DNA of 64,000 nt, from positions 748,501-812,500 of the forward strand of contig NC_014551.1 in the NCBI RefSeq assembly GCF_000196735.1. Reading direction: 5' to 3'. The translations under genes and the position numbers were made by a program. The notes under the pieces were generated by a model that saw only the letters and a program-made list of their open reading frames with translations, did not search any database and was not told where the DNA came from. Every line of letters starts with the position of its first letter. Position 1 is the first letter of the stretch. This DNA is from Bacillus amyloliquefaciens DSM 7 = ATCC 23350. GTDB taxonomy: Bacteria > Bacillota > Bacilli > Bacillales > Bacillaceae. Below, in pieces: positions 1 to 64,000 of the stretch.

Positions 1-27
1 AGGCAGACTCAGGTCTGCCTTTTTTTT
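1..27 (+). terminator. Intrinsic terminator of a gene upstream of the window
   Basis: A perfect 8-bp stem (AGGCAGAC / GTCTGCCT) with a TCAG loop is followed by seven T on the + strand. No T-tract follows on the other strand, so it ends a + strand transcript that enters from outside the window. Confidence 0.85.
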
Positions 28-99
28 GTTTCTATAAGGGATGGGAAGGCCCAGCACATGATGGCTTCAGTTGGAATACAATATTGCCGGGGTGATAAT

Positions 100-798
100 A
101 TGAGCAGCAGCCGTAATCAATACATGATATTGAAACAGAAGCCTTACAAATATATGAGCAGACATATGAAACGCTGGTATGAACAGTTACTATGTGATAA
201 TGAACAGCCGGAAATAGTGACGAAAAAACAGTTTCCGTCTTTAGATGAAAATCGATCCGCCTTGTGCGCACCCCAGCTGCGAGGCCCTGAAGGCAAAAGA
301 GGCCCCGCCGGCTCCCGAGGTCCGCAAGGGGAGGCAGGTCCGCCCGGTCCTCCGGGTCCTGAGGGACCGCCGGGAGCGGTTCCGGTTGTCGCTTTTCAAA
401 ATAATACAGAACAAATGACGATTCCGTTAGAAGGAACACCGATAAACGTGTTAAGCACTGTGATAGATGCGCCGACGGATCAATTTGTAAAAACGGATGC
501 CGTCATACAAGTAAATGTGGAACTGGATCCGCTCGCGTCTAATTTCTCACTGGTCTTAGCTGTCGATCTGCAAAGAAATGGGGTATCTATTCAAACACAG
601 AGACAAGAGCGGAACCTCTTTTCTTCAGGCGGGCAAATCATAGGAATTCCTTTTACGTACATCGACGAAATGGCAGCGGGAGAAACAGCCGCGTACCAGC
701 TCTTTTTATCCGTGCTTTCTTCGAATTATGTAACACAAGTGACAGCGGAAAACGGCTCCCTTATCGCGACGGGATTCCCCGTTCAAGGATCGGACTAA
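100..798 (+). CDS. Short collagen-like protein with a Gly-Pro-Pro-rich helix
   Basis: Collagen-like protein of 232 aa. After a basic, Tyr- and Lys-rich head of about 65 residues comes one block of roughly ten Gly-X-Y triplets containing GPP, GPE, GKR and GSR, so it is proline- and charge-rich like animal collagen. A C-terminal domain of about 135 residues follows, resembling the beta-rich trimerising heads of Bacillus collagen-like proteins. There is no signal peptide, which fits a spore-surface or non-classically exported protein. The start at 100 is chosen because GGGGTG lies 5 nt upstream. An in-frame ATG at 58 has GGGAAGG ahead of it, is also possible, and would add 14 residues. It lies just after a terminator and ends in its own terminator, so it looks monocistronic. 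The exact role is unknown. Confidence 0.8.
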   Translation: MSSSRNQYMILKQKPYKYMSRHMKRWYEQLLCDNEQPEIVTKKQFPSLDENRSALCAPQLRGPEGKRGPAGSRGPQGEAGPPGPPGPEGPPGAVPVVAFQNNTEQMTIPLEGTPINVLSTVIDAPTDQFVKTDAVIQVNVELDPLASNFSLVLAVDLQRNGVSIQTQRQERNLFSSGGQIIGIPFTYIDEMAAGETAAYQLFLSVLSSNYVTQVTAENGSLIATGFPVQGSD

Positions 799-824
799 GG
801 TGATGAAAAGAAATCACCTTTTTT
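797..824 (+). terminator. Terminator of the short collagen-like gene
   Basis: An 8-bp stem AAGGTGAT / ATCACCTT with an 8-nt loop runs into a T-tract. It overlaps the stop codon at 796-798. Confidence 0.85.
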
Positions 825-831
825 ATTTAGG

Positions 832-858
832 TTGTCAAAAGAGAGCCCGTATTAATAT
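832..858 (+). promoter_or_regulatory. Candidate promoter of the giant collagen-like gene
   Basis: TTGTCA at 832-837 with TAATAT at 853-858 (15-bp spacer) or TATGCT at 856-861 (18-bp spacer) resembles a vegetative promoter. Neither spacing is ideal, and a sporulation sigma factor is equally possible. The ribosome site AAGGAGAGGG is at 889-898. Confidence 0.3.
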
Positions 859-909
859 GCTGTCTTAAAAAGTAAGGCTGTCTACTGGAAGGAGAGGGAA
901 AAAGATTGA

Positions 910-7161
<6,252 letters not shown>

Positions 7162-7191
7162 AAATAGCAAACTGATATTTTAAAGGTGAAA

Positions 7192-7222
7192 GGCCTGACT
7201 GATATACGGTCGGGTCTTTTTT
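7192..7222 (+). terminator. Terminator of the giant collagen-like gene
   Basis: An 8-bp stem with two G-T pairs (GGCCTGAC / GTCGGGTC) is followed by six T, 30 bp after the stop codon. Confidence 0.8.
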
Positions 7223-7304
7223 CTGTAAATGCTGTGCAGCATGCAAACTTAAAGACCAGTTGATATTTTTAAAGGGAATTTTGAAACACCATTTGTCTTT
7301 GTGA

Positions 7305-9197
<1,893 letters not shown>

Positions 9198-9228
9198 GTG
9201 AAAACGGCCAGACTGGTGTGAATCATCT

Positions 9229-9268
9229 AAGCTTGGAGAAGGTATCACTTTTTCTTCAAGCTTTTTTG
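9229..9268 (+). terminator. Terminator of the BclB-like gene
   Basis: A 12-bp stem (AAGCTTGGAGAA / TTCTTCAAGCTT, one G-T pair) is followed by a T-tract. Confidence 0.85.
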
Positions 9269-9284
9269 TTTTTTCGTCTTTCTG

Positions 9285-9319
9285 AGTAAATAAAGGCTGA
9301 CGGGAATTTCCCGACAGCC
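9285..9319 (-). terminator. Terminator of the hybrid kinase gene
   Basis: Read on the - strand, GGCTG and CGGGAA arms pair with TTCCCG and CAGCC around one mismatch, followed by TTTATTTA. It lies about 40 bp beyond the kinase stop codon. Confidence 0.65.
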
Positions 9320-9357
9320 GGCAGAAGTATTTCATCCTTCTGAAGTTAATCAGTATC

Positions 9358-12300
9358 TTAAACAGATGAAGACGTTTTTAATGAGTTTGAATCATCCGTT
9401 GTGCCGGTGATGTGAATCATCATCGAAACCGCGGTGCCTGCATCCGGTGTGCTCTCAATAGTCAATTCACTTCCGCAAAAATGCTTCAGCCGCCGATTGA
9501 TATTTTTCAGGCCGACACTGCGGTCAACATGGGAAGACAATATATCTTTTTGTATATCCGGCATGATGCCGGTTCCATTATCCTCCACTTTAATTAAATA
9601 TGTGTTTTCGCTTTGTTTTTTTGCCGTCAGCTTTACCCATCCGCCGCCTCTTTTCTTGCTGATCCCGTGATGAACGGCGTTTTCCACCAATGGCTGTATC
9701 ATTAAAGGCGGAAGGCTGAAGTCCATGTCCTCATCGATGTCAAAAAGGATTTCCAGCCGCTTGCCGAAGCGTGTTTTTTCGATAGCCAGATACGACGTAA
9801 TGATAGAAAGTTCGTTTTTGAATGAGCTGATGTCCGAAGTATTTTGAAAATCAAAACTCATTCTTAAATAGTTTGTAAATGCAGCAGTGGTTTCCCGTGC
9901 TTTTTCAATATCCAAATGACTAAGCGCGATAATCGTATTTAATACATTGTAAAGAAAGTGAGGCTTGATCTGCGACTGAAGAAATGCCATTTCCAAATTT
10001 GTGGCTTGGTGAGCCGTATGCTTCATCAAAATTAAATTTTTAATACGCGCGGTGAATTCAGAGTAATGATAAGGCTTCTGTAAAATATCATTTGCACCGA
10101 CATGAAAAGCCTTGTATTTGTCATGGCTGATTATGGCTGCCGTAACGATAAGAACCGGCAGCTCGACCATACTGAATCTTTCGCGGATATTTGTGCAGAC
10201 TTCAAATCCCGTCATGTCGGGCATCATCAAGTCTAATATCACCAAATCAAGCTTCGAGGAAGAGACAGCTTGAAGCGCTTCTTTTCCGCTTTTTACTGCG
10301 ATTACGTTATAAGGAACACCTTCAAGCATATCAGTTAAAATTTTTAAACTCTCGATGTTATCGTCGACTATCAGAATTGTCGGAGCATCGATTTTTTTTG
10401 AGTGATAAGGCGTTCTCAAAGAAATATCCGGCATTTTCTGTCCGGGCTGCGATTTAGGAAGTCCGATCTTTGCTTCCGGTAAAGAATCAATTTGAGCGGC
10501 GGGTAATGTAAAATGAAATGCTGAACCTTTCGCCTCTTCCGACTCTGCCCAGATGTCCCCGTTTTGGAGCTTGACGAGCTGTTTCACAATACTTAAACCT
10601 AAACCCGTTCCATCCTCGTTATTTCCTCCCGCTTGCTGAAAAGAATCAAAAATGGTTTCAAGATCAGCTTCAGGAATGCCGCTGCCGGTATCGGCCACGG
10701 TTATTTGAATCATGCTGTTATTCAGGCTTTCGGCAGAAAGAATAATTTTCCCCTCGGATGTATACTTGATTGCATTTTCAACAAGATTCGTTAAGATTTG
10801 CCGAAATCGGTTTTCATCTGCAAGCACAAAGGGGAGATCGTCCGGTACATGATTAAGAATGTCGAGATTTTTATGCTTGGACAAAAGCCGGTAGAAGTTC
10901 ATCTCACTGCATATTGCGGCATGCACATCAACAGGAACAGGACGAATCTGCAGCAGACCCTGCTTCATTTTTTCCAAATCAAGAATATCATTTACGAGAT
11001 TGGAAAGTCTGTAGCCCATCCTGATGATCAGCTGCATGTTTTCTTTCTCTTCCTCTATCGTCTTCTTTTTTCTGCCGGCTACAAGCGTCTGGCATATATT
11101 AATAATGCTGTTCAGCGGCGTTTTGAATTCGTGTGAAGTTTTGGCGATAAATTCATCTTTCAGCTGGTTCATTTTGACTAATTTACGTGAGAGGACTTCA
11201 TTGTCCCGGAAAGCCCCGGCGAATTGCTGCGCCATCAGAAGAACCAGTGCCAATAAAGCAATGACTGTCGGCAATGAATAAATCGAATTAAAAGAAACAG
11301 CCGTTCTGCCGCTGTAAGCTGAAATTGTCGTAAGAATCACAAAGGCGCTCATTGAAACAGATGCCAGCGTAAGGTACATGCTTCCTTTTATCTTCCGTAT
11401 GGCAGCAATCGTAAAAATATATGTAATATAAAACAAAGTCGTAACGGCAAGGACCGAATGTAAAATGTAAGAGAGGTGGTCAATAAAACTTACAGACATA
11501 AAATCAGTGACCAAGATGATCCCCGAAAAAGCAGTTAAAATGGTTATTGTCGTTTTTGACACAATTTCTCTGTATGCATAAAAGAGATAGAGAAAAACCG
11601 CAATGCTGACAAGCACGGAAGAGGTGCTGCGCAACAAATTCAGCAATGAAAATGATATAGACGGAAAGATGAGAAAGATCATTCTTTCTTTTCCGATCAT
11701 AAGAATAATCGCAGAAAAAAGCAGACACATCACAGAAAAGAACAATAAATGTTTAGCCTTTGTTCTTTGCAGAAAAAAACCGAGAAAATATAAACCGGTA
11801 ATGAAAAAAGCCGTGATCATAATGGAATCATTAAGAAAGGAAATTTGATTTTCGCGTATAATTTGTTCTTGAGTCCCAAACGTTATCGGTTTTGCGATCC
11901 CCCAGCCAGGCACTTTTCCGAAATTCGAAAATTGCAGGACAAGTTCATTATCACCCTTGTGAAGCATGAAAAAGCAAGTATACGGTTTGTTCTGAGCCTC
12001 AAAATCAGCTTTCTCTGAAGGGCTGCCGCTCTGTCCGATCAATTGTCCATTAAGATAAAGGCGGTTTGAACTGTAGATAAAAGATGTGCTGATTCCGAAA
12101 ACCTGATTCTCTTTATTTGAGCGGATTGTCAGTTTGTACGTTCCGTAATCCGTATCGGCTGTTTTTCTGAACAGCTTCACATTGACAGGGACATCAACGA
12201 GTACAGGTTTTTTTCCTTTTTCTGAATGAAGATCCCGCGGTGACAGCATTTGATTTGGATACAGAAACCACTTCCCATTCAGCTGGACATTCCCGTCCTT

Positions 12301-12444
12301 ATGAAAATCCCAATTCTTCAGATTGATCACTCCCTGTTCTGCTTTAGGGAGAGTTGTTCCGGAGAAATGATCCATGGCTATAAAAATGATAAAGAAGGCA
12401 GCGTAGCCGCAAATAATCGAAATAGAAATGAATTTTTCTTTCAC
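9358..12444 (-). CDS. Hybrid sensor kinase with 7TM-DISM-like sensor, receiver and two kinase modules
   Basis: Membrane sensor kinase of 1028 aa. An N-terminal membrane segment (residues 7-25) leads to an extracellular beta domain (about 40-200), then seven or so hydrophobic helices (about 210-410) in the 7TMR-DISM arrangement. Next is a HisKA dimerisation box with phospho-acceptor His438 (KTSHEFKTPLN) and an HATPase with GTGLGLSIV. A receiver domain follows with Asp738 (LDLMMPD). The C-terminal part is a second, LytS-type kinase with His829 (IKPHFLYN) and its own ATPase N box (LVENAVHHG). The start is GTG, 7 nt after AAAGGAG. It is divergent from the response regulator gene at 12623, its probable partner. 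The ligand is unknown; DISM sensors often sense carbohydrates or cell-surface signals. Confidence 0.85.
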   Translation of the reverse strand: MKEKFISISIICGYAAFFIIFIAMDHFSGTTLPKAEQGVINLKNWDFHKDGNVQLNGKWFLYPNQMLSPRDLHSEKGKKPVLVDVPVNVKLFRKTADTDYGTYKLTIRSNKENQVFGISTSFIYSSNRLYLNGQLIGQSGSPSEKADFEAQNKPYTCFFMLHKGDNELVLQFSNFGKVPGWGIAKPITFGTQEQIIRENQISFLNDSIMITAFFITGLYFLGFFLQRTKAKHLLFFSVMCLLFSAIILMIGKERMIFLIFPSISFSLLNLLRSTSSVLVSIAVFLYLFYAYREIVSKTTITILTAFSGIILVTDFMSVSFIDHLSYILHSVLAVTTLFYITYIFTIAAIRKIKGSMYLTLASVSMSAFVILTTISAYSGRTAVSFNSIYSLPTVIALLALVLLMAQQFAGAFRDNEVLSRKLVKMNQLKDEFIAKTSHEFKTPLNSIINICQTLVAGRKKKTIEEEKENMQLIIRMGYRLSNLVNDILDLEKMKQGLLQIRPVPVDVHAAICSEMNFYRLLSKHKNLDILNHVPDDLPFVLADENRFRQILTNLVENAIKYTSEGKIILSAESLNNSMIQITVADTGSGIPEADLETIFDSFQQAGGNNEDGTGLGLSIVKQLVKLQNGDIWAESEEAKGSAFHFTLPAAQIDSLPEAKIGLPKSQPGQKMPDISLRTPYHSKKIDAPTILIVDDNIESLKILTDMLEGVPYNVIAVKSGKEALQAVSSSKLDLVILDLMMPDMTGFEVCTNIRERFSMVELPVLIVTAAIISHDKYKAFHVGANDILQKPYHYSEFTARIKNLILMKHTAHQATNLEMAFLQSQIKPHFLYNVLNTIIALSHLDIEKARETTAAFTNYLRMSFDFQNTSDISSFKNELSIITSYLAIEKTRFGKRLEILFDIDEDMDFSLPPLMIQPLVENAVHHGISKKRGGGWVKLTAKKQSENTYLIKVEDNGTGIMPDIQKDILSSHVDRSVGLKNINRRLKHFCGSELTIESTPDAGTAVSMMIHITGTTDDSNSLKTSSSV

Positions 12445-12478
12445 ATCATTACTCCTTTATCCCATTCAGGGTCATTCT

Positions 12479-12508
12479 ATTATCCTATTCAATGTATAAA
12501 TATTGTAA
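12479..12508 (-). promoter_or_regulatory. Candidate promoter of the hybrid kinase gene
   Basis: On the - strand TTACAA (12503-12508) and GATAAT (12479-12484) are 18 bp apart and sit 35 bp upstream of the GTG start. This is a reasonable SigmaA match, read by eye. Confidence 0.4.
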
Positions 12509-12570
12509 TCCTAAACTTCATAAAACAACAAGAGAAAGAAAAAGAATCCAACTATATAGGGCGTTGGGCA

Positions 12571-12579
12571 TGGTATAAT
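12571..12579 (+). promoter_or_regulatory. Extended -10 promoter of the response regulator gene
   Basis: TGGTATAAT is a perfect TATAAT with the extended TGn element, 44 bp upstream of the start codon. The -35 region is weak, which is usual for extended -10 promoters and suggests activator help. Confidence 0.6.
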
Positions 12580-12622
12580 TGAAATTATTTTCAGATATCT
12601 ATATTGACGGGTGGGATGCGTT

Positions 12623-13699
12623 TTGAAAGCGATAATTGTGGATGACGAGGAATTGGCATTGCTTCATTTTAATCATATGCTTGAGCGGACAAACGCCTTT
12701 CAATCTATTTTAATGTTTCAAGATCCGGCGGACGTTCTGGAGTATTCGGGGCTTTCAGCAGCTGATGCGGTGTTTCTTGACATTGAAATGCCCGGGATAA
12801 ACGGTATTGAGCTTGCTGAATCAATTCAGGCAATTAATGAAAATATTCAAATTATTTTTATCACCGCTTATAATGAATTCGCTATAAAAGCGTTTGAGTT
12901 AAATGCTGTTGATTATCTTTTAAAACCGGTTGACAATGCCAGGCTGCTGACAACCGTTGAGCGAATCCGAATGAATAAAAAGCTCAGGACGGCAGACGAA
13001 AACACCGGGACGGATTATTTTATACAATGTTTTGGAAACCTGGACTTTTATCAATCGTTAAATGGTGTCAAAACATACATAACAGTCAAGTGGAGAACAT
13101 CCAAAGCGCGTGAACTGTATGCATTTTTACTTCTTAATCAAGGGCGCACGGTCAGTAAAGACATGCTGATTGAGATGTTTTGGCCTGCTTATGAAGTTTC
13201 AAAAGCGAGCACTCAGCTCTACTCGACAATATATCAGATACGGAAATTAATCAGTCAGCTTCCCTTCAGCCAATCCATAGAAAATACCGATATAGGATAT
13301 ATTCTTCGGCTTTCAGGGGTAAAGGTTGATACAGTTGACTGGGAAAATACATTAAAAGAAGCTCCCCCGCTCAGTCAAGCCGCATTAACCCGGCACATGG
13401 ACATTGTCATGTCATATGAGAACCATTATCTGATGGAGAATGGCTACCTGTGGGCGGAGCCGGAAAAAACACGTCTGGCGCATCTGTGGCTCAGCAAGGC
13501 GTACGAACTGATTGATTTTCTCATTCAAGAAAAGAACGAGCATCAAGCAATGGACGTTTGCCTGCAGGTCGAGAAAATAGAGCCCCGTGACGATAAAATT
13601 ATACAATACAAACTGCAGTTATTTAATCAATTGGGAAAAGTAGAAGAGGCGATAAAAGAATATGAACGCTATAAACAAGTGAAGGACTGGACCGGCTGA
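12623..13699 (+). CDS. Response regulator with LytR/AlgR-type receiver and SARP-like output
   Basis: DNA-binding response regulator of 358 aa. The receiver (residues 1-120) has the acidic pair at the start (VDDEE), phospho-acceptor Asp53 (FLDIEMPG) and the conserved Lys in LLKPVD. Its sequence is of the LytR/AlgR kind. Instead of a LytTR domain it carries a winged-helix region (about 140-215, with WP and TIYQIRKLI motifs) and a bacterial transcriptional activation (BTAD/SARP) domain up to the C-terminus. I place the start at TTG 12623 because GGTGGG lies 7 nt upstream and the protein then begins LKAIIVDDEE, the normal receiver start. The GTG at 12611 has no ribosome site. The divergent kinase is its likely partner and the adhesin gene downstream a likely target; both are inference. 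Confidence 0.85.
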   Translation: MKAIIVDDEELALLHFNHMLERTNAFQSILMFQDPADVLEYSGLSAADAVFLDIEMPGINGIELAESIQAINENIQIIFITAYNEFAIKAFELNAVDYLLKPVDNARLLTTVERIRMNKKLRTADENTGTDYFIQCFGNLDFYQSLNGVKTYITVKWRTSKARELYAFLLLNQGRTVSKDMLIEMFWPAYEVSKASTQLYSTIYQIRKLISQLPFSQSIENTDIGYILRLSGVKVDTVDWENTLKEAPPLSQAALTRHMDIVMSYENHYLMENGYLWAEPEKTRLAHLWLSKAYELIDFLIQEKNEHQAMDVCLQVEKIEPRDDKIIQYKLQLFNQLGKVEEAIKEYERYKQVKDWTG

Positions 13700-13714
13700 T
13701 GCCGGTCTTTTTTT
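13690..13714 (+). terminator. Terminator of the response regulator gene
   Basis: A perfect 7-bp stem GACCGGC / GCCGGTC with a 4-nt loop is followed by seven T. It overlaps the stop codon. Confidence 0.9.
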
Positions 13715-13749
13715 GTGCGTTATTTCTGAAATGATCCTATGTACAGAAT

Positions 13750-13828
13750 TTGTATAGGTCGATTTCATACAATGTAGTTTGGTTCGGATAAGGAGAATCC
13801 CATGCTTACGGGCTTGTTCGAACGTAAG
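13750..13828 (+). promoter_or_regulatory. Inverted repeats upstream of the adhesin gene
   Basis: Two imperfect palindromes lie in the adhesin leader: TTGTAT / ATACAA at 13750-13755 and 13767-13772, and CTTACG / CGTAAG at 13805-13810 and 13823-13828. The first overlaps a possible -10 (TACAAT, 13768-13773). Either could be a binding site for the nearby response regulator, but nothing in the sequence proves this. Confidence 0.3.
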
Positions 13829-13855
13829 TCTATATAAAAGGGGAGGAATAAGACA

Positions 13856-16800
13856 TTGGGAGTGAGGAACTTTTCGTTCAGCCCGCAAAAAAGCAAAAGG
13901 CTGAGAACAGCATTGATCACATGCTTCACGCTGTTTTTCATCTTCAGCCAAGTTGTCAGCTTTACTCCGATCGCAGCCGCTTCCGGATCGCAGCTAAGCG
14001 AGAGCGGATTCTTTGATTCAGTCACGGTCAAAGACGGCAAACATCAGACCGTTGACGGATCAAAAGGCAGTGAGCCGGCTTTAGCACCGAAAGATGAAGT
14101 GACACTGACATACGAATGGTCTCTGAAAAACAAGGAAGATGCAAGTGACCGAAATATCACCTTAAAGATCCCTGAAAGTTTTACATTAGATAACGATATC
14201 GAAGGTGAGCTGAAATCAGCTGATCGGGTGATCGGTATATATAAAGCTGAAGCAAAAAGCAGCACTCTTGAGGTGAAAGTGAACAAGGAAAAGGCGGAGG
14301 CCGATGATGTCAAAGGCTCCATTACACTGCCGGCGAAGTTTACACCTGACGTAACAGATAAAACGAAAACGGCAAAAGCTCTTTTTCAACTGGACGCCGG
14401 CAAGACCCAGCAGGTGATCATACCTGTGAAGAAAGATGAGACAACGAATTCCGAAACAGAAAAAAACACCTCTTCAAAACCTGCTGAACCTCAGGAAGAA
14501 GCAGAGAAAAAGTCAACATCTGCAGACAGCAGGGATAAGAAAGAACAGACAACGAAATCAAGCCCTTCTGCTGAACGCAATCAATCAAAAATGGTGATTT
14601 CAAGCAAATCTGCTGTTAAAAGTCTTCAATCAGGCGGAAGCCAGATTACGCAAAATATTTTAACTGATGTGAAATTGACGGATGAAAAAGGAAAACCATT
14701 TGACAAAAACAACCGTGCGAATACGAATTCTCCGGCAAATATCACCATTCAATGGGCGATCCCGAATGAGCTGGGGAAAACAATAAACGACGGTGATCGA
14801 TATGAATTTGACCTGCCTAAAGAATTTATCATGCACAATGACATTACGAACCAGCCATTGACCAACGGCGACATGACGTACGGAACTTTTTCCATTAATA
14901 CGAGCGGCCATGTCATCATGACGTTTAACGGCGAGGTAAAAGAAGATTTTAATGTCAAAGGGTCATTGTATGTAAACACCCAATTCAATCAGAAAGAAAT
15001 AAAAGGGTCAACCACACAAAAGATTAAGTTTCCGGTTAACTCTGATACCCCGGAAGTAACGGTTTATTTTAAACCGAATGTCACTAAAACCATTGATAAA
15101 TCAGGGTCATTGGATAAAGGCATTAACCCCGGAAAGGTAACGTGGACGGTTGATCTTAATAAAAAGGAAGAAGAAGTCAAAAATGTGAAATTGACGGAAA
15201 GTCTTCCGGACGGTTTGACCTTCCGCTCTGTGAAAGTGTATGAACTCGATGTGAATATTGACGGCTCGGTGAGTCAAGGAAGTGAGATAACGTCAGGCTA
15301 TACCGTCGACGACAAAGGAAATGTCACATTCGCCGGGACGATTGATTCAGCCTATCGGCTCATCTATGACACAGTTATTGATGACGATGCAAAGCCTGCT
15401 AAAGGCGGAAATATCACGCTGACAAACAAGGCGGCATTCAGCGGGGATAATGCGGAGCCGATTTCTGCGGAAGCCTCCGTAACGGCGGGCTACGGAAAAA
15501 TGATTGAAAAATCTTCGACCGGTTATAAAGGGGAAACCCAAACGTTCAGCTGGGCTGTTATGTACAATTACGGTGAGAAAAAGATTGATCAATCCAAAGC
15601 CGGCATCAAGGATACGTTCGGATCAGACGATCTGCACCTTGTTCCCGGATCTTTGAAAGTCCTTCCGATTACATTCAGCCAAAACGGCAGCGAACAAGAA
15701 GGCGCCCCATTAAAAGAAGGCGGGGATTATACGCTGACTGATAACGGGAACGGCTTTGAGATCAAATTCAAGCAAACTGTCACAGGAGCATATAAGATCA
15801 ATTATCAATCTCAAGTCAACGATGGGGTCATTATTGACAGTCCTGTCAAATACACCAACACAGCAGTTACAGATACGGGGGAATCAAAGGAAACTCCGGG
15901 GACAGCCATTCAGCAGAATCTGATCAAAAATTATTCAAACGCAGACTATGAGAAGAAGACGGTTGATTGGACAATCACAATCAATAAAAACCGTTACACA
16001 ATGAAAGACTGGACTCTGGATGATCAATTCACCAGCGGAGGTCTGGCGCTCATTGATGATTCATTTCACATGCAAGATACGACTGAGAACAAAACGCTGA
16101 AAGAAGGAACAGATTATACAATAACAAAAAAACCCGGAAATCAAGGCTTTACAATAGCATTGATCGGGGATTACGCAGAAACAAACAGTCAGTTTAAGAT
16201 CACGTATACGACAAAATTCAACACTGACTTTTCTAATGAAAACATCAAGAATACGGCGGAGTCGACATGGACCGATCAAAATGGCGGCAAACGCACAAAT
16301 AAGGAATCGAGCGGCTTCACACCGAACAATCAGACTTCCCATAACGGATTCAAAAACGGCTCATACAACGCCGTTTCAAAAGAAATCACATGGAAAGTCG
16401 GCATCAATTACAATGGCGAACCTTCAAAGAATCCTTATATAAAAGATACGCTAACAGATGGTCAGCAATTTTTGCACGGGTCGGTTGCCGTCAAAAAGTA
16501 CACCATCAGTAAAAACGGTTCCATCACTGAAGGAGAGGCGCTGGATCCTTCGAAATACGAAGTGGAAGAACCGTCAGACGGCAACAAAAATACATTAACC
16601 GTACATCTTAAAACAGAGGACTCTGTACCATATCTGATTGAATTCAAAACGTCACTGAAAGGTCAGGTCATTAAACAGAATCAATACACAAACAAAGCAG
16701 AGTACTATAATGATGACCATGCAGACCGAACGTTGACGGGTTCAGTATCAATCGCAAACGGCGGAAACCTGGTTTCTAAAGGCGGTAAACAGAGCGGGAA

Positions 16801-19768
16801 CTATATCGATTGGAACATCAATGTCAATGCCAGCCAATCGACACTGGATGACGTAAAAGTCAAAGACACCCCAGATGAGAACCAAATAATAGATGAAGAT
16901 TCTTTTAAAGTATATCAAGCAAAATATGATGAGAACGGCGTTATGAAAGACAGCAGTGGAAACCTTGCTGCGGGTGATGTGCAGCTTGAGAAAGATAAGG
17001 ACTATAAATTAGATGTTAAAACCGACAATGCCACCGGTGAACAATCATTTGTCCTCACCTTTACAGGCAGCTATAAACAAATAGACCGTGCGTATGTCAT
17101 ACAATATCGTTCTCTCATTAATATTTCCGGCAGCAGCGGTCAGGTCAACAACAAAGTATCAATATCAGGGACAAGTGTTAAGGAGCAGACCCAGGAGAAT
17201 AACAGCTCAGTGCTTGTCGCCATTTCAAGCGGCGGCGGTTCAGGATCAGGAGAGAAGGGAAGCATGACGATATCCAAAACAGGATCAGACGGTGCATCTC
17301 TTCCGGGAGCAGATTTTCAATTATGGTCTAAAGACGGCAAGCAGCTGCTGCGTTCAGGCACAACAGATGAAGCCGGTAAACTTACGTTTGGGAATATCCG
17401 TTACGGAACCTACGTACTGAAAGAAATAAAAGCGCCGGACGGCTACACCATCAGCGACGCCTATGTAAACGGGGTCCTTGTAACGGTCGACAGTAAATCC
17501 TCCGGGGCGGGTGCTCCCTACAAAGTCATAAATCAAAAAAATAAGGTGACGCTTATCAAAAAAGACGAAAACAACAATCCTTTGGCTGGTGCCGTATTTA
17601 AGCTGGAGAAAAAATCAAGCGACGGTACCTATACATTAATAAGAAGTAATATTGAAAGCGATAAAAACGGGAAGGTTGAAATAAACGGTTTGCCAGCGGG
17701 GTACTACCGACTGATGGAGACGAAAGCTCCTTCAGGGTTTATCGTGAACACAAAAGCGATTCACTTCTCAGTCGCAAAGAACGAAAAGAATCAAGTGCCT
17801 GATGTTGAATTGGGATCAATGGTTAATTATCAAGGAAAAGCCGCTTTAACGAAGGAAGATGCGGAAGGCCGGAAGCTTGAAGGTGCAGTCTTCAAAATCA
17901 TCGACAAGGAAGGAAAAACGGTTCAGAAAGATCTGGTTTCAGATCAGGACGGCAAAGTAGAGACTTCCGGACTTGCACCCGGACATTACGCCTTCATTGA
18001 AACAAAAGCGCCAGCCGGTTATGTGTTAAACACGGAGAAAAAAGAATTTACCATCTCAGAATCGGCAGAAGGAAAGCCGAAGCCGTCTGACGCAGGAACG
18101 GCCGTCAACTATAAAGGCTCTGTTCAGCTGACGAAGGAAGATGCGGAAGGCCGGAAACTTGAAGGTGCAGTCTTCCAGATTATCGATCAGGATGGAAAAA
18201 CAGTTCAAAAAGATCTGGTTTCAGATCAGGACGGAAAAGTAGAAACATCCGGACTTGCACCGGGGCGTTACGCCTTCATCGAAACAAAAGCGCCAGCCGG
18301 TTATGTGTTAAATACGGAGAAAGTGGAGTTTACGATCTCAGAATCAGCAGAAGGAAAGCCGAAGCCGTCTGACGCAGGAACGGCCGTCAACTATAAAGGC
18401 TCTGTTCAGCTGACGAAGGAAGATGCGGAAGGCCGGAAACTTGAAGGTGCAGTCTTCCAGATTATCGATCAGGATGGAAAAACAGTTCAAAAAGATCTGG
18501 TTTCAGATCAGGACGGAAAAGTAGAAACATCCGGACTTGCACCGGGGCACTACGCTTTTATCGAAACAAAAGCGCCAGCCGGTTATGTGTTAAATACGGA
18601 GAAAGTGGAGTTTACGATCTCAGAATCGGCGGAAGGAAAGCCGAAGCCGTCTGACGCAGGAACGGCCGTCAACTACAAAGGCTCTGTCCAGCTGGTCAAG
18701 AAGGATCAAGACGGAAATGTTTTAGACGGTGCAGTATTCAAAATCACTGACAGTGATGGAAAAACTGTAAGAGACGATCTGATGACAAAAGAAGGCGGCA
18801 AGATTGACGCCGACGGTTTGGCACCGGGAAGCTATCAATTTGTTGAAAAACAAGCACCGGATGGTTATCTGCTGTCAACAACACCTGTGCCGTTTACGAT
18901 TAAGGCTGAGAACAGCGGAAAACCGGATCAGGCTGTCCTGACTGCAGTTAACATCAAGAACAGTGTTGTTCTCACAAAATTCGATCAAGACGACAAACGG
19001 AAAGTCCTGAAAGATGCAGAGTTCAAACTGACAGATGCAAACGGCAAAGTGCTGACAGAGGGTCTGACTACAGATCAGCACGGGCGGATTATTGTGCGGG
19101 GACTGAAAGCGGGCGAATATCAATTTATCGAAACAAAAGCGCCTGAACTTTACAGTTTGGATCAAACGCCAATATCATTCAAGGTTACAAATACCGACAT
19201 AAAACCAATCGAAATCAGTGCGAAGAACAAATTAACACCTGGCGATGTAACACTGACAAAAGTGGATCATGACGATAAAAATAAGGTGTTAGAGGGTGCT
19301 GAATTCAAGATAACAGATTCCGGCGGACATCCGGTAAACACCGGCGGAACCAGCGAAAAACGGCCGGCGTTATGGAAAACGGATAAAAAGGGACAGTTTA
19401 CGGTGAAAGGTTTAGCCCCGGGACAGTACCGATTTATCGAAACAAAAGCGCCTGACGGCTATCAGCTGAACGAAAAACCAATTGAATTCACAATTGAAAA
19501 AGGACAGTCAAAAGCTGTTGAAGTTGTCGTTTCGAATAAGAAATTAAAAAATCCCGCACTTGGGAAAGACACACCGAATCATCAAACGAAGCAAGGCGGG
19601 CATCACCCTGATACCAATGGTAATGCCAATCATCCGGATACAGGCAAAAGCCTGCCGAAAACCGGTGATACGGACGGTATGATGCAGGTGACGGCCGGTA
19701 TTCTGCTGCTCTTAGCCGGCGGAGCCGCGGCTCTTGTATCAAGAAAGAAGAAGGCAAGAAATAGATAG
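13856..19768 (+). CDS. LPKTG-anchored multi-domain adhesin (Cna/SpaA type)
   Basis: Cell-wall anchored adhesin of 1970 aa. A signal peptide (residues 1-43, basic start, long hydrophobic core) is followed by one Ig-like adhesin domain, a Ser/Thr/Lys-rich linker (about 195-250), and an array of Cna collagen-binding-like domains (about 265-1125) recognisable by recurring VTWTVDLN, DWTITIN and ITWKVGIN strands. After a Gly/Ser linker come eight SpaA/Cna-B-type domains (about 1135-1900), each with an early Lys and an E-T/K-KAPxGY strand of the kind that forms isopeptide bonds. The sorting signal LPKTG is at residues 1933-1937, followed by a membrane segment and a KKKARNR tail. The start is TTG with GGGGAGG 9 nt upstream. 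A sortase gene follows directly. Collagen binding is not implied; plant or other surfaces are as likely. Confidence 0.9.
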   Translation: MGVRNFSFSPQKSKRLRTALITCFTLFFIFSQVVSFTPIAAASGSQLSESGFFDSVTVKDGKHQTVDGSKGSEPALAPKDEVTLTYEWSLKNKEDASDRNITLKIPESFTLDNDIEGELKSADRVIGIYKAEAKSSTLEVKVNKEKAEADDVKGSITLPAKFTPDVTDKTKTAKALFQLDAGKTQQVIIPVKKDETTNSETEKNTSSKPAEPQEEAEKKSTSADSRDKKEQTTKSSPSAERNQSKMVISSKSAVKSLQSGGSQITQNILTDVKLTDEKGKPFDKNNRANTNSPANITIQWAIPNELGKTINDGDRYEFDLPKEFIMHNDITNQPLTNGDMTYGTFSINTSGHVIMTFNGEVKEDFNVKGSLYVNTQFNQKEIKGSTTQKIKFPVNSDTPEVTVYFKPNVTKTIDKSGSLDKGINPGKVTWTVDLNKKEEEVKNVKLTESLPDGLTFRSVKVYELDVNIDGSVSQGSEITSGYTVDDKGNVTFAGTIDSAYRLIYDTVIDDDAKPAKGGNITLTNKAAFSGDNAEPISAEASVTAGYGKMIEKSSTGYKGETQTFSWAVMYNYGEKKIDQSKAGIKDTFGSDDLHLVPGSLKVLPITFSQNGSEQEGAPLKEGGDYTLTDNGNGFEIKFKQTVTGAYKINYQSQVNDGVIIDSPVKYTNTAVTDTGESKETPGTAIQQNLIKNYSNADYEKKTVDWTITINKNRYTMKDWTLDDQFTSGGLALIDDSFHMQDTTENKTLKEGTDYTITKKPGNQGFTIALIGDYAETNSQFKITYTTKFNTDFSNENIKNTAESTWTDQNGGKRTNKESSGFTPNNQTSHNGFKNGSYNAVSKEITWKVGINYNGEPSKNPYIKDTLTDGQQFLHGSVAVKKYTISKNGSITEGEALDPSKYEVEEPSDGNKNTLTVHLKTEDSVPYLIEFKTSLKGQVIKQNQYTNKAEYYNDDHADRTLTGSVSIANGGNLVSKGGKQSGNYIDWNINVNASQSTLDDVKVKDTPDENQIIDEDSFKVYQAKYDENGVMKDSSGNLAAGDVQLEKDKDYKLDVKTDNATGEQSFVLTFTGSYKQIDRAYVIQYRSLINISGSSGQVNNKVSISGTSVKEQTQENNSSVLVAISSGGGSGSGEKGSMTISKTGSDGASLPGADFQLWSKDGKQLLRSGTTDEAGKLTFGNIRYGTYVLKEIKAPDGYTISDAYVNGVLVTVDSKSSGAGAPYKVINQKNKVTLIKKDENNNPLAGAVFKLEKKSSDGTYTLIRSNIESDKNGKVEINGLPAGYYRLMETKAPSGFIVNTKAIHFSVAKNEKNQVPDVELGSMVNYQGKAALTKEDAEGRKLEGAVFKIIDKEGKTVQKDLVSDQDGKVETSGLAPGHYAFIETKAPAGYVLNTEKKEFTISESAEGKPKPSDAGTAVNYKGSVQLTKEDAEGRKLEGAVFQIIDQDGKTVQKDLVSDQDGKVETSGLAPGRYAFIETKAPAGYVLNTEKVEFTISESAEGKPKPSDAGTAVNYKGSVQLTKEDAEGRKLEGAVFQIIDQDGKTVQKDLVSDQDGKVETSGLAPGHYAFIETKAPAGYVLNTEKVEFTISESAEGKPKPSDAGTAVNYKGSVQLVKKDQDGNVLDGAVFKITDSDGKTVRDDLMTKEGGKIDADGLAPGSYQFVEKQAPDGYLLSTTPVPFTIKAENSGKPDQAVLTAVNIKNSVVLTKFDQDDKRKVLKDAEFKLTDANGKVLTEGLTTDQHGRIIVRGLKAGEYQFIETKAPELYSLDQTPISFKVTNTDIKPIEISAKNKLTPGDVTLTKVDHDDKNKVLEGAEFKITDSGGHPVNTGGTSEKRPALWKTDKKGQFTVKGLAPGQYRFIETKAPDGYQLNEKPIEFTIEKGQSKAVEVVVSNKKLKNPALGKDTPNHQTKQGGHHPDTNGNANHPDTGKSLPKTGDTDGMMQVTAGILLLLAGGAAALVSRKKKARNR
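17828..18673 (+). repeat. Three near-identical 282-bp (94-aa) adhesin repeats
   Basis: Three tandem units of exactly 282 bp begin at 17828, 18110 and 18392, each coding for one SpaA-type domain plus a conserved Gly-Lys-Pro-Lys-Pro linker. The second and third are nearly identical at DNA level. Such repeats allow domain number to change by recombination. Confidence 0.85.
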
Positions 19769-19776
19769 ACGTTACC

Positions 19777-19813
19777 GCACCTGATCATGTAAGAATCGAT
19801 CAGGTGCTTTTTT
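19777..19813 (+). terminator. Terminator between adhesin and sortase genes
   Basis: A perfect 10-bp stem GCACCTGATC / GATCAGGTGC is followed by six T. It would lower sortase expression relative to the adhesin unless there is read-through, because no clear promoter is seen in the 65 bp that follow. Confidence 0.85.
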
Positions 19814-19877
19814 AAAACGAAAGTCATTTCACAACAAGTACCCATCCCGTATTATGTACAAGAAAGGAATTTTCTTC

Positions 19878-20531
19878 ATGTTTAAAAAAACGATCATTGC
19901 TGTTCTGATTCTATCCGGGCTGCTTCTTGTCACCTCTCCTCTCATGAAAGGGTGCCTTATCGCTTACCTCAGTAAAAGCCATAGTGAAGCTGAATTGACC
20001 GCAGAACAGGCGCGGAAAAACAACATGAAAAAAGCGGATTATGCATTTGATTCAATTCATCCTCCCGGTTTTAGGGAAACCGTTCAGTCGAGTTTTAACC
20101 GCAAACCGAAACCGATAATCGGACGGATCACCATCAGCAGCGTCAATTTGGAGCTCCCGATTTTAAAAGGCACAACCAATGAAAACCTGCTGATCGGCGC
20201 GGCAACTATGCGGCCGGATCAGAAAATGGGAGAGGGAAACTACCCGTTGGCTGGTCACCATCTGAGGCAGGAGAACCTATTGTTCGGCCCTCTTTTACAC
20301 ATAAAAAAAGGCGCGCAAATCGTAATTACCGATTTTAGAAAAGACTATATTTATTCTGTAACATCAAAAAGCACGATTTCAGAAATAGAAGCAAACATAA
20401 TTCAGGAGACAAAAGAAAAAGAGATTACTTTAATCACATGTGACAAAGCGGTAAATACCGAAGGACGTCTGGCCGTCAAAGGAAAGTTGATTGATATTGC
20501 CGGTCATTCAAATGTATCTCAGCCATCTTAG
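19878..20531 (+). CDS. Class A-like sortase, partner of the adhesin
   Basis: Membrane-bound transpeptidase of 217 aa. An N-terminal membrane anchor (residues 5-25) precedes the sortase fold. The catalytic triad is visible: His127 in LAGHHL, Cys188 in TLITC, and Arg197 in EGRLAVKG. The TLITCD context and the LAGHH box resemble class A sortases, which use LPxTG substrates, so the LPKTG adhesin immediately upstream is the obvious substrate. The start at 19878 is preferred because AAGGAA lies 8 nt upstream; the ATG at 19854 has no ribosome site. A housekeeping sortase for LPDTA-type proteins such as YfkN must be encoded elsewhere. Confidence 0.85.
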   Translation: MFKKTIIAVLILSGLLLVTSPLMKGCLIAYLSKSHSEAELTAEQARKNNMKKADYAFDSIHPPGFRETVQSSFNRKPKPIIGRITISSVNLELPILKGTTNENLLIGAATMRPDQKMGEGNYPLAGHHLRQENLLFGPLLHIKKGAQIVITDFRKDYIYSVTSKSTISEIEANIIQETKEKEITLITCDKAVNTEGRLAVKGKLIDIAGHSNVSQPS

Positions 20532-20576
20532 AGAATCATTCTGTCAACTGGATATACGTCAGTAATTAAACTTCCC

Positions 20577-20604
20577 GAGACTGGCTTCTGTCAGTCTCTT
20601 TTTT
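20577..20604 (+). terminator. Terminator of the sortase gene
   Basis: A 9-bp stem (GAGACTGGC / GTCAGTCTC, one G-T pair) with a 4-nt loop is followed by six T. Confidence 0.85.
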
Positions 20605-20772
20605 GCACAGCGGTTATAAAAAGGTCGTCCTGCTTATCTCTCTTGAGGAAAATGATACCTATCGCACTTTTTTACAGGAATTACAAGAGAAAAAGATCAC
20701 GAAAATTCATAAAAATGAGAAATAAAGATTTGAAAAGTGGTATCATTTTAGGAGGAAAGGACGGCTGGTGCT

Positions 20773-22377
20773 GTGTTGGAAGAGAAGCGGTTTTATGTCT
20801 CTCTGCAAATGAAAATAGCCGGATTAATCACGGCTTTATTAATACTTGTCATCGGAACGCTCACCGTTATATTTGCTTTTCAGCAATTAAATGAAGGGCA
20901 GAAGCAGGCTGAACAGCTGGCGGTGCAAACAGCAAAAACCATTTCTTACATGCCGCCTGTAAAAGAGGCATTCCGGCTTGCGGACGAAGGTGCTTTTACA
21001 AAGTTAGACGTCATTGAACAAATGAAAGAACAGGCAGGTGCGCACGCCGTCTACATTACTGATCAAAAAGGGCATGTTGCATTTCATTCGGCCCGCAGCA
21101 GCATCCCAAAAGAAAATCAAAATCTGCAAAATAAAACCGTTATGTTCGGCGGATCTCCGGTTTCCGATGGAATGAAAGCCGTCCGGGGAAGCGCGCCGGT
21201 TATTCTGGATGAAAAAAATCATAACGAAGTCGTCGGAACGGTGACAGTCGAGTTTTTACAAGATGAGATAGAAAAAGATATGAAAGCGCATCTGCGGCAT
21301 TTGGGCTATTTTGCATGTTTGGTATTTCTTATCGGTATCGGGGGAGCGGCGGCACTCGCAAAAAGCATCCGTAAAGATACACTCGGCCTTGAACCGCATG
21401 AAATTGCAGCGCTGTATCGGGAGCGCAATGCGATGCTCCTTGCGATTAAAGAAGGAATTATCGCCGTAAACAAAGAGGGCGCGATAACGATGATGAATTT
21501 ATCCGCGGCTGATATGCTGCATCTTCCGGAGCCGATGATCGGAAGGCATATAAAAGAAATCATGCCCGGCGCAAAGCTCATGCCGGTTTTGTCAGGGGGA
21601 GAAGTGCCGCCGAATGTTGAGGTGCGTGCCGGAGATAAAGTATTCATCTTAAACGTGAAAGAAATGAGGCAGGCCGGGCAAGTATACGGAGCGGTCATAA
21701 GCTTCCGCGAAAAAACGGAGCTCAAAAAGCTGATTAACAAGCTGACCGAAATGAAAAAATACTCGGAGGATCTGCGGGCGCAAACGCATGAATTCTCGAA
21801 TAAGCTTTACGCGATACTCCGTCTGTTAGAGCTGGGAGAATACGAGGAAGCCATTGAACTGATTAAAGAAGAGTATGCCATCCAAAATGAACAGCATGAA
21901 ATCCTATTTCAAAACATTCATTCCCAGCGTGTTCAGGCCATACTATTAGGAAAAATGGGAAAAGCCTCTGAGAAAAAAGTGAAGCTCTCGATAGATGAAA
22001 ACAGCTTTTTAGAGTCGCTGCCGGAGCATGTGGGTTCATCCCAGCTCATTACGATCATCGGAAATCTTATTGATAACGCTTTTGACGCCGTCGCCGAAAA
22101 AGAGAAAAAAGAGGTTGCCTTTTTTATGACCGATATCGGCAGGGATATCGTCATAGAAGTGGCGGACTCAGGGGACGGCGTGCCTCAGGAAAAAACAGGA
22201 ACGATATTTGAAAAGGGATACTCTTCAAAGGGGACAAGGAGAGGATACGGCTTAGCCAATCTGAAGGAAGCCGTCAGTGAATTGCAGGGATGGATAGAGA
22301 TTTCACAGCAAAAGAGCGGCGGTGCCGTATTTACGGTGTTTATACCGAAAGAAAGGCCAAAGGGGGAATCCGTGTGA
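20773..22377 (+). CDS. citS: Citrate sensor histidine kinase CitS
   Basis: Membrane sensor kinase of 534 aa, about the length of B. subtilis CitS. Two membrane segments (about residues 13-35 and 178-196) flank an extracellular PAS-like sensor. A cytoplasmic PAS region is followed by a DcuS/CitA-type phospho-acceptor box with His339 (AQTHEFSNKL) and an HATPase with NLIDNAFDA and GYGLANL. CitS senses citrate and, through CitT, turns on the Mg-citrate transporter citM, which lies downstream. The start is GTG at 20773 with AAAGGA about 10 nt upstream; a stronger AGGAGG lies further up. The stop overlaps the start of citT. Confidence 0.92.
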   Translation: MLEEKRFYVSLQMKIAGLITALLILVIGTLTVIFAFQQLNEGQKQAEQLAVQTAKTISYMPPVKEAFRLADEGAFTKLDVIEQMKEQAGAHAVYITDQKGHVAFHSARSSIPKENQNLQNKTVMFGGSPVSDGMKAVRGSAPVILDEKNHNEVVGTVTVEFLQDEIEKDMKAHLRHLGYFACLVFLIGIGGAAALAKSIRKDTLGLEPHEIAALYRERNAMLLAIKEGIIAVNKEGAITMMNLSAADMLHLPEPMIGRHIKEIMPGAKLMPVLSGGEVPPNVEVRAGDKVFILNVKEMRQAGQVYGAVISFREKTELKKLINKLTEMKKYSEDLRAQTHEFSNKLYAILRLLELGEYEEAIELIKEEYAIQNEQHEILFQNIHSQRVQAILLGKMGKASEKKVKLSIDENSFLESLPEHVGSSQLITIIGNLIDNAFDAVAEKEKKEVAFFMTDIGRDIVIEVADSGDGVPQEKTGTIFEKGYSSKGTRRGYGLANLKEAVSELQGWIEISQQKSGGAVFTVFIPKERPKGESV

Positions 22378-23054
22378 TTAACATCGCGATTGCAGAGGAC
22401 GACTTTCGAATAGCGCAAATCCATGAAAAATTTATCGAACATCTGGATGGGTTCAATGTCATCGGCAAAGCAATCAACGCCAAAGACACCTTATCTCTGC
22501 TTGAGAAACAGCAGCCTGATCTGCTGCTATTGGATATTTATATGCCGGATGAGCTGGGAACAGATCTGCTCCCGCTCATCCGCCGCCGTTTTCCTTCCGT
22601 TGATATCATTATTATTACGGCTTCTGCTGAAACAAGGCTGCTGCAGGAAGCGCTCAGATCAGGCGTTTCCCACTATGTCATAAAACCGGTTTCGGCACGT
22701 AAATTTACAGATGTGCTTTTGCAGTACCGTGAAAAAAGAGAATGGCTGCACTCACAGCCGGAGCTGAGCCAATCCGTAATCGACATGTTTTTCGGAAGCA
22801 GTCAGAAAGAACAAAAACAGCTCAGTGATCTGCCGACAGGCATTAACTCTATTACCCTTCAAAAAATCAAAAACGCGCTCCGGACTGCCCAAAAAGGGAT
22901 GACGGCTGAAGAGCTGGGCGAAAAAATGGGCGCCTCCAGAACAACGGCGCGGCGCTACGCCGAGTTTCTCGTTTCTCGGGAAGAAGCGCTCGCTGAATTA
23001 GAATACGGCATTATCGGCAGGCCGGAACGAAAATATTATTTAGCACATGAATAA
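22374..23054 (+). CDS. citT: Citrate response regulator CitT
   Basis: Response regulator of 226 aa with a receiver domain (acidic pair AEDD at the start, phospho-acceptor Asp54 in LLDIYMPD, Lys in VIKPVS) and a C-terminal helix-turn-helix (about residues 165-215, GASRTTARRYAEFL). The CitB/DcuR family it belongs to activates di- and tricarboxylate uptake genes. The GTG start overlaps the citS stop by 4 nt (GTGA) and has a GGGGG ribosome site 8 nt upstream, so the pair is translationally coupled. In B. subtilis CitT activates citM. Confidence 0.93.
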   Translation: MINIAIAEDDFRIAQIHEKFIEHLDGFNVIGKAINAKDTLSLLEKQQPDLLLLDIYMPDELGTDLLPLIRRRFPSVDIIIITASAETRLLQEALRSGVSHYVIKPVSARKFTDVLLQYREKREWLHSQPELSQSVIDMFFGSSQKEQKQLSDLPTGINSITLQKIKNALRTAQKGMTAEELGEKMGASRTTARRYAEFLVSREEALAELEYGIIGRPERKYYLAHE

Positions 23055-23066
23055 GGGATGGGAGAA

Positions 23067-24029
23067 ATGAAGCGGTTTGGAGTGCTTCTTATTATGCTTG
23101 CGGCGCTGGTTTCTTTGGACGGACGGCAGATGGCGGGCATCCGCTCAGCCGGGGGACCGATTGAAATTGTCGTACCCGCAGCGCCTCAAGGGGGCTGGGA
23201 TGTAACGGCAAAGGCTTTGCAATCAGTAATAGAGCGGAAACATATTTTGGGACGGCCTGTAAAGATCGTCTATAAGCCCGGCGGAGGCGGAGACAGCGGG
23301 TGGAAATACGTGAATGAACGAAAAACGGATGTCATCAGTATGAATTCAAGCCTGCTGTTAAGCAATGAAATCTTGGGCCAAAGCCGGCTGAAGGCAGCTG
23401 ATTTTACGCCCTTGGCCATTATCGCAAAAGAGTGGCAGACTGTCGCTCTTCCGAAAAATTCAAAGATAAAAAGTGGGAAGCAGCTGCTCGGTGCTATTAA
23501 AACACATCCGGGCGGCATAAAAATCGGATTTGCGCCAGGTCTTGGAAATGATGACCAGCTCTCCTTTGCGAGAGCCGCGGAAATGGCCGGAATTTCTCCG
23601 TTTGATATCCGCTTTTTTCAATACGGGAGCAGCAATGAGGTTATTGAAGCGCTTATCAGTCACGATATAGATGCCGCCTCAATGACCATTTCAGAAGCGA
23701 GAGCCGCCTATCAGAAGGGAAAAATCACATTAGCGGCCGTTACTTCTGACAAAAGGCTCTCCGGCTTTAGCGATGTCCCGACCTGGAAAGAGCAAGGGGT
23801 GCCGTTTGTCTTTGCGCACTGGAGGGGCATCATGGGGCCGAAAGACATGACCGAAGGCGAGATCGCTTATTGGGATCAGGCTTTGAAACAGATTACCTCA
23901 TCCGCGGAGTGGAAGCAAATGATGAAAAAACGGGATTGGGAGAGCTTTTATAAAAACAGCAGCGGCGCAAAACGCTTTTTAGAAGAGCAGACTGAGTTTT
24001 ATAAAGAGATGATGAGCAGCGAAAAATAA
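23067..24029 (+). CDS. yflP: TctC-type solute-binding protein YflP
   Basis: Extracellular solute-binding protein of 320 aa in the tripartite tricarboxylate (TctC/Bug) family, recognised by the [16 protein letters not shown] start of the mature protein and the GGGGDSGW loop. A short signal peptide (residues 1-19) lacks an obvious lipobox. The start at 23067 is used with AAGGGA 8 nt upstream; the ATG at 23058 is an alternative. It follows citT by 12 bp in the same operon, so it probably presents citrate or a related acid, perhaps to the sensor since no TctA/TctB partners are nearby. That last point is inference. Confidence 0.85.
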
Positions 24030-24031
24030 GG

Positions 24032-24059
24032 ATTCCGCAGACTTGCGGAATGCTTTTTT
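24032..24059 (+). terminator. Terminator of the citS-citT-yflP operon
   Basis: A perfect 8-bp stem ATTCCGCA / TGCGGAAT is followed by six T. Confidence 0.88.
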
Positions 24060-24191
24060 ATTTATAAATGAACAAAATGATCAAAAAGGTTATAAAAAAT
24101 TAAAAATCTTTAAAATCCAAAATATTTACTTCATTATGCAATTCTCATAAGATAGCAAAAAGGCAGATAAAGGGGAATCGGGCCTTTAAAA

Positions 24192-24205
24192 TGTAAGCGT
24201 ATTCA
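24192..24205 (+). promoter_or_regulatory. CcpA site (cre) upstream of citM
   Basis: TGTAAGCGTATTCA matches the cre consensus TGWAANCGNTNWCA at all but one fixed position and lies 18 bp before the citM start. citM of B. subtilis is under carbon catabolite repression, so a functional cre is expected here. Confidence 0.65.
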
Positions 24206-24223
24206 TGATAAGGGGGACATACT

Positions 24224-25522
24224 GTGTTAGCAATCTTAGGCTTTCTTATGATGTTTGTTTTTATGGTGCTGATCATGACAAAACGGCTTTCGGTGTTAAC
24301 GGCGCTCGTGTTGACGCCGATCGTGTTCGCGCTGATTGCCGGCTTTTCTTTTAACCGGGTCGGCGAGATGATGATCTCCGGTATTGAACAGGTGGCGCCG
24401 ATTGCAGTCATGATTATGTTTGCGATTCTATATTTCGGCATTATGATTGATACCGGTTTATTTGATCCGATGGTTGCGCGTATTTTAAAGCTGGTCAAAG
24501 GCGATCCGCTCAAAATTGTTGTCGGAACAGCAGCGCTGACCATGCTCGTCGCGCTGGACGGTGACGGCTCGACGACGTATATGATTACGACAAGCGCGAT
24601 GCTGCCTTTGTATATTATGCTCGGAATCCGTCCGATTATTTTAGCGGGAATTGCCGGTGTCGGCATGGGGATCATGAACACGATTCCATGGGGCGGCGCG
24701 ACGCCGCGTGCGGCAAGCGCGCTCGGTGTGGACCCGGCAGAGCTGACGGGTCCGATGCTTCCTGTCATTGCCAGCGGCATGGTATGTATGATGGTGTCCG
24801 CTTATGTGCTCGGAAGAATAGAACGGAAACGGCTCGGGGTGATCGAATTAAAGCAGCCGTCCCATACAAATGAAACTGCTGCGGCAGTGGAAGATGAATG
24901 GAAGCGGCCGAAACTGTGGTGGTTCAATTTGCTGTTAACACTTTCTTTAGTGGGGTTTTTAGTATCGGGAAAAGTGAATTTAACCGTGCTGTTCATCATT
25001 GCGTTTTGTATCGCGCTGATTGTCAATTATCCGAGGCTTAACGATCAAAGGGAGCGAATTTCAGCCCATTCGAGCAATGTGCTTGCGATCGGTTCGATGA
25101 TATTTGCAGCAGGCGTGTTTACCGGAATTTTAACGGGGACGAAGATGGTCGATGAAATGGCCATTTCCCTCGTATCGCTTATTCCGGAGCAGATGGGGGG
25201 ATTTATTCCGGCGATTGTTGCCTTAACGAGCGGTATCTTTACGTTTCTGATGCCCAACGACGCCTATTTTTACGGCGTGCTGCCCATTTTGTCTGAAACT
25301 GCCGTGGCATACGGCGTGGATAAGGTGGAAATCGCACGTGCTTCGATTATCGGCCAGCCGATTCATATGTTAAGCCCGCTCGTGCCGTCGACGCATTTAT
25401 TAGTCGGGCTTGCCGGGGTAACCATTGATGAACACCAGAAATTTGCGATGAAATGGGCGGTTCTTGCCGTTATCGTCATGACGGCCTTTGCGCTCATCAT
25501 CGGCGCGATCACGATTTTTTAA
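24224..25522 (+). CDS. citM: Mg2+-citrate secondary transporter CitM
   Basis: Membrane transporter of 432 aa of the CitMHS family, which takes up citrate complexed to Mg2+ and similar ions with protons. About eleven to twelve hydrophobic segments are visible, with the conserved GDGSTTYMIT loop near residue 110 and the MPNDAYFYG loop near residue 345. The GTG start has AGGGGGA about 8 nt upstream. Its induction by CitS/CitT and repression by CcpA agree with the neighbouring genes and the cre site. The broken yflN gene follows after 48 bp with no terminator, as in a citM-yflN operon. Confidence 0.93.
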   Translation: MLAILGFLMMFVFMVLIMTKRLSVLTALVLTPIVFALIAGFSFNRVGEMMISGIEQVAPIAVMIMFAILYFGIMIDTGLFDPMVARILKLVKGDPLKIVVGTAALTMLVALDGDGSTTYMITTSAMLPLYIMLGIRPIILAGIAGVGMGIMNTIPWGGATPRAASALGVDPAELTGPMLPVIASGMVCMMVSAYVLGRIERKRLGVIELKQPSHTNETAAAVEDEWKRPKLWWFNLLLTLSLVGFLVSGKVNLTVLFIIAFCIALIVNYPRLNDQRERISAHSSNVLAIGSMIFAAGVFTGILTGTKMVDEMAISLVSLIPEQMGGFIPAIVALTSGIFTFLMPNDAYFYGVLPILSETAVAYGVDKVEIARASIIGQPIHMLSPLVPSTHLLVGLAGVTIDEHQKFAMKWAVLAVIVMTAFALIIGAITIF

Positions 25523-25570
25523 CATAAAACATCCGCTTCGTCGCACACTAAAGGCATCAGAGGAGGTGCC

Positions 25571-26367
25571 ATGATGAGTGATCCGTTTATGCCGCTCTTT
25601 TCATTGAAAAGCGGTGTCGGTTTTAAAGCGGCGGACGGTGTTTACGGGCTGACCGTCCAGATTGCGAATGTTTACTTTATCGAAAATCCCTCAGCTCCGG
25701 GGGAAATCATTCTGGTTGACGCGGGAATGCCGCAATCAGCGGAGATGATTACAGAAGAAATGAAACGCCGGTTCGGAGATGGGTATCAGCTGAAGGCGGT
25801 CATGCTGACGCACGGCCATTTTGACCATGTCGGAGCGATTGAAGAGCTGCTTGAAATGTGGGATGTGCCGGTTTATATTCATGAACAGGAGCTTCCGTAC
25901 GTGACGGGAAAAGCGGATTATCCGCCTGCCAGGCCCGATGCGAAAAAAGGGCTTGTCGCAAAGCTGTCGCCGCTGTTTCCGCGCCATGCGATCCGCATTC
26001 CGTCCGTTCAGACCCTGCCTTCAGACGGCACCGTTCCGTTTCTTGAAGAATGGAAATGGGTGCATACGCCCGGCATACGCCCGGCCATATTTCTTTTTTT
26101 CGGCAAAAAGACCGCGTTCTGCTTGCCGGTGATGCCGTCATCACTGTTGAACAGGAATCGCTTGCGGACGTTGTCATTCAAAAGCAAGAGCTTCACGGCC
26201 CGCCGGCGTATTTCACAGCGGATACGCAGACTGCGGCAGCATCCGTCCGGAAACTGGCCGAACTGGAGCCGGAAGCGCTTTTGACGGGTCACGGAATTCC
26301 GATGACGGGCAAAAACTACCGTGAGGATTTGCTTACATTGGCTGAAAAACTGCATTCCGTTTTGTAA
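25571..26367 (+). pseudogene. yflN: Frameshifted metallo-beta-lactamase-fold hydrolase yflN
   Basis: The sequence codes for a metallo-beta-lactamase-fold protein of about 265 aa if repaired. The metal-binding motif THGHFDH is intact (about residue 80), but a single base is missing after position 26074. The family motif HTPGHTPGH should be encoded there and a C appears lost from the second CCCGGCCAT copy. Downstream, the other frame continues cleanly to 26367 with the expected GDAV and TGHG motifs. The actual product would be a 237-residue protein with a wrong C-terminus lacking ligands. The start has GAGGAGGTG upstream. It is either a true lesion in a GC-rich near-repeat or a sequence error. 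It follows citM, so a role in citrate growth is possible but unknown. Confidence 0.85.
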
Positions 26368-26396
26368 AACACCTGCGAAAATCACAGGTGTTTTTT
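26366..26396 (+). terminator. Terminator of the citM-yflN operon
   Basis: A 10-bp stem AAAACACCTG / CAGGTGTTTT is followed by a run of six T. Confidence 0.88.
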
Positions 26397-26490
26397 CTTT
26401 GTACTTTCCAGTATGATACAAAAAAACCATTGTGTTCACTTCTAAAAACGATACAATGGGAAGCAGATGTAAATTGAAGGAGAGAGTTTT

Positions 26491-27582
26491 TTGAAACATA
26501 CGGAATTACTCTGGGATGAGGCGAAAGCTTTTATTGATGTCTGCTATCAGGAACTCGGAATGGAATCGGAAACCAATGCGCGTCTTCACGCGATAAAAGA
26601 TGAGATAGATCGGACGGGAAGTTACGTCCATACGGCGGAAGAGCTTGAACACGGGGCGAAAATGGCGTGGCGCAACAGCAACCGCTGTATCGGACGTCTC
26701 TTTTGGCAATCGCTGAACGTCATTGACCGGCGCGGCGTGAGCACGAAAGAAGAGGTGCGCGACGCATTATTTGAACATATCGAAATCGCGACGAACGGCG
26801 GAAAAATTAAACCGACGATTACGATTTTTCCCCCTGAGAAGAATGGGGAGAAACAAGTGGAAATCTGGAATCACCAGCTCATCCGCTATGCGGGGTATGA
26901 GACAGAACAAGGAAGAATCGGCGATCCGGCATCATATGAGCTGACGGCTGTCTGTGAAAAACTCGGCTGGCGCGGAAAGCGGACCGATTTTGATATTTTG
27001 CCGCTGCTTTTCCGAATGAAAGGGGACGAGCAGCCGGTCTGGTATGACCTGCCTCAGACGCTCGTGAAAGAAGTGCCGATCTCCCATCCGGATATCAAAG
27101 AGTTTGCCGATATGAATCTCAAATGGTACGGGGTTCCGATTATCGCCGATATGAAGCTTGAAATCGGCGGACTGTCGTACAACGCGGCGCCTTTTAACGG
27201 ATGGTATATGGGAACGGAAATCGGCGCAAGGAACCTTGCTGATGAAAAACGGTATGACTTGCTCAGAAAAATCGCGTCGGTCATGGGGATTTCCGCCAGC
27301 CTGAATACCGATCTGTGGAAAGATCAGGTGCTTGTGGAACTGAATAAGGCAGTGCTCTATTCATATAAAAAACACGGCGTCAGTATCGTGGATCACCATA
27401 CGGCGGCGAACCAATTTAAGCGCTTTGAAGAGCAGGAACAAGACGCGGGCAGAAAGCTGACGGGAGACTGGACCTGGCTGATCCCGCCGATCTCGCCTGC
27501 TTCCACCCACATTTTCCATAAATCATATGACAATACGATTGTGAAGCCGAATTATTTTTACCAGGACAAGCCTTATCAGTAA
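26491..27582 (+). CDS. nos: Bacterial nitric oxide synthase oxygenase
   Basis: Heme enzyme of 363 aa that makes nitric oxide from arginine. It is the oxygenase domain only, as usual in Bacillus, so electrons come from general flavoproteins. The heme Cys ligand lies in [13 protein letters not shown] near residue 66, and the arginine and pterin site motifs (the [11 protein letters not shown] stretch and the C-terminal SPASTHIFH) are present. The start is TTG with AAGGAGAGAG upstream. NO made by this enzyme protects Bacillus from oxidative stress and some antibiotics (known for the family). It corresponds to yflM of B. subtilis. Confidence 0.95.
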
Positions 27583-27848
27583 CTGATGGAAAAGGTGCGG
27601 TACCCTTTCAGATGGCGTGATTCTTCGACGGTTACGCCTGTGACATTTGAGAAGGGGCTCCCTTTTCTGACCGCTTCGGCAAATTTTTTCAGCGACTCTT
27701 CAGGGCCTTCGGCAAGAATTTCAACCCGGCCGTCATCACGGTTTTTTACCCATCCGGCGATCTTATGTCTGTCTGCTTCCATCTGAACGAAGTAGCGAAA
27801 ACCGACGCCCTGAACCCGGCCGTCTGCAACCATACGATATTGAAGCAT
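27576..27848 (-). CDS. yflL: Acylphosphatase
   Basis: Small cytosolic enzyme of 90 aa that hydrolyses acyl phosphates. The family signature [11 protein letters not shown] with the catalytic Arg and the [13 protein letters not shown] stretch with the catalytic Asn are intact. The start has AAGGTGG 7 nt upstream on the - strand. Its 3' end overlaps the nos gene by 7 bp in convergent orientation, and no terminator is seen between them. Confidence 0.93.
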
Positions 27849-27915
27849 GGAAAAACCACCTTTTTCTTACTATGATAAAGGATAAATATGATATTTCGCA
27901 AAGGATGTGAACGAG

Positions 27916-28566
27916 GTGACGCAAGACTATTCTATCAATCTCGGAAAGCCCGCCATTCATGAATTTGCCGGCAGACAAATCAATTCCGGCATCGTAAAGC
28001 GGCCCGCGGATTCCCCCGTCATGCTGTATAAAACCCATTTTGCAGGGGACGGACAAGCTGATCTGAAGCATCACGGCGGCCCGGATAAAGCGGTGTGCGT
28101 GTATCCCGCCGAGCATTATTCATATTGGGAAACAACGCTTGAGAGAAAACTTCCCGCCGCCGCGTTCGGAGAAAATGTAACGGTCAAAGGGCTGGCCGAG
28201 CAAGACGTGTGGATCGGAGACGTGTTTCAGCTGGGGGAAGCCGTCGTCCAAGTGAGCCAGCCGCGCCAGCCCTGCGTCAAACTCGCGCTCAAATATGACA
28301 TCAAGGATATGGTGCTCCGTGTACAGCAGACCGGCTTTACCGGCTTTTATTTCAGGGTGCTTGAAGAGGGATATGTCGATCCGCGTCCGGTCCTCAAGCG
28401 TCTGTCGAGAGGCAAAGAAAGCATTTCCGTCTGGTATGCGAATGAAGTGAAATACCGCGATTCCGGCAATCTGGCGGCGATCGAAGAAGTACTGCGGGAA
28501 GAAGCGCTGTCAGAAAGCTGGAGGGACTCCTTCCTTAAAAAAAGAGACAGACTGATGAATGTATAG
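27916..28566 (+). CDS. yflK: MOSC-domain protein YflK
   Basis: Protein of 216 aa with a MOSC domain, the sulfur-carrier fold of molybdenum cofactor sulfurases. The motif KHHGGPDKAVCVYP (about residue 50) and the PRQPCVKLA stretch with the conserved Cys (about residue 118) place it in the YiiM-like group, which handles N-hydroxylated compounds in other bacteria. I use the GTG at 27916 because AAAGGA is 10 nt upstream; GTG 27907 sits almost on top of it. Substrate in Bacillus is unknown. Confidence 0.85.
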   Translation: MTQDYSINLGKPAIHEFAGRQINSGIVKRPADSPVMLYKTHFAGDGQADLKHHGGPDKAVCVYPAEHYSYWETTLERKLPAAAFGENVTVKGLAEQDVWIGDVFQLGEAVVQVSQPRQPCVKLALKYDIKDMVLRVQQTGFTGFYFRVLEEGYVDPRPVLKRLSRGKESISVWYANEVKYRDSGNLAAIEEVLREEALSESWRDSFLKKRDRLMNV

Positions 28567-28597
28567 AAAAAAAGCCGTGCTGACTGACAGCACGGCT
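28567..28597 (-). terminator. Terminator of yflJ
   Basis: A perfect 10-bp stem AGCCGTGCTG / CAGCACGGCT has a run of seven T on the - strand side. On the + strand it lacks a T-tract, so yflK is only weakly terminated by it. Confidence 0.8.
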
Positions 28598-28605
28598 GAT
28601 TTACG

Positions 28606-28740
28606 TTATGCTTGTTTCTTTGTTTCGAGCAGATTGGCAAGGAAATACTTTTTGAAGCTTTGAAGCTTTCTTCCTTCATAGTGGGTAATTCCTTTTTTCT
28701 TTAACTCTTCTACATACCAGCCTTTACTGCCATAATGCAT
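28606..28740 (-). CDS. yflJ: Small conserved protein YflJ
   Basis: A 44-aa basic protein (HYGSKGWYVEELKKKGITH at the start, about ten Lys). The ribosome site AAAGGAG lies 9 nt upstream on the - strand, and a strong terminator follows. Its length and position between yflK and yflI agree with B. subtilis YflJ. No function is known to me and no membrane segment is visible. Confidence 0.8.
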   Translation of the reverse strand: MHYGSKGWYVEELKKKGITHYEGRKLQSFKKYFLANLLETKKQA

Positions 28741-28919
28741 GTCAGAAAACTCCTTTCTCCGTTCTCCCGCTTAGGAGAGTTTCTTCAGTTTTTGCCAAAC
28801 TTTTGGCATTGTAACATCTATAAAAAGACGCTGAAAAGGGGGTAAGCAAAAACTGAGCCTTTCGATTCAGAGATGTAAAGCTTTCTTACATATATATGTA
28901 AAGGGCGGTCTTTTCATGC

Positions 28920-29075
28920 TTAATGGCCGGTCAATTTTAACAGCACCGTGCCGAGCGTCATGATTCCGAATACGACGCCGAAATAAATCAGCAGCCCCTT
29001 CTTTTTCTTCACCCCGTAAACGGTGAGAATGATGCTTTCAATAAAGAAAATAAACCCGAAGATAATAAACCACAT
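28920..29075 (-). CDS. yflI: Small membrane protein YflI
   Basis: A 51-aa protein with two hydrophobic segments (residues 2-19 and 28-47) separated by a KKKKG turn, so probably a helical hairpin in the membrane. AAAGGAG lies 12 nt upstream on the - strand. It matches YflI by length and position. Function unknown. Confidence 0.8.
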
Positions 29076-29136
29076 GTTGAAAAATGGCTCCTTTCACAGA
29101 CATATCTCCAGTGTAGCACATCTCTTATAACGGAAC

Positions 29137-29168
29137 ATAAAAAGCCGGGCACTGTATCAGTGTCCGGC
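29137..29168 (-). terminator. Terminator of yflH
   Basis: An 11-bp stem GCCGGACACTG / CAGTGCCCGGC (one mismatch) precedes five T on the - strand and overlaps the yflH stop codon. Confidence 0.85.
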
Positions 29169-29468
29169 AAGTTTGACAAGCAGCTGGGCCAAATGCTGTT
29201 TTTCATTGTCATCCGCAATGTCCCACAGCTCTTGTAAGAGTTTTTCTTCCGCATTGCGGGGCTCCTCGTGCTTGGCGAGATAGTCCCCGAGGATGGCGGC
29301 GCTTTTGATGATTTTGCTGTCATCCAGGCCTAGTTTTTTTCCGGCGGAAATTTTCTGGTGAAGGTACGCCTTAAATTCCTCGAAATCCTCTAAAATCTGC
29401 TGCTTCGTTACGCCGTGCATGGCGTGTATTTCGTTTTCGATTTTGATTTGTTCTTTATCTTTTTTCAT
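29157..29468 (-). CDS. yflH: DUF3243-type stress protein YflH
   Basis: Soluble, strongly helical and charged protein of 103 aa of the DUF3243 family (VTKQQILEDFEEFKAYLHQKI core). GGAGGGAG lies upstream on the - strand. A good SigmaB-type promoter is placed just ahead of it, between mapB and yflH, so it is probably expressed under general stress. Biochemical role unknown. Confidence 0.85.
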   Translation of the reverse strand: MKKDKEQIKIENEIHAMHGVTKQQILEDFEEFKAYLHQKISAGKKLGLDDSKIIKSAAILGDYLAKHEEPRNAEEKLLQELWDIADDNEKQHLAQLLVKLAGH

Positions 29469-29497
29469 GCGTCTCCCTCCTTCGGGTTAGTTGTTGT

Positions 29498-29523
29498 ATA
29501 CCTGTTTGGGAGGGAAATGAAAC
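29498..29523 (-). promoter_or_regulatory. SigmaB-type promoter of yflH
   Basis: On the - strand GTTTCA (29518-29523) and AGGTAT (29498-29503) are 14 bp apart, each one base off the SigmaB consensus GTTTAA / GGGTAT. The position, 30 bp upstream of the yflH start, is right. Confidence 0.65.
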
Positions 29524-29524
29524 A

Positions 29525-30274
29525 TTACAATGCCGTTAAAATAATCGGTTTGTCTTTTGTGATGACGATGGTATGCTCCACTTGGGCGACAAGGCTTTTA
29601 TCCGGCGTTTTAAACGTCCAGCCGTCTCCCGCTTCAACAATCGTTTCGGCCTTCGTGGAAATAAACGGCTCAAGCGCGATCACGGTTCCGTTTTTAAAAA
29701 GCGCGTTATCAAACGGATCGTAGTAATTCATGATGTGGTTCGGCGCTTCGTGGAGGTTTCTGCCGATTCCGTGGCCCGTCAGCGTTTTAATGACGGTAAA
29801 GCCGTTAGAGCGGGCTTCATGGTAGACGGCTCTGCCGATCTGGTTCTGGCGCTTGCCGGCTTTCGCCTGTTCAAGCCCTTTTTCAAATGCAGAAGCTGCG
29901 CAATTACAGAGCTTTTGCAGGAGTTCGTCACCTTCGCCAAGCACAAATGAAATACCCGTATCAGAGTAAAAACCGCCGAACTCCGCCGAAATATCGATAT
30001 TTACAAGATCCCCCGCTTTTAGGATTTTAGAGGCGCTCGGAATGCCGTGAGCGACTTCGTCATTTACGCTGATGCACGTCACGCCCGGGAAATCATATTC
30101 CTTCTCCGGAGCGGAAGCGGCTCCGTATTCGTCAAGCACCGCCTTTCCGATCAGGTCAAGATCTTTCGTGCTCATGCCGGGCTCGGCTTTTTTCTTCATT
30201 TCTTCCCGTGCCAGCGCGACAATTCTGCCGATTTTTTTTAGGCCTTCTAATTCTTGATCGTTTGTTACAATCAT
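29525..30274 (-). CDS. mapB: Second methionine aminopeptidase
   Basis: Cytosolic metalloprotease of 249 aa that removes initiator Met. All five metal ligands of the family are visible: Asp in NIDISAEF, Asp in YSDTGISF, His in TGHGIG, Glu in ALEPF and Glu in VEHTIV. It corresponds to YflG of B. subtilis, the second copy beside the essential ribosomal-operon map. I use the ATG at 30274 (upstream GCGGGA, 6-7 nt spacing) rather than the one two codons earlier, which abuts the ribosome site. Confidence 0.93.
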   Translation of the reverse strand: MIVTNDQELEGLKKIGRIVALAREEMKKKAEPGMSTKDLDLIGKAVLDEYGAASAPEKEYDFPGVTCISVNDEVAHGIPSASKILKAGDLVNIDISAEFGGFYSDTGISFVLGEGDELLQKLCNCAASAFEKGLEQAKAGKRQNQIGRAVYHEARSNGFTVIKTLTGHGIGRNLHEAPNHIMNYYDPFDNALFKNGTVIALEPFISTKAETIVEAGDGWTFKTPDKSLVAQVEHTIVITKDKPIILTAL

Positions 30275-30374
30275 TGTCATTCCCGCTTTCTATTTTTATT
30301 CATCTTATTCAAGCTTACCACAACTGGTTTATAAATAGAAAACCAACAAGCCGTGTCTGAATAAATGAAGGAAA

Positions 30375-30390
30375 ATTGGTATAGATCACT
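30375..30390 (+). promoter_or_regulatory. NagR (dre-type) operator of nagP
   Basis: ATTGGTATAGATCACT matches the DasR/NagR dre motif (AGTGGTCTAGACCACT) with a palindromic TGGTATAGATCA core, 49 bp before the nagP start. In B. subtilis NagR represses nagP and is released by GlcNAc-6-phosphate or glucosamine-6-phosphate. Confidence 0.75.
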
Positions 30391-30438
30391 AGATAACTTA
30401 TGTGTTATATTTAAGAAAAAAGAAGGGGGATGGGTAAA

Positions 30439-31812
30439 ATGCTTCAATTTTTTCAAAAACTCGGAAAATCTTTTATGCTTCCGATTGCCGTTCTGCCCGC
30501 CGTGGGTATTATTTTGGCCATCGGCAGGGAGGACTTATTAAATATTCCGTTCATTTACGCGGCGGGGACAGCGGTATTTGATCATCTGCCGCTGATTTTC
30601 GCGATCGGGATCGCGATCGGGATTTCGAAAGACAGCAACGGGGCCGCCGCTCTGTCGGGAGCAATTTCCTATATAATGCTTGAGGCGGCTGTAAAATCAA
30701 TCAATTCGACAAATAATATGGCCGTTTTCGGGGGGATTATCGCGGGGTTAATTGCGGGTTACACGTATAACCGCTTTAAGGATACGAAGCTGCCGGAATA
30801 TCTCGGATTTTTCAGCGGACGCAGGCTTGTGCCGATTGTAACGGCGCTGATCACCATTATTTTGGCCGGGATTTTCGGCTTTGTGTGGCCGCCGATTCAG
30901 TCAGTGATTACATCATTCGGAGAATGGATGATCGGGCTTGGCGGTATCGGCGCCGGGATTTACGGGATTTTTAACCGTCTTTTGATTCCGTTCGGTCTGC
31001 ATCATGTGCTGAATAATATTTTTTGGTTCCAGTTTGGTGAATTTCACGGAAAAACGGGAGATCTGGCCCGCTTCTTTGCAAAAGATCCGACGGCCGGGAC
31101 TTATATGACGGGATTCTTCCCGATTATGATGTTCGGGCTTCCGGCCGCATGTCTGGCAATGATTGCTGCGGCTAAGCCAAGTAAGCGCAAAGCGACGGCC
31201 GGGATGATGATCGGACTCGCGCTGACGGCATTTATTACCGGAATTACAGAGCCGATTGAATTTGCATTTATGTTTTTATCACCGCTTCTGTACGGGGTCC
31301 ATGCTTTATTAACCGGATTCTCTTTATTTATCGTCAATATTCTCGGAATCAGGTCAGGTTTTTCGTTCTCAGCGGGGGCGATAGATTATCTCCTCAGCTA
31401 CGGCATTGCCGAAAAACCGCTTTTGCTGCTCGTTGTCGGGATTTGTTATGCGGTGCTCTATTTTGTCGTCTTCTACGTACTGATCAAAACGTTAAACTTG
31501 AAAACGCCGGGACGGGAAGATGATGAGGAAGAGGAAGTGCTTAGTGAAGATACGGCCGGTTCCGTTGAAGAACATGCCATGCTCAAGGGGCTCGGCGGCA
31601 GACAAAACCTCGAAACGATTGACCACTGTGCGACCCGCCTCAGACTGACCGTACATGATACGTCTCTCATTAATGAGGCGGCACTTAAAAAAGCGGGAGC
31701 AAAAGGGGTTATCAAAACGGGGAATAAAACGGCGCAGGTCATTATCGGCCCGAACGTCGAATTTGTCGCGGAGGAGCTGAGAGAGGCCGTCCGCCGTGAC
31801 GATCAGAAGTAG
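30439..31812 (+). CDS. nagP: N-acetylglucosamine PTS transporter, EIICB
   Basis: Membrane PTS permease of 457 aa that takes up and phosphorylates N-acetylglucosamine. An EIIC domain with about eight to ten hydrophobic segments (residues 1-350, including the GITEPIEFAF motif) is joined by an acidic linker to an EIIB domain with the phospho-Cys at 397 (DHCATRLRL). No EIIA is attached, so it borrows a general EIIA. The ATG at 30439 is used because GGGGG lies 9 nt upstream and the protein then starts MLQFFQKLGKSF as in B. subtilis; ATG 30430 overlaps the ribosome site. It follows a NagR-type operator and ends in its own terminator. Confidence 0.94.
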   Translation: MLQFFQKLGKSFMLPIAVLPAVGIILAIGREDLLNIPFIYAAGTAVFDHLPLIFAIGIAIGISKDSNGAAALSGAISYIMLEAAVKSINSTNNMAVFGGIIAGLIAGYTYNRFKDTKLPEYLGFFSGRRLVPIVTALITIILAGIFGFVWPPIQSVITSFGEWMIGLGGIGAGIYGIFNRLLIPFGLHHVLNNIFWFQFGEFHGKTGDLARFFAKDPTAGTYMTGFFPIMMFGLPAACLAMIAAAKPSKRKATAGMMIGLALTAFITGITEPIEFAFMFLSPLLYGVHALLTGFSLFIVNILGIRSGFSFSAGAIDYLLSYGIAEKPLLLLVVGICYAVLYFVVFYVLIKTLNLKTPGREDDEEEEVLSEDTAGSVEEHAMLKGLGGRQNLETIDHCATRLRLTVHDTSLINEAALKKAGAKGVIKTGNKTAQVIIGPNVEFVAEELREAVRRDDQK

Positions 31813-31817
31813 ACTTG

Positions 31818-31852
31818 AAAAATCCGGATCATATATGCGATCCGGATTTTTT
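31818..31852 (+). terminator. Terminator of nagP
   Basis: A perfect 12-bp stem AAAATCCGGATC / GATCCGGATTTT with an 8-nt loop runs into six T. Confidence 0.9.
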
Positions 31853-31942
31853 GCATATCTATCAAGTTTCACATAATGTACAAAAAACAACGTTTCCTCC
31901 TGTGTTAAGATTCATGTAGAACAAGTATGGAGATGATGTAAG

Positions 31943-32386
31943 GTGACGTGGATTGCAGTTGTTTCAATTGTTGTCATAAGCCTGATTAAGATTGTACTGA
32001 CATGCCTTCCTACCGGAGCGGTGGAATGGATTCTCCGCAAATTTGAAACCCATTCAAAGCTCAGTGACGAGTCCGCTGCCGTATCCCTCGGCGGAAAACG
32101 TCTGGAAGGCGAAGACAAACGCCGGGTGATTGATGACTTTAACGAAGCTGTGTTTATAGAACGGCATTATATATACCCGGGTGATGAAGAGCGTTATCTT
32201 CATCCGCAAAACGGAGCCGATCCGCTTGTCATTAAGACGAGAAAAGGAAAAAAAGATGTGACGGTGTTTGTATACAGCTACGAAGATCATGTAGATGTCG
32301 TCAAACAGCAGAAAAAGAAAGTCGTCGCTTATTCGGTTCTTTCCGACAGCCTGCAAAAGCGCTCAATGGCCGCAGCCGGAAGTTGA
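31943..32386 (+). CDS. yfmQ: YfmQ-family protein
   Basis: Protein of 147 aa with one N-terminal membrane segment (residues 2-22) and a soluble, basic C-terminal domain carrying a YIYPGDEERYLHP motif. It is the conserved but uncharacterised YfmQ family. The start is GTG with GGAG about 10 nt upstream. It sits between nagP and ltaS, each separated by strong terminators, so it is its own transcription unit. Confidence 0.8.
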   Translation: MTWIAVVSIVVISLIKIVLTCLPTGAVEWILRKFETHSKLSDESAAVSLGGKRLEGEDKRRVIDDFNEAVFIERHYIYPGDEERYLHPQNGADPLVIKTRKGKKDVTVFVYSYEDHVDVVKQQKKKVVAYSVLSDSLQKRSMAAAGS

Positions 32387-32390
32387 ACAT

Positions 32391-32424
32391 AAAAAAGCCA
32401 GATCATAATATGATCTGGCTTTTG
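32391..32424. terminator. Bidirectional terminator between yfmQ and ltaS
   Basis: A long hairpin AAAAGCCAGATCA / TGATCTGGCTTTT has A- and T-tracts on both sides and separates two convergent genes. Confidence 0.9.
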
Positions 32425-32425
32425 T

Positions 32426-34363
32426 TTATTCTTTTTGATCATCTGATGAAGAATCTTCACGCTTCGTATAATCGAATTGTGACGGGTCCACTTTCTTGAA
32501 GCCTTTCGGCTGATAGAAACGAAGCAGATCGCCGTTGATGATCTTATCAGACATTTCAAGCTCGGTTTTGACGAGAGAGTCTTCTTTTTTATCGACTTCT
32601 GAATCATCTAAAAGTCTTCCGGTTTTCGTATCGTAATACTTGCCGGCGACTTTCGTATAGTTCGGTGAGATGAAGTCGCCGTTACGGAACGGAATCACTT
32701 CTCTGTGCTCTTTCGATAAGATATCAGAACCTGACATGAGATAATCTTTCGTATCGACGCCGAGCAGATGAAGAACGGTCGGCGCGACATCGACATCGCC
32801 GGCAAATTTATGATTACGGCCGCCTTTCACGCCTGGAGCGTGGATAAAGAGCGGAACCCGCTGAAGCTGAGCATTGTCGTAATCAGTGATCTCATCTTTG
32901 CCGAGCACTTTCGCCATCGCTTTATTATGGTTTTCAGAGATGCCGTAGTGGTCTCCGTACATCACGATAATCGACTTATCGTACAGACCGTCTTTTTTCA
33001 GATCATTAAAGAACTGTTCAATTGATTCATCCAGATAGTTCGCGGACTGGAAGTAGTTATTGACGACTGAATCGCCAAAGTCTCCTGCCGGGAAGTCTGT
33101 GTCCTCTTTATCCATTCCGAACGGGAAGTGGTTGGACAGCGTAATGAACTTCGTATAGAACGGCTGCGGCAGGCTCTTTAAGAGCGGCATGGATTCTTTG
33201 AAATACGGTTTGTCTTTCATGCCGTAGTTTTTCGTATTCTCTTCGCTCATGTCATAATAAGCGGAATCGAAGAACTTATCGATGCCTTCCGCTTTGTACA
33301 TTTCGTTACGGTTCCAGAAAGTCTGCGTATTACCGTGGAAAGCGGCAGACGTATAGTTTTTGCCTTTTAAGATCGCAGGAACGGACTGAAGCGTGTTTTG
33401 CGCTTTATTGACGAAAACCGAACCTTGCGACAGCGGGTACAGAGAGTTTTCCATCATAAATTCCGCATCTGATGTTTTACCTTGTCCCGTTTGGTGGAAA
33501 AAGTTATCAAAGTAGAATGTTTGATTGTCATGCGCCAGTTTGTTTAAGAACGGCGTCACTTCCTTGCCGTTAATTTTGTAATCAATGATAAAGGACTGCA
33601 GAGACTCTAATGAGACGTAGATGACGTTTTTCCCTTCGGCTTTTCCGAAATAGACGTTGTTCGGCACGTCATAGTTGGCCTTCATGTAGTTTTCCACATC
33701 CGTTACATCGCTTGAATCGGCAAGCGCGCGCTGGCTGTTTGACTTCACATTCTGCACGGCATCGTAAATCGTGAAGTTGTACGTGCCCAAATATTTCACC
33801 AGATAGTTTCGGTCAAATGAGCGTGTCAAAAGCTCAGGTCGGTCGGATTCCGCGACGGCCAGGTTGATCAGGAACACAAGCACGGCGGAAGCCAAAACGA
33901 TTCTGAATGATTTCTTCGCCGGTTTTTCAGCCGGTTTTTTCATCTTAAGGGCCAAAATAATCAAAATGACGGTATCCAGGAAGTAGAAGGCGTCTGTCCA
34001 TCTCATTAATGAAAACGCGCTGTCTCCGAGCTGGCCGCCGTTTGTTTTTGCCTGCATCATGACCGGGATGGTAATGAAATCATTAAAGAATCTATAATAG
34101 ACGATGTTTGCATAAAGCAAAAAAGACAATAAAAAATGAATCACAATAATGGCTGTCTGCTGTAATTTTTTCTTGAAAAGAAGTCCAAATCCAAGAAAGA
34201 ACAAGCTGGAGCTCAGCGGATTCACAAAAAGCAATATTTTCTGGATCGTGTTGTCTATGCCGAGGTTAAAGTTTAAAATATAAGCAGCATATGTTTTCAC
34301 CCACAATAACACGACCGCTATCAAGAAGAAGGCAAGTCCTCTTTCTTTTATAAATGTTTTCAT
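32426..34363 (-). CDS. ltaS: Lipoteichoic acid synthase LtaS
   Basis: Polyglycerolphosphate synthase of 645 aa. Five N-terminal membrane helices (residues 8-180) are followed by an extracellular sulfatase-like domain. The catalytic nucleophile is Thr297 in GQGKTSDAEF, the same number as in B. subtilis LtaS. The metal-site motifs SLESLQS, MYGDHYGIS and NHFPF are present. An Ala-Leu-Ala site near residue 215 fits signal-peptidase release of the catalytic domain. It builds the lipoteichoic acid backbone from phosphatidylglycerol on the outer membrane face. The C-terminal tail is long and acidic. Confidence 0.96.
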   Translation of the reverse strand: MKTFIKERGLAFFLIAVVLLWVKTYAAYILNFNLGIDNTIQKILLFVNPLSSSLFFLGFGLLFKKKLQQTAIIVIHFLLSFLLYANIVYYRFFNDFITIPVMMQAKTNGGQLGDSAFSLMRWTDAFYFLDTVILIILALKMKKPAEKPAKKSFRIVLASAVLVFLINLAVAESDRPELLTRSFDRNYLVKYLGTYNFTIYDAVQNVKSNSQRALADSSDVTDVENYMKANYDVPNNVYFGKAEGKNVIYVSLESLQSFIIDYKINGKEVTPFLNKLAHDNQTFYFDNFFHQTGQGKTSDAEFMMENSLYPLSQGSVFVNKAQNTLQSVPAILKGKNYTSAAFHGNTQTFWNRNEMYKAEGIDKFFDSAYYDMSEENTKNYGMKDKPYFKESMPLLKSLPQPFYTKFITLSNHFPFGMDKEDTDFPAGDFGDSVVNNYFQSANYLDESIEQFFNDLKKDGLYDKSIIVMYGDHYGISENHNKAMAKVLGKDEITDYDNAQLQRVPLFIHAPGVKGGRNHKFAGDVDVAPTVLHLLGVDTKDYLMSGSDILSKEHREVIPFRNGDFISPNYTKVAGKYYDTKTGRLLDDSEVDKKEDSLVKTELEMSDKIINGDLLRFYQPKGFKKVDPSQFDYTKREDSSSDDQKE

Positions 34364-34605
34364 TGTTACACTCCTTTTTTCCGATCACGGTTTACACGGA
34401 ACGATAGAAAAAACGAACGTAATCAATATACCATGAAACCAGCAAATAGAAAAGGTGGAAAAGGCTCATCGGAAAAAGGGCGAAAAACGCTGTCGCAAAG
34501 GCAGTTTATCTGTTGAATGACAGCTTTAAAAATAAAGATGGGATAAACTGGGACCATCATTTCCGTGTGATATGACCCGGTTCAATCGAAAAAAAGAGGT
34601 GACAA

Positions 34606-34986
34606 ATGATGGATATTGCCCATATCGTGGCTGAAGATAAAATCAAGCGCGCCATTAAGGATGGAGAATTCGCCGGCATCAAAGGAATGGGAAAGCCCCT
34701 GCCGAAAGACGATGCTGCACATCTTCCGGAGTCGCTCAGAATGGGCTACCGAATCTTGAAAAATGCCGGGATCGCCGAGGATGAGGGCGCGCTGAAGAAA
34801 GAGCTGATGACACTCGATTACTTGATCGCCAAGTGCCGCAATGAAACGGAGCTGGATCACCTGCGGAACAAACGGACGGAAAAACAAGTCAGGCTCGACA
34901 AGCTGACGGAGGAGAAAGCCATGTTCTCAAAACCCGCATCTTCTCATTATAAGGAGAAAGTGTACAGATGGCTGAACCGCCCGTAA
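34606..34986 (+). CDS. yflB: DUF1992 (DnaJ-homologue C28-like) protein YflB
   Basis: Soluble protein of 126 aa of the DUF1992 family, recognised by EDKIKRAIKDGEF and the G-GKPLP motif near residue 30, followed by a long charged helix. It has GAGGTG upstream of the ATG at 34606; the next ATG, one codon later, is as likely. Position between ltaS and the tre operon agrees with B. subtilis yflB. Function is unknown. Confidence 0.85.
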   Translation: MMDIAHIVAEDKIKRAIKDGEFAGIKGMGKPLPKDDAAHLPESLRMGYRILKNAGIAEDEGALKKELMTLDYLIAKCRNETELDHLRNKRTEKQVRLDKLTEEKAMFSKPASSHYKEKVYRWLNRP

Positions 34987-34995
34987 GCCGGCTCC

Positions 34996-35427
34996 TTATA
35001 TTTTTTTCTGAAAAGGAATGTGTTCCATCAGACGCGGATAGGAAATGTGAAGCAGGCCGTTGACGCACTGCGCCTGTAAAAGATGGGGCTCAGCCGGTTC
35101 AGGAAGATCAATCGTCTCATCAATTTCCCCGTAATACCGGTTTTGGCAGATTCCCATGTCCTTGGGAAAAAGGGGCGTGATGTTTCCTTTTATATGCAGC
35201 CGTGTTCTTGACAGCAGCCTCAATGTTAATTCTTCTTCGTAAACACCGGGCAATTCCACAATGACAAATGTGTACTGTTCATCCTGATAGATATCATAAA
35301 TCAGGGTGTTTTTTTGTAAGGAGAAAAACTCTTCGGGAGATTTCCGTTTCAGGACATTGGTCCAAAAGTCGCTGGGCTTGTGCTCATTCGTAATCTCAAG
35401 CCACTTTCTCATTTTTTCGATATCCAC
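34996..35427 (-). CDS. cotP: Hsp20-like spore coat protein, CotP-like
   Basis: Protein of 143 aa with a small-heat-shock (alpha-crystallin) domain (residues 45-135: TFVIVELPGVYEEELTL and the C-terminal NGLLHISYP strand). The short, non-canonical form and the two GerPF-like genes just upstream match the cotP-ydgA-ydgB group of B. subtilis, where CotP is a spore coat component; there the group lies elsewhere on the chromosome. The start is GTG with AGGGGAG about 12 nt upstream; the ATG five codons later is an alternative. It is last in a three-gene operon driven by a SigmaK-like promoter. Confidence 0.75.
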   Translation of the reverse strand: MDIEKMRKWLEITNEHKPSDFWTNVLKRKSPEEFFSLQKNTLIYDIYQDEQYTFVIVELPGVYEEELTLRLLSRTRLHIKGNITPLFPKDMGICQNRYYGEIDETIDLPEPAEPHLLQAQCVNGLLHISYPRLMEHIPFQKKI

Positions 35428-35442
35428 TTCAGCATAGCTCCC

Positions 35443-35685
35443 CTATATTTGATTTGCGATCGGCATTGACGGGTTGGCGATCTGATCCTGATCGCTCACG
35501 TCAGGGTCAAGATGGCCCGAATTCAAACATCCGGCGGCCGGCGAAAAGTCTCCTAAAGAAAAGTTCGCGCCGACAAGTTTACTGTTGGCGGTGTGGCTGT
35601 TTTGTACGGTCTGACCGATATCGACGTTTCCGTTTTGCGTTGCTCCGTTTACTTTTATATTGACGACGTTAATTTGGTAAGGCAT
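35443..35685 (-). CDS. ydgA: GerPF-like spore germination protein, YdgA-like
   Basis: Small protein of 80 aa of the GerPA/GerPF family (start INVVNIKVNGATQNGNVDIG, then a GANFSLGDFSP segment, DPDVSDQD near the C-terminus). GerP proteins help germinants pass through the spore coat. AAAGGGG lies 9 nt upstream on the - strand. It is 15 bp ahead of cotP in the operon. Confidence 0.82.
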   Translation of the reverse strand: MPYQINVVNIKVNGATQNGNVDIGQTVQNSHTANSKLVGANFSLGDFSPAAGCLNSGHLDPDVSDQDQIANPSMPIANQI

Positions 35686-35699
35686 TCATAAAAACCCCT

Positions 35700-35960
35700 T
35701 TAATCTATAATGGGCGGCACCGGCGTAATATTTGCGGTATCTGCGGTTCCGATGGCTGTCTGGTCGTTTACATCAGGATCATTTAACAAGTTCTCCATCA
35801 TCGATTCTATAGGTGACGTATCGCCGAATGAAGAGTTCAGTCCTTGTGATTTGTTATTTGTGGTGGGACTGTTGTATGCCGCTTCCCCAATCGTAATAGA
35901 TCCGTTGCCAGAAATACTGTTAATCTTCAAATAGTACAGGTTGATAACAGTGGATGGCAT
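35700..35960 (-). CDS. ydgB: GerPF-like spore germination protein, YdgB-like
   Basis: Small protein of 86 aa of the GerPF family, paralogous to its neighbour: beta start VINLYYLKINSISGNGSITIG, then Asn/Ser-rich sequence, then DPDVNDQ. The start at 35960 has GAGGTG upstream on the - strand. The longer open frame that begins further upstream lacks a ribosome site and covers the promoter. It is the first gene of the operon with ydgA and cotP. Confidence 0.82.
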   Translation of the reverse strand: MPSTVINLYYLKINSISGNGSITIGEAAYNSPTTNNKSQGLNSSFGDTSPIESMMENLLNDPDVNDQTAIGTADTANITPVPPIID

Positions 35961-35991
35961 CTCTTCACACCTCTTTAACTTAGTTGTACAG

Positions 35992-36020
35992 TACTGTATG
36001 CTTTTGCTGCTCCTGTTGTG
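35992..36020 (-). promoter_or_regulatory. SigmaK-type promoter of the ydgB-ydgA-cotP operon
   Basis: On the - strand GCATACAGTA (35992-36001) fits the SigmaK -10 consensus gCATAnnnTA exactly, and a CACA -35 element (36017-36020) is about 15 bp upstream. Expression late in the mother cell is what a coat gene needs. Confidence 0.6.
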
Positions 36021-36061
36021 ATTCCGCCTGGACATGCTCCGGGAAAAACAAGTAATCAAGA

Positions 36062-36085
36062 CCCCGTCCCGGCGGGGATTTTTTT
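36062..36085 (+). terminator. Orphan + strand terminator upstream of treP
   Basis: A CCCCG / CGGGG stem followed by A and seven T faces the + strand, but no + gene lies directly upstream; the genes there run on the - strand. It could shield treP from read-through or be left over from another gene arrangement. Confidence 0.6.
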
Positions 36086-36136
36086 GTGTAAGGGTCTTTC
36101 GCAGTATATTTGTGATGAAAGCGCTATAAAAATAGA

Positions 36137-36165
36137 TTGACGACATGTATATACATCATTACAAT
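36137..36165 (+). promoter_or_regulatory. treP promoter
   Basis: TTGACG (36137-36142) and TACAAT (36160-36165) are 17 bp apart, close to the SigmaA consensus. A TreR operator fills the spacer. Confidence 0.8.
36145..36156. promoter_or_regulatory. TreR operator 1
   Basis: The perfect 12-bp palindrome ATGTATATACAT lies between the -35 and -10 of the treP promoter. TreR, encoded at the end of the operon, would block RNA polymerase here until trehalose-6-phosphate releases it. Confidence 0.8.
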
Positions 36166-36177
36166 AGAGTCATAAAC

Positions 36178-36189
36178 ATGTATATACAA
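36178..36189. promoter_or_regulatory. TreR operator 2
   Basis: ATGTATATACAA has the same TGTATATACA core as operator 1, and the two centres are 33 bp apart, about three helical turns. This spacing allows cooperative binding on one DNA face. Confidence 0.78.
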
Positions 36190-36204
36190 GTTTACAAGAC
36201 AAAA

Positions 36205-36218
36205 TGAAAACGGTTACG
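36205..36218 (+). promoter_or_regulatory. CcpA site (cre) of the tre operon
   Basis: TGAAAACGGTTACG fits the cre consensus except for the last base and lies between the second TreR operator and the ribosome site. tre genes are known to be catabolite repressed in B. subtilis. Confidence 0.6.
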
Positions 36219-36229
36219 GAGGGGTTGGC

Positions 36230-37645
36230 ATGGGTGAGTTTAACCGGGCTGCGCGGCAGATCGCTGAAGCTGTCGGCGGAATCGAAAATATTGAGGCGGC
36301 GACTCATTGTGTTACGCGTTTGCGGTTTGCGTTAATAGATGAAACCAAAGTGAATCAGAAAATGCTTGATGCAATAGACATTGTCAAAGGTTCTTTTGCG
36401 GTAAACGGACAATTTCAAGTCGTGATCGGGCAGGGGACGGTCAACAAAGTATATGCGGAGTTAGTGTAGGAAACAGGGATAGGCGAAGCGTCAAAGGATG
36501 ACGTAAAGAAGGCGGCAGCGCAAAAAATGAATCCGTTGCAGCGCGCTGTGAAAACGCTTGCGGACATCTTTATTCCGATCCTTCCGGCGATCGTCACAGC
36601 CGGGCTTTTAATGGGTCTGAACAACATCTTAACGGCGGAAGGCATTTTCTTCAGCACAAAATCGATTGTCCAAGTGTATCCGCAATGGGCGGATCTCGCC
36701 AATATGATTAATCTGATTGCGGGGACGGCCTTCGCTTTTCTGCCGGCTTTAATCGGCTGGTCAGCAGTGAAGCGGTTCGGGGGAAGCCCGCTTTTGGGCA
36801 TCGTGCTCGGGCTGATGCTTGTGCATCCTGATCTGTTGAATGCATGGGGCTACGGGGCTGCCGAGCAGAGCGGCGATATTCCGGTGTGGAACCTCTTCGG
36901 CCTTGAGGTGCAGAAAGTCGGGTATCAAGGTCAGGTGCTTCCGATTCTGCTGGCGTCTTATTTACTTGCCAGGCTTGAGCTCTTTTTAACCAAACGGACG
37001 CCGGAAGGCATTCAGCTGTTAGTCGTCGCACCTGTGACGCTGCTGGTCATCGGTTTTCTGTCGTTTGTCATCATCGGACCGATCACTTTTGCGATCGGAA
37101 ACGCGCTGACAGCGGGATTGATCGCTATTTTCGGCCAATTCTCCGCCATTGGCGGCCTGCTGTACGGAGGGCTGTATTCGGCGCTTGTGATTACGGGGAT
37201 GCATCATACGTTTCTGGCGGTCGATCTTCAATTAATCGGCTCAAAGCTCGGCGGCACATTTCTATGGCCGATGCTCGCTTTGTCAAATATTGCTCAAGGA
37301 TCGGCGGCTTTGGCCATGATGCTGATTACAAAAGATAAAAAACAGCGGGGGCTTTCACTGACGGCCGGCATTTCCGCATATTTGGGCATTACCGAGCCGG
37401 CGATTTTCGGCGTAAATCTGCGTTACAAATTTCCGTTTGTGATCGCCATGATCAGTTCGGGAATCGCAGGGATGTACATCTCCGTTAAAGGCGTTTTGGC
37501 AAGCTCAGTCGGAGTCGGCGGCGTGCCGGGGATTTTCTCCATCATGAGCCGGTACTGGGGGCCGTTTGCGCTCGGAATGCTGATCGTGCTGATTCTCCCG
37601 TTTGCGGGAACATACGGGTATGCGCGGCTGAAGCGGAAAAAATAG
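36230..37645 (+). pseudogene. treP: Trehalose PTS transporter treP split by an amber codon
   Basis: The gene codes for the trehalose-specific EIIBC of about 471 aa, but an in-frame TAG sits at 36467-36469. A Lys codon is expected there from B. subtilis TreP as I recall it, so AAG to TAG is the likely change. The frame is otherwise open. The first piece (79 aa) is a whole EIIB domain with phospho-Cys27 (THCVTRLRF). The second, from an ATG at 36527, is a full EIIC domain of 372 aa with about ten membrane segments and a GITEPAIFG motif. The stop thus falls in the linker. A weak AAGGCGG lies 13 nt before the ATG, so separate translation is conceivable. Otherwise trehalose uptake is lost. TreA and TreR downstream are intact. 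Confidence 0.9.
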
Positions 37646-37654
37646 ATAACCTGC

Positions 37655-37690
37655 GGGACGCCTTCATTCAGGCTGTCCCTTTCCCTTTTC
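37655..37690 (+). terminator. Weak hairpin between treP and treA
   Basis: GGGAC / GTCCC with an inner CCT / AGG pairing is followed by a pyrimidine-rich stretch without a clean T-run. It may cause partial termination or stabilise the mRNA end. Confidence 0.35.
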
Positions 37691-37720
37691 AAATCAAACG
37701 AATACAGGCGGTGAAGAAAA

Positions 37721-39406
37721 ATGAAAACAGACAGCACACCATGGTGGAAAAAGGCAGCGGTGTATCAAATTTATCCGAAGAGCTTTAATGATACGACGGG
37801 AAACGGGATCGGCGATCTTAACGGCATTATCGAGAAGCTTGATTATTTACAGAAGCTTTTGATTGATGTCATTTGGCTTACGCCGATTTACGATTCACCG
37901 CAGAATGACAATGGCTATGACATTCGTGATTACTGCACCATTTATGAAGAATACGGAACAATGGAGGATTTTGAACGTCTTCTCAATGAAGCGCACAAAA
38001 GAGGGATCAAGGTCGTCATGGATCTTGTTGTAAACCATACATCCGTCGAGCACAGGTGGTTCAAAGAAGCGGTCTCGTCACCTGACAGTCCGTATCGGGA
38101 TTTTTACATTTGGAAAGACGGAAAGGAAGACGGCCGGGCGCCGAACAACTGGGAATCAAAATTCGGCGGCTCCGCTTGGAAGCTCGATCCGGCGTCAGGC
38201 CAGCACTATCTGCATTTATTTGATGTGTCGCAGGCTGATTTGAACTGGGAAAATGAAGAGATGAGAAAACGGGTTTACGACATGATGCATTTTTGGTTCC
38301 AAAAAGGGATCGACGGCTTCCGGCTTGATGTGATCAATCTCATTTCTAAAGACCAATCGTTTCCTGATGCCAAGGACGGACATGACGGGCGTCCTTATTA
38401 TACGGACGGGCCGCGTGTGCATGAATTTCTCCATGAGATGAACCGGGAAGTGTTTTCGAAATATGACAGCATGACGGTCGGTGAAATGTCCTCGACAACG
38501 GCTGATCACTGCATCCGGTACACAAACCCGGAAAGTAAAGAACTCGATATGACCTTTAACTTTCATCATTTAAAAGTGGATTATCCGAATGGTGAAAAGT
38601 GGGCGCTCGCTCCGTTTGATTTTCTGAAGCTGAAACGGATTTTAGCGTTTTGGCAGACGGAGATGCAAAAAGGCGGGGGCTGGAATGCTTTATTCTGGTG
38701 CAACCACGACCAGCCGCGGGTCGTATCCAGATACGGAGACGACGGCGTGTACCGGACGAAATCAGCTAAAATGCTGGCGTCGGCGATTCATATGATGCAG
38801 GGAACGCCTTACATTTATCAAGGCGAGGAGATCGGCATGGGCAATCCGAAATTCGATGACATCGGCTCATACCGTGATGTCGAATCACTGAACATTTACA
38901 AGAAGATGAAGGAAGAGGGCGTGCCCGAAAAAGACATTATCGCCATTTTAAAAGAGAAATCAAGAGACAATTCAAGGACTCCCGTTCAATGGAACAGCGA
39001 ACCGAACGGCGGTTTCACGACGGGAACGCCTTGGATTCCCGCGGCGGATGATTATCAGGACATTAACGCAGAAGCGGCTTTGCGGGACCCGGATTCAATT
39101 TTCTACCATTATCAGAAGCTCATCCGGCTCAGAAAGGAATATGACATCGTGACCGAAGGAACGTTTGAACTGCTTGCTGAAGACGATCCGTCGGTTCTGG
39201 CGTACGTGAGACACGGCAAGGATGAAAAACTCCTGTGCATCAACAACTTCTATGGAAAAGAAGCGGATTTTACGCTCCCGCTTGAAGACATGGCCGGCTG
39301 GCGGTTTACGGTGCTGTTGACGAATGATGAACAGAGGGAAGGGCGGCCGGAACGATTGACGCTCCGTCCGTATGAATCGATCGTTTATCATCTGACCAAA
39401 GCGTGA
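37721..39406 (+). CDS. treA: Trehalose-6-phosphate hydrolase
   Basis: Cytosolic GH13 enzyme of 561 aa, the same length as B. subtilis TreA, that splits trehalose-6-phosphate into glucose and glucose-6-phosphate. The GH13 regions are clear: MDLVVNHTS, DGFRLDVIN with the nucleophile Asp, a VGEM segment with the acid Glu, and FWCNHDQPR with the third acidic residue. It starts MKTDSTPWWKKAAVYQIYPK, typical of oligo-1,6-glucosidase-like enzymes. It lies 75 bp after treP in the tre operon and would have substrate only if TreP function or another trehalose route remains. Confidence 0.95.
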   Translation: MKTDSTPWWKKAAVYQIYPKSFNDTTGNGIGDLNGIIEKLDYLQKLLIDVIWLTPIYDSPQNDNGYDIRDYCTIYEEYGTMEDFERLLNEAHKRGIKVVMDLVVNHTSVEHRWFKEAVSSPDSPYRDFYIWKDGKEDGRAPNNWESKFGGSAWKLDPASGQHYLHLFDVSQADLNWENEEMRKRVYDMMHFWFQKGIDGFRLDVINLISKDQSFPDAKDGHDGRPYYTDGPRVHEFLHEMNREVFSKYDSMTVGEMSSTTADHCIRYTNPESKELDMTFNFHHLKVDYPNGEKWALAPFDFLKLKRILAFWQTEMQKGGGWNALFWCNHDQPRVVSRYGDDGVYRTKSAKMLASAIHMMQGTPYIYQGEEIGMGNPKFDDIGSYRDVESLNIYKKMKEEGVPEKDIIAILKEKSRDNSRTPVQWNSEPNGGFTTGTPWIPAADDYQDINAEAALRDPDSIFYHYQKLIRLRKEYDIVTEGTFELLAEDDPSVLAYVRHGKDEKLLCINNFYGKEADFTLPLEDMAGWRFTVLLTNDEQREGRPERLTLRPYESIVYHLTKA

Positions 39407-39429
39407 TACACTAATCTGGGTGGTCATGA

Positions 39430-40146
39430 ATGAAAGTGAATAAATACATCACAATCTATAAAGACATGGTGCAGCAAATCGAAAGCGGCATGCGGAAGGC
39501 GGAAGACGTTCTTCCGTCTGAAAATGATTTGTGCGATCAATACGGCGCATCAAGAGAAACCGTCCGCAAAGCGCTCAATATGCTGGCGCAAAACGGCTAC
39601 ATCCAGAAAATCAAAGGCAAAGGCTCCGTCATATTAGACAGAGAAAAAATGCGTTTTCCCGTCTCAGGCCTGATCAGCTTTAAGGAGCTTTCGGAAACGC
39701 TCGGAAAAGAGACGAAAACGACGGTTCACCGTCTCGGGCTGATTCCGCCTCCCGCCGAAGCCGCAAAAGAGCTTGGCACAAAGGCGGATGAAAAGGTGTG
39801 GGAAGTCGTCAGATCAAGGCGGATTGACGGAGAACACATTATTTTGGACAAGGATTACTTTGTGAAAAAGCACGTTCCTCTTTTGACGAAGGCGATTTGC
39901 GAAGATTCGATTTACGAGTATCTCGAAGAAGAGCTCGGTCTGTCAATCAGCTACGCGCAAAAAGAAATTGTCGTGGAGCCGGCAGGGGAAGAAGACCGAA
40001 AGTATTTGGATCTCGGCGGATTCAGCCATATGGCGGTCGTGAAAAACCGTGTGTTTTTGGAGGACACCAGCCTCTTTCAATATACGGAAAGCCGGCACAG
40101 GCTCGATAAATTTCGTTTCGTCGACTTTGCGAGAAGAGAAAAATAA
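39430..40146 (+). CDS. treR: Trehalose operon repressor TreR
   Basis: GntR-family (HutC type) repressor of 238 aa. The winged helix (residues 5-72) has the signature LPSENDLCDQYGASRETVRKAL, and the C-terminal UTRA domain (about 90-230) binds trehalose-6-phosphate. It binds the two palindromes upstream of treP. The start at 39430 has GGGTGG upstream; the ATG 4 nt earlier opens only a short out-of-frame peptide. It is last in the operon and followed by a strong terminator. Confidence 0.94.
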   Translation: MKVNKYITIYKDMVQQIESGMRKAEDVLPSENDLCDQYGASRETVRKALNMLAQNGYIQKIKGKGSVILDREKMRFPVSGLISFKELSETLGKETKTTVHRLGLIPPPAEAAKELGTKADEKVWEVVRSRRIDGEHIILDKDYFVKKHVPLLTKAICEDSIYEYLEEELGLSISYAQKEIVVEPAGEEDRKYLDLGGFSHMAVVKNRVFLEDTSLFQYTESRHRLDKFRFVDFARREK

Positions 40147-40148
40147 GA

Positions 40149-40177
40149 ACGGACTGCCGCGGCAGTCCGTTTTTTTG
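40149..40177 (+). terminator. Terminator of the tre operon
   Basis: A perfect 10-bp stem ACGGACTGCC / GGCAGTCCGT is followed by seven T. Confidence 0.93.
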
Positions 40178-40179
40178 TC

Positions 40180-40197
40180 AGTATCAAAATGGATACT
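40180..40197. promoter_or_regulatory. Inverted repeat upstream of yfkO, HypR-like operator
   Basis: AGTATC and GATACT flank six bases, a perfect 6-bp inverted repeat of the kind bound by MarR/DUF24 regulators. In B. subtilis the DUF24 regulator HypR activates this nitroreductase gene under hypochlorite and disulfide stress. A second palindrome, GTAC-TG-GTAC, lies at 40215-40224. Confidence 0.55.
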
Positions 40198-40278
40198 ATC
40201 CAACAAAAATGTGCGTACTGGTACTTTTAAAAATGTTGGCTACAATAGTACATACGAGATTGTAAAGGAGAGATCAGA

Positions 40279-40944
40279 ATGTCAGATAAAAAACACGAGA
40301 TCATCGAAGCGTATCAATTCAGACACGCCACAAAGGAATTTGATCCTGAGAAAAAAATTTCAGAAAGCGATTTTGAATTCATTTTAGAAACGGGAAGATT
40401 ATCCCCAAGCTCACTCGGTCTTGAACCTTGGAGATTTGTCGTTGTCCAAAATCCGGAGCTTCGCGAAAAACTTCGCGAGTTCACGTGGGGCGCGCAAAAG
40501 CAGCTGCCGACCGCAAGCCATTTCGTTCTTCTGCTTGCCCGGACGGCAAAGGATATCCGTTTTGACGCCGACTATGTCAAAAACCACTTGCGGGAAGTCA
40601 AAAAAATGCCGGATGATATGTATGAAGGCTATATCAGCAAAACGGAAGAATTCCAGAAACATGATTTCAATCTGCTTGAATCAGATCGTGCGCTGTTTGA
40701 CTGGGCATCAAAGCAGACATATATCGCCCTCGGCAATATGATGACAGCCGCTGCGCAGATCGGCATTGATTCCTGCCCGGTAGAAGGCTTCAATTACAAA
40801 GAAATTCACCGGATTCTTGAAGAAGAAGGGCTTCTTGAAGACGGAAGTTTCGACATCTCCGTCATGGCCGCATTCGGGTACCGTGTCAGAGAACCGCGCC
40901 CGAAAACAAGATCTGTCTCAAAAGACGTTGTGAAGTGGGTATAA
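40279..40944 (+). CDS. yfkO: NAD(P)H nitroreductase YfkO (HypO)
   Basis: FMN-dependent oxidoreductase of 221 aa in the NfsB-like nitroreductase family. The FMN-contacting start YQFRHATKEFD, the RLSPSSLGLEPWRF loop and the CPVEGF near residue 170 fit the family. AAAGGAGAG precedes the ATG. B. subtilis HypO (YfkO) is induced by oxidants through HypR, and an inverted repeat at the right place suggests the same here. It ends in a terminator shared with the convergent YibE/F genes. Confidence 0.92.
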   Translation: MSDKKHEIIEAYQFRHATKEFDPEKKISESDFEFILETGRLSPSSLGLEPWRFVVVQNPELREKLREFTWGAQKQLPTASHFVLLLARTAKDIRFDADYVKNHLREVKKMPDDMYEGYISKTEEFQKHDFNLLESDRALFDWASKQTYIALGNMMTAAAQIGIDSCPVEGFNYKEIHRILEEEGLLEDGSFDISVMAAFGYRVREPRPKTRSVSKDVVKWV

Positions 40945-40949
40945 GATAA

Positions 40950-40980
40950 AAAAGCTGCCGGGAAACTGCCGGCAGCTTTT
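40950..40980. terminator. Bidirectional terminator between yfkO and the YibE/F pair
   Basis: A 12-bp stem AAAAGCTGCCGG / CCGGCAGCTTTT has a T-tract on both strands and serves two convergent transcripts. Confidence 0.9.
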
Positions 40981-41740
40981 AACGTTTATTTTGTTTCGCT
41001 AAAAAATAGGCGGTGATCCAGGACGTAACGGGAATGATCAAGCCGATCCCGATTCCGGCGCAAAGAATGGTGACGGCTTCTGCGCTGAAGACTTTTGAGT
41101 TCACTATTTTTTCAGCAGAGTATGATAAGTCTTTAAACCATATAATTAAAGCCAGATAGCTGCCGAAAAAAGCAAAGAATAAAGTATTCGTATTCGTTCC
41201 TAAAATATCTCTCCCGATGCTTAAACCGAATTTGTACAGATCTTTTCTGTTCATGGACGGATTATGGCTGTGAATTTCTCTCATGGGCGAGGTAATGGAA
41301 ATCGCCACATCGGTAATCGCCCCTATCGTGCCCATAATGATCATCGCAGCGGTCACCTTCACAAAATCCACCCCGACAAAAAGCGTGAATATACCGATAT
41401 CACCCAGTTCTTCTTCACCAAATCCTTGAATCGAAGTATGTTTCGTTACGGCCATAATAAAAAACAGCAGCAATACAATCGTCAGCATTGCAGAAATAAA
41501 GGCGGTTACGGTTTTGACGTTTCCCCCGTTAATATAAAAAAGTGTAATGCTGCAAATCACGGCGGAAGAGAGCAATGTTAAAACAATCGGATTGATATGC
41601 GGGTCTGTCATTAAAATGATGGTGAGAAAGAGAACACCGAAATTTAAAAATAACGCAATAAATGATCTCGCTCCCTTTTTACCGCCGATCATGACCATCA
41701 ATAGAAATAAAATCGCCGCAAGAATTACGATGACATTCAT
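40979..41740 (-). CDS. YibE/F-family membrane protein, short partner
   Basis: Polytopic membrane protein of 253 aa with about seven hydrophobic segments, of the YibE/F family: GAITDVAISITSPM and GRDILGTNTNTLFFAFFGS are family hallmarks. It overlaps the upstream partner by 4 nt (ATGA), so the two are translationally coupled and probably form one complex. I do not recall this pair in B. subtilis 168 at this place, between yfkO and yfkN. The family's substrate is not known. Confidence 0.82.
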   Translation of the reverse strand: MNVIVILAAILFLLMVMIGGKKGARSFIALFLNFGVLFLTIILMTDPHINPIVLTLLSSAVICSITLFYINGGNVKTVTAFISAMLTIVLLLFFIMAVTKHTSIQGFGEEELGDIGIFTLFVGVDFVKVTAAMIIMGTIGAITDVAISITSPMREIHSHNPSMNRKDLYKFGLSIGRDILGTNTNTLFFAFFGSYLALIIWFKDLSYSAEKIVNSKVFSAEAVTILCAGIGIGLIIPVTSWITAYFLAKQNKR

Positions 41741-42876
41741 GAGCTTGCCTTCTTTCGTTTAATGAAAAAGATAGAAGCATACAGACTGGCAGGTATGGTT
41801 AAAACAATTCCGATCCCCCCGGCCAATGCTCTGGCTATTTCCAAGGAAATGTTCATAGAAAGAGTGAATCCTATCGGTGAATCATTTTTCAGATACAAAA
41901 GCATCATCGGAATAGAGCCGCTTATATAAGCAAAAAACAGAATGTTGGTCATCGCCCCCATTATGTCTTTTCCGATCTCCATCCCGGACCGTTTAAGCGC
42001 TTGTAATGAGATACTCTTGTTTTCTTCATATAACCCAAAGACAGATGACGTCATGGTAATGGCCACATCCATGACCGCTCCCAGTGATCCGATGAATACC
42101 CCAGCCATAAACACCGTGTGATAAGGGCGGGTTAAATACTGCATTTCTTCATATCTGAGCCCTTTCTCTCCGGCAGCCGTCATCACAAGATACGTAATCA
42201 GCAGGGAAACAAATGTGCCTGCGAGCGTCGCGGCTATGGCCGCATATGTTTTCGCGTGAAAGCCGCTGACAAGCAGCAATGATATGACAGTAAAGATGAG
42301 AATACAGATACCGCAGATGAAAATGAGCCCGATGTTCTGGTGCTTCCGGTACAAATCTAATGCAAACGACAGCAAAACAGCGTTAAAGATCAGGCTGATG
42401 ATCGAAAAGAAGCCTTGTTTTTTACCGACGATAAGCAAGGTGAATATGAAAATCCAAGCGATCAGCAAAAGCTGTTTATCCCGTTTTTTATCTATAATGC
42501 TTCCCGATATATCCTTATTTGACGTGTTTCCTTTATCAATAGAAACGAATACTTCATCGCCGATTGAATATTTCTGATCATTCGCTCCGGAGGATGAATA
42601 TTGATTGGACAAATGAATGAGCTGTCCTTTCCGACTGCCGTTTTCAAGTTTGGCTGTGATCCTCTGATTGAAAATCCTATCTTTGTTTTTATGCATGTCC
42701 TGCACGTCAGATTGATGCTCCAATGTTGTTTTCGTCACTTTGGCAATCGGGCGCTCATAAAAAGAAGCGTTGTAATTGACGAAAATGAGCGAGCCGATAA
42801 AACAAAGTGCTGTTATTGCGTAAAACAGCTTTTTTTTGTAAGTCATGCTGTTTCGTATCTTTCCTGTTATCTTCAA
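41737..42876 (-). CDS. YibE/F-family membrane protein, long partner
   Basis: Membrane protein of 379 aa. An N-terminal membrane anchor (residues 15-32) is followed by an extracytoplasmic domain (about 35-135, with a beta-rich SIGDEVFVSIDKGN segment) and seven or eight membrane helices carrying the YibE/F motif GAVMDVAITMTSSV and GKDIMGAMTNILFFAY. The start is TTG with GGAGG 8 nt upstream on the - strand. It is the first gene of the pair. The extra soluble domain distinguishes it from its partner. Function unknown. Confidence 0.82.
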   Translation of the reverse strand: MKITGKIRNSMTYKKKLFYAITALCFIGSLIFVNYNASFYERPIAKVTKTTLEHQSDVQDMHKNKDRIFNQRITAKLENGSRKGQLIHLSNQYSSSGANDQKYSIGDEVFVSIDKGNTSNKDISGSIIDKKRDKQLLLIAWIFIFTLLIVGKKQGFFSIISLIFNAVLLSFALDLYRKHQNIGLIFICGICILIFTVISLLLVSGFHAKTYAAIAATLAGTFVSLLITYLVMTAAGEKGLRYEEMQYLTRPYHTVFMAGVFIGSLGAVMDVAITMTSSVFGLYEENKSISLQALKRSGMEIGKDIMGAMTNILFFAYISGSIPMMLLYLKNDSPIGFTLSMNISLEIARALAGGIGIVLTIPASLYASIFFIKRKKASS

Positions 42877-42999
42877 TAAAAGTCCTCCAAACAGGCGGCG
42901 CCGGGAAAGCCAGACCCGCCATGAAGTGTCATACCATAGATTGTACGTCTGTGCGATATTTTATCATTCGGACATGCGGCTGTCGACTCAGAAAGGGAC

Positions 43000-43037
43000 C
43001 GACAGAAAAGCTCCCCTGATATCAGATCAGGGGAGCT
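43000..43037 (-). terminator. Terminator of yfkN
   Basis: A perfect 12-bp stem AGCTCCCCTGAT / ATCAGGGGAGCT is followed on the - strand by TTTTCTGT, about 35 bp after the yfkN stop codon. Confidence 0.8.
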
Positions 43038-43070
43038 CTTGTGCCGAACCGCCCGATAAAAGCGGTTTTT

Positions 43071-46000
43071 TTATGCTTCGTTCACTTTTTTTGCTTTTCT
43101 TCTTTGATACAGATACAGTGCCGTTCCGAGCGCGCTGATGAGAAACCCTGCAAGGAGAATGGTATACATAGTTGTGGCCGTATCAGGAAGCAGGCCGCCC
43201 GGCGATACTCCGTCCTGCGCAGGGCCGGATGATGGGTTTTGTCCGTTTGGCTGCTTTCCCGAGCCGTGATCTCCGCTTGCCGGCGGCGCGCTCTTCGTGT
43301 TTGCGTTTAATATGGTGTATTCACTGAAATGATTTGTATAGCCCGTGACGAGATCGTGTGAAACCGAACCGTTTTCTGTTTTTGTATAGACGTGCTTTTT
43401 CCGGTCTACATGATAAATGCCCGGCTGTTTCGCTTTTTTCGTATTCTCAATGCGCAGGGTGAGCTTTACCGGCGCTTTGAATGTTTTTACTTCTTTGTTG
43501 TTCTGCTTCATTGTAAAATCGTACACATTTGAAAGCGACCCGCTTACTTTTCCTTTCGGCGATACGCCGAACCTTGTATCAGCTGCGGCTGCGTTTGCCA
43601 TCGGCATTTTCATGCTGAACTTGTCATGCAGGATCGTAAGGGAAGAATCAGTTGTTCTGTCCTTTAACAGTCCGATCTGTTTTTTGGTCACACTGAGGTC
43701 AATCTGCTTTTTGGCGCCGTCATTCTTGTCGTAATACACGATCGGAGTGTTGGCGTTTTTGGCATAGACGGCAAATGCGCTGTCATCTTCAAGGGTCCAT
43801 GAGCCGTTTTTTTGTTTCGTCGGCAGGTACACTTCTTGTGCGCGGCCGTCAACTTTCGGTTCAACCGCTTTTCCTGCTTTTTCAAGCTGTTCTATGAAGA
43901 CCTCATAGTCGACAAAGCCAAGGTCTTCTTTATGTGATGCTTCGTTAAAGACGGAATATCCGTCTCCGCCTTCACCGACAAAGTTACTTGTGGCGACTCT
44001 GTATGTTTCCATATCAGAAATCGGCTTTAAGCTGCCGTCATCCTGCACGGCCGCGGCTTGAAGAACGCGGTGTCCCGGTTTTTTATTCAGTGTAAACGTG
44101 TATGTCAAGCCGGCAACTTGAGGGAAGGCGCCGCCTTGAGCCTCAATTCCGCTTAACCCTTGTTCCAGGGCTTGTTTGATCTGTTTTCCGGTTAAATCCG
44201 CGACGTAAAGCGTGTTGCCGAACGGCATCACATTCAGTACATCACCGAGTGTGATGTCTCCTTTATCAATGCCTGCGCGGATGCCGCCCCCGTTTGTAAT
44301 CGCAAGTTGGGCGCCGGCCGCTTCCTTCGCTTTTTGAAGCATGCCGTCTGCGATGAAGTTCCCGAGATTCGTTTCTTTGGAGCGGACATGCTCACGCTGG
44401 CCGTCAAGTGCGACCTTCGTTGAGCCGACTTTTTCATTTTTGACTGAGATGAGCTCTTTTTTAAACGGATCAAGCTCTTCTTTCAGATCCGGGTCTTCTT
44501 TCGTCTGCTCGTTCACAGGCAGCGCCTGAAGAGAGGATTGTTTCGGCAGGACGACGCCGTTTTTGTCAAATGCGACATCAACCCGGCCTAGGTATTCACC
44601 GTATTCTTTTGCTTGTGCGACGATGGTCGGCTCTTCGTTTTTGACTATCTCCATTTTATCTACAAGCGTATGCGTATGTCCGCCGACGATTAAGTCGATG
44701 CCTTTTACTTTTTTGGCGAGATCGAGATCGCGCTGATGCCCGATATGGGTCAGAGCGATAATTTTATTGACGTGTTCTTTGTTCTGTATCTCTTTTACCG
44801 TATCTTGCGCCGATTGGAAGGCATCGTTAAAGACTATGCTTTTTCCCGGGCTTGATGTGACGGACGTATCTTCTGTCGTTAAGCCGAATACGGCGACTTT
44901 TTCTCCGTTTACATTAAGCAGAATGTATGGATAGATGCCTGCTTTTTTCTTTTTTCCTGCCGTAAACGTGTCTGCTTTTTTGATGAATGGACTGAGCTTT
45001 GATTCTTTGGACACATCAACGTTCGCGCTGACGAGCGGAAAATCAGGCGCTTGGAAATGATATTTTCCGGACGGATCAACCGCGCTTCCGTTACCGCTCA
45101 GGAAGCTGGCGAGAGCACCCGGTTCTTTATCAAACTCATGGTTTCCGAAGGTCATTGCGTCGTAGCCCATGCTGTTCATCAATTTTAAATCCGCCAGTCC
45201 CTGCCACTTTGTGAAATAGAGATCGCCTGAGAAGACGTCTCCCGCATCAAGCAAAATGCTGCTGTCGGTTTCGCTTCTGATTTCTTTAATTTTCGTCATC
45301 CGCCTCGCCGCGTTATCAAGGTGGGCGTGCGTGTCGTTTGTATGCATAACGGTGAGCTTCCACGGATCATCTTTCGGCGGATCTGTGCCCGGTTCATCAT
45401 CCTTGAACTGGAGCTTGTACTGTCCGTAGCCAGCGTTTTTGGATTCTCCGATATAGGCAACGTCATCTGCACGGTCGGCAAACGGCTTTGCGGCCAAGGA
45501 GGATTCAAATGTCAGGTTCGTCCCTTTGACCGGAAGGATGGACCAGTTATGATCAGCCTGCGGATTAATCGTTTTCTGCTGGATGATGTAGTCCATTAAG
45601 ACCTGTCTGTTTTCATCGGCTGATGAATATACGATTTTATCATTGCTTAAGTGAGGGAACCCTCCGCCTCCTGAAGCGCGGTAATTATTTGTGACGATAA
45701 GAAATTCCTGCTTGGCGCTGACGGGCTTCCCTTGATAAGAAAGGTTGACGATCCGGCTTGCGTCGGGATGAATGACTGTTCCGTTTTCATTGTATTTCGC
45801 CGGTTTTGTGACATCGACCTGATAGGTGACGCCGTCAATGACATCGAAATTGTATGAGCGGTAGGCGTCATTTATGAGGGCTTGGCTGCCGCCTTTTGCC
45901 TGGTCGATCTGATTAAACTGCCCCGCGGACATTTCGAGCCAGTCTTTCACTTCGCTTCCGTTCAGCTTGACGATCTGAACCGTGTTGTCATACAAGTATA

Positions 46001-47363
46001 AATCGCCGATATTTTTGATGGCGAGGTCACCTGCGGAAATGTTTGTATAGTAGTTTGAACCGTTCCGCCCCCCGGCTTTAAACGGAGCGCCCGCAGAGAG
46101 GATAGGCAGATCTTTATATTTCGTATCCTTCATCTTATTTTCGGCGTACCATTTTTGCGCATCCGTTACGATTTGAATGGACGGATCATCTTTGACTTGG
46201 GCGAAGAAACTGTTGATATCGGCTTTTGTCTGGCCGACAGGTTCTCTGATATATTTGAGCGTGCCTTCATGCGCTTTTTTGACGGTATTGACGACGGTTT
46301 CGTTTTCCGAAGTCACATTTCCGGCAATCGGCTCGATGCTGCCTTTTGCATCTTCCACATGCCACGCGCCGTCTGTTTTCTGGAGCCGGAGGTCGATGAC
46401 GCCAGCATATTTGCCCCAGCTGCTGGACATGACAACGGGGATGCCGTTAATCGTGCCTTTATCGACGTCGAATTGATCAGCGCCTTTGTATTCGGCATCA
46501 GGGAACAGCCCGTGCTGATGCCCGGATACGATGGCGTCAATTCCGCTGACTTTTGTTGCCAGATCAAAAACGGCATTTTCCGCGCCGGAAGACTGCGCTT
46601 TCTTTTCGATGCCGCTGTGGGCGAGGGCGATGACAATATCGGCTCCTTCAGCTTTCATCTTCGGAATGGTTTTCTTTGCGGATTCCACAATGTCTTCGAC
46701 CTGAATGCGGCCCTCAAGATTTTTCTTATCCCACGTCATGATTTGGGGAGGAACAAAGCCGATGTAGCCGACTTTTATCTGATGCTTTCCGCCGTTTTCA
46801 TCTGTAACGGTTTTCTCTTTTATGACATAAGGCGTATAGCGGTTTTCGCCGCTTAATGTTTTTACATTGGCGTTGACGATCGGATATTCGGCGCCTTTGA
46901 TCGTCCCGTCCAGAAATTCAAGCCCGTAATTAAATTCATGATTGCCCAGCGTTCCTGAATCATAGTGCAGACTATTCATTACTTGAATGATCGGATGGGT
47001 CTTTGCACCTGAGATAATATCATTTTTCTCATATTTTACTGCGTATTCACCGAGAGGATTCCCCTGGATCAGGTCTCCGTTATCGACAAGCAGCGTATTC
47101 GGGTTTTCGCGCCTGTGCTTCTCAATAAGCTGAGCCGTTCGGGCCAGCCCGAATTCCGTTGTCGGTTTGTCGCTGTAGTAATCGTAATCCATCATGTTAG
47201 CGTGAACGTCAGTTGTCGCTAAAATGCTGAGATTCACACTGGAGGATTTGTTTTCTTCTGCTTTAATGGGTGATGTTGGGAGGATTAGACTAAGTATCAT
47301 AACTAGGGGCAGCAGAATACGGAGTGTCATATTGACGCTGCATCGTCTTTTCTGTATTCTCAC
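43071..47363 (-). CDS. yfkN: Cell-wall nucleotide phosphoesterase YfkN
   Basis: Large secreted enzyme of 1430 aa that in B. subtilis is a 2',3'-cyclic nucleotide phosphodiesterase, 3'-nucleotidase and 5'-nucleotidase. After a signal peptide (about residues 10-35) come two complete metallophosphoesterase plus 5'-nucleotidase C-terminal units. Their metal motifs are TTDVHANM, GNHEFNYG and GHQHG in the first, and HTNDTHAHLD, DAGDVFSGD, GNHEFDKEP and GHTHT in the second. A linker leads to the sorting signal LPDTA, a membrane helix and a basic tail. The LPDTA signal fits the B. subtilis sortase YhcS rather than an LPKTG enzyme. I use the GTG at 47363 because AGGTGGAG is just upstream; the TTG at 47384 precedes that site. 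Confidence 0.94.
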   Translation of the reverse strand: MRIQKRRCSVNMTLRILLPLVMILSLILPTSPIKAEENKSSSVNLSILATTDVHANMMDYDYYSDKPTTEFGLARTAQLIEKHRRENPNTLLVDNGDLIQGNPLGEYAVKYEKNDIISGAKTHPIIQVMNSLHYDSGTLGNHEFNYGLEFLDGTIKGAEYPIVNANVKTLSGENRYTPYVIKEKTVTDENGGKHQIKVGYIGFVPPQIMTWDKKNLEGRIQVEDIVESAKKTIPKMKAEGADIVIALAHSGIEKKAQSSGAENAVFDLATKVSGIDAIVSGHQHGLFPDAEYKGADQFDVDKGTINGIPVVMSSSWGKYAGVIDLRLQKTDGAWHVEDAKGSIEPIAGNVTSENETVVNTVKKAHEGTLKYIREPVGQTKADINSFFAQVKDDPSIQIVTDAQKWYAENKMKDTKYKDLPILSAGAPFKAGGRNGSNYYTNISAGDLAIKNIGDLYLYDNTVQIVKLNGSEVKDWLEMSAGQFNQIDQAKGGSQALINDAYRSYNFDVIDGVTYQVDVTKPAKYNENGTVIHPDASRIVNLSYQGKPVSAKQEFLIVTNNYRASGGGGFPHLSNDKIVYSSADENRQVLMDYIIQQKTINPQADHNWSILPVKGTNLTFESSLAAKPFADRADDVAYIGESKNAGYGQYKLQFKDDEPGTDPPKDDPWKLTVMHTNDTHAHLDNAARRMTKIKEIRSETDSSILLDAGDVFSGDLYFTKWQGLADLKLMNSMGYDAMTFGNHEFDKEPGALASFLSGNGSAVDPSGKYHFQAPDFPLVSANVDVSKESKLSPFIKKADTFTAGKKKKAGIYPYILLNVNGEKVAVFGLTTEDTSVTSSPGKSIVFNDAFQSAQDTVKEIQNKEHVNKIIALTHIGHQRDLDLAKKVKGIDLIVGGHTHTLVDKMEIVKNEEPTIVAQAKEYGEYLGRVDVAFDKNGVVLPKQSSLQALPVNEQTKEDPDLKEELDPFKKELISVKNEKVGSTKVALDGQREHVRSKETNLGNFIADGMLQKAKEAAGAQLAITNGGGIRAGIDKGDITLGDVLNVMPFGNTLYVADLTGKQIKQALEQGLSGIEAQGGAFPQVAGLTYTFTLNKKPGHRVLQAAAVQDDGSLKPISDMETYRVATSNFVGEGGDGYSVFNEASHKEDLGFVDYEVFIEQLEKAGKAVEPKVDGRAQEVYLPTKQKNGSWTLEDDSAFAVYAKNANTPIVYYDKNDGAKKQIDLSVTKKQIGLLKDRTTDSSLTILHDKFSMKMPMANAAAADTRFGVSPKGKVSGSLSNVYDFTMKQNNKEVKTFKAPVKLTLRIENTKKAKQPGIYHVDRKKHVYTKTENGSVSHDLVTGYTNHFSEYTILNANTKSAPPASGDHGSGKQPNGQNPSSGPAQDGVSPGGLLPDTATTMYTILLAGFLISALGTALYLYQRRKAKKVNEA

Positions 47364-47517
47364 CTGTTCTCCACCTTTCAACAAATTTTGTCATGCAGTA
47401 CCATTGTAAGAATATTTTGTGAAAGTTTATATAGATTTCATGATGATTCTTGTAAAAAGATGAAAAATGAGGATAATGACCTATGTAATACGGATGGGCG
47501 GCAAACGTGTCTCCCAT

Positions 47518-47543
47518 GTTTGATATTAGTCTGGCTGGGGTCA
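47518..47543 (+). promoter_or_regulatory. Candidate SigmaB promoter of yfkM
   Basis: GTTTGA (47518-47523) and GGGTCA (47538-47543) are 14 bp apart. The match to GTTTAA / GGGTAT is partial, but yfkM is a known general-stress gene in B. subtilis and the position is suitable. Confidence 0.45.
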
Positions 47544-47583
47544 TGGATTTATGTAGACTTCATCAAAGCAGGAGGTAGTAACT

Positions 47584-48099
47584 ATGGGTAAAAAAATTGC
47601 AGTTGTATTAACGGATTATTTCGAGGATGTCGAGTATACTGAACCTGCGAAAGCTTTTAAAGATGCAGGTCATGAATTAACAGTGATTGAACAGGAAAAA
47701 GGAAAAACAGTAAAAGGCAAACAAGGGGAAGCGGAAGTGAAAGTGGATGCGTCCATCGATGATGTGAATCCGAAAGACTTTGATGCATTGCTGATCCCGG
47801 GCGGATTCTCACCTGACATGCTGCGAGCGGATGACCGTTTCGTCCAATTTGCCAAAGCGTTTATGGATGATAAAAAACCTGTTTTCGCCATTTGCCACGG
47901 CCCTCAGCTTCTCATCAACGCGAAAGCATTGGACGGGCGCAAAGCGACAGGGTTTACATCGATCCGTATTGACATGGAAAACGCAGGCGCAAATGTAGTG
48001 GATGAAGAAGTCGTCGTCTGCCAGAACCAGCTGGTCACAAGCCGCACTCCGGATGACATTCCGGCATTCAACCGCGAATCATTAAAACTGCTTGCGTAA
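47584..48099 (+). CDS. yfkM: DJ-1/PfpI-family general stress protein YfkM
   Basis: Cytosolic protein of 171 aa of the DJ-1/PfpI family (general stress protein 18 group). The nucleophile-elbow Cys104 is in AICHGPQLL and the conserved Glu lies near the start (DYFEDVEYTEP). Family members act as glyoxalase or protein deglycase, or as proteases; the exact activity here is not shown. GGAGG lies 8 nt upstream. It shares a bidirectional terminator with the convergent regulator gene. Confidence 0.92.
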   Translation: MGKKIAVVLTDYFEDVEYTEPAKAFKDAGHELTVIEQEKGKTVKGKQGEAEVKVDASIDDVNPKDFDALLIPGGFSPDMLRADDRFVQFAKAFMDDKKPVFAICHGPQLLINAKALDGRKATGFTSIRIDMENAGANVVDEEVVVCQNQLVTSRTPDDIPAFNRESLKLLA

Positions 48100-48102
48100 T
48101 AT

Positions 48103-48138
48103 AAAAGCGGAGCGCCGTATCAGGCGTTCCGCTTTTTT
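48103..48138. terminator. Bidirectional terminator between yfkM and the LacI-type gene
   Basis: A 14-bp stem (AAAAGCGGAGCGCC / GGCGTTCCGCTTTT, one G-T pair) has T-tracts on both strands. The stop codon of the - strand gene lies in the loop. Confidence 0.9.
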
Positions 48139-49151
48139 GATGAAGATTCCCGAATGACCAGCTCAGGCGCCAGAATAATGCGCTGTTTTTTGTGCTGGGA
48201 ACTGGCGATTTTATCATGCAGCAATTGAGCCGCTTCTTTTCCCGACTGCCGCGGAAAGGAAGAAACGGTTGTGAGCGGGGGATAAGAAATTTCAGCTTCC
48301 GGCACGTTATCAAAACCGACAATATCAATATCTTCGCCCGGGATGAGCCCGGCTTTTCTGATCCCTTGCATGACACCGAACGCGACCAAATCACTGAAGC
48401 AGAAAATCGCGGTCGGGCGCTCAGGCCGGCGGAGCAGCTCCATCACTGCTTCATAGCCTGCCTCGCGGGTCGGTGCACTGTCAATGACAAATTCATTTTT
48501 CACTTCAAGATCGGCCTCACGGAGCGCTTTTTTTAAACCTTTCATCCGTTTTGTCCATGTAGATGAGTGCTTCACGCCGCCCAGAAACGCAATCTCCTGA
48601 TGGCCTTTTTCAATGAGATGATGCACTGCCTTATAGGTGCCTTCTTCATAATCGGCTCCGACAAAATCACAGTCGGCATCGGCGATTTCCCTGACGGCGA
48701 GCACGACCGGAATGTCAAGCTGTTCAAGGCGGGAAAGGGTTTCCTCGGCCGCGCCTGAAACCGGACATAAAATCAATCCGCCGACCCTGTGTTCCAGCAT
48801 AGTCGAGATCAGCTGCTCCTGCTTCGCGACAGAATCAAATGTCGTGCCTAACAGCACCGTTAATCCGACTTCCTCGAGCGTATTCTGAACGCCGATCAGA
48901 AATTCTGAGAAAAACGTATTGGAAATGTCAGTAATAATCAGTCCTACCGTTGTAGACGTCTGTGATCGTAAATTCGCGGCGACCCGATCATACACGTACC
49001 CCAGTTCCCGCATGGATTGCAGCACTTTTTCACGGGTCGCTTCGGAAATTCGCGGATTATTGCGGACGATTAATGAGGCGGTCGATGTTGAGACGCCGGC
49101 ATGCTCAGCGACCTGCTGCAATGTCACCCGGCGTTTTTTTTGCTGTTTCAT
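48120..49151 (-). CDS. LacI-family transcriptional regulator
   Basis: Repressor of 343 aa with the LacI helix-turn-helix at the N-terminus (VTLQQVAEHAGVSTSTASLIV), hinge helix (YDRVAANLRS) and a periplasmic-binding-protein-like ligand domain. The start at 49151 is chosen because GAGGAA precedes it and a TATAAT lies inside the longer open frame. It is transcribed separately from, but next to, the aroE/aroD/MFS genes. Two direct repeats with a CG-centred, LacI-operator-like core lie upstream of that operon, so this protein probably controls it with shikimate, quinate or a relative as inducer. The last point is inference. Confidence 0.88.
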   Translation of the reverse strand: MKQQKKRRVTLQQVAEHAGVSTSTASLIVRNNPRISEATREKVLQSMRELGYVYDRVAANLRSQTSTTVGLIITDISNTFFSEFLIGVQNTLEEVGLTVLLGTTFDSVAKQEQLISTMLEHRVGGLILCPVSGAAEETLSRLEQLDIPVVLAVREIADADCDFVGADYEEGTYKAVHHLIEKGHQEIAFLGGVKHSSTWTKRMKGLKKALREADLEVKNEFVIDSAPTREAGYEAVMELLRRPERPTAIFCFSDLVAFGVMQGIRKAGLIPGEDIDIVGFDNVPEAEISYPPLTTVSSFPRQSGKEAAQLLHDKIASSQHKKQRIILAPELVIRESSSKKRNA

Positions 49152-49187
49152 ACGTGCATTCCTCACTTGGTTTTTATTGTTACAACC

Positions 49188-49193
49188 ATTATA
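49188..49193 (-). promoter_or_regulatory. -10 element of the LacI-type gene
   Basis: A perfect TATAAT on the - strand lies 36 bp upstream of the chosen start codon. The -35 region is poorly defined. Confidence 0.45.
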
Positions 49194-49228
49194 AGCGTTT
49201 TGGCGCATGAGAAGAAAGGGAGAGGGGG

Positions 49229-49273
49229 AGAAAATGATAAAGCGCCGGAAGACGGATTGTCCTTCGGCGCTTT
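49229..49273 (-). terminator. Terminator of the MFS-aroD-aroE operon
   Basis: A 9-bp perfect stem AAAGCGCCG / CGGCGCTTT, extended by partial pairing, is followed on the - strand by TTTATCATTTT. Confidence 0.75.
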
Positions 49274-49285
49274 TGTTACAATAGG

Positions 49286-50170
49286 TTATTCAAACATTTG
49301 CTCTTTAATATACTGAACCGGCATTTCACGGCCTGTCCAGTATTCAAACGCCATGGCGCCCTGCCAAAGCATCATGCCGAGGCCGTTAATGGTTTTGCAG
49401 CCGGCCTCTTGTGCCTGTTCGAGCAATTTCGACGTAACGGGGTTGTAAACGACGTCTGTCACAATCAAATCCGGACGGAGCATGGATGTGTCTTCAATGA
49501 CGCTCAAGCCTTCAAGCGGTTTCATGCCGACACCCGTTCCGTTTGTGAAAATATCGCTTGTGGCGATTTCAGCACGTAGCGCATCTTGATCTTCTAGCGG
49601 GAAGATATTCGCTTTACAAGAAGAGCCTTTCATTTCTTCATTGATGATGCGGACATTTTCTTCCGCTTTTTCGAAAAACGCGTCATTGCGGGCGAAAATT
49701 GAGATTTCGCCGAGACCTTCCAATGCGGATTGAATCGCAATCGGAGTGGCAGCCCCGCCGGAACCGACAAGCGTCATTTTTTTGCCTGTGATATCGATGC
49801 CGTGTTCTTTTAAGTTGCGGACGTATCCCATACCGTCAGTGGAGTGTCCGATCAATGTGCCGTTTTCATTAACCACTGTATTAACTGCACCGGTGAATTT
49901 CGCTGAATCCGCGAGTTCATCGAGGTAAGGGAGAATTTTCATCTTGTTCGGCATCGAAACATTGAAGCCTCTGACGTTTAAGGCGCGCATTCCCGTTACC
50001 ACGTCTTCAAGCTGTTCATTGCCGACTTCAAACGCGAGGTAAGCGTAGTTCAGCCCTAATTTTTTAAACGCCAGGTTGTGCATCGCCGGAGATAAAGAAT
50101 GTCCGATCGGTGTCGCGAATAATCCGATAAGCTGAGTTTTTCCGTTAATCCGTCCTAAATCTTTCTTCAT
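49286..50170 (-). CDS. aroE: Shikimate/quinate dehydrogenase (AroE/YdiB family)
   Basis: NAD(P)-dependent oxidoreductase of 294 aa interconverting dehydroshikimate and shikimate, or dehydroquinate and quinate. The substrate-site motifs PIGHSLSPAMHN, NVSMPNK with the catalytic Lys and STDGMGY are intact, and the GSGGAA dinucleotide loop is near residue 130. The start at 50170 has GGAGG 8 nt upstream. It is last in an operon with a transporter and a dehydroquinase, so it is more likely catabolic than the biosynthetic copy. The AroE and YdiB subtypes cannot be told apart safely by eye. Confidence 0.88.
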   Translation of the reverse strand: MKKDLGRINGKTQLIGLFATPIGHSLSPAMHNLAFKKLGLNYAYLAFEVGNEQLEDVVTGMRALNVRGFNVSMPNKMKILPYLDELADSAKFTGAVNTVVNENGTLIGHSTDGMGYVRNLKEHGIDITGKKMTLVGSGGAATPIAIQSALEGLGEISIFARNDAFFEKAEENVRIINEEMKGSSCKANIFPLEDQDALRAEIATSDIFTNGTGVGMKPLEGLSVIEDTSMLRPDLIVTDVVYNPVTSKLLEQAQEAGCKTINGLGMMLWQGAMAFEYWTGREMPVQYIKEQMFE

Positions 50171-50234
50171 GATGTATTCCTCCGTTAGTCCATTCATCTG
50201 TTTTTCATCCCGCTCGGGGGAAGAAAAACGCTGA

Positions 50235-50996
50235 TTACATATTTTTATTTAAAATGCTGAGTACACTGCGCAATTCATCAACGGGAATCTGTCCGGGCGC
50301 TGATGCTTCTTTGCCCGCGCCGAACGTGCATGCCGAGCCGAAGACTTCGCCGGCCAGGCGGCTGATCAGGCCCGTGCCTGCCATGGACATCGTGATGATC
50401 GGCCGGTCTGCGAATTGTGTTTTCATCGTGTGTGTGGCATCCAATAAGACGAAAACATCTTCAGTGCTTTGCGGCATCACCGCGATTTTCGGAATATGCG
50501 CGCCATACGCCTGCATTTTGCGCAGCCGGGAAATGATTTCCTCTTTTTTCGGTGTCTGATGAAAATCATGATTGGACATGATGACATATACGCCGTTTTC
50601 TTCAGCGGTTTTTACAATTGATTTGACCTCGGCATCGCCTGTAAACAATTCAACGTCTATAAGGTCAATGTGTTTTGTTTCGATTGCGGTTTTGAGCAAT
50701 TCAATGTAAAAGCGGCCGTCAATGACTTTATTTCCGCCTTCTTTATGGCTTCTGAAGGTGAAAAGCAGCGGTGTTTCGCCTGCGGCTTTCCGCAATTTTT
50801 CAAGCATGTCTTTTACGGCGTCCAGGCTGTCAACATGCTCGTAAACATCCGCCCGCCACTCAATGATATCCGGGTGAAGCTTATTAACGGCTTCCATTTC
50901 TTCAAGAAGCTCTTTCTCTCCGGCTGCCATCAGCGGCACAATGATCTTCGGAAGGCCTTCGCCGATAACCGTGTTTTTGATTGTAATAGTATGCAT
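50235..50996 (-). CDS. aroD: Type I 3-dehydroquinate dehydratase
   Basis: Enzyme of 253 aa converting 3-dehydroquinate to 3-dehydroshikimate through a Schiff base. The Schiff-base Lys is in HIPKIAVMPQ (about residue 170) and the partner His in MSNHDFHQTP (about residue 143). The substrate motif EWRADVYEH is near residue 46. GGGAGAGG lies 7 nt upstream. It is the middle gene between the transporter and the dehydrogenase. Its presence beside a LacI regulator suggests inducible use of quinate or shikimate. Confidence 0.92.
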   Translation of the reverse strand: MHTITIKNTVIGEGLPKIIVPLMAAGEKELLEEMEAVNKLHPDIIEWRADVYEHVDSLDAVKDMLEKLRKAAGETPLLFTFRSHKEGGNKVIDGRFYIELLKTAIETKHIDLIDVELFTGDAEVKSIVKTAEENGVYVIMSNHDFHQTPKKEEIISRLRKMQAYGAHIPKIAVMPQSTEDVFVLLDATHTMKTQFADRPIITMSMAGTGLISRLAGEVFGSACTFGAGKEASAPGQIPVDELRSVLSILNKNM

Positions 50997-51022
50997 GATA
51001 AATCCTCTCCCTTAAAAAATAG

Positions 51023-52216
51023 TCAGGCTTTCATCACTTGCTTAAAGCGGATTCCGATAAACAATGCGAGAAGTGCGCTGACAGCCGCAATTCCGATATC
51101 TAGCAGAAAAACAGGGGTCAGGCCGGCCGCTTTGGATATCGCTCCCGTTACAAGCGGAATGACAATAAAAGATAAGCTTGATGCTATATTAACAAAAGAT
51201 GTGATGGTACCTTTATTTTTAGGGAATAAAACAGCCATAACCGTCATCGCCAATTGCAGAATACCCGCAGTTGAAAGACCGATGACAAAGGAGCTGATGA
51301 CCGATACGGCCGGCTGATGAATGAAAATCAAAGCAAGCAGCGCGATTGCCGCGATCACCGGGTACAGCACCATTACCGTAATCGGCTGAATCACTCTGTT
51401 TAACAGCACGGCCAACAATAACACAGACACAAGCGCCCCGATGCTGTAATAGCTAAGCAACTTAACGGCTTGCACCTCCGGCATGCCCAAAACGGATTGT
51501 CCGAACTTAGGAAGCCATACTTGAACGAGCATAAACAGCGCCGTAGATGAAAAGCCTAACAAAATAATGGCAAGTCCTTCGCGCCATATCGACGGCTGTG
51601 ATTTGAACGTGTCATCCGGCGGAAAGGCTTCCGTCAGGCCGCCGTCGTCTTTTTGCTTATGATTCGGAAACGGCACCTTCAGCAGGAAAAAGCCGTTCAG
51701 GAAGAAAATGATGCCCGGCACGAAAAAAGTCCAGCCGTAAAACAAATGCCTGTCCGCAATAAATGCGATAAAAAACGGCAGCACCGTCGCGCCGATGGAT
51801 ACAAACGCTTTGATTAACACGGTTGCAGAGCTTGCGTTTTTCGGAAATCCTTCAATAAGAGCAGGATATGTCCCGGAATCCAAAAAGGAATTTGCGATCC
51901 CTGCGAAAATGGCGAAGATAAACGCGGCCGTATAGCTTGTCGAAAGCGGAATTCCGATTAAGAAAATCAGATACAGAAATGCGCCCGCCACGATAAACGG
52001 CCGTCTCCCGAATGTATCCGAGAGCTTTCCGGCAAACAGAAGCGAAATCAGCTTCCCGATTCCGATGGCGGAGACCAAATAGCTGACTCCGGCTGCTGAT
52101 GTATGAAGCTGTTTTGATAATGCCTCCATATTGGATGCGATAATAATATTGATCATGCCCAGCAGGAAATAGTTGATATAAAGACCCGCTGCCATTTTGG
52201 TGTATATGTTTTTCAT
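51023..52216 (-). CDS. MFS transporter of the aroD-aroE operon
   Basis: Major facilitator transporter of 397 aa with about twelve hydrophobic segments and the loop motif GKLSDTFGRRPF between helices 2 and 3. It is the first gene of the operon with aroD (26-bp gap) and aroE, so import of shikimate, quinate or a similar acid is the best guess. B. subtilis has an MFS gene (yfkL) at this position between yfkM and yfkK; this may be its counterpart, with the aro genes and regulator as additions. GGGGATG precedes the start. Confidence 0.85.
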   Translation of the reverse strand: MKNIYTKMAAGLYINYFLLGMINIIIASNMEALSKQLHTSAAGVSYLVSAIGIGKLISLLFAGKLSDTFGRRPFIVAGAFLYLIFLIGIPLSTSYTAAFIFAIFAGIANSFLDSGTYPALIEGFPKNASSATVLIKAFVSIGATVLPFFIAFIADRHLFYGWTFFVPGIIFFLNGFFLLKVPFPNHKQKDDGGLTEAFPPDDTFKSQPSIWREGLAIILLGFSSTALFMLVQVWLPKFGQSVLGMPEVQAVKLLSYYSIGALVSVLLLAVLLNRVIQPITVMVLYPVIAAIALLALIFIHQPAVSVISSFVIGLSTAGILQLAMTVMAVLFPKNKGTITSFVNIASSLSFIVIPLVTGAISKAAGLTPVFLLDIGIAAVSALLALFIGIRFKQVMKA

Positions 52217-52381
52217 GATGACATCCCCTAATGCGGTTAATAAAGAATTAATTTATTTTTTAAACTGATAAAAGCCTAGAACCATTCCCCTTTATTGAAC
52301 CACTGCCTTTCTCTGAAAACTGGTTTGATAAAACGGCTGCAGAGACAAACGGATATACTCGCGTAACGCTGATACCAATCA

Positions 52382-52396
52382 AGTATATCGTTCTAC
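52382..52396. promoter_or_regulatory. Putative LacI-type operator, copy 1
   Basis: AGTATATCGTTCTAC, whose complement GTAGAACGATATACT has a CG centre and GTA/TAC ends, as LacI-family operators do. An identical copy lies 47 bp away. Confidence 0.6.
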
Positions 52397-52428
52397 TAAA
52401 TAAAAAAATATAAGCGGCCCGCTCATTT

Positions 52429-52443
52429 AGTATATCGTTCTAC
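52429..52443. promoter_or_regulatory. Putative LacI-type operator, copy 2
   Basis: Second exact copy of the 15-bp sequence. Two sites 47 bp apart would allow cooperative binding or looping by the adjacent LacI-type regulator. Confidence 0.6.
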
Positions 52444-52518
52444 CAAGTTCACAGTTACTATACTCCTTCTTTTTATATGTGTCAAACCGATGAACTTTTA
52501 TTTTTCACTTTTTTAATT

Positions 52519-52547
52519 CAAAAAGACCCGCCGTTTTCGGCAGGTCT
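52519..52547 (-). terminator. Terminator of yfkK
   Basis: A 10-bp stem AGACCTGCCG / CGGCGGGTCT (one G-T pair) with a 4-nt loop is followed by five T on the - strand. Confidence 0.85.
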
Positions 52548-52556
52548 GACATGGGT

Positions 52557-52778
52557 TTATTTTCTGAGAGAGGCGAGCTCCTGGGCAATGGCCTGCATTT
52601 CACTCGGGCTGAATGATTCCTTTTTCATGACCATTTGATGAAGATATGTAAGATCTTCTATTTTTTCATCACTGAAATCTTCCGCTTTGATGACGCCGAC
52701 ATTGAGCATATTGAGCTTCTGCGAAATGTCTTCAATCATCTTGTTTAACGTTTCTGTTTGTTGGCTCGGCAAATTCAT
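52557..52778 (-). CDS. yfkK: UPF0435 protein YfkK
   Basis: Small soluble helical protein of 73 aa of the UPF0435 family, ending [17 protein letters not shown]. The start at 52778 ([11 protein letters not shown]) fits the family length; AAAGGA lies very close upstream, and longer in-frame starts exist but lack a better site. Function unknown. Confidence 0.82.
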
Positions 52779-52881
52779 GCATCCTTTCATGACCGTTTTC
52801 GTATCCTTTATTCTAACAGAATTCATTTAGAATAAAAGCATATTTCCACAGCCGCAGAAAAGTTGCTAAGATGATGATAAG

Positions 52882-52907
52882 GTTTTTGATCCTCAAAATA
52901 TGGGGAA
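52882..52907 (+). promoter_or_regulatory. Candidate SigmaB promoter of yfkJ-yfkI-yfkH
   Basis: GTTTTT and GGGGAA are 14 bp apart, sharing the GTTT and GGG cores with the SigmaB consensus, just ahead of the yfkJ ribosome site. These genes belong to the general stress regulon in B. subtilis as I recall. Confidence 0.45.
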
Positions 52908-52926
52908 AGAATAGGGAGGTTACGAT

Positions 52927-53400
52927 ATGGTACATGTTCTGTTTGTCTGTCTGGGAAATATTTTCCGGTCGCCTATGGCAGAGGCGGTATTTTCTGATAT
53001 GGTAAAGAAAAACGGGCTGGAAGATCAGATTAACATTGATTCAGCGGGAATCGGCGCCTGGCATGCGGGAAATCCGCCGCATGAAGGGACAGAGGAGATT
53101 CTAAAGGAGAAAGGGATCAGCACAAGCGGCATCACGGCAAGGCAGGTCCGTGAGTCTGATCTGACCGATTTCGATTACGTCATTGCGATGGATGCTGAAA
53201 ATATCGGACATCTGCGCAGCATGGCCGGTTATAAAAAAGAGGTGCCGCGTATCGCAAGGCTGCTTGATTATGTACCGGAGTCGGATCTTGCGGACGTGCC
53301 CGATCCGTACTATACCGGGAATTTCAGCGAGGTGTACGCGTTGATCGAGTCGGGATACCGTCATTTGCTGGACACAATTAAAAAAGACCATCATTTATAA
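52927..53400 (+). CDS. yfkJ: Low-molecular-weight protein tyrosine phosphatase YfkJ
   Basis: Cytosolic phosphatase of 157 aa. The phosphate loop is C8-LGNIF-R14-SP with nucleophile Cys8 and Arg14, and the acid Asp is in DVPDPYY near residue 122. Residue 13 is Phe where family members normally have a second Cys (CLGNICRSP) that protects the nucleophile by a disulfide. One base, TGC to TTC, explains the change. Activity should remain but redox protection may not. GGGAGG lies upstream. It is first in the yfkJ-yfkI-yfkH operon. Confidence 0.93.
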   Translation: MVHVLFVCLGNIFRSPMAEAVFSDMVKKNGLEDQINIDSAGIGAWHAGNPPHEGTEEILKEKGISTSGITARQVRESDLTDFDYVIAMDAENIGHLRSMAGYKKEVPRIARLLDYVPESDLADVPDPYYTGNFSEVYALIESGYRHLLDTIKKDHHL

Positions 53401-53413
53401 GGGGGATTGACCG

Positions 53414-53740
53414 ATGAAACAAACACGCTTCATGGCAAAAGCGATTCTGATCGGCGCTGCCGCCGGCGGAGCACTGTCATTATTACATAAGCCGACAAGA
53501 GAAGCATGTTTCCGGAATATGGACGCGTGCAGGCAGCGTGCAGCATTTTACCGGAAAAATCCTGAAGCCCTGAAACAGGAGGCTTCTGCAAAAATGGATC
53601 AAGTGAAAAACATCGCCAATACCGTATCGGACGATCTGAGTTTTTTAAACAGTCAGATCTCTAAGCTGAAGCAGACAACACCGCAGGTCATTGAGCTGTT
53701 AAAAGAAACGAAGGAGCATTTTTCGAAAAACGATCATTGA
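53414..53740 (+). CDS. yfkI: YtxH-like small protein YfkI
   Basis: Protein of 108 aa with a short hydrophobic N-terminal segment (residues 8-23, Gly/Ala-rich) and a long charged helix, as in YtxH-type general stress proteins. GGGGGA lies upstream and it follows yfkJ by 13 bp. Function unknown; a membrane-associated stress role is inferred from the operon. Confidence 0.85.
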   Translation: MKQTRFMAKAILIGAAAGGALSLLHKPTREACFRNMDACRQRAAFYRKNPEALKQEASAKMDQVKNIANTVSDDLSFLNSQISKLKQTTPQVIELLKETKEHFSKNDH

Positions 53741-53751
53741 GGTGGGATGTC

Positions 53752-54591
53752 ATGAGTTTTATGAAGGAGCTGTTTGCAAGGTTTTCTCTGCATGAAGGAC
53801 AAAGTAAATCGGCGGAGCTGGCGTATTTTTTTCTGCTGTCATTGTTTCCGTTAATCATTTTCATACTGACGCTCACCGCCTATCTTCCCATATCGGCAGA
53901 AGACGTGCTCGGCGCAGTCGATCAATACGCGCCCGACAGCGCCATGTCCATGGTGAAATCCATTACGGAGCAAACGCTGAACAAACGCAGCGGCGGGCTT
54001 TTGTCATTCGGGATTATCGCCGTCATCTGGTCGGCTTCCAACGGTATGAATGCGATTGTCAGAGCATTTAACCATGCCTACGAAGTCGAAGAAAACCGCT
54101 CATTTATTATCCTTCGCCTGACCTCAATTTTTTTAACTATCGCGATGGTGGTTACGATTTTAATCGCACTGCTTCTGCCGGTGTTCGGCAGAGAAATCGG
54201 ACTGCTGGCTGCAGATTTTATTGGCGCCCCCGGCCTGTTTTTGAAGGTGTGGTCGGTTGTCCGCTGGGGTATCAGTCCGCTTATCCTTTTAATCGTGTTC
54301 ACGGCGCTTTACATTTTTGCGCCGAATAAAAGGCTTTCCCTCCGCTTTGTGCTGCCGGGAGCCGTATTTGCGGCAGCCGGCTGGATTATCGTCAGTATGC
54401 TGTTCTCATTTTACGTCGGCACCTTTGCCAACTACAGCGCCACATACGGGAGCATCGGGGGAATTATCGTCCTTATGATTTGGTTTTACCTGACGGGAAC
54501 ACTGCTGATTTTAGGAGGAGAAATCAACGCGCTTTTACATAAACGTAAAAAGCTTCCTGATGAAAATCCCTACCGCGGGAGCAAGCTATAG
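53752..54591 (+). CDS. yfkH: YihY/BrkB-family membrane protein YfkH
   Basis: Integral membrane protein of 279 aa with six hydrophobic segments and the YihY-family features: SAELAYFFLLSLFPL at the start, SNGMNAIVRAFNHAYEVEE in the middle, and ATYGSIGGIIVLMIWFYL near the end. The start at 53752 has GAGGTGG upstream; this is 12 bp after yfkI, in the same operon. These proteins were once called ribonuclease BN by error; their transport or other role is unknown. Confidence 0.9.
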   Translation: MSFMKELFARFSLHEGQSKSAELAYFFLLSLFPLIIFILTLTAYLPISAEDVLGAVDQYAPDSAMSMVKSITEQTLNKRSGGLLSFGIIAVIWSASNGMNAIVRAFNHAYEVEENRSFIILRLTSIFLTIAMVVTILIALLLPVFGREIGLLAADFIGAPGLFLKVWSVVRWGISPLILLIVFTALYIFAPNKRLSLRFVLPGAVFAAAGWIIVSMLFSFYVGTFANYSATYGSIGGIIVLMIWFYLTGTLLILGGEINALLHKRKKLPDENPYRGSKL

Positions 54592-54634
54592 AGGAACGGA
54601 TGACGTTCAAGCTGAAAACGGAGGGGAACCGATT

Positions 54635-54742
54635 ATGACCAAGCATACGAAAAAAGGCGGAAGCCATAATAAACAAAACTCAAAAAACGGCCCGAAGAAT
54701 AAAACAAGCGGAAGCGCGAACGGGCAGAACGGATACCACTAG
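54635..54742 (+). CDS. Small Lys/Asn/Gly-rich protein
   Basis: A 35-aa open frame with a strong ribosome site (GGAGGGG, 8 nt spacing) and a terminator directly after it, 43 bp downstream of yfkH. The peptide is hydrophilic and basic, rich in Lys, Asn, Gly and Ser, without Cys, Trp or a hydrophobic stretch. This composition resembles minor small acid-soluble spore proteins such as SspP, but similarity is too weak to name it. Confidence 0.65.
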   Translation: MTKHTKKGGSHNKQNSKNGPKNKTSGSANGQNGYH

Positions 54743-54746
54743 AAAG

Positions 54747-54779
54747 AAGCCGCCTGGTCTGGAACAGGCGGCTTTTTTT
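54747..54779. terminator. Terminator between the small gene and yfkF
   Basis: A perfect 10-bp stem AAGCCGCCTG / CAGGCGGCTT has a strong T-tract on the + strand and a weaker TTCTTTC on the - strand, at the end of two convergent genes. Confidence 0.85.
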
Positions 54780-55956
54780 ATGAGACCGGAAAAGAATGGG
54801 ATTCAGATGCAGGGCTGTGCTTTGTTTTTCCGAAGACGAGCGCAAGCCAAATACAGATCAGGATCACCGTAATAAAATAAAACAAATTGGCGCTTTCAAA
54901 CCGCTGCATATACCAGCCGCCCGCCACCGGCCCGATCATGCTGCCGAGGCTGAAGGAAATGCCGCAGAGCAGATTGCCCGCCGGAAGCAGATGGGACGGC
55001 AGCAGGTCGCTCATATAGCTGATACCGAGGGAAAACATACTGCCGACCGCCATCCCCGCCATGAAAAAGCAGCCGCCGATAACGGCAGGCGACGGAAACA
55101 ATCCGGCCGTCATAAAACACAGGGCGCCCATCAGTAAAATGACGAGCAGGACACGTTTTCTCCCAAACCGATCGCTTAATAAACCAAGCGGAAACTGGAA
55201 TACAATACTTCCGATGGCGAAAGCGGGCAATATCAGCGCGACGGCATCAACGGATATGCCTAAGCGCAGGGCGTACACGGGGAAGCTTCCGTTCAGCGCC
55301 GTTTCTAAAAAGCCATAGCCGAAAGCCGGAAGAAAAGCGACCCAGCCGAAAAGAACGGCGCGGTAAAAACGTTTTGCGCTGTTGTCCCCGGATGTTTCAT
55401 CCGGACCTTGCGGCGGGTACTCATTACGTAAGACAAACACAAACAGCCAGGCGGCAAGACTGATACAGCCGGATACGATAAACGGAAGGGACGGACTTGT
55501 TTTCACAAGAGGAACCATGAACGGACCGACAGCGAATCCAAGCCCGAAGGACAGCCCGTACAGCGAAATGTTTCTTCCTCTGTTTTGAGGCGTTGACTTT
55601 GAAGTCACCCACGTTTGGGTTGAAAAATGCAGCATATGATCGCCGATTCCGATAAGCAGCCGCAGAAAAAACCATATCCATATGGATTGAAGCCAAATAA
55701 AACTGAATAAGCTGATGATGACAAGAAATCCGCCCGTTACCATCAGGGGTTTGTATCCGAGCTTTCTCAGCGGCGCTTCCATAAACGGCGACGCAAGAAG
55801 CACGCCGATATACAGGCCGGTTGCGTGAAGGCCGTTTATGGCGGCTGATTCTCCGTTCGTTTCAAAAATGACGGAAATCACCGGCAGCAGCATGCCTTGG
55901 GAAAAACCGGAGATGGAAACAAGCAGAACCAAAATAAAGAAGTACAGTCGTGACAT
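54778..55956 (-). CDS. yfkF: MFS transporter YfkF
   Basis: Major facilitator transporter of 392 aa with about twelve hydrophobic helices. The loop-8/9 motif GLLSDRFGRKRVL is clear. It resembles drug- or sugar-efflux MFS proteins of the YfkF group; no substrate is known. AAGGAG lies 10 nt upstream on the - strand. It is monocistronic and divergent from chaA. Confidence 0.88.
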   Translation of the reverse strand: MSRLYFFILVLLVSISGFSQGMLLPVISVIFETNGESAAINGLHATGLYIGVLLASPFMEAPLRKLGYKPLMVTGGFLVIISLFSFIWLQSIWIWFFLRLLIGIGDHMLHFSTQTWVTSKSTPQNRGRNISLYGLSFGLGFAVGPFMVPLVKTSPSLPFIVSGCISLAAWLFVFVLRNEYPPQGPDETSGDNSAKRFYRAVLFGWVAFLPAFGYGFLETALNGSFPVYALRLGISVDAVALILPAFAIGSIVFQFPLGLLSDRFGRKRVLLVILLMGALCFMTAGLFPSPAVIGGCFFMAGMAVGSMFSLGISYMSDLLPSHLLPAGNLLCGISFSLGSMIGPVAGGWYMQRFESANLFYFITVILICIWLALVFGKTKHSPASESHSFPVS

Positions 55957-56114
55957 CGCGTATTTTCTCCTTCTTCAGTATCTGTTTTGATCGCACACGG
56001 ATTTTTCGCGTCCGGCAACCTGAAAATGCCAATTTAGGTTTCTCCGGAAGTGTAATTGAGGGAGTTTTTGAGAAGGATAAAAAAGACTCATTCGAAAAAG
56101 GAGCCACGCTGAAT

Positions 56115-57170
56115 ATGAATCGGATTTTTTTCTTTACGGCTGCGGCGGGGGTGCCGCTTTCAGTTATCGGAAGCCTGATACACTGGCCGTCAGCTGTTTT
56201 GTTTATTATTTATTGCTTGACGATTATTGCGCTTGCAAGTTATATGGGAAGAGCGACTGAATCTCTTGCCATTATCGCGGGTCCGCGGATCGGCGGCCTG
56301 CTGAATGCCACGTTCGGAAATGCGGTAGAGCTGATTATATCGCTTTTTGCCTTAAAGGAAGGGCTGACGGGCATCGTGCTTGCGTCACTGACCGGTTCGG
56401 TGCTCGGCAATCTTCTGCTCGTCGCGGGTTTGTCGTTTTTTATCGGCGGTTTGAAATACAAGCGGCAGGAATTCAATATTCATGATGCCCGGCATAATTC
56501 AGGCCTGCTGATATTTGCCATTATCGTAGCTTTTGTCATTCCCGAAGTGTTTTCCATGGATATGGGGGAAAAAAGCAAGCTTAATTTAAGTGTCGGCATC
56601 AGCATCATCATGATCCTTTTGTACGTGGCGGCTCTTTATTTCAAGCTCGTCACTCACCGCGGTGTTTATCAGCCGAACCAGCCGGAGGCCAAGGAAGAAG
56701 AGGAGCAGCCTGAGTGGTCTGGGAAACGAGCGACAGCCGTCTTATTTATCGCAACCATTATCGTCGCCTACATATCTGAAAATCTCGTCAATACGTTTCA
56801 TGCGGTGGCTGAACAGTTCGGCTGGAGCGAGCTGTTTATCGGAGTGATTATCGTCGCAATCGTCGGAAATGCCGCAGAACATGCGTCGGCCATCATTATG
56901 GCGTACAAAGACAAAATGGATGTCGCCGTTGAAATCGCGGTCGGATCGACTTTGCAGATCGCCATGTTTGTGGCCCCGGTGCTTGTGATCTGTTCCGTCT
57001 TTTTCCCGGTCAATATGCCGCTTGTATTCACATTGCCTGAGCTTGTCGCGATGATATCATCCGTCCTTTTGATGACGATGATTTCAAATGACGGTGATTC
57101 GAACTGGTTTGAAGGGGCTACGCTCCTTGCGGCTTATGTCATTATGGCGATCGGATTTTTCCTGCTTTAA
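56115..57170 (+). CDS. chaA: Ca2+/H+ antiporter ChaA (YfkE)
   Basis: Membrane antiporter of 351 aa of the CAX family, exactly the length of B. subtilis YfkE/ChaA, which expels calcium in exchange for protons. Eleven hydrophobic segments are visible, with the two ion-binding repeats GNAVELI (about residue 70) and GNAAEHAS (about residue 255). An acidic EEEEQ stretch joins the two halves. The start at 56115 has AAAAGGAG upstream; an open frame extends further 5' but has no suitable ribosome site for that length. Confidence 0.93.
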   Translation: MNRIFFFTAAAGVPLSVIGSLIHWPSAVLFIIYCLTIIALASYMGRATESLAIIAGPRIGGLLNATFGNAVELIISLFALKEGLTGIVLASLTGSVLGNLLLVAGLSFFIGGLKYKRQEFNIHDARHNSGLLIFAIIVAFVIPEVFSMDMGEKSKLNLSVGISIIMILLYVAALYFKLVTHRGVYQPNQPEAKEEEEQPEWSGKRATAVLFIATIIVAYISENLVNTFHAVAEQFGWSELFIGVIIVAIVGNAAEHASAIIMAYKDKMDVAVEIAVGSTLQIAMFVAPVLVICSVFFPVNMPLVFTLPELVAMISSVLLMTMISNDGDSNWFEGATLLAAYVIMAIGFFLL

Positions 57171-57241
57171 CCTGTAAAAAAATGCGGATAACAACGATTG
57201 CGGAGGAAAAGACTAAAGGAAAATGCTATAGAAAGAGTGAT

Positions 57242-58036
57242 ATGATGAGAAAGCTGTTTCATGCCACAATGATTCTGCTGTTATCCTTTAGTATTTTCGC
57301 AACGCCGTCTGCCGGTGCAAAGAAACCGTTTAAGGTTCCCAACTCTGTCGTAAGCATTTCAAAGGAAAATACGTATCCGAATGCTTCACAGGACCAGCCG
57401 ATGCTTCAGCCGAGCAAACTGGCAAAGGAATTGTTAGATACATCAGAGATCAACATCGAAAATCCGCATCTGATTAAAATGCTGAATGAAACCACGGTTT
57501 CCGGTTCGCCGCTCGCCATCGGATACCGGGCGAAAATATTTCTCGGGAAATGGGCGCTCGGTTATCAGTCGAACGAAACGGTCGCCAACTGGGAATATAA
57601 AAAAATCAACACAAACAGAGCGGATAATCGGGGCGGGCAGCAAGCCGCGGAAATTTCATACGCACAAGAACAGCAATACAAAATCAAAGGCGGGCTCACA
57701 GCAAAAGTGCCGAACGCAGAAGATGTAAAAAGCATGATGATGCAAAAAGCGATGAAGAAAACAAAACTGCCGCTTGCATTTGAAACAGTCATCGGCGCAG
57801 GCACAAAACGCGATCAAACCTATAAAATTTCTCCGCGGCGGCTCGGCTATTTACACGCCTATGCCCCGGCCGTTAATGAAAAAGGAAAAGTAACATACGG
57901 CGAAGTGTATTTGGTGCTGAAAGGCAGCAAGCGGAAACTTGTCGTCAAAAATGTAACCTCGCAAGGAATCGGCGCTTGGATTCCGGTGCAGGACCATGTC
58001 ACATTCGGCTTTCAAATTACAGCGCAGCCGAGATAA
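57242..58036 (+). CDS. yfkD: Conserved secreted protein YfkD
   Basis: Protein of 264 aa with a cleavable signal peptide (residues 1-26, ending SAGA). The mature part is soluble, basic and beta-rich, of the YfkD family found in Bacillus. It starts at ATG 57242; the adjacent ATG one codon later is equally possible, and the ribosome site (AAGAGTG) is weak. It follows chaA by 71 bp and shares a terminator hairpin with yfkC. Function unknown. Confidence 0.87.
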   Translation: MMRKLFHATMILLLSFSIFATPSAGAKKPFKVPNSVVSISKENTYPNASQDQPMLQPSKLAKELLDTSEINIENPHLIKMLNETTVSGSPLAIGYRAKIFLGKWALGYQSNETVANWEYKKINTNRADNRGGQQAAEISYAQEQQYKIKGGLTAKVPNAEDVKSMMMQKAMKKTKLPLAFETVIGAGTKRDQTYKISPRRLGYLHAYAPAVNEKGKVTYGEVYLVLKGSKRKLVVKNVTSQGIGAWIPVQDHVTFGFQITAQPR

Positions 58037-58039
58037 ATG

Positions 58040-58073
58040 AAAAAGCTGATTCCGGTTTGGGAATCAGCTTTTT
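58040..58073. terminator. Bidirectional terminator between yfkD and yfkC
   Basis: A perfect 14-bp stem AAAAAGCTGATTCC / GGAATCAGCTTTTT with T-tracts on both strands; the yfkC stop codon lies in the stem. Confidence 0.93.
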
Positions 58074-58897
58074 TCTGTATAATACATCTCCTCAAGCAAT
58101 TGCACATTGTTGTTGTACAGCTCCCGGGCAAGAACGCGCCTCACCGCAAGGCTTGCCGAGAAGTATTCTTTGTCTTGAACCATGCCTTTAACGGTAAATT
58201 CAATGCCTCTCGTCAATTTGTTCAGGCTCATGATTCCATGCACTTGAAACGGCTCCGCCGCATTTAGAAATTCATCCCGTTTCAGTGAATCGCGAAGTTC
58301 ATCATTGAGCATGTCACAGGCTTTTTCTAAGATGGCATATACCCGCTCGGGGTCTTCCTTATAGCTGATCACGACAGACTCGGTAATCCGCATAAAATCA
58401 ATGTTATAGTTCTGAAGCTGTCTGACCTCACCATTTGAAATGGTAAGCAGCTTGCCGGAGAACTCACGGATCTGCAAGGAACGGAGTCCGATTTCTTCAA
58501 CTGTGCCGTTGAACAGATTATTAATCGTCACGTAATCGCCTTTATGCAGCTGGCGTTCGTATATTAAAAATACACCGGCCAAAATGTCCTTGATTAAAGA
58601 CTGGGCTCCGAAACCGATGACGATACCGGCAACCCCCGCCCCGGCTAAAATTCGCCCGAAATCATGAACAAATAATGAAATGACGTAAAAGATAAAACCG
58701 ATCGTCGCCGTATACTGGGTGATGGACCGGACGAGGCTTTCGATTGTCTTTCCTTTCCGTTCCTCCAGGAAATCAGTGCGTTTAAATAACACCTGTACAA
58801 AGCGGTTGATCAGAAAAACACCGGCGTAAAGCACGAGAGCGACGATGATGATCTCAACCACTTTGCTTTTAAAAATATCTGTAATTGTCATTTCCAT
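58064..58897 (-). CDS. yfkC: MscS-family mechanosensitive channel YfkC
   Basis: Membrane channel of 277 aa. Three hydrophobic segments (about residues 12-32, 60-80 and 86-112) end in the pore helix GAGVAGIVIGFGAQSLIKDILAG, the MscS signature, followed by the beta domain (GDYVTINNLFNGTVEEIGLR). It releases solutes upon membrane tension. It lies 6 bp after yfkAB in an operon on the - strand. Confidence 0.92.
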   Translation of the reverse strand: MEMTITDIFKSKVVEIIIVALVLYAGVFLINRFVQVLFKRTDFLEERKGKTIESLVRSITQYTATIGFIFYVISLFVHDFGRILAGAGVAGIVIGFGAQSLIKDILAGVFLIYERQLHKGDYVTINNLFNGTVEEIGLRSLQIREFSGKLLTISNGEVRQLQNYNIDFMRITESVVISYKEDPERVYAILEKACDMLNDELRDSLKRDEFLNAAEPFQVHGIMSLNKLTRGIEFTVKGMVQDKEYFSASLAVRRVLARELYNNNVQLLEEMYYTEKS

Positions 58898-58903
58898 CTA
58901 CTG

Positions 58904-60093
58904 TTAACCTCTGGCTTTGCGTAATGAAAAATCTGTCTCCTGATAATAACTGTTTTTGACAAGGACGTTTGGGCCGAGGCACCGCACGTTTGAGCAGCGG
59001 CAGTTCAGCTCTTTGCTCAGCTTCGTCTGTCTCCACTTGTCATACGCTTCAGGAAGGCTGTCTGTTTTAATATTGCCGAGCGGCGGTGTATCGCCGAAAT
59101 CCGTCACAATGATATTTCCGTCAAAAATGTTGACATTCAGGCGTGAGCGGCCGTCAGGGTCGTTTCGCACCGTAACGTTTTTCGCTTCCCGCAGGCGGCG
59201 GAGCAGCTTCTGGTCTTCTTCATCAGGGCTGCATGCGTAAAACGGCAGCGTGCCGAACAGCATCCATGTCTCTTCATCGCGAATGTCGAGCAGATGATGA
59301 ATGGCCTGTCTCATGTCTTTCAGGCTCAGTGATTCAAGCGCGCTGGCGAAATCACTCGGATACATCGGATGGACTTCGTGCCGCTGGCATTTCATTTCTT
59401 CCGTAATCTGTCGGTGAATATGTTCGATATGCGGCAGCGTGCGCTTGTTCAGCATCGTCTCCGCCGAAACCATGACGCCTGCCTCAACCAGCGTGCGGCT
59501 GTTTTCAATCATTTTGTCAAAATAGCGCGCCCGCTGTTCAAATGTCGGTTTCTTCTCCATCATCGCAAATCCGATGTCGGCAAAGTCCTCGACCGTTCCC
59601 CAGGTTCAAATGTCGGTTTCTTCTCCATCATCGCAAATCCGATGTCGGCAAAGTCCTCGACCGTTCCCCAGTTGTGGGAAATGTGAAGGACGTCCAAATA
59701 AGGAATAATCCGTTCATAGCGCCCGATATCAAGCGTCAGGTTTGAATTGATCTGTGTGCGCACACCGCGTTCATGCGCATATTTCAAAAGCGGGACGACA
59801 TATTCCTTTACCGATTTCAGCGAAAGCATCGGTTCGCCGCCCGTAATGCTGATGGAGCGTAACAGAGGAATTTCTTCGAGCCGCTTTAATAAAAGGTCGA
59901 TCGGCAGCGCATTCGGGTCTTTCGGCTGAAGCGTGTATCCGACAGCGCAATGCTCGCATCTCATATTACACAAGGTCGTCGTTGTGAATTCAACGTTCGT
60001 CAGTTTCATATCTCCATACTGGTCCACATCCATGTACGCTTCCCAAGGGTCGTACTCCGGTGTGATCGGACGCAGTGCTGTGTTTTGTGTCAT
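58904..60093 (-). pseudogene. yfkAB: Radical SAM protein yfkAB, interrupted by a 68-bp duplication
   Basis: The gene codes for a radical SAM protein with the 4Fe-4S motif CNMRCEHC (about residue 40) and, near the C-terminus, further Cys (CRCSNVRCLG) typical of a SPASM-like region. An exact 68-bp tandem duplication (59536-59603 and 59604-59671) shifts the frame, because 68 is not a multiple of three. Removing one copy gives 1122 bp, or 373 aa, the length I recall for B. subtilis YfkAB. As it stands, the reading frame from the start ends about 177 codons in, and a second open piece covers the C-terminal part. The product is probably inactive unless the duplication is lost again. Substrate unknown. 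Confidence 0.9.
59536..59671. repeat. Exact 68-bp tandem duplication in yfkAB
   Basis: Two identical 68-bp copies stand head to tail with no other change. Such precise duplications can arise and revert by RecA-independent slippage or recombination; an assembly artefact would look the same. Confidence 0.92.
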
Positions 60094-60184
60094 GACTATC
60101 TAACTCCTTTATAAATGGGCATACTAATGTCTGCCAACTGTTAATTTTAGACCTGATCTGTCAAGATCGCAAGTAGCGGAACCA

Positions 60185-60213
60185 TTGAAAAACGGCAAAA
60201 AATACGCTACCAT
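60185..60213 (+). promoter_or_regulatory. Candidate promoter of yfjT
   Basis: TTGAAA (60185-60190) and TACCAT (60208-60213) are 17 bp apart, 26 bp ahead of the yfjT start. Confidence 0.4.
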
Positions 60214-60238
60214 TATAAAAAATGAATGGAGTGGAAGT

Positions 60239-60424
60239 ATGGGGAATGCAGTAAACAGCAAAGATCAGCAGCTCGATTACTTGAAGAACAGACTCGATAT
60301 GTTTATGAATGTCATTGATTCGTTAGACCCTGAATCAACGGACGTTGAAGATATAGACCGGCTCATCGGCATGCTTGATGATCTGGAAGCAAAATACGAA
60401 CGGTTTAAAAAGGATTGGGAATAA
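60239..60424 (+). CDS. yfjT: Small conserved protein YfjT
   Basis: A 61-aa acidic, fully helical protein (SE1561-like family) with many Asp and Glu in the second half. GGAGTGGAA precedes the ATG and a terminator follows. Length and position match B. subtilis YfjT. Function unknown. Confidence 0.85.
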   Translation: MGNAVNSKDQQLDYLKNRLDMFMNVIDSLDPESTDVEDIDRLIGMLDDLEAKYERFKKDWE

Positions 60425-60450
60425 ACCCCGGCATCTGCCGGGGTTTTTCT
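60423..60450 (+). terminator. Terminator of yfjT
   Basis: A perfect 10-bp stem AACCCCGGCA / TGCCGGGGTT with a two-base gap is followed by five T. Confidence 0.88.
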
Positions 60451-60467
60451 CTTTCCATAATGCGGCT

Positions 60468-60497
60468 GTATAAAAGGGGAGAGCCTACTGCAAAATA
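60468..60497 (+). promoter_or_regulatory. Candidate SigmaG promoter of pdaA
   Basis: GTATA (60468-60472) and CAAAATA (60491-60497) are 18 bp apart, each one base off the SigmaG consensus GMATR / CATWMTA. pdaA of B. subtilis is a forespore gene, which supports the reading. Confidence 0.5.
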
Positions 60498-60524
60498 AGG
60501 AAAAATGCAGAAGGAGTGCTGTGC

Positions 60525-61316
60525 ATGAAATGGTTTTGTTCAATTTGCTGCATGGCCGTTTTACTTGCGGGAGGCATAAACAGCGCAGAGGCCGTGCCGA
60601 ATGAGCGGATAAACTGGGGATTTAAACGCAGCGTCAATCATCAGCCGCCGGATGCCGGCAAGCAGCTGGACAATCTGGTCAAAAAATATGATGCCTTTTA
60701 TTTAGGCAATACGAAAGAAAAGACCATTTATTTAACGTTTGATAACGGATATGAAAATGGATACACCCCGAAGGTGCTTGATGTGTTAAAGAAACATCAT
60801 GTCACGGGCACTTTTTTTGTCACAGGCCATTTTGTAAAAGAGCAGCCTGATTTGATTAAGCGGATGTCAAAGGAAGGCCATATTATCGGCAATCATTCTT
60901 TTCATCATCCTGATCTGACGACAAAAACGGGTGATCAGATTCAGGACGAACTCGATTCCGTCACGGAAGCTGTTTACAACATCACCGGAAAGCGGGACAA
61001 CCTGTATCTTCGTCCGCCGCGCGGCGTATTCAGTGAATATGTCCTGAAGGAAACGAAGCGCCTCGGATATCAAACCGTTTTCTGGTCCGTCGCATTTGTC
61101 GATTGGAAGGTTAAGGAGCAGAAAGGGAAAAAATACGCCTACGATCACATGATCAAGCAGGCGCATCCCGGCGCGATCTACCTTCTCCACACCGTTTCAA
61201 AGGACAATTCAGAAGCTCTGGACGATGCGATTACCGATTTGAAAAAAGAAGGATACACATTTAAAAGCATTGATGACCTTATGTTTGAGAAAGAAATGAA
61301 GCTGCCGCGCTTGTAA
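60525..61316 (+). CDS. pdaA: Peptidoglycan N-acetylmuramic acid deacetylase PdaA
   Basis: Spore cortex enzyme of 263 aa, the B. subtilis length. It removes the acetyl group from muramic acid so that muramic delta-lactam can form, which germination lytic enzymes need. After a signal peptide (residues 1-23) comes the NodB polysaccharide deacetylase domain with TFDNGY (metal Asp), HSFHHP (metal His pair), RPPRG (catalytic Arg) and the C-terminal LLHT His. AGAAGGAG precedes the ATG at 60525. Confidence 0.95.
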   Translation: MKWFCSICCMAVLLAGGINSAEAVPNERINWGFKRSVNHQPPDAGKQLDNLVKKYDAFYLGNTKEKTIYLTFDNGYENGYTPKVLDVLKKHHVTGTFFVTGHFVKEQPDLIKRMSKEGHIIGNHSFHHPDLTTKTGDQIQDELDSVTEAVYNITGKRDNLYLRPPRGVFSEYVLKETKRLGYQTVFWSVAFVDWKVKEQKGKKYAYDHMIKQAHPGAIYLLHTVSKDNSEALDDAITDLKKEGYTFKSIDDLMFEKEMKLPRL

Positions 61317-61349
61317 AAAACACCTCTCCTGCTAATGGAGAGGTGTTTT
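61314..61349. terminator. Bidirectional terminator between pdaA and yfjR
   Basis: A perfect 13-bp stem AAAACACCTCTCC / GGAGAGGTGTTTT with T-tracts on both sides. Confidence 0.9.
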
Positions 61350-61350
61350 G

Positions 61351-62210
61351 TTATTTCAGGCATTTAATCAAAGCGGCCCAATCCAGATCCCCGAAGCCTT
61401 GTTCGACCCCGCTTTCAAAATGGCTCTTGGCCAGCTCGGCAAGAGGGAGTTTTGCGGCAACCTGTTCTGCGGCGGCAAGCGCCAGATTGGTATCTTTCAG
61501 GCCTAAAGACATTTTGAAACCGGCCGGTTCGAATTTCTGCTCGGACATAATGGTTCCGTAATTTTGATAGACGGGAGAGCCAAAGAGCGCGTTGGCGATT
61601 TCTAAAAATTGTTTTTATTCCAAGCCGTACTTCTCCATCATTAAGAATGATTCAGATAACGCTTCCAGCATAGAAACGAGCAAGAAATTGATGCTGATTT
61701 TGGCCGCGTTGGCTGTTTTGGTTTCTTCACCGGTGTCAAATACTTGTGACTCAGGCTTTTAAACAGCGGTTCGGCCTTTTTCTTCGCTTCCTGAGGACCG
61801 GCTGTGATGATGCGGAGCTCGGCCTTCTCAGCCGCATCGGGACGGCCGAGGACGGGAGCGGCAATAAAGGACTGTCCTCTGCTCGAATGCGCAGCGGAAA
61901 GCTGTTCTGACAGCGCCGTGCTGATGGTGCTCATTGAAATATGAATGTCGTTTTCAGATAACCCGGCAATAATGCCGTCAGCCCCGAAAGTCACACCTGT
62001 TACGGCTTCATCGTCCGACAGCATTGACAGCACAATGTCCGCATGTTCAGCTGCCTGACGGGGCGTTTTGGCATATTCGGCCCCTTTCTCCAGCAGATCA
62101 GCCGCTTTTTCTTTCGTCCGGTTATAGACAGTCAGACTGTATCCGGCTTTCATTATATTTTCGGCGATGGGGCGTCCCATATTGCCGAGTCCGACGATGG
62201 CGATCTTCAT
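61351..62210 (-). pseudogene. yfjR: 3-hydroxyisobutyrate dehydrogenase-like yfjR with two lesions
   Basis: The sequence codes for a beta-hydroxyacid dehydrogenase of 286 aa when repaired, the length I recall for YfjR. The dinucleotide loop GLGNMGRP is intact at the start. Near 61741-61745 one base is missing, shifting the frame after SLSHK. Further on, at 61615-61617, a TAA stands where the restored frame reads EYGLE-stop-KQF, most likely a former Gln codon (CAA). Between and after the lesions the frame is clean down to 61351. Two independent lesions in one gene make true decay more likely than a single read error. The start at 62210 has GGAGGG upstream. The enzyme would be nonfunctional. Confidence 0.9.
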
Positions 62211-62259
62211 TAGCAGACCCTCCAATGAAATGTTTTCCATCGTTATACATGCAAAACGT

Positions 62260-62907
62260 TTATTCTGCTGTGTGCAGGCTTGCAACTTTTAGGTCAGGTT
62301 CTGAAGACCATCCGCTGTCTGATGCGGCTTTCCCTTTATAAAAGCCGGTAAAACGCGTCTTGATGATTGTTTTCGACCGGGGCTTTACAGTGAATGTTTT
62401 TGATTTAAATGTGACGCCCTTTACGTTCTCAGATAGATCAGGTGTGACAGATATGGTTTGTTCCCCTTTTCCATAATAATTGATATAAATCGTGCAGCTC
62501 ATGCTCGCTTTTTTGCGCTCAATCAGATGACTGCATTCACTGAGGTGCTTCAGATATTCGACAGCCTTTCTTTCAGGCGCGAACTGTTTTAAGGAAAAAG
62601 CGGCATATTCAGTGACAGGACTGATGCTGGAAGAGACCCCCATGCTGAGAAAGATCAGAAACAGCCCCTCAGCGGGAAGCGCCCGTCTGAACGAGGCGGC
62701 ACACCAGATTAACGCCGCAAAGTATAGCACAACCCCGGGAATGACGGAGATATGGGCTCCATCTTCAGACCAAGAAGAAAAGCCGAGCGACTCAAAGATG
62801 TAATCAGACATCGTACAGCCGTTATACAGCGGGGCAATGGACATGACACTGAGAAGCAGAAGGGCGGAAGAAATGGTTTTGTGAGAAAGAATGGTAACGG
62901 CGCACAC
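62260..62907 (-). CDS. Hypothetical membrane protein
   Basis: Protein of 215 aa with about three hydrophobic segments in the first half (residues 12-30, 52-72, 78-98) and a soluble, basic, beta-rich second half (about 140-215). I do not recognise a family. It lies between yfjR and corA, where I recall no gene in B. subtilis 168. The GTG start at 62907 is uncertain because its only ribosome-like sequence (AAAGAG) touches the start codon. A downstream start is possible. Confidence 0.6.
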   Translation of the reverse strand: MCAVTILSHKTISSALLLLSVMSIAPLYNGCTMSDYIFESLGFSSWSEDGAHISVIPGVVLYFAALIWCAASFRRALPAEGLFLIFLSMGVSSSISPVTEYAAFSLKQFAPERKAVEYLKHLSECSHLIERKKASMSCTIYINYYGKGEQTISVTPDLSENVKGVTFKSKTFTVKPRSKTIIKTRFTGFYKGKAASDSGWSSEPDLKVASLHTAE

Positions 62908-62941
62908 CTCTTTACGTTTTTTTCCAACATATCATGTTTTC

Positions 62942-62971
62942 ACAAAAAAAAGAACAGCCGGCAGCCGTTCT
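62942..62971 (-). terminator. Terminator of corA
   Basis: On the - strand AGAACGGC pairs with GCTGTTCT (one G-T pair) and is followed by eight T. It overlaps the stop codon. Confidence 0.85.
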
Positions 62972-63930
62972 TACTTGAAAATATTAAACCAGCCTTTCCG
63001 GGCGAACCAAAACAGCATGGCGGCCACAAGAGCGGCCATTACGCCCAAAACGATAAAATACCCGTATTTCCAATGAAGCTCAGGCATGTTATCGAAATTC
63101 ATGCCGTAAACTCCCGCGATGAATGTGAGCGGAATAAAAATGGTCGAGACGATGGTTAACGTCATCATGATGGCGTTCATCCGGTTTGAATTCAGCGTCA
63201 CATAGCTGTCCCGCAGATCTGACGTCATATCACGGTTTGACTCGATCAGCTCAGCCAGTTTTAACAGGTGGTCGTAAATATCGCTGAAATATGCTTTTGT
63301 TTCACGGCTTTCTTTTACATGGTCAAGACTCAAAATCCGGTACATTAAATCGCGCATCGGAATGATCGTCCGCCTCAGGTTCAAAAGATCAGTCCGCAAT
63401 TCAAACACTTCATTCATTAAAGTGCCGTAAGATTTATGTGTTCTGCTGTCTTCAATTTCATTCAGCCGGTCTTCAATTTTGTACAGCACAGGGAAATATT
63501 CATCGACAAGCTGATCCATAATCATATACGTTATGTGTCCGGGCCCTTTTTTGGCTAACCCCGGAGAAGCGAAAAACCGTTCTCTTACTCTCGAGATGCC
63601 GGGCGATTCGTGCAGATGGAAGCTGACGATGAAACGGTCGGACTGAAAAATGTCCACCTCTTCCATTTCCAGTGTGTCCGGGTTCAAGGCGTGGAGCACA
63701 TAAAAACGGTAGCCGTCATAATGGTCGATTTTCGGCCGCTGCATGTGCTGAAAGCAATCCTCAATCGCGAGCGGATGAAAATGGAAATAATCCCGCAGCA
63801 GCTCGGTTTCATGCATCTCGGCTCCGAAAAAATCAATCCAGTACCATGCGATGTCCGGTTGTTCTGTACGTGATAGGGGGATATTATCTAATATCTCATT
63901 ATGTGTTGTGATTGCGGTTATATGTATCAT
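62971..63930 (-). CDS. corA: CorA-family Mg2+ transporter YfjQ
   Basis: Divalent-cation channel of 319 aa. A cytosolic alpha/beta domain and long stalk helix (residues 1-255) lead to two C-terminal membrane helices (about 258-280 and 292-314) joined by the YGMNFDNMPE loop with the family GMN motif. It forms pentamers that import Mg2+ or related ions. The start at 63930 is preferred because GGAGGG lies 6 nt upstream and gives the length of B. subtilis YfjQ; a start 21 bp earlier has no separate ribosome site. Confidence 0.93.
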   Translation of the reverse strand: MIHITAITTHNEILDNIPLSRTEQPDIAWYWIDFFGAEMHETELLRDYFHFHPLAIEDCFQHMQRPKIDHYDGYRFYVLHALNPDTLEMEEVDIFQSDRFIVSFHLHESPGISRVRERFFASPGLAKKGPGHITYMIMDQLVDEYFPVLYKIEDRLNEIEDSRTHKSYGTLMNEVFELRTDLLNLRRTIIPMRDLMYRILSLDHVKESRETKAYFSDIYDHLLKLAELIESNRDMTSDLRDSYVTLNSNRMNAIMMTLTIVSTIFIPLTFIAGVYGMNFDNMPELHWKYGYFIVLGVMAALVAAMLFWFARKGWFNIFK

Positions 63931-64000
63931 AAACAACCCTCCGCCTGCCATTATATCATGCGGCGTTATGAAGAAAAGTATACGAATTGCCGTCGGAACG

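Follow-up and report, generated by a model that had tools for sequence, protein, structure and literature searches.

A sensor kinase and response regulator predicted to control a neighboring wall adhesin in Bacillus amyloliquefaciens and other Bacillales

The 64,000-nucleotide stretch of the Bacillus amyloliquefaciens DSM 7 chromosome analyzed here (the window) carries, as four open reading frames (ORFs) in positions 9358 to 20531, a hybrid histidine kinase (HK) on the minus strand and a response regulator (RR), an LPKTG adhesin and a class A-like sortase on the plus strand. Comparative sequence data indicate that the sensor pair very likely controls the adhesin gene, since a matching DNA switch ahead of the adhesin recurs in many related bacteria. 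A preliminary description had already named these four genes, and all four ORFs were found where it placed them, with domain types matched by Pfam. Its link between regulator and adhesin had been guessed from adjacency and is now backed by a predicted operator of fixed geometry that recurs and tracks the RR family.

RESULTS

Conservation of the four-gene module

Close orthologues of all four genes occurred together, in a single order, in all 13 carriers among 44 Bacillus genomes, and one further Bacillus genome held only a scar, which includes the ywpE gene of B. subtilis. The co-occurrence survey that the preliminary description had proposed found the genes apart only in this one deletion scar, which supports the reading of the four genes as a unit. 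Gene order and adhesin length were conserved at the 13 loci, except for the adhesins of L053, which is broken into two frames, and L050, which is shorter (1875 aa). Chance adjacency was ruled out by these 13 loci and by the comparison with control loci outside the genus given below.

The G+C contents of the HK (0.411), RR (0.415), adhesin (0.446) and sortase (0.425) genes were lower than those of citS-citM (0.476) and of the window to the right of citS-citM (0.472), and the chromosomal site of the module differed between species. For both reasons, it is fair to say that the stretch interrupts the gene order. The expectation that such a module would be unusual for this species group did not hold: it was present in 13 of the 44 genomes, another 11 carried a related adhesin (34 to 35% identity), and the adhesin-sortase pair has been described in a gut strain (PMC3569322). 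In the five of those 11 genomes that were fetched, a sortase gene lay behind the related adhesin gene, and a divergent Mga-type gene (split in one of the five) replaced the kinase pair. The best match of the sortase in a plasmid collection had about 43% identity, in Listeria, and therefore no recent plasmid source was seen in that collection. RNA-based control was dropped, as no Rfam family matched positions 7000 to 26000 at gathering scores.

Sensor kinase and response regulator

The HK gene (positions 9358 to 12444, minus strand; 1028 aa) was described from the ORF list, Pfam and an alignment of 13 orthologues. Its product contains HisKA, HATPase_c (two stretches), Response_reg and His_kinase domains, all of which exceeded their cut-offs, and a 7TMR-DISM_7TM match of 28.3 bits was slightly below the cut-off of 29. 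From the N to the C terminus, the protein comprises a helix, an extracellular jelly-roll domain (approximately residues 46 to 192), a probable 7TM region, a HisKA and HATPase core, a receiver, and a LytS-type His_kinase with HATPase. Residues H438 (HisKA), D738 (receiver) and H829 (second His_kinase), whose roles were assigned from known motifs, were invariant in all 13 orthologues. The ectodomain has the fold of a GH2 sugar-binding-type jelly roll, the kind known from family 2 glycosidases, and from this fold the HK possibly binds sugar. The evidence for the jelly roll being a fold match, a cue other than carbohydrate (wall stress, a peptide or redox), with the jelly roll as a scaffold only, has about an even chance of being right.

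The RR gene (positions 12611 to 13699, plus strand; 362 aa), divergent from the HK gene, was described from the same kinds of evidence; its start is doubtful, as orthologues often begin four codons downstream. Pfam identified Response_reg (PF00072, 81.3 bits) and Trans_reg_C (PF00486, 29.4 bits, with a cut-off of 26.2), and the protein consists of a receiver with an invariant D57, a winged-helix DNA-binding domain and a C-terminal part. This layout appears SARP/SAPR-like; that type is REC-wHTH-BTAD (COG3947), and the C-terminal part may correspond to the BTAD. No Pfam match to BTAD was obtained at E 1e-3, and EmbR matched at E 0.016 only, covering the winged-helix part. An intrinsic terminator (13689 to 13708, plus strand), with its hairpin and T run visible in the aligned loci, overlaps the RR stop codon and would separate RR from the adhesin transcript.

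Predicted operator of the adhesin gene

By comparison of loci, an RR operator was predicted at 13740 to 13757 (plus strand), a TGTACAG-N4-TGTATAG direct repeat with an 11-bp period, and a -10-like box, TACAAT (13768 to 13773, plus strand), follows exactly 10 bp downstream. The predicted site falls inside the interval 13715 to 13855, which had been suggested earlier for mapping of regulator binding. TGTWYAG-N4-TGTWYAG, with a -10 box after 10 bp (here 13740 to 13773), stood upstream of the adhesin gene in all 13 Bacillus loci. The form TGTAYAG-N4-TGTAYAG had a single exact match in the genome, the site at 13740 to 13757, so the regulator is probably dedicated. A Bacillus-only pattern, TGTWCAGN3TTGTATAG, also matched in two of the 31 RR-negative genomes of the genus (once in G016, which lacks the composite site, and twice in G057, which was outside the composite search), and we read these matches as chance. 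The best matches to the operator on both strands of the HK-RR gap had 4 to 8 mismatches, which is background level, and HK/RR autoregulation through an adhesin-type operator was ruled out.

In SARP-type operators, heptamers are repeated directly every 11 bp at the place of the -35 box, and the predicted operator has each of these features. No -35 hexamer was recognizable in the sequence at 16 to 18 bp from the -10 box; the repeat takes the -35 position, and its 10-bp distance to the -10 box was constant across genera. In Pho boxes and SARP operators (PhoB, AfsR, DnrI), directly repeated 7-bp units, again spaced 11 bp from start to start, replace the -35 box. The predicted operator shares this repeat geometry, whereas its sequence, TGTWYAG, differs and its targets would be wall adhesins. 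Because of the missing -35 hexamer and this geometry, we infer that the bound RR would activate transcription. The comparative data speak for conservation of the site and not for the sign of its effect, and some 16 to 20 bases after the -10 box that are nearly invariant within the genus could be the site of a second protein, so that RR might bind the operator and repress or merely tune the adhesin, with induction by another activator. This is improbable, however, as the repeat stands in the -35 place at a fixed distance from the -10 box, the arrangement used by PhoB/SARP-type activators.

Regulator family and operator beyond the genus

Of the 397 genomes sampled from the order, 60 contained RR relatives, representing 37 of 135 genera; RR-negative status is a lower-bound call, with the five best candidates scored per genome. 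The composite site occurred in 21 of the 60 RR-positive versus 8 of the 337 RR-negative genomes. When 26 sites in RR-positive genomes were read downstream (the G129:C34 site was excluded), 11 were not ahead of an LPXTG or giant protein. The eight RR-negative sites would suit a repeat that belongs to some other conserved regulator, with the kinase pair a mere neighbor in a surface-gene island, as would a weak match (3 of 17 positions mismatched) located 59 bp before the adhesin gene at two of the five Mga-type loci fetched. We consider such an owner very unlikely: the reversed pattern yielded five sites in the 397 genomes, which places the eight near chance; an LPXTG gene was the next gene at none of the eight, within the sequence read; 24 of the 27 composite sites lay within 20 kb of an RR gene; and the remaining three Mga-type loci had 5 to 6 mismatches before the adhesin gene.

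RR relatives outside the genus adjoined LPXTG genes at 26 of 40 loci, compared with 1 of 32 controls. The 40 loci were the best-scoring RR matches outside the genus (of 74 matches in the 60 genomes); G202:C38 (two matches) and G333:C1:648572 were skipped, second matches on G136 and G333 fell inside stretches already taken, and for eight loci the contig was too short to supply a control. The loci are not independent, as seven of the 40 belong to family f15, with an LPXTG gene at six of the seven; without f15, 20 of 33 loci had one. By the rule applied, 14 of the 40 stretches were without an LPXTG gene, and 39 of the 60 RR-positive genomes were without an exact composite site. Thus, not every member of the RR family serves a nearby adhesin.

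Beside the RR relatives outside the genus, the operator pattern preceded 20 of 27 LPXTG genes, a count partly tuned on the same loci: the initial search there (28 loci) was made with TGTAYAG-N4-TGTAYAG, and only afterwards did the pattern gain the W at its fourth position and its -10 part. With the pre-fixed, untuned pattern, the count was 15 of 27. The rest of the 27 adhesin upstream regions were unmatched (five, with 5 to 8 mismatches) or weak (two, with 3 mismatches). L198 was dropped from this set, as its adhesin reached the edge of the stretch. L193, L204 and L215, with several LPXTG genes per cluster, were never in the set and, scored as misses, give 20 of 30; nor were L184 and L187, where the first rule missed the adhesin, and L184 has an exact site ahead of an MPATG protein. 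A scan of named genomes gave at least 80 loci, 22 of which were examined; its Sporolactobacillus loci may come from species already present among the other loci. A Gram_pos_anchor survey of the 60 RR-positive genomes served as background only.

Adhesin and sortase

The adhesin gene (positions 13856 to 19768, plus strand; 1970 aa, TTG start) was described from the ORF list, Pfam and structure matches. Its product has Big_8, Collagen_bind (five stretches), SpaA (eight stretches) and Gram_pos_anchor domains and a signal peptide seen by eye, and all 13 Bacillus orthologues end in an LPKTGD sorting signal. With its Big_8/Collagen_bind region, CnaB-type stalk and LPXTG anchor, and a match to the collagen adhesion protein 6fwv (E 7.7e-22), it has the makeup of a Cna-type MSCRAMM, for which collagen binding is putative. 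The adhesin also matched NCBIfam NF033902 (SpaH/EbpB-type major pilin; cut-off, 95 bits) with a score of 188.5 bits; a pilus was not favored, since the sortase scored under the class C cut-off and most closely resembles class A enzymes. A relation to the pLS20 adhesin was rejected, the available text of PMC8092201 giving no sortase gene on pLS20.

The sortase gene (positions 19854 to 20531, plus strand; 225 aa), described from the ORF list, the Pfam Sortase domain, alignment and structures, encodes an orthologue of intact YwpE; its start is doubtful, as orthologues often begin at the second Met. By eye, from sequence and alignment, an N-terminal membrane helix is present and a C-terminal one absent. 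The AGHH motif and the catalytic residues H135/H136, C196 and R205 were invariant in all 13 sortases, with TLITC replaced by TLVTC or TLMTC in some. Among solved structures, the best 18 of 58 matches (E <= 8.4e-26) comprised nine titled class A, SrtA or sortase A and nine with no class given; the first titled class C followed at E 1.5e-10 and the first titled sortase B at 1.6e-5, and some other sortase A structures reached only about 1e-9. The NCBIfam cut-offs for class C (62.4 of 160 bits) and class D (41.1 of 165 bits) were not reached. These scores, the alignment and the structures point to a class A-like enzyme, whereas YwpE is called class D in the available text of PMC12445088. Distant sortases with 38 to 43% identity were found in G001, G021 and G043.

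The 85-bp gap between adhesin and sortase genes contains an inverted repeat, GCACCTGATC / GATCAGGTGC followed by TTTTTT (19777 to 19807, plus strand), with a counterpart in all 13 aligned loci; the hairpin scan, with loops of 3 to 8, omits it. As a terminator, it would hold the sortase transcript under that of the adhesin. Since the sortase gene has no operator of its own and this terminator in front, its co-regulation is a tentative reading. The sortase might instead lie outside the regulated unit, with signal control of the adhesin only and a weak constitutive promoter past the terminator, as the conserved repeat and a promoter-like match at 19828 to 19855 would allow. We find this the less likely alternative, as promoter-like matches in the region were at chance level (22 found versus 21.1 expected) and the gap is so short.

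DISCUSSION

Taken as a whole, the sequence evidence makes it likely that the module is a self-contained, exchangeable cassette. The membrane-bound HK would read an extracellular cue through its jelly-roll domain and pass phosphate through both its cores to RR, a relay suggested by the conserved H438, D738 and H829 and by D57 of RR. Phosphorylated RR would bind TGTWYAG-N4-TGTWYAG, 10 bp from the -10 box, a site with strong comparative evidence, and recruit RNA polymerase to the adhesin gene. Part of the transcripts would continue past the conserved terminator and cover the sortase gene, and the sortase would anchor the LPKTG adhesin, with YhcS presumably serving another sorting motif. A B. subtilis 168-like genome appears to have lost by deletion all that lay between the end of the kinase gene and that of the sortase gene, so that ywpE and a kinase fragment, which we take to be ywpD, are the remnants.

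In streptococcal pilus and adhesin islands (the FCT region with RofA/Nra; Mga), a stand-alone regulator is encoded divergently. As here, surface proteins anchored to the wall are encoded together with this regulator and a sortase of their own in a single exchangeable unit, and a Mga-type version of the adhesin block also exists in Bacillus. Unlike them, the module described here has a two-component relay, a single adhesin and a class A-like sortase rather than a class C pilin polymerase. Sortase substrates of Clostridioides difficile are controlled by c-di-GMP, with a class B sortase, and we know of no kinase/regulator pair at that locus. Signal-controlled production is what the module would have in common with those substrates, as far as the available text of PMC4591827 describes them.

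The adhesin/YwpE pair was already known: functional YwpE with Cna-type collagen-binding proteins was described in 2013 in the B. subtilis gut strain BSP1, in the available text of PMC3569322, and YwpE of B. subtilis 168 represents the same locus, of which the 168-like genome retains the two ends only. The regulator link and the operator were not found in the literature; the available text of PMC3569322, PMC8092201 and PMC3222306 makes no mention of kinase, regulator or operator, and the name ywpD is absent from the main text of PMC3569322 and PMC3222306.

With RR relatives this widespread in the order, sensing and sticking would share one exchangeable cassette. Whether such cassettes are adhesin-dedicated sensors throughout the Bacillales, in which a hybrid kinase with two kinase cores and a GH2-type, possibly sugar-binding ectodomain would act with a SARP-like RR in response to polysaccharide and, through a shared operator, TGTWYAG-N4-TGTWYAG-N10-TANNNT, switch on a giant LPXTG adhesin or a few of them, is a wider proposal on which we are evenly divided. 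The analysis turns a guess from adjacency into a testable set of regulator, operator and target for an uncharacterized adhesin of biocontrol and probiotic bacilli, and it accounts for two features of B. subtilis 168, the short 'sortase' gene ywpE and the adjoining kinase fragment, as the ends left when the module was deleted. Additionally, it provides a pattern that can be searched for throughout the Bacillales to pair wall adhesins with their sensors. Should the cue be a polysaccharide, recognition of host or plant surfaces would be linked directly to adhesion.

Module organization

The four open reading frames of the preliminary description, a hybrid histidine kinase (9358 to 12444, reverse strand), a response regulator (12611 to 13699, forward), a 1970-aa Cna-type LPKTG wall adhesin (13856 to 19768, forward) and a sortase (19854 to 20531, forward), were confirmed in the window with respect to both place and domains. 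The genome is a single contig of 3,980,199 bp, and searching it recovered two sortases and two proteins above the curated LPXTG cut-off, the module adhesin and a YfkN-like nucleotidase (43071 to 47384). The nucleotidase carries the sorting motif LPDTAT, whereas the adhesin has LPKTGD, which all 13 aligned adhesin orthologues share. Thus, the module has its own motif and its own class A-like sortase. The G+C content of the module is below that of its right-hand surroundings. Directly to its left lie three consecutive collagen-like repeat genes (58 to 9197; 246, 2083 and 621 aa), with a G+C content of 0.543, above the rest; the 621-aa protein matched Pfam Collagen.

Distribution in Bacillus

The response regulator was present in 13 of 44 sampled Bacillus genomes, and the same 13 carried the full-length kinase, the adhesin (at least 70% identity over the first 1200 residues) and a close sortase orthologue; one further genome, G004, had a C-terminal kinase fragment and a sortase fragment. 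Gene order and orientation (kinase reversed, the other three forward) were the same in 13/13 loci, with the adhesin frame broken in one (L053), so the four genes occurred together. Carriers included B. velezensis NRRL B-41580, B. mojavensis, B. swezeyi, B. spizizenii, B. glycinifermentans and B. inaquosorum. At the level of sequence, the genes form a unit found in at least three chromosomal places: by citS (the window and L050), in a fabZ-mscL region resembling ywp of B. subtilis (L051 to L054), and between two MFS transporter genes (L055 to L059 and L061). In L060, the module is flanked by a homologue of one of these transporter genes and by citM.

Predicted operator

The gap between regulator and adhesin was highly variable in length and sequence except for a block of about 50 bp, nearly invariant in all 13 loci, with the sequence TGTWCAG-N4-TGTATAG-N10-TACAAT. 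Its two heptamers have an 11-bp repeat period and form the predicted regulator site (13740 to 13757), followed by the -10 box (13768 to 13773); no -35 hexamer could be read off the sequence 16 to 18 bp from this box. A terminator stands between regulator and adhesin, which makes a separate adhesin promoter probable. Adhesin and sortase are likewise divided by a further terminator-like repeat, and no operator of this kind was found in the kinase-regulator gap. Some 16 bases past the -10 box (13774 to 13789), GTAGTTTGGTTCGGAT, vary hardly at all among the genus orthologues but are not conserved in this way in Sporolactobacillus-type loci.

TGTAYAG-N4-TGTAYAG matched the window's genome exactly at one site and with a single mismatch at three; allowing two mismatches gave 64 matches, about as many as the 60 of the reversed control. 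Within the genus, the narrow pattern TGTWCAGN3TTGTATAG had a single occurrence in every one of the 13 carriers, as follows from its construction, and was also present in 2 of the 31 other genomes.

Regulator relatives outside the genus

Relatives of the regulator were found in 60/397 genomes of the order (E ≤ 1e-30, scoring the five best candidates per genome). Stretches of up to 20 kb around 40 of them were compared with 32 control stretches 50 to 60 kb away on the same contigs. LPXTG proteins of at least 300 aa occurred in 26/40 case versus 1/32 control stretches (Fisher p 1.8e-8), sortases in 15/40 versus 0/32, and kinases like that of the module in 31/40 versus 0/32. Some Sporolactobacillus-type loci have two tandem hybrid kinases beside one regulator (L077, 3674 to 9820; L078, 3667 to 9815; L185, 10858 to 17075), an arrangement that suggests the convergence of two signals on a single regulator.

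The composite pattern TGTWYAG-N4-TGTWYAG-N10-TANNNT fitted with no more than two mismatches over its 17 positions in 20 of the 27 regions upstream of regulator-adjacent LPXTG genes (exactly in 10), compared with 0.11% of shuffles and 0/501 control-stretch upstream regions. Because the W position and the -10 part had been fixed after a first look at these same loci, the test was repeated with the 14 positions fixed beforehand, and 15/27 fitted within two mismatches, against 0.39% of shuffles and 6/501 controls. The four-base linker with the ten-base spacer accounted for 20/27 upstream regions, and other linkers for at most 2/27.

Across the order there were 35 exact composite sites in 29 genomes, and 5 sites for the reversed pattern. 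Genomes with a regulator relative had such a site in 21/60 cases versus 8/337 for those without; excluding the 22 used in pattern finding, the comparison was 9/38 versus 8/337 (p 6e-6). In regulator-carrying genomes, 24/27 sites lay within 20 kb of the regulator gene. Among the 26 of these 27 whose downstream gene was read, it encoded a sorting-signal protein at 13 (in one case with MPATG; one of these sites lies 13 kb away from the regulator), a giant protein running off the stretch at 2 and neither at 11; at none of the 8 sites in genomes without a regulator relative was an LPXTG gene next in the stretch read. These counts tie the predicted operator to the regulator family and to LPXTG genes. 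Some exact sites in regulator-carrying genomes that stand before non-LPXTG genes, or more than 500 kb from the regulator (L301, L302, L303, L319 and L216), are further targets or chance matches.

We infer that the regulator would bind the operator and activate adhesin transcription, that the sortase would be co-expressed with the adhesin and, likewise, what the kinase would sense. Searches of the open-licence PMC literature, covering PMC8092201, PMC3569322, PMC3222306 and PMC12445088, turned up neither a regulator-adhesin link nor the operator.

Remnant and second version

G004 retains only kinase residues ~739 to 1025 and sortase residues ~91 to 220, at the fabZ-mscL place. A primer published for the start of ywpE (excerpt of PMC3222306) matches this scar exactly. 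ywpE, placed by that match, and the adjoining kinase fragment lie at 6733 to 8221 of the scar locus, L062. By its position beside ywpE, we take the fragment to be ywpD. Because G004 keeps these remnants and matches the primer, ywpE and, by position, ywpD are, judging from sequence, what is left at either end of a module copy lost by deletion. B. subtilis strain 168 is described as lacking the first 81 to 82 ywpE codons and the entire upstream gene (PMC8092201), and gut strain BSP1 as having a functional YwpE with Cna-type collagen-binding proteins (PMC3569322); in the portions seen, neither these accounts of ywpE nor PMC3222306 mention the kinase pair. A review assigns YwpE to the class D sortases (PMC12445088), whereas the intact orthologues here look like class A.

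Another 11 of the 44 Bacillus genomes encode an adhesin of ~2050 aa with 34 to 35% identity to that of the module; kinase and regulator orthologues were absent from these genomes in the genus survey. All five loci fetched from the 11 (L320 to L324) have a sortase of 200 to 204 aa behind the adhesin and a divergent gene (~503 aa; split in one) ahead of it, which belonged to the Mga family in both cases scanned. The composite pattern had 5 to 6 mismatches before the adhesin in three loci and 3 mismatches, 59 bp before it, in two (L322 and L324), where the match may be chance or a relic. Since a Mga-type gene replaces the kinase and regulator in this second version, the adhesin-sortase pair is kept and the regulator type exchanged, a kinase pair in one version versus a divergent Mga-type gene in the other, which fits the divergent neighbor being the regulator.
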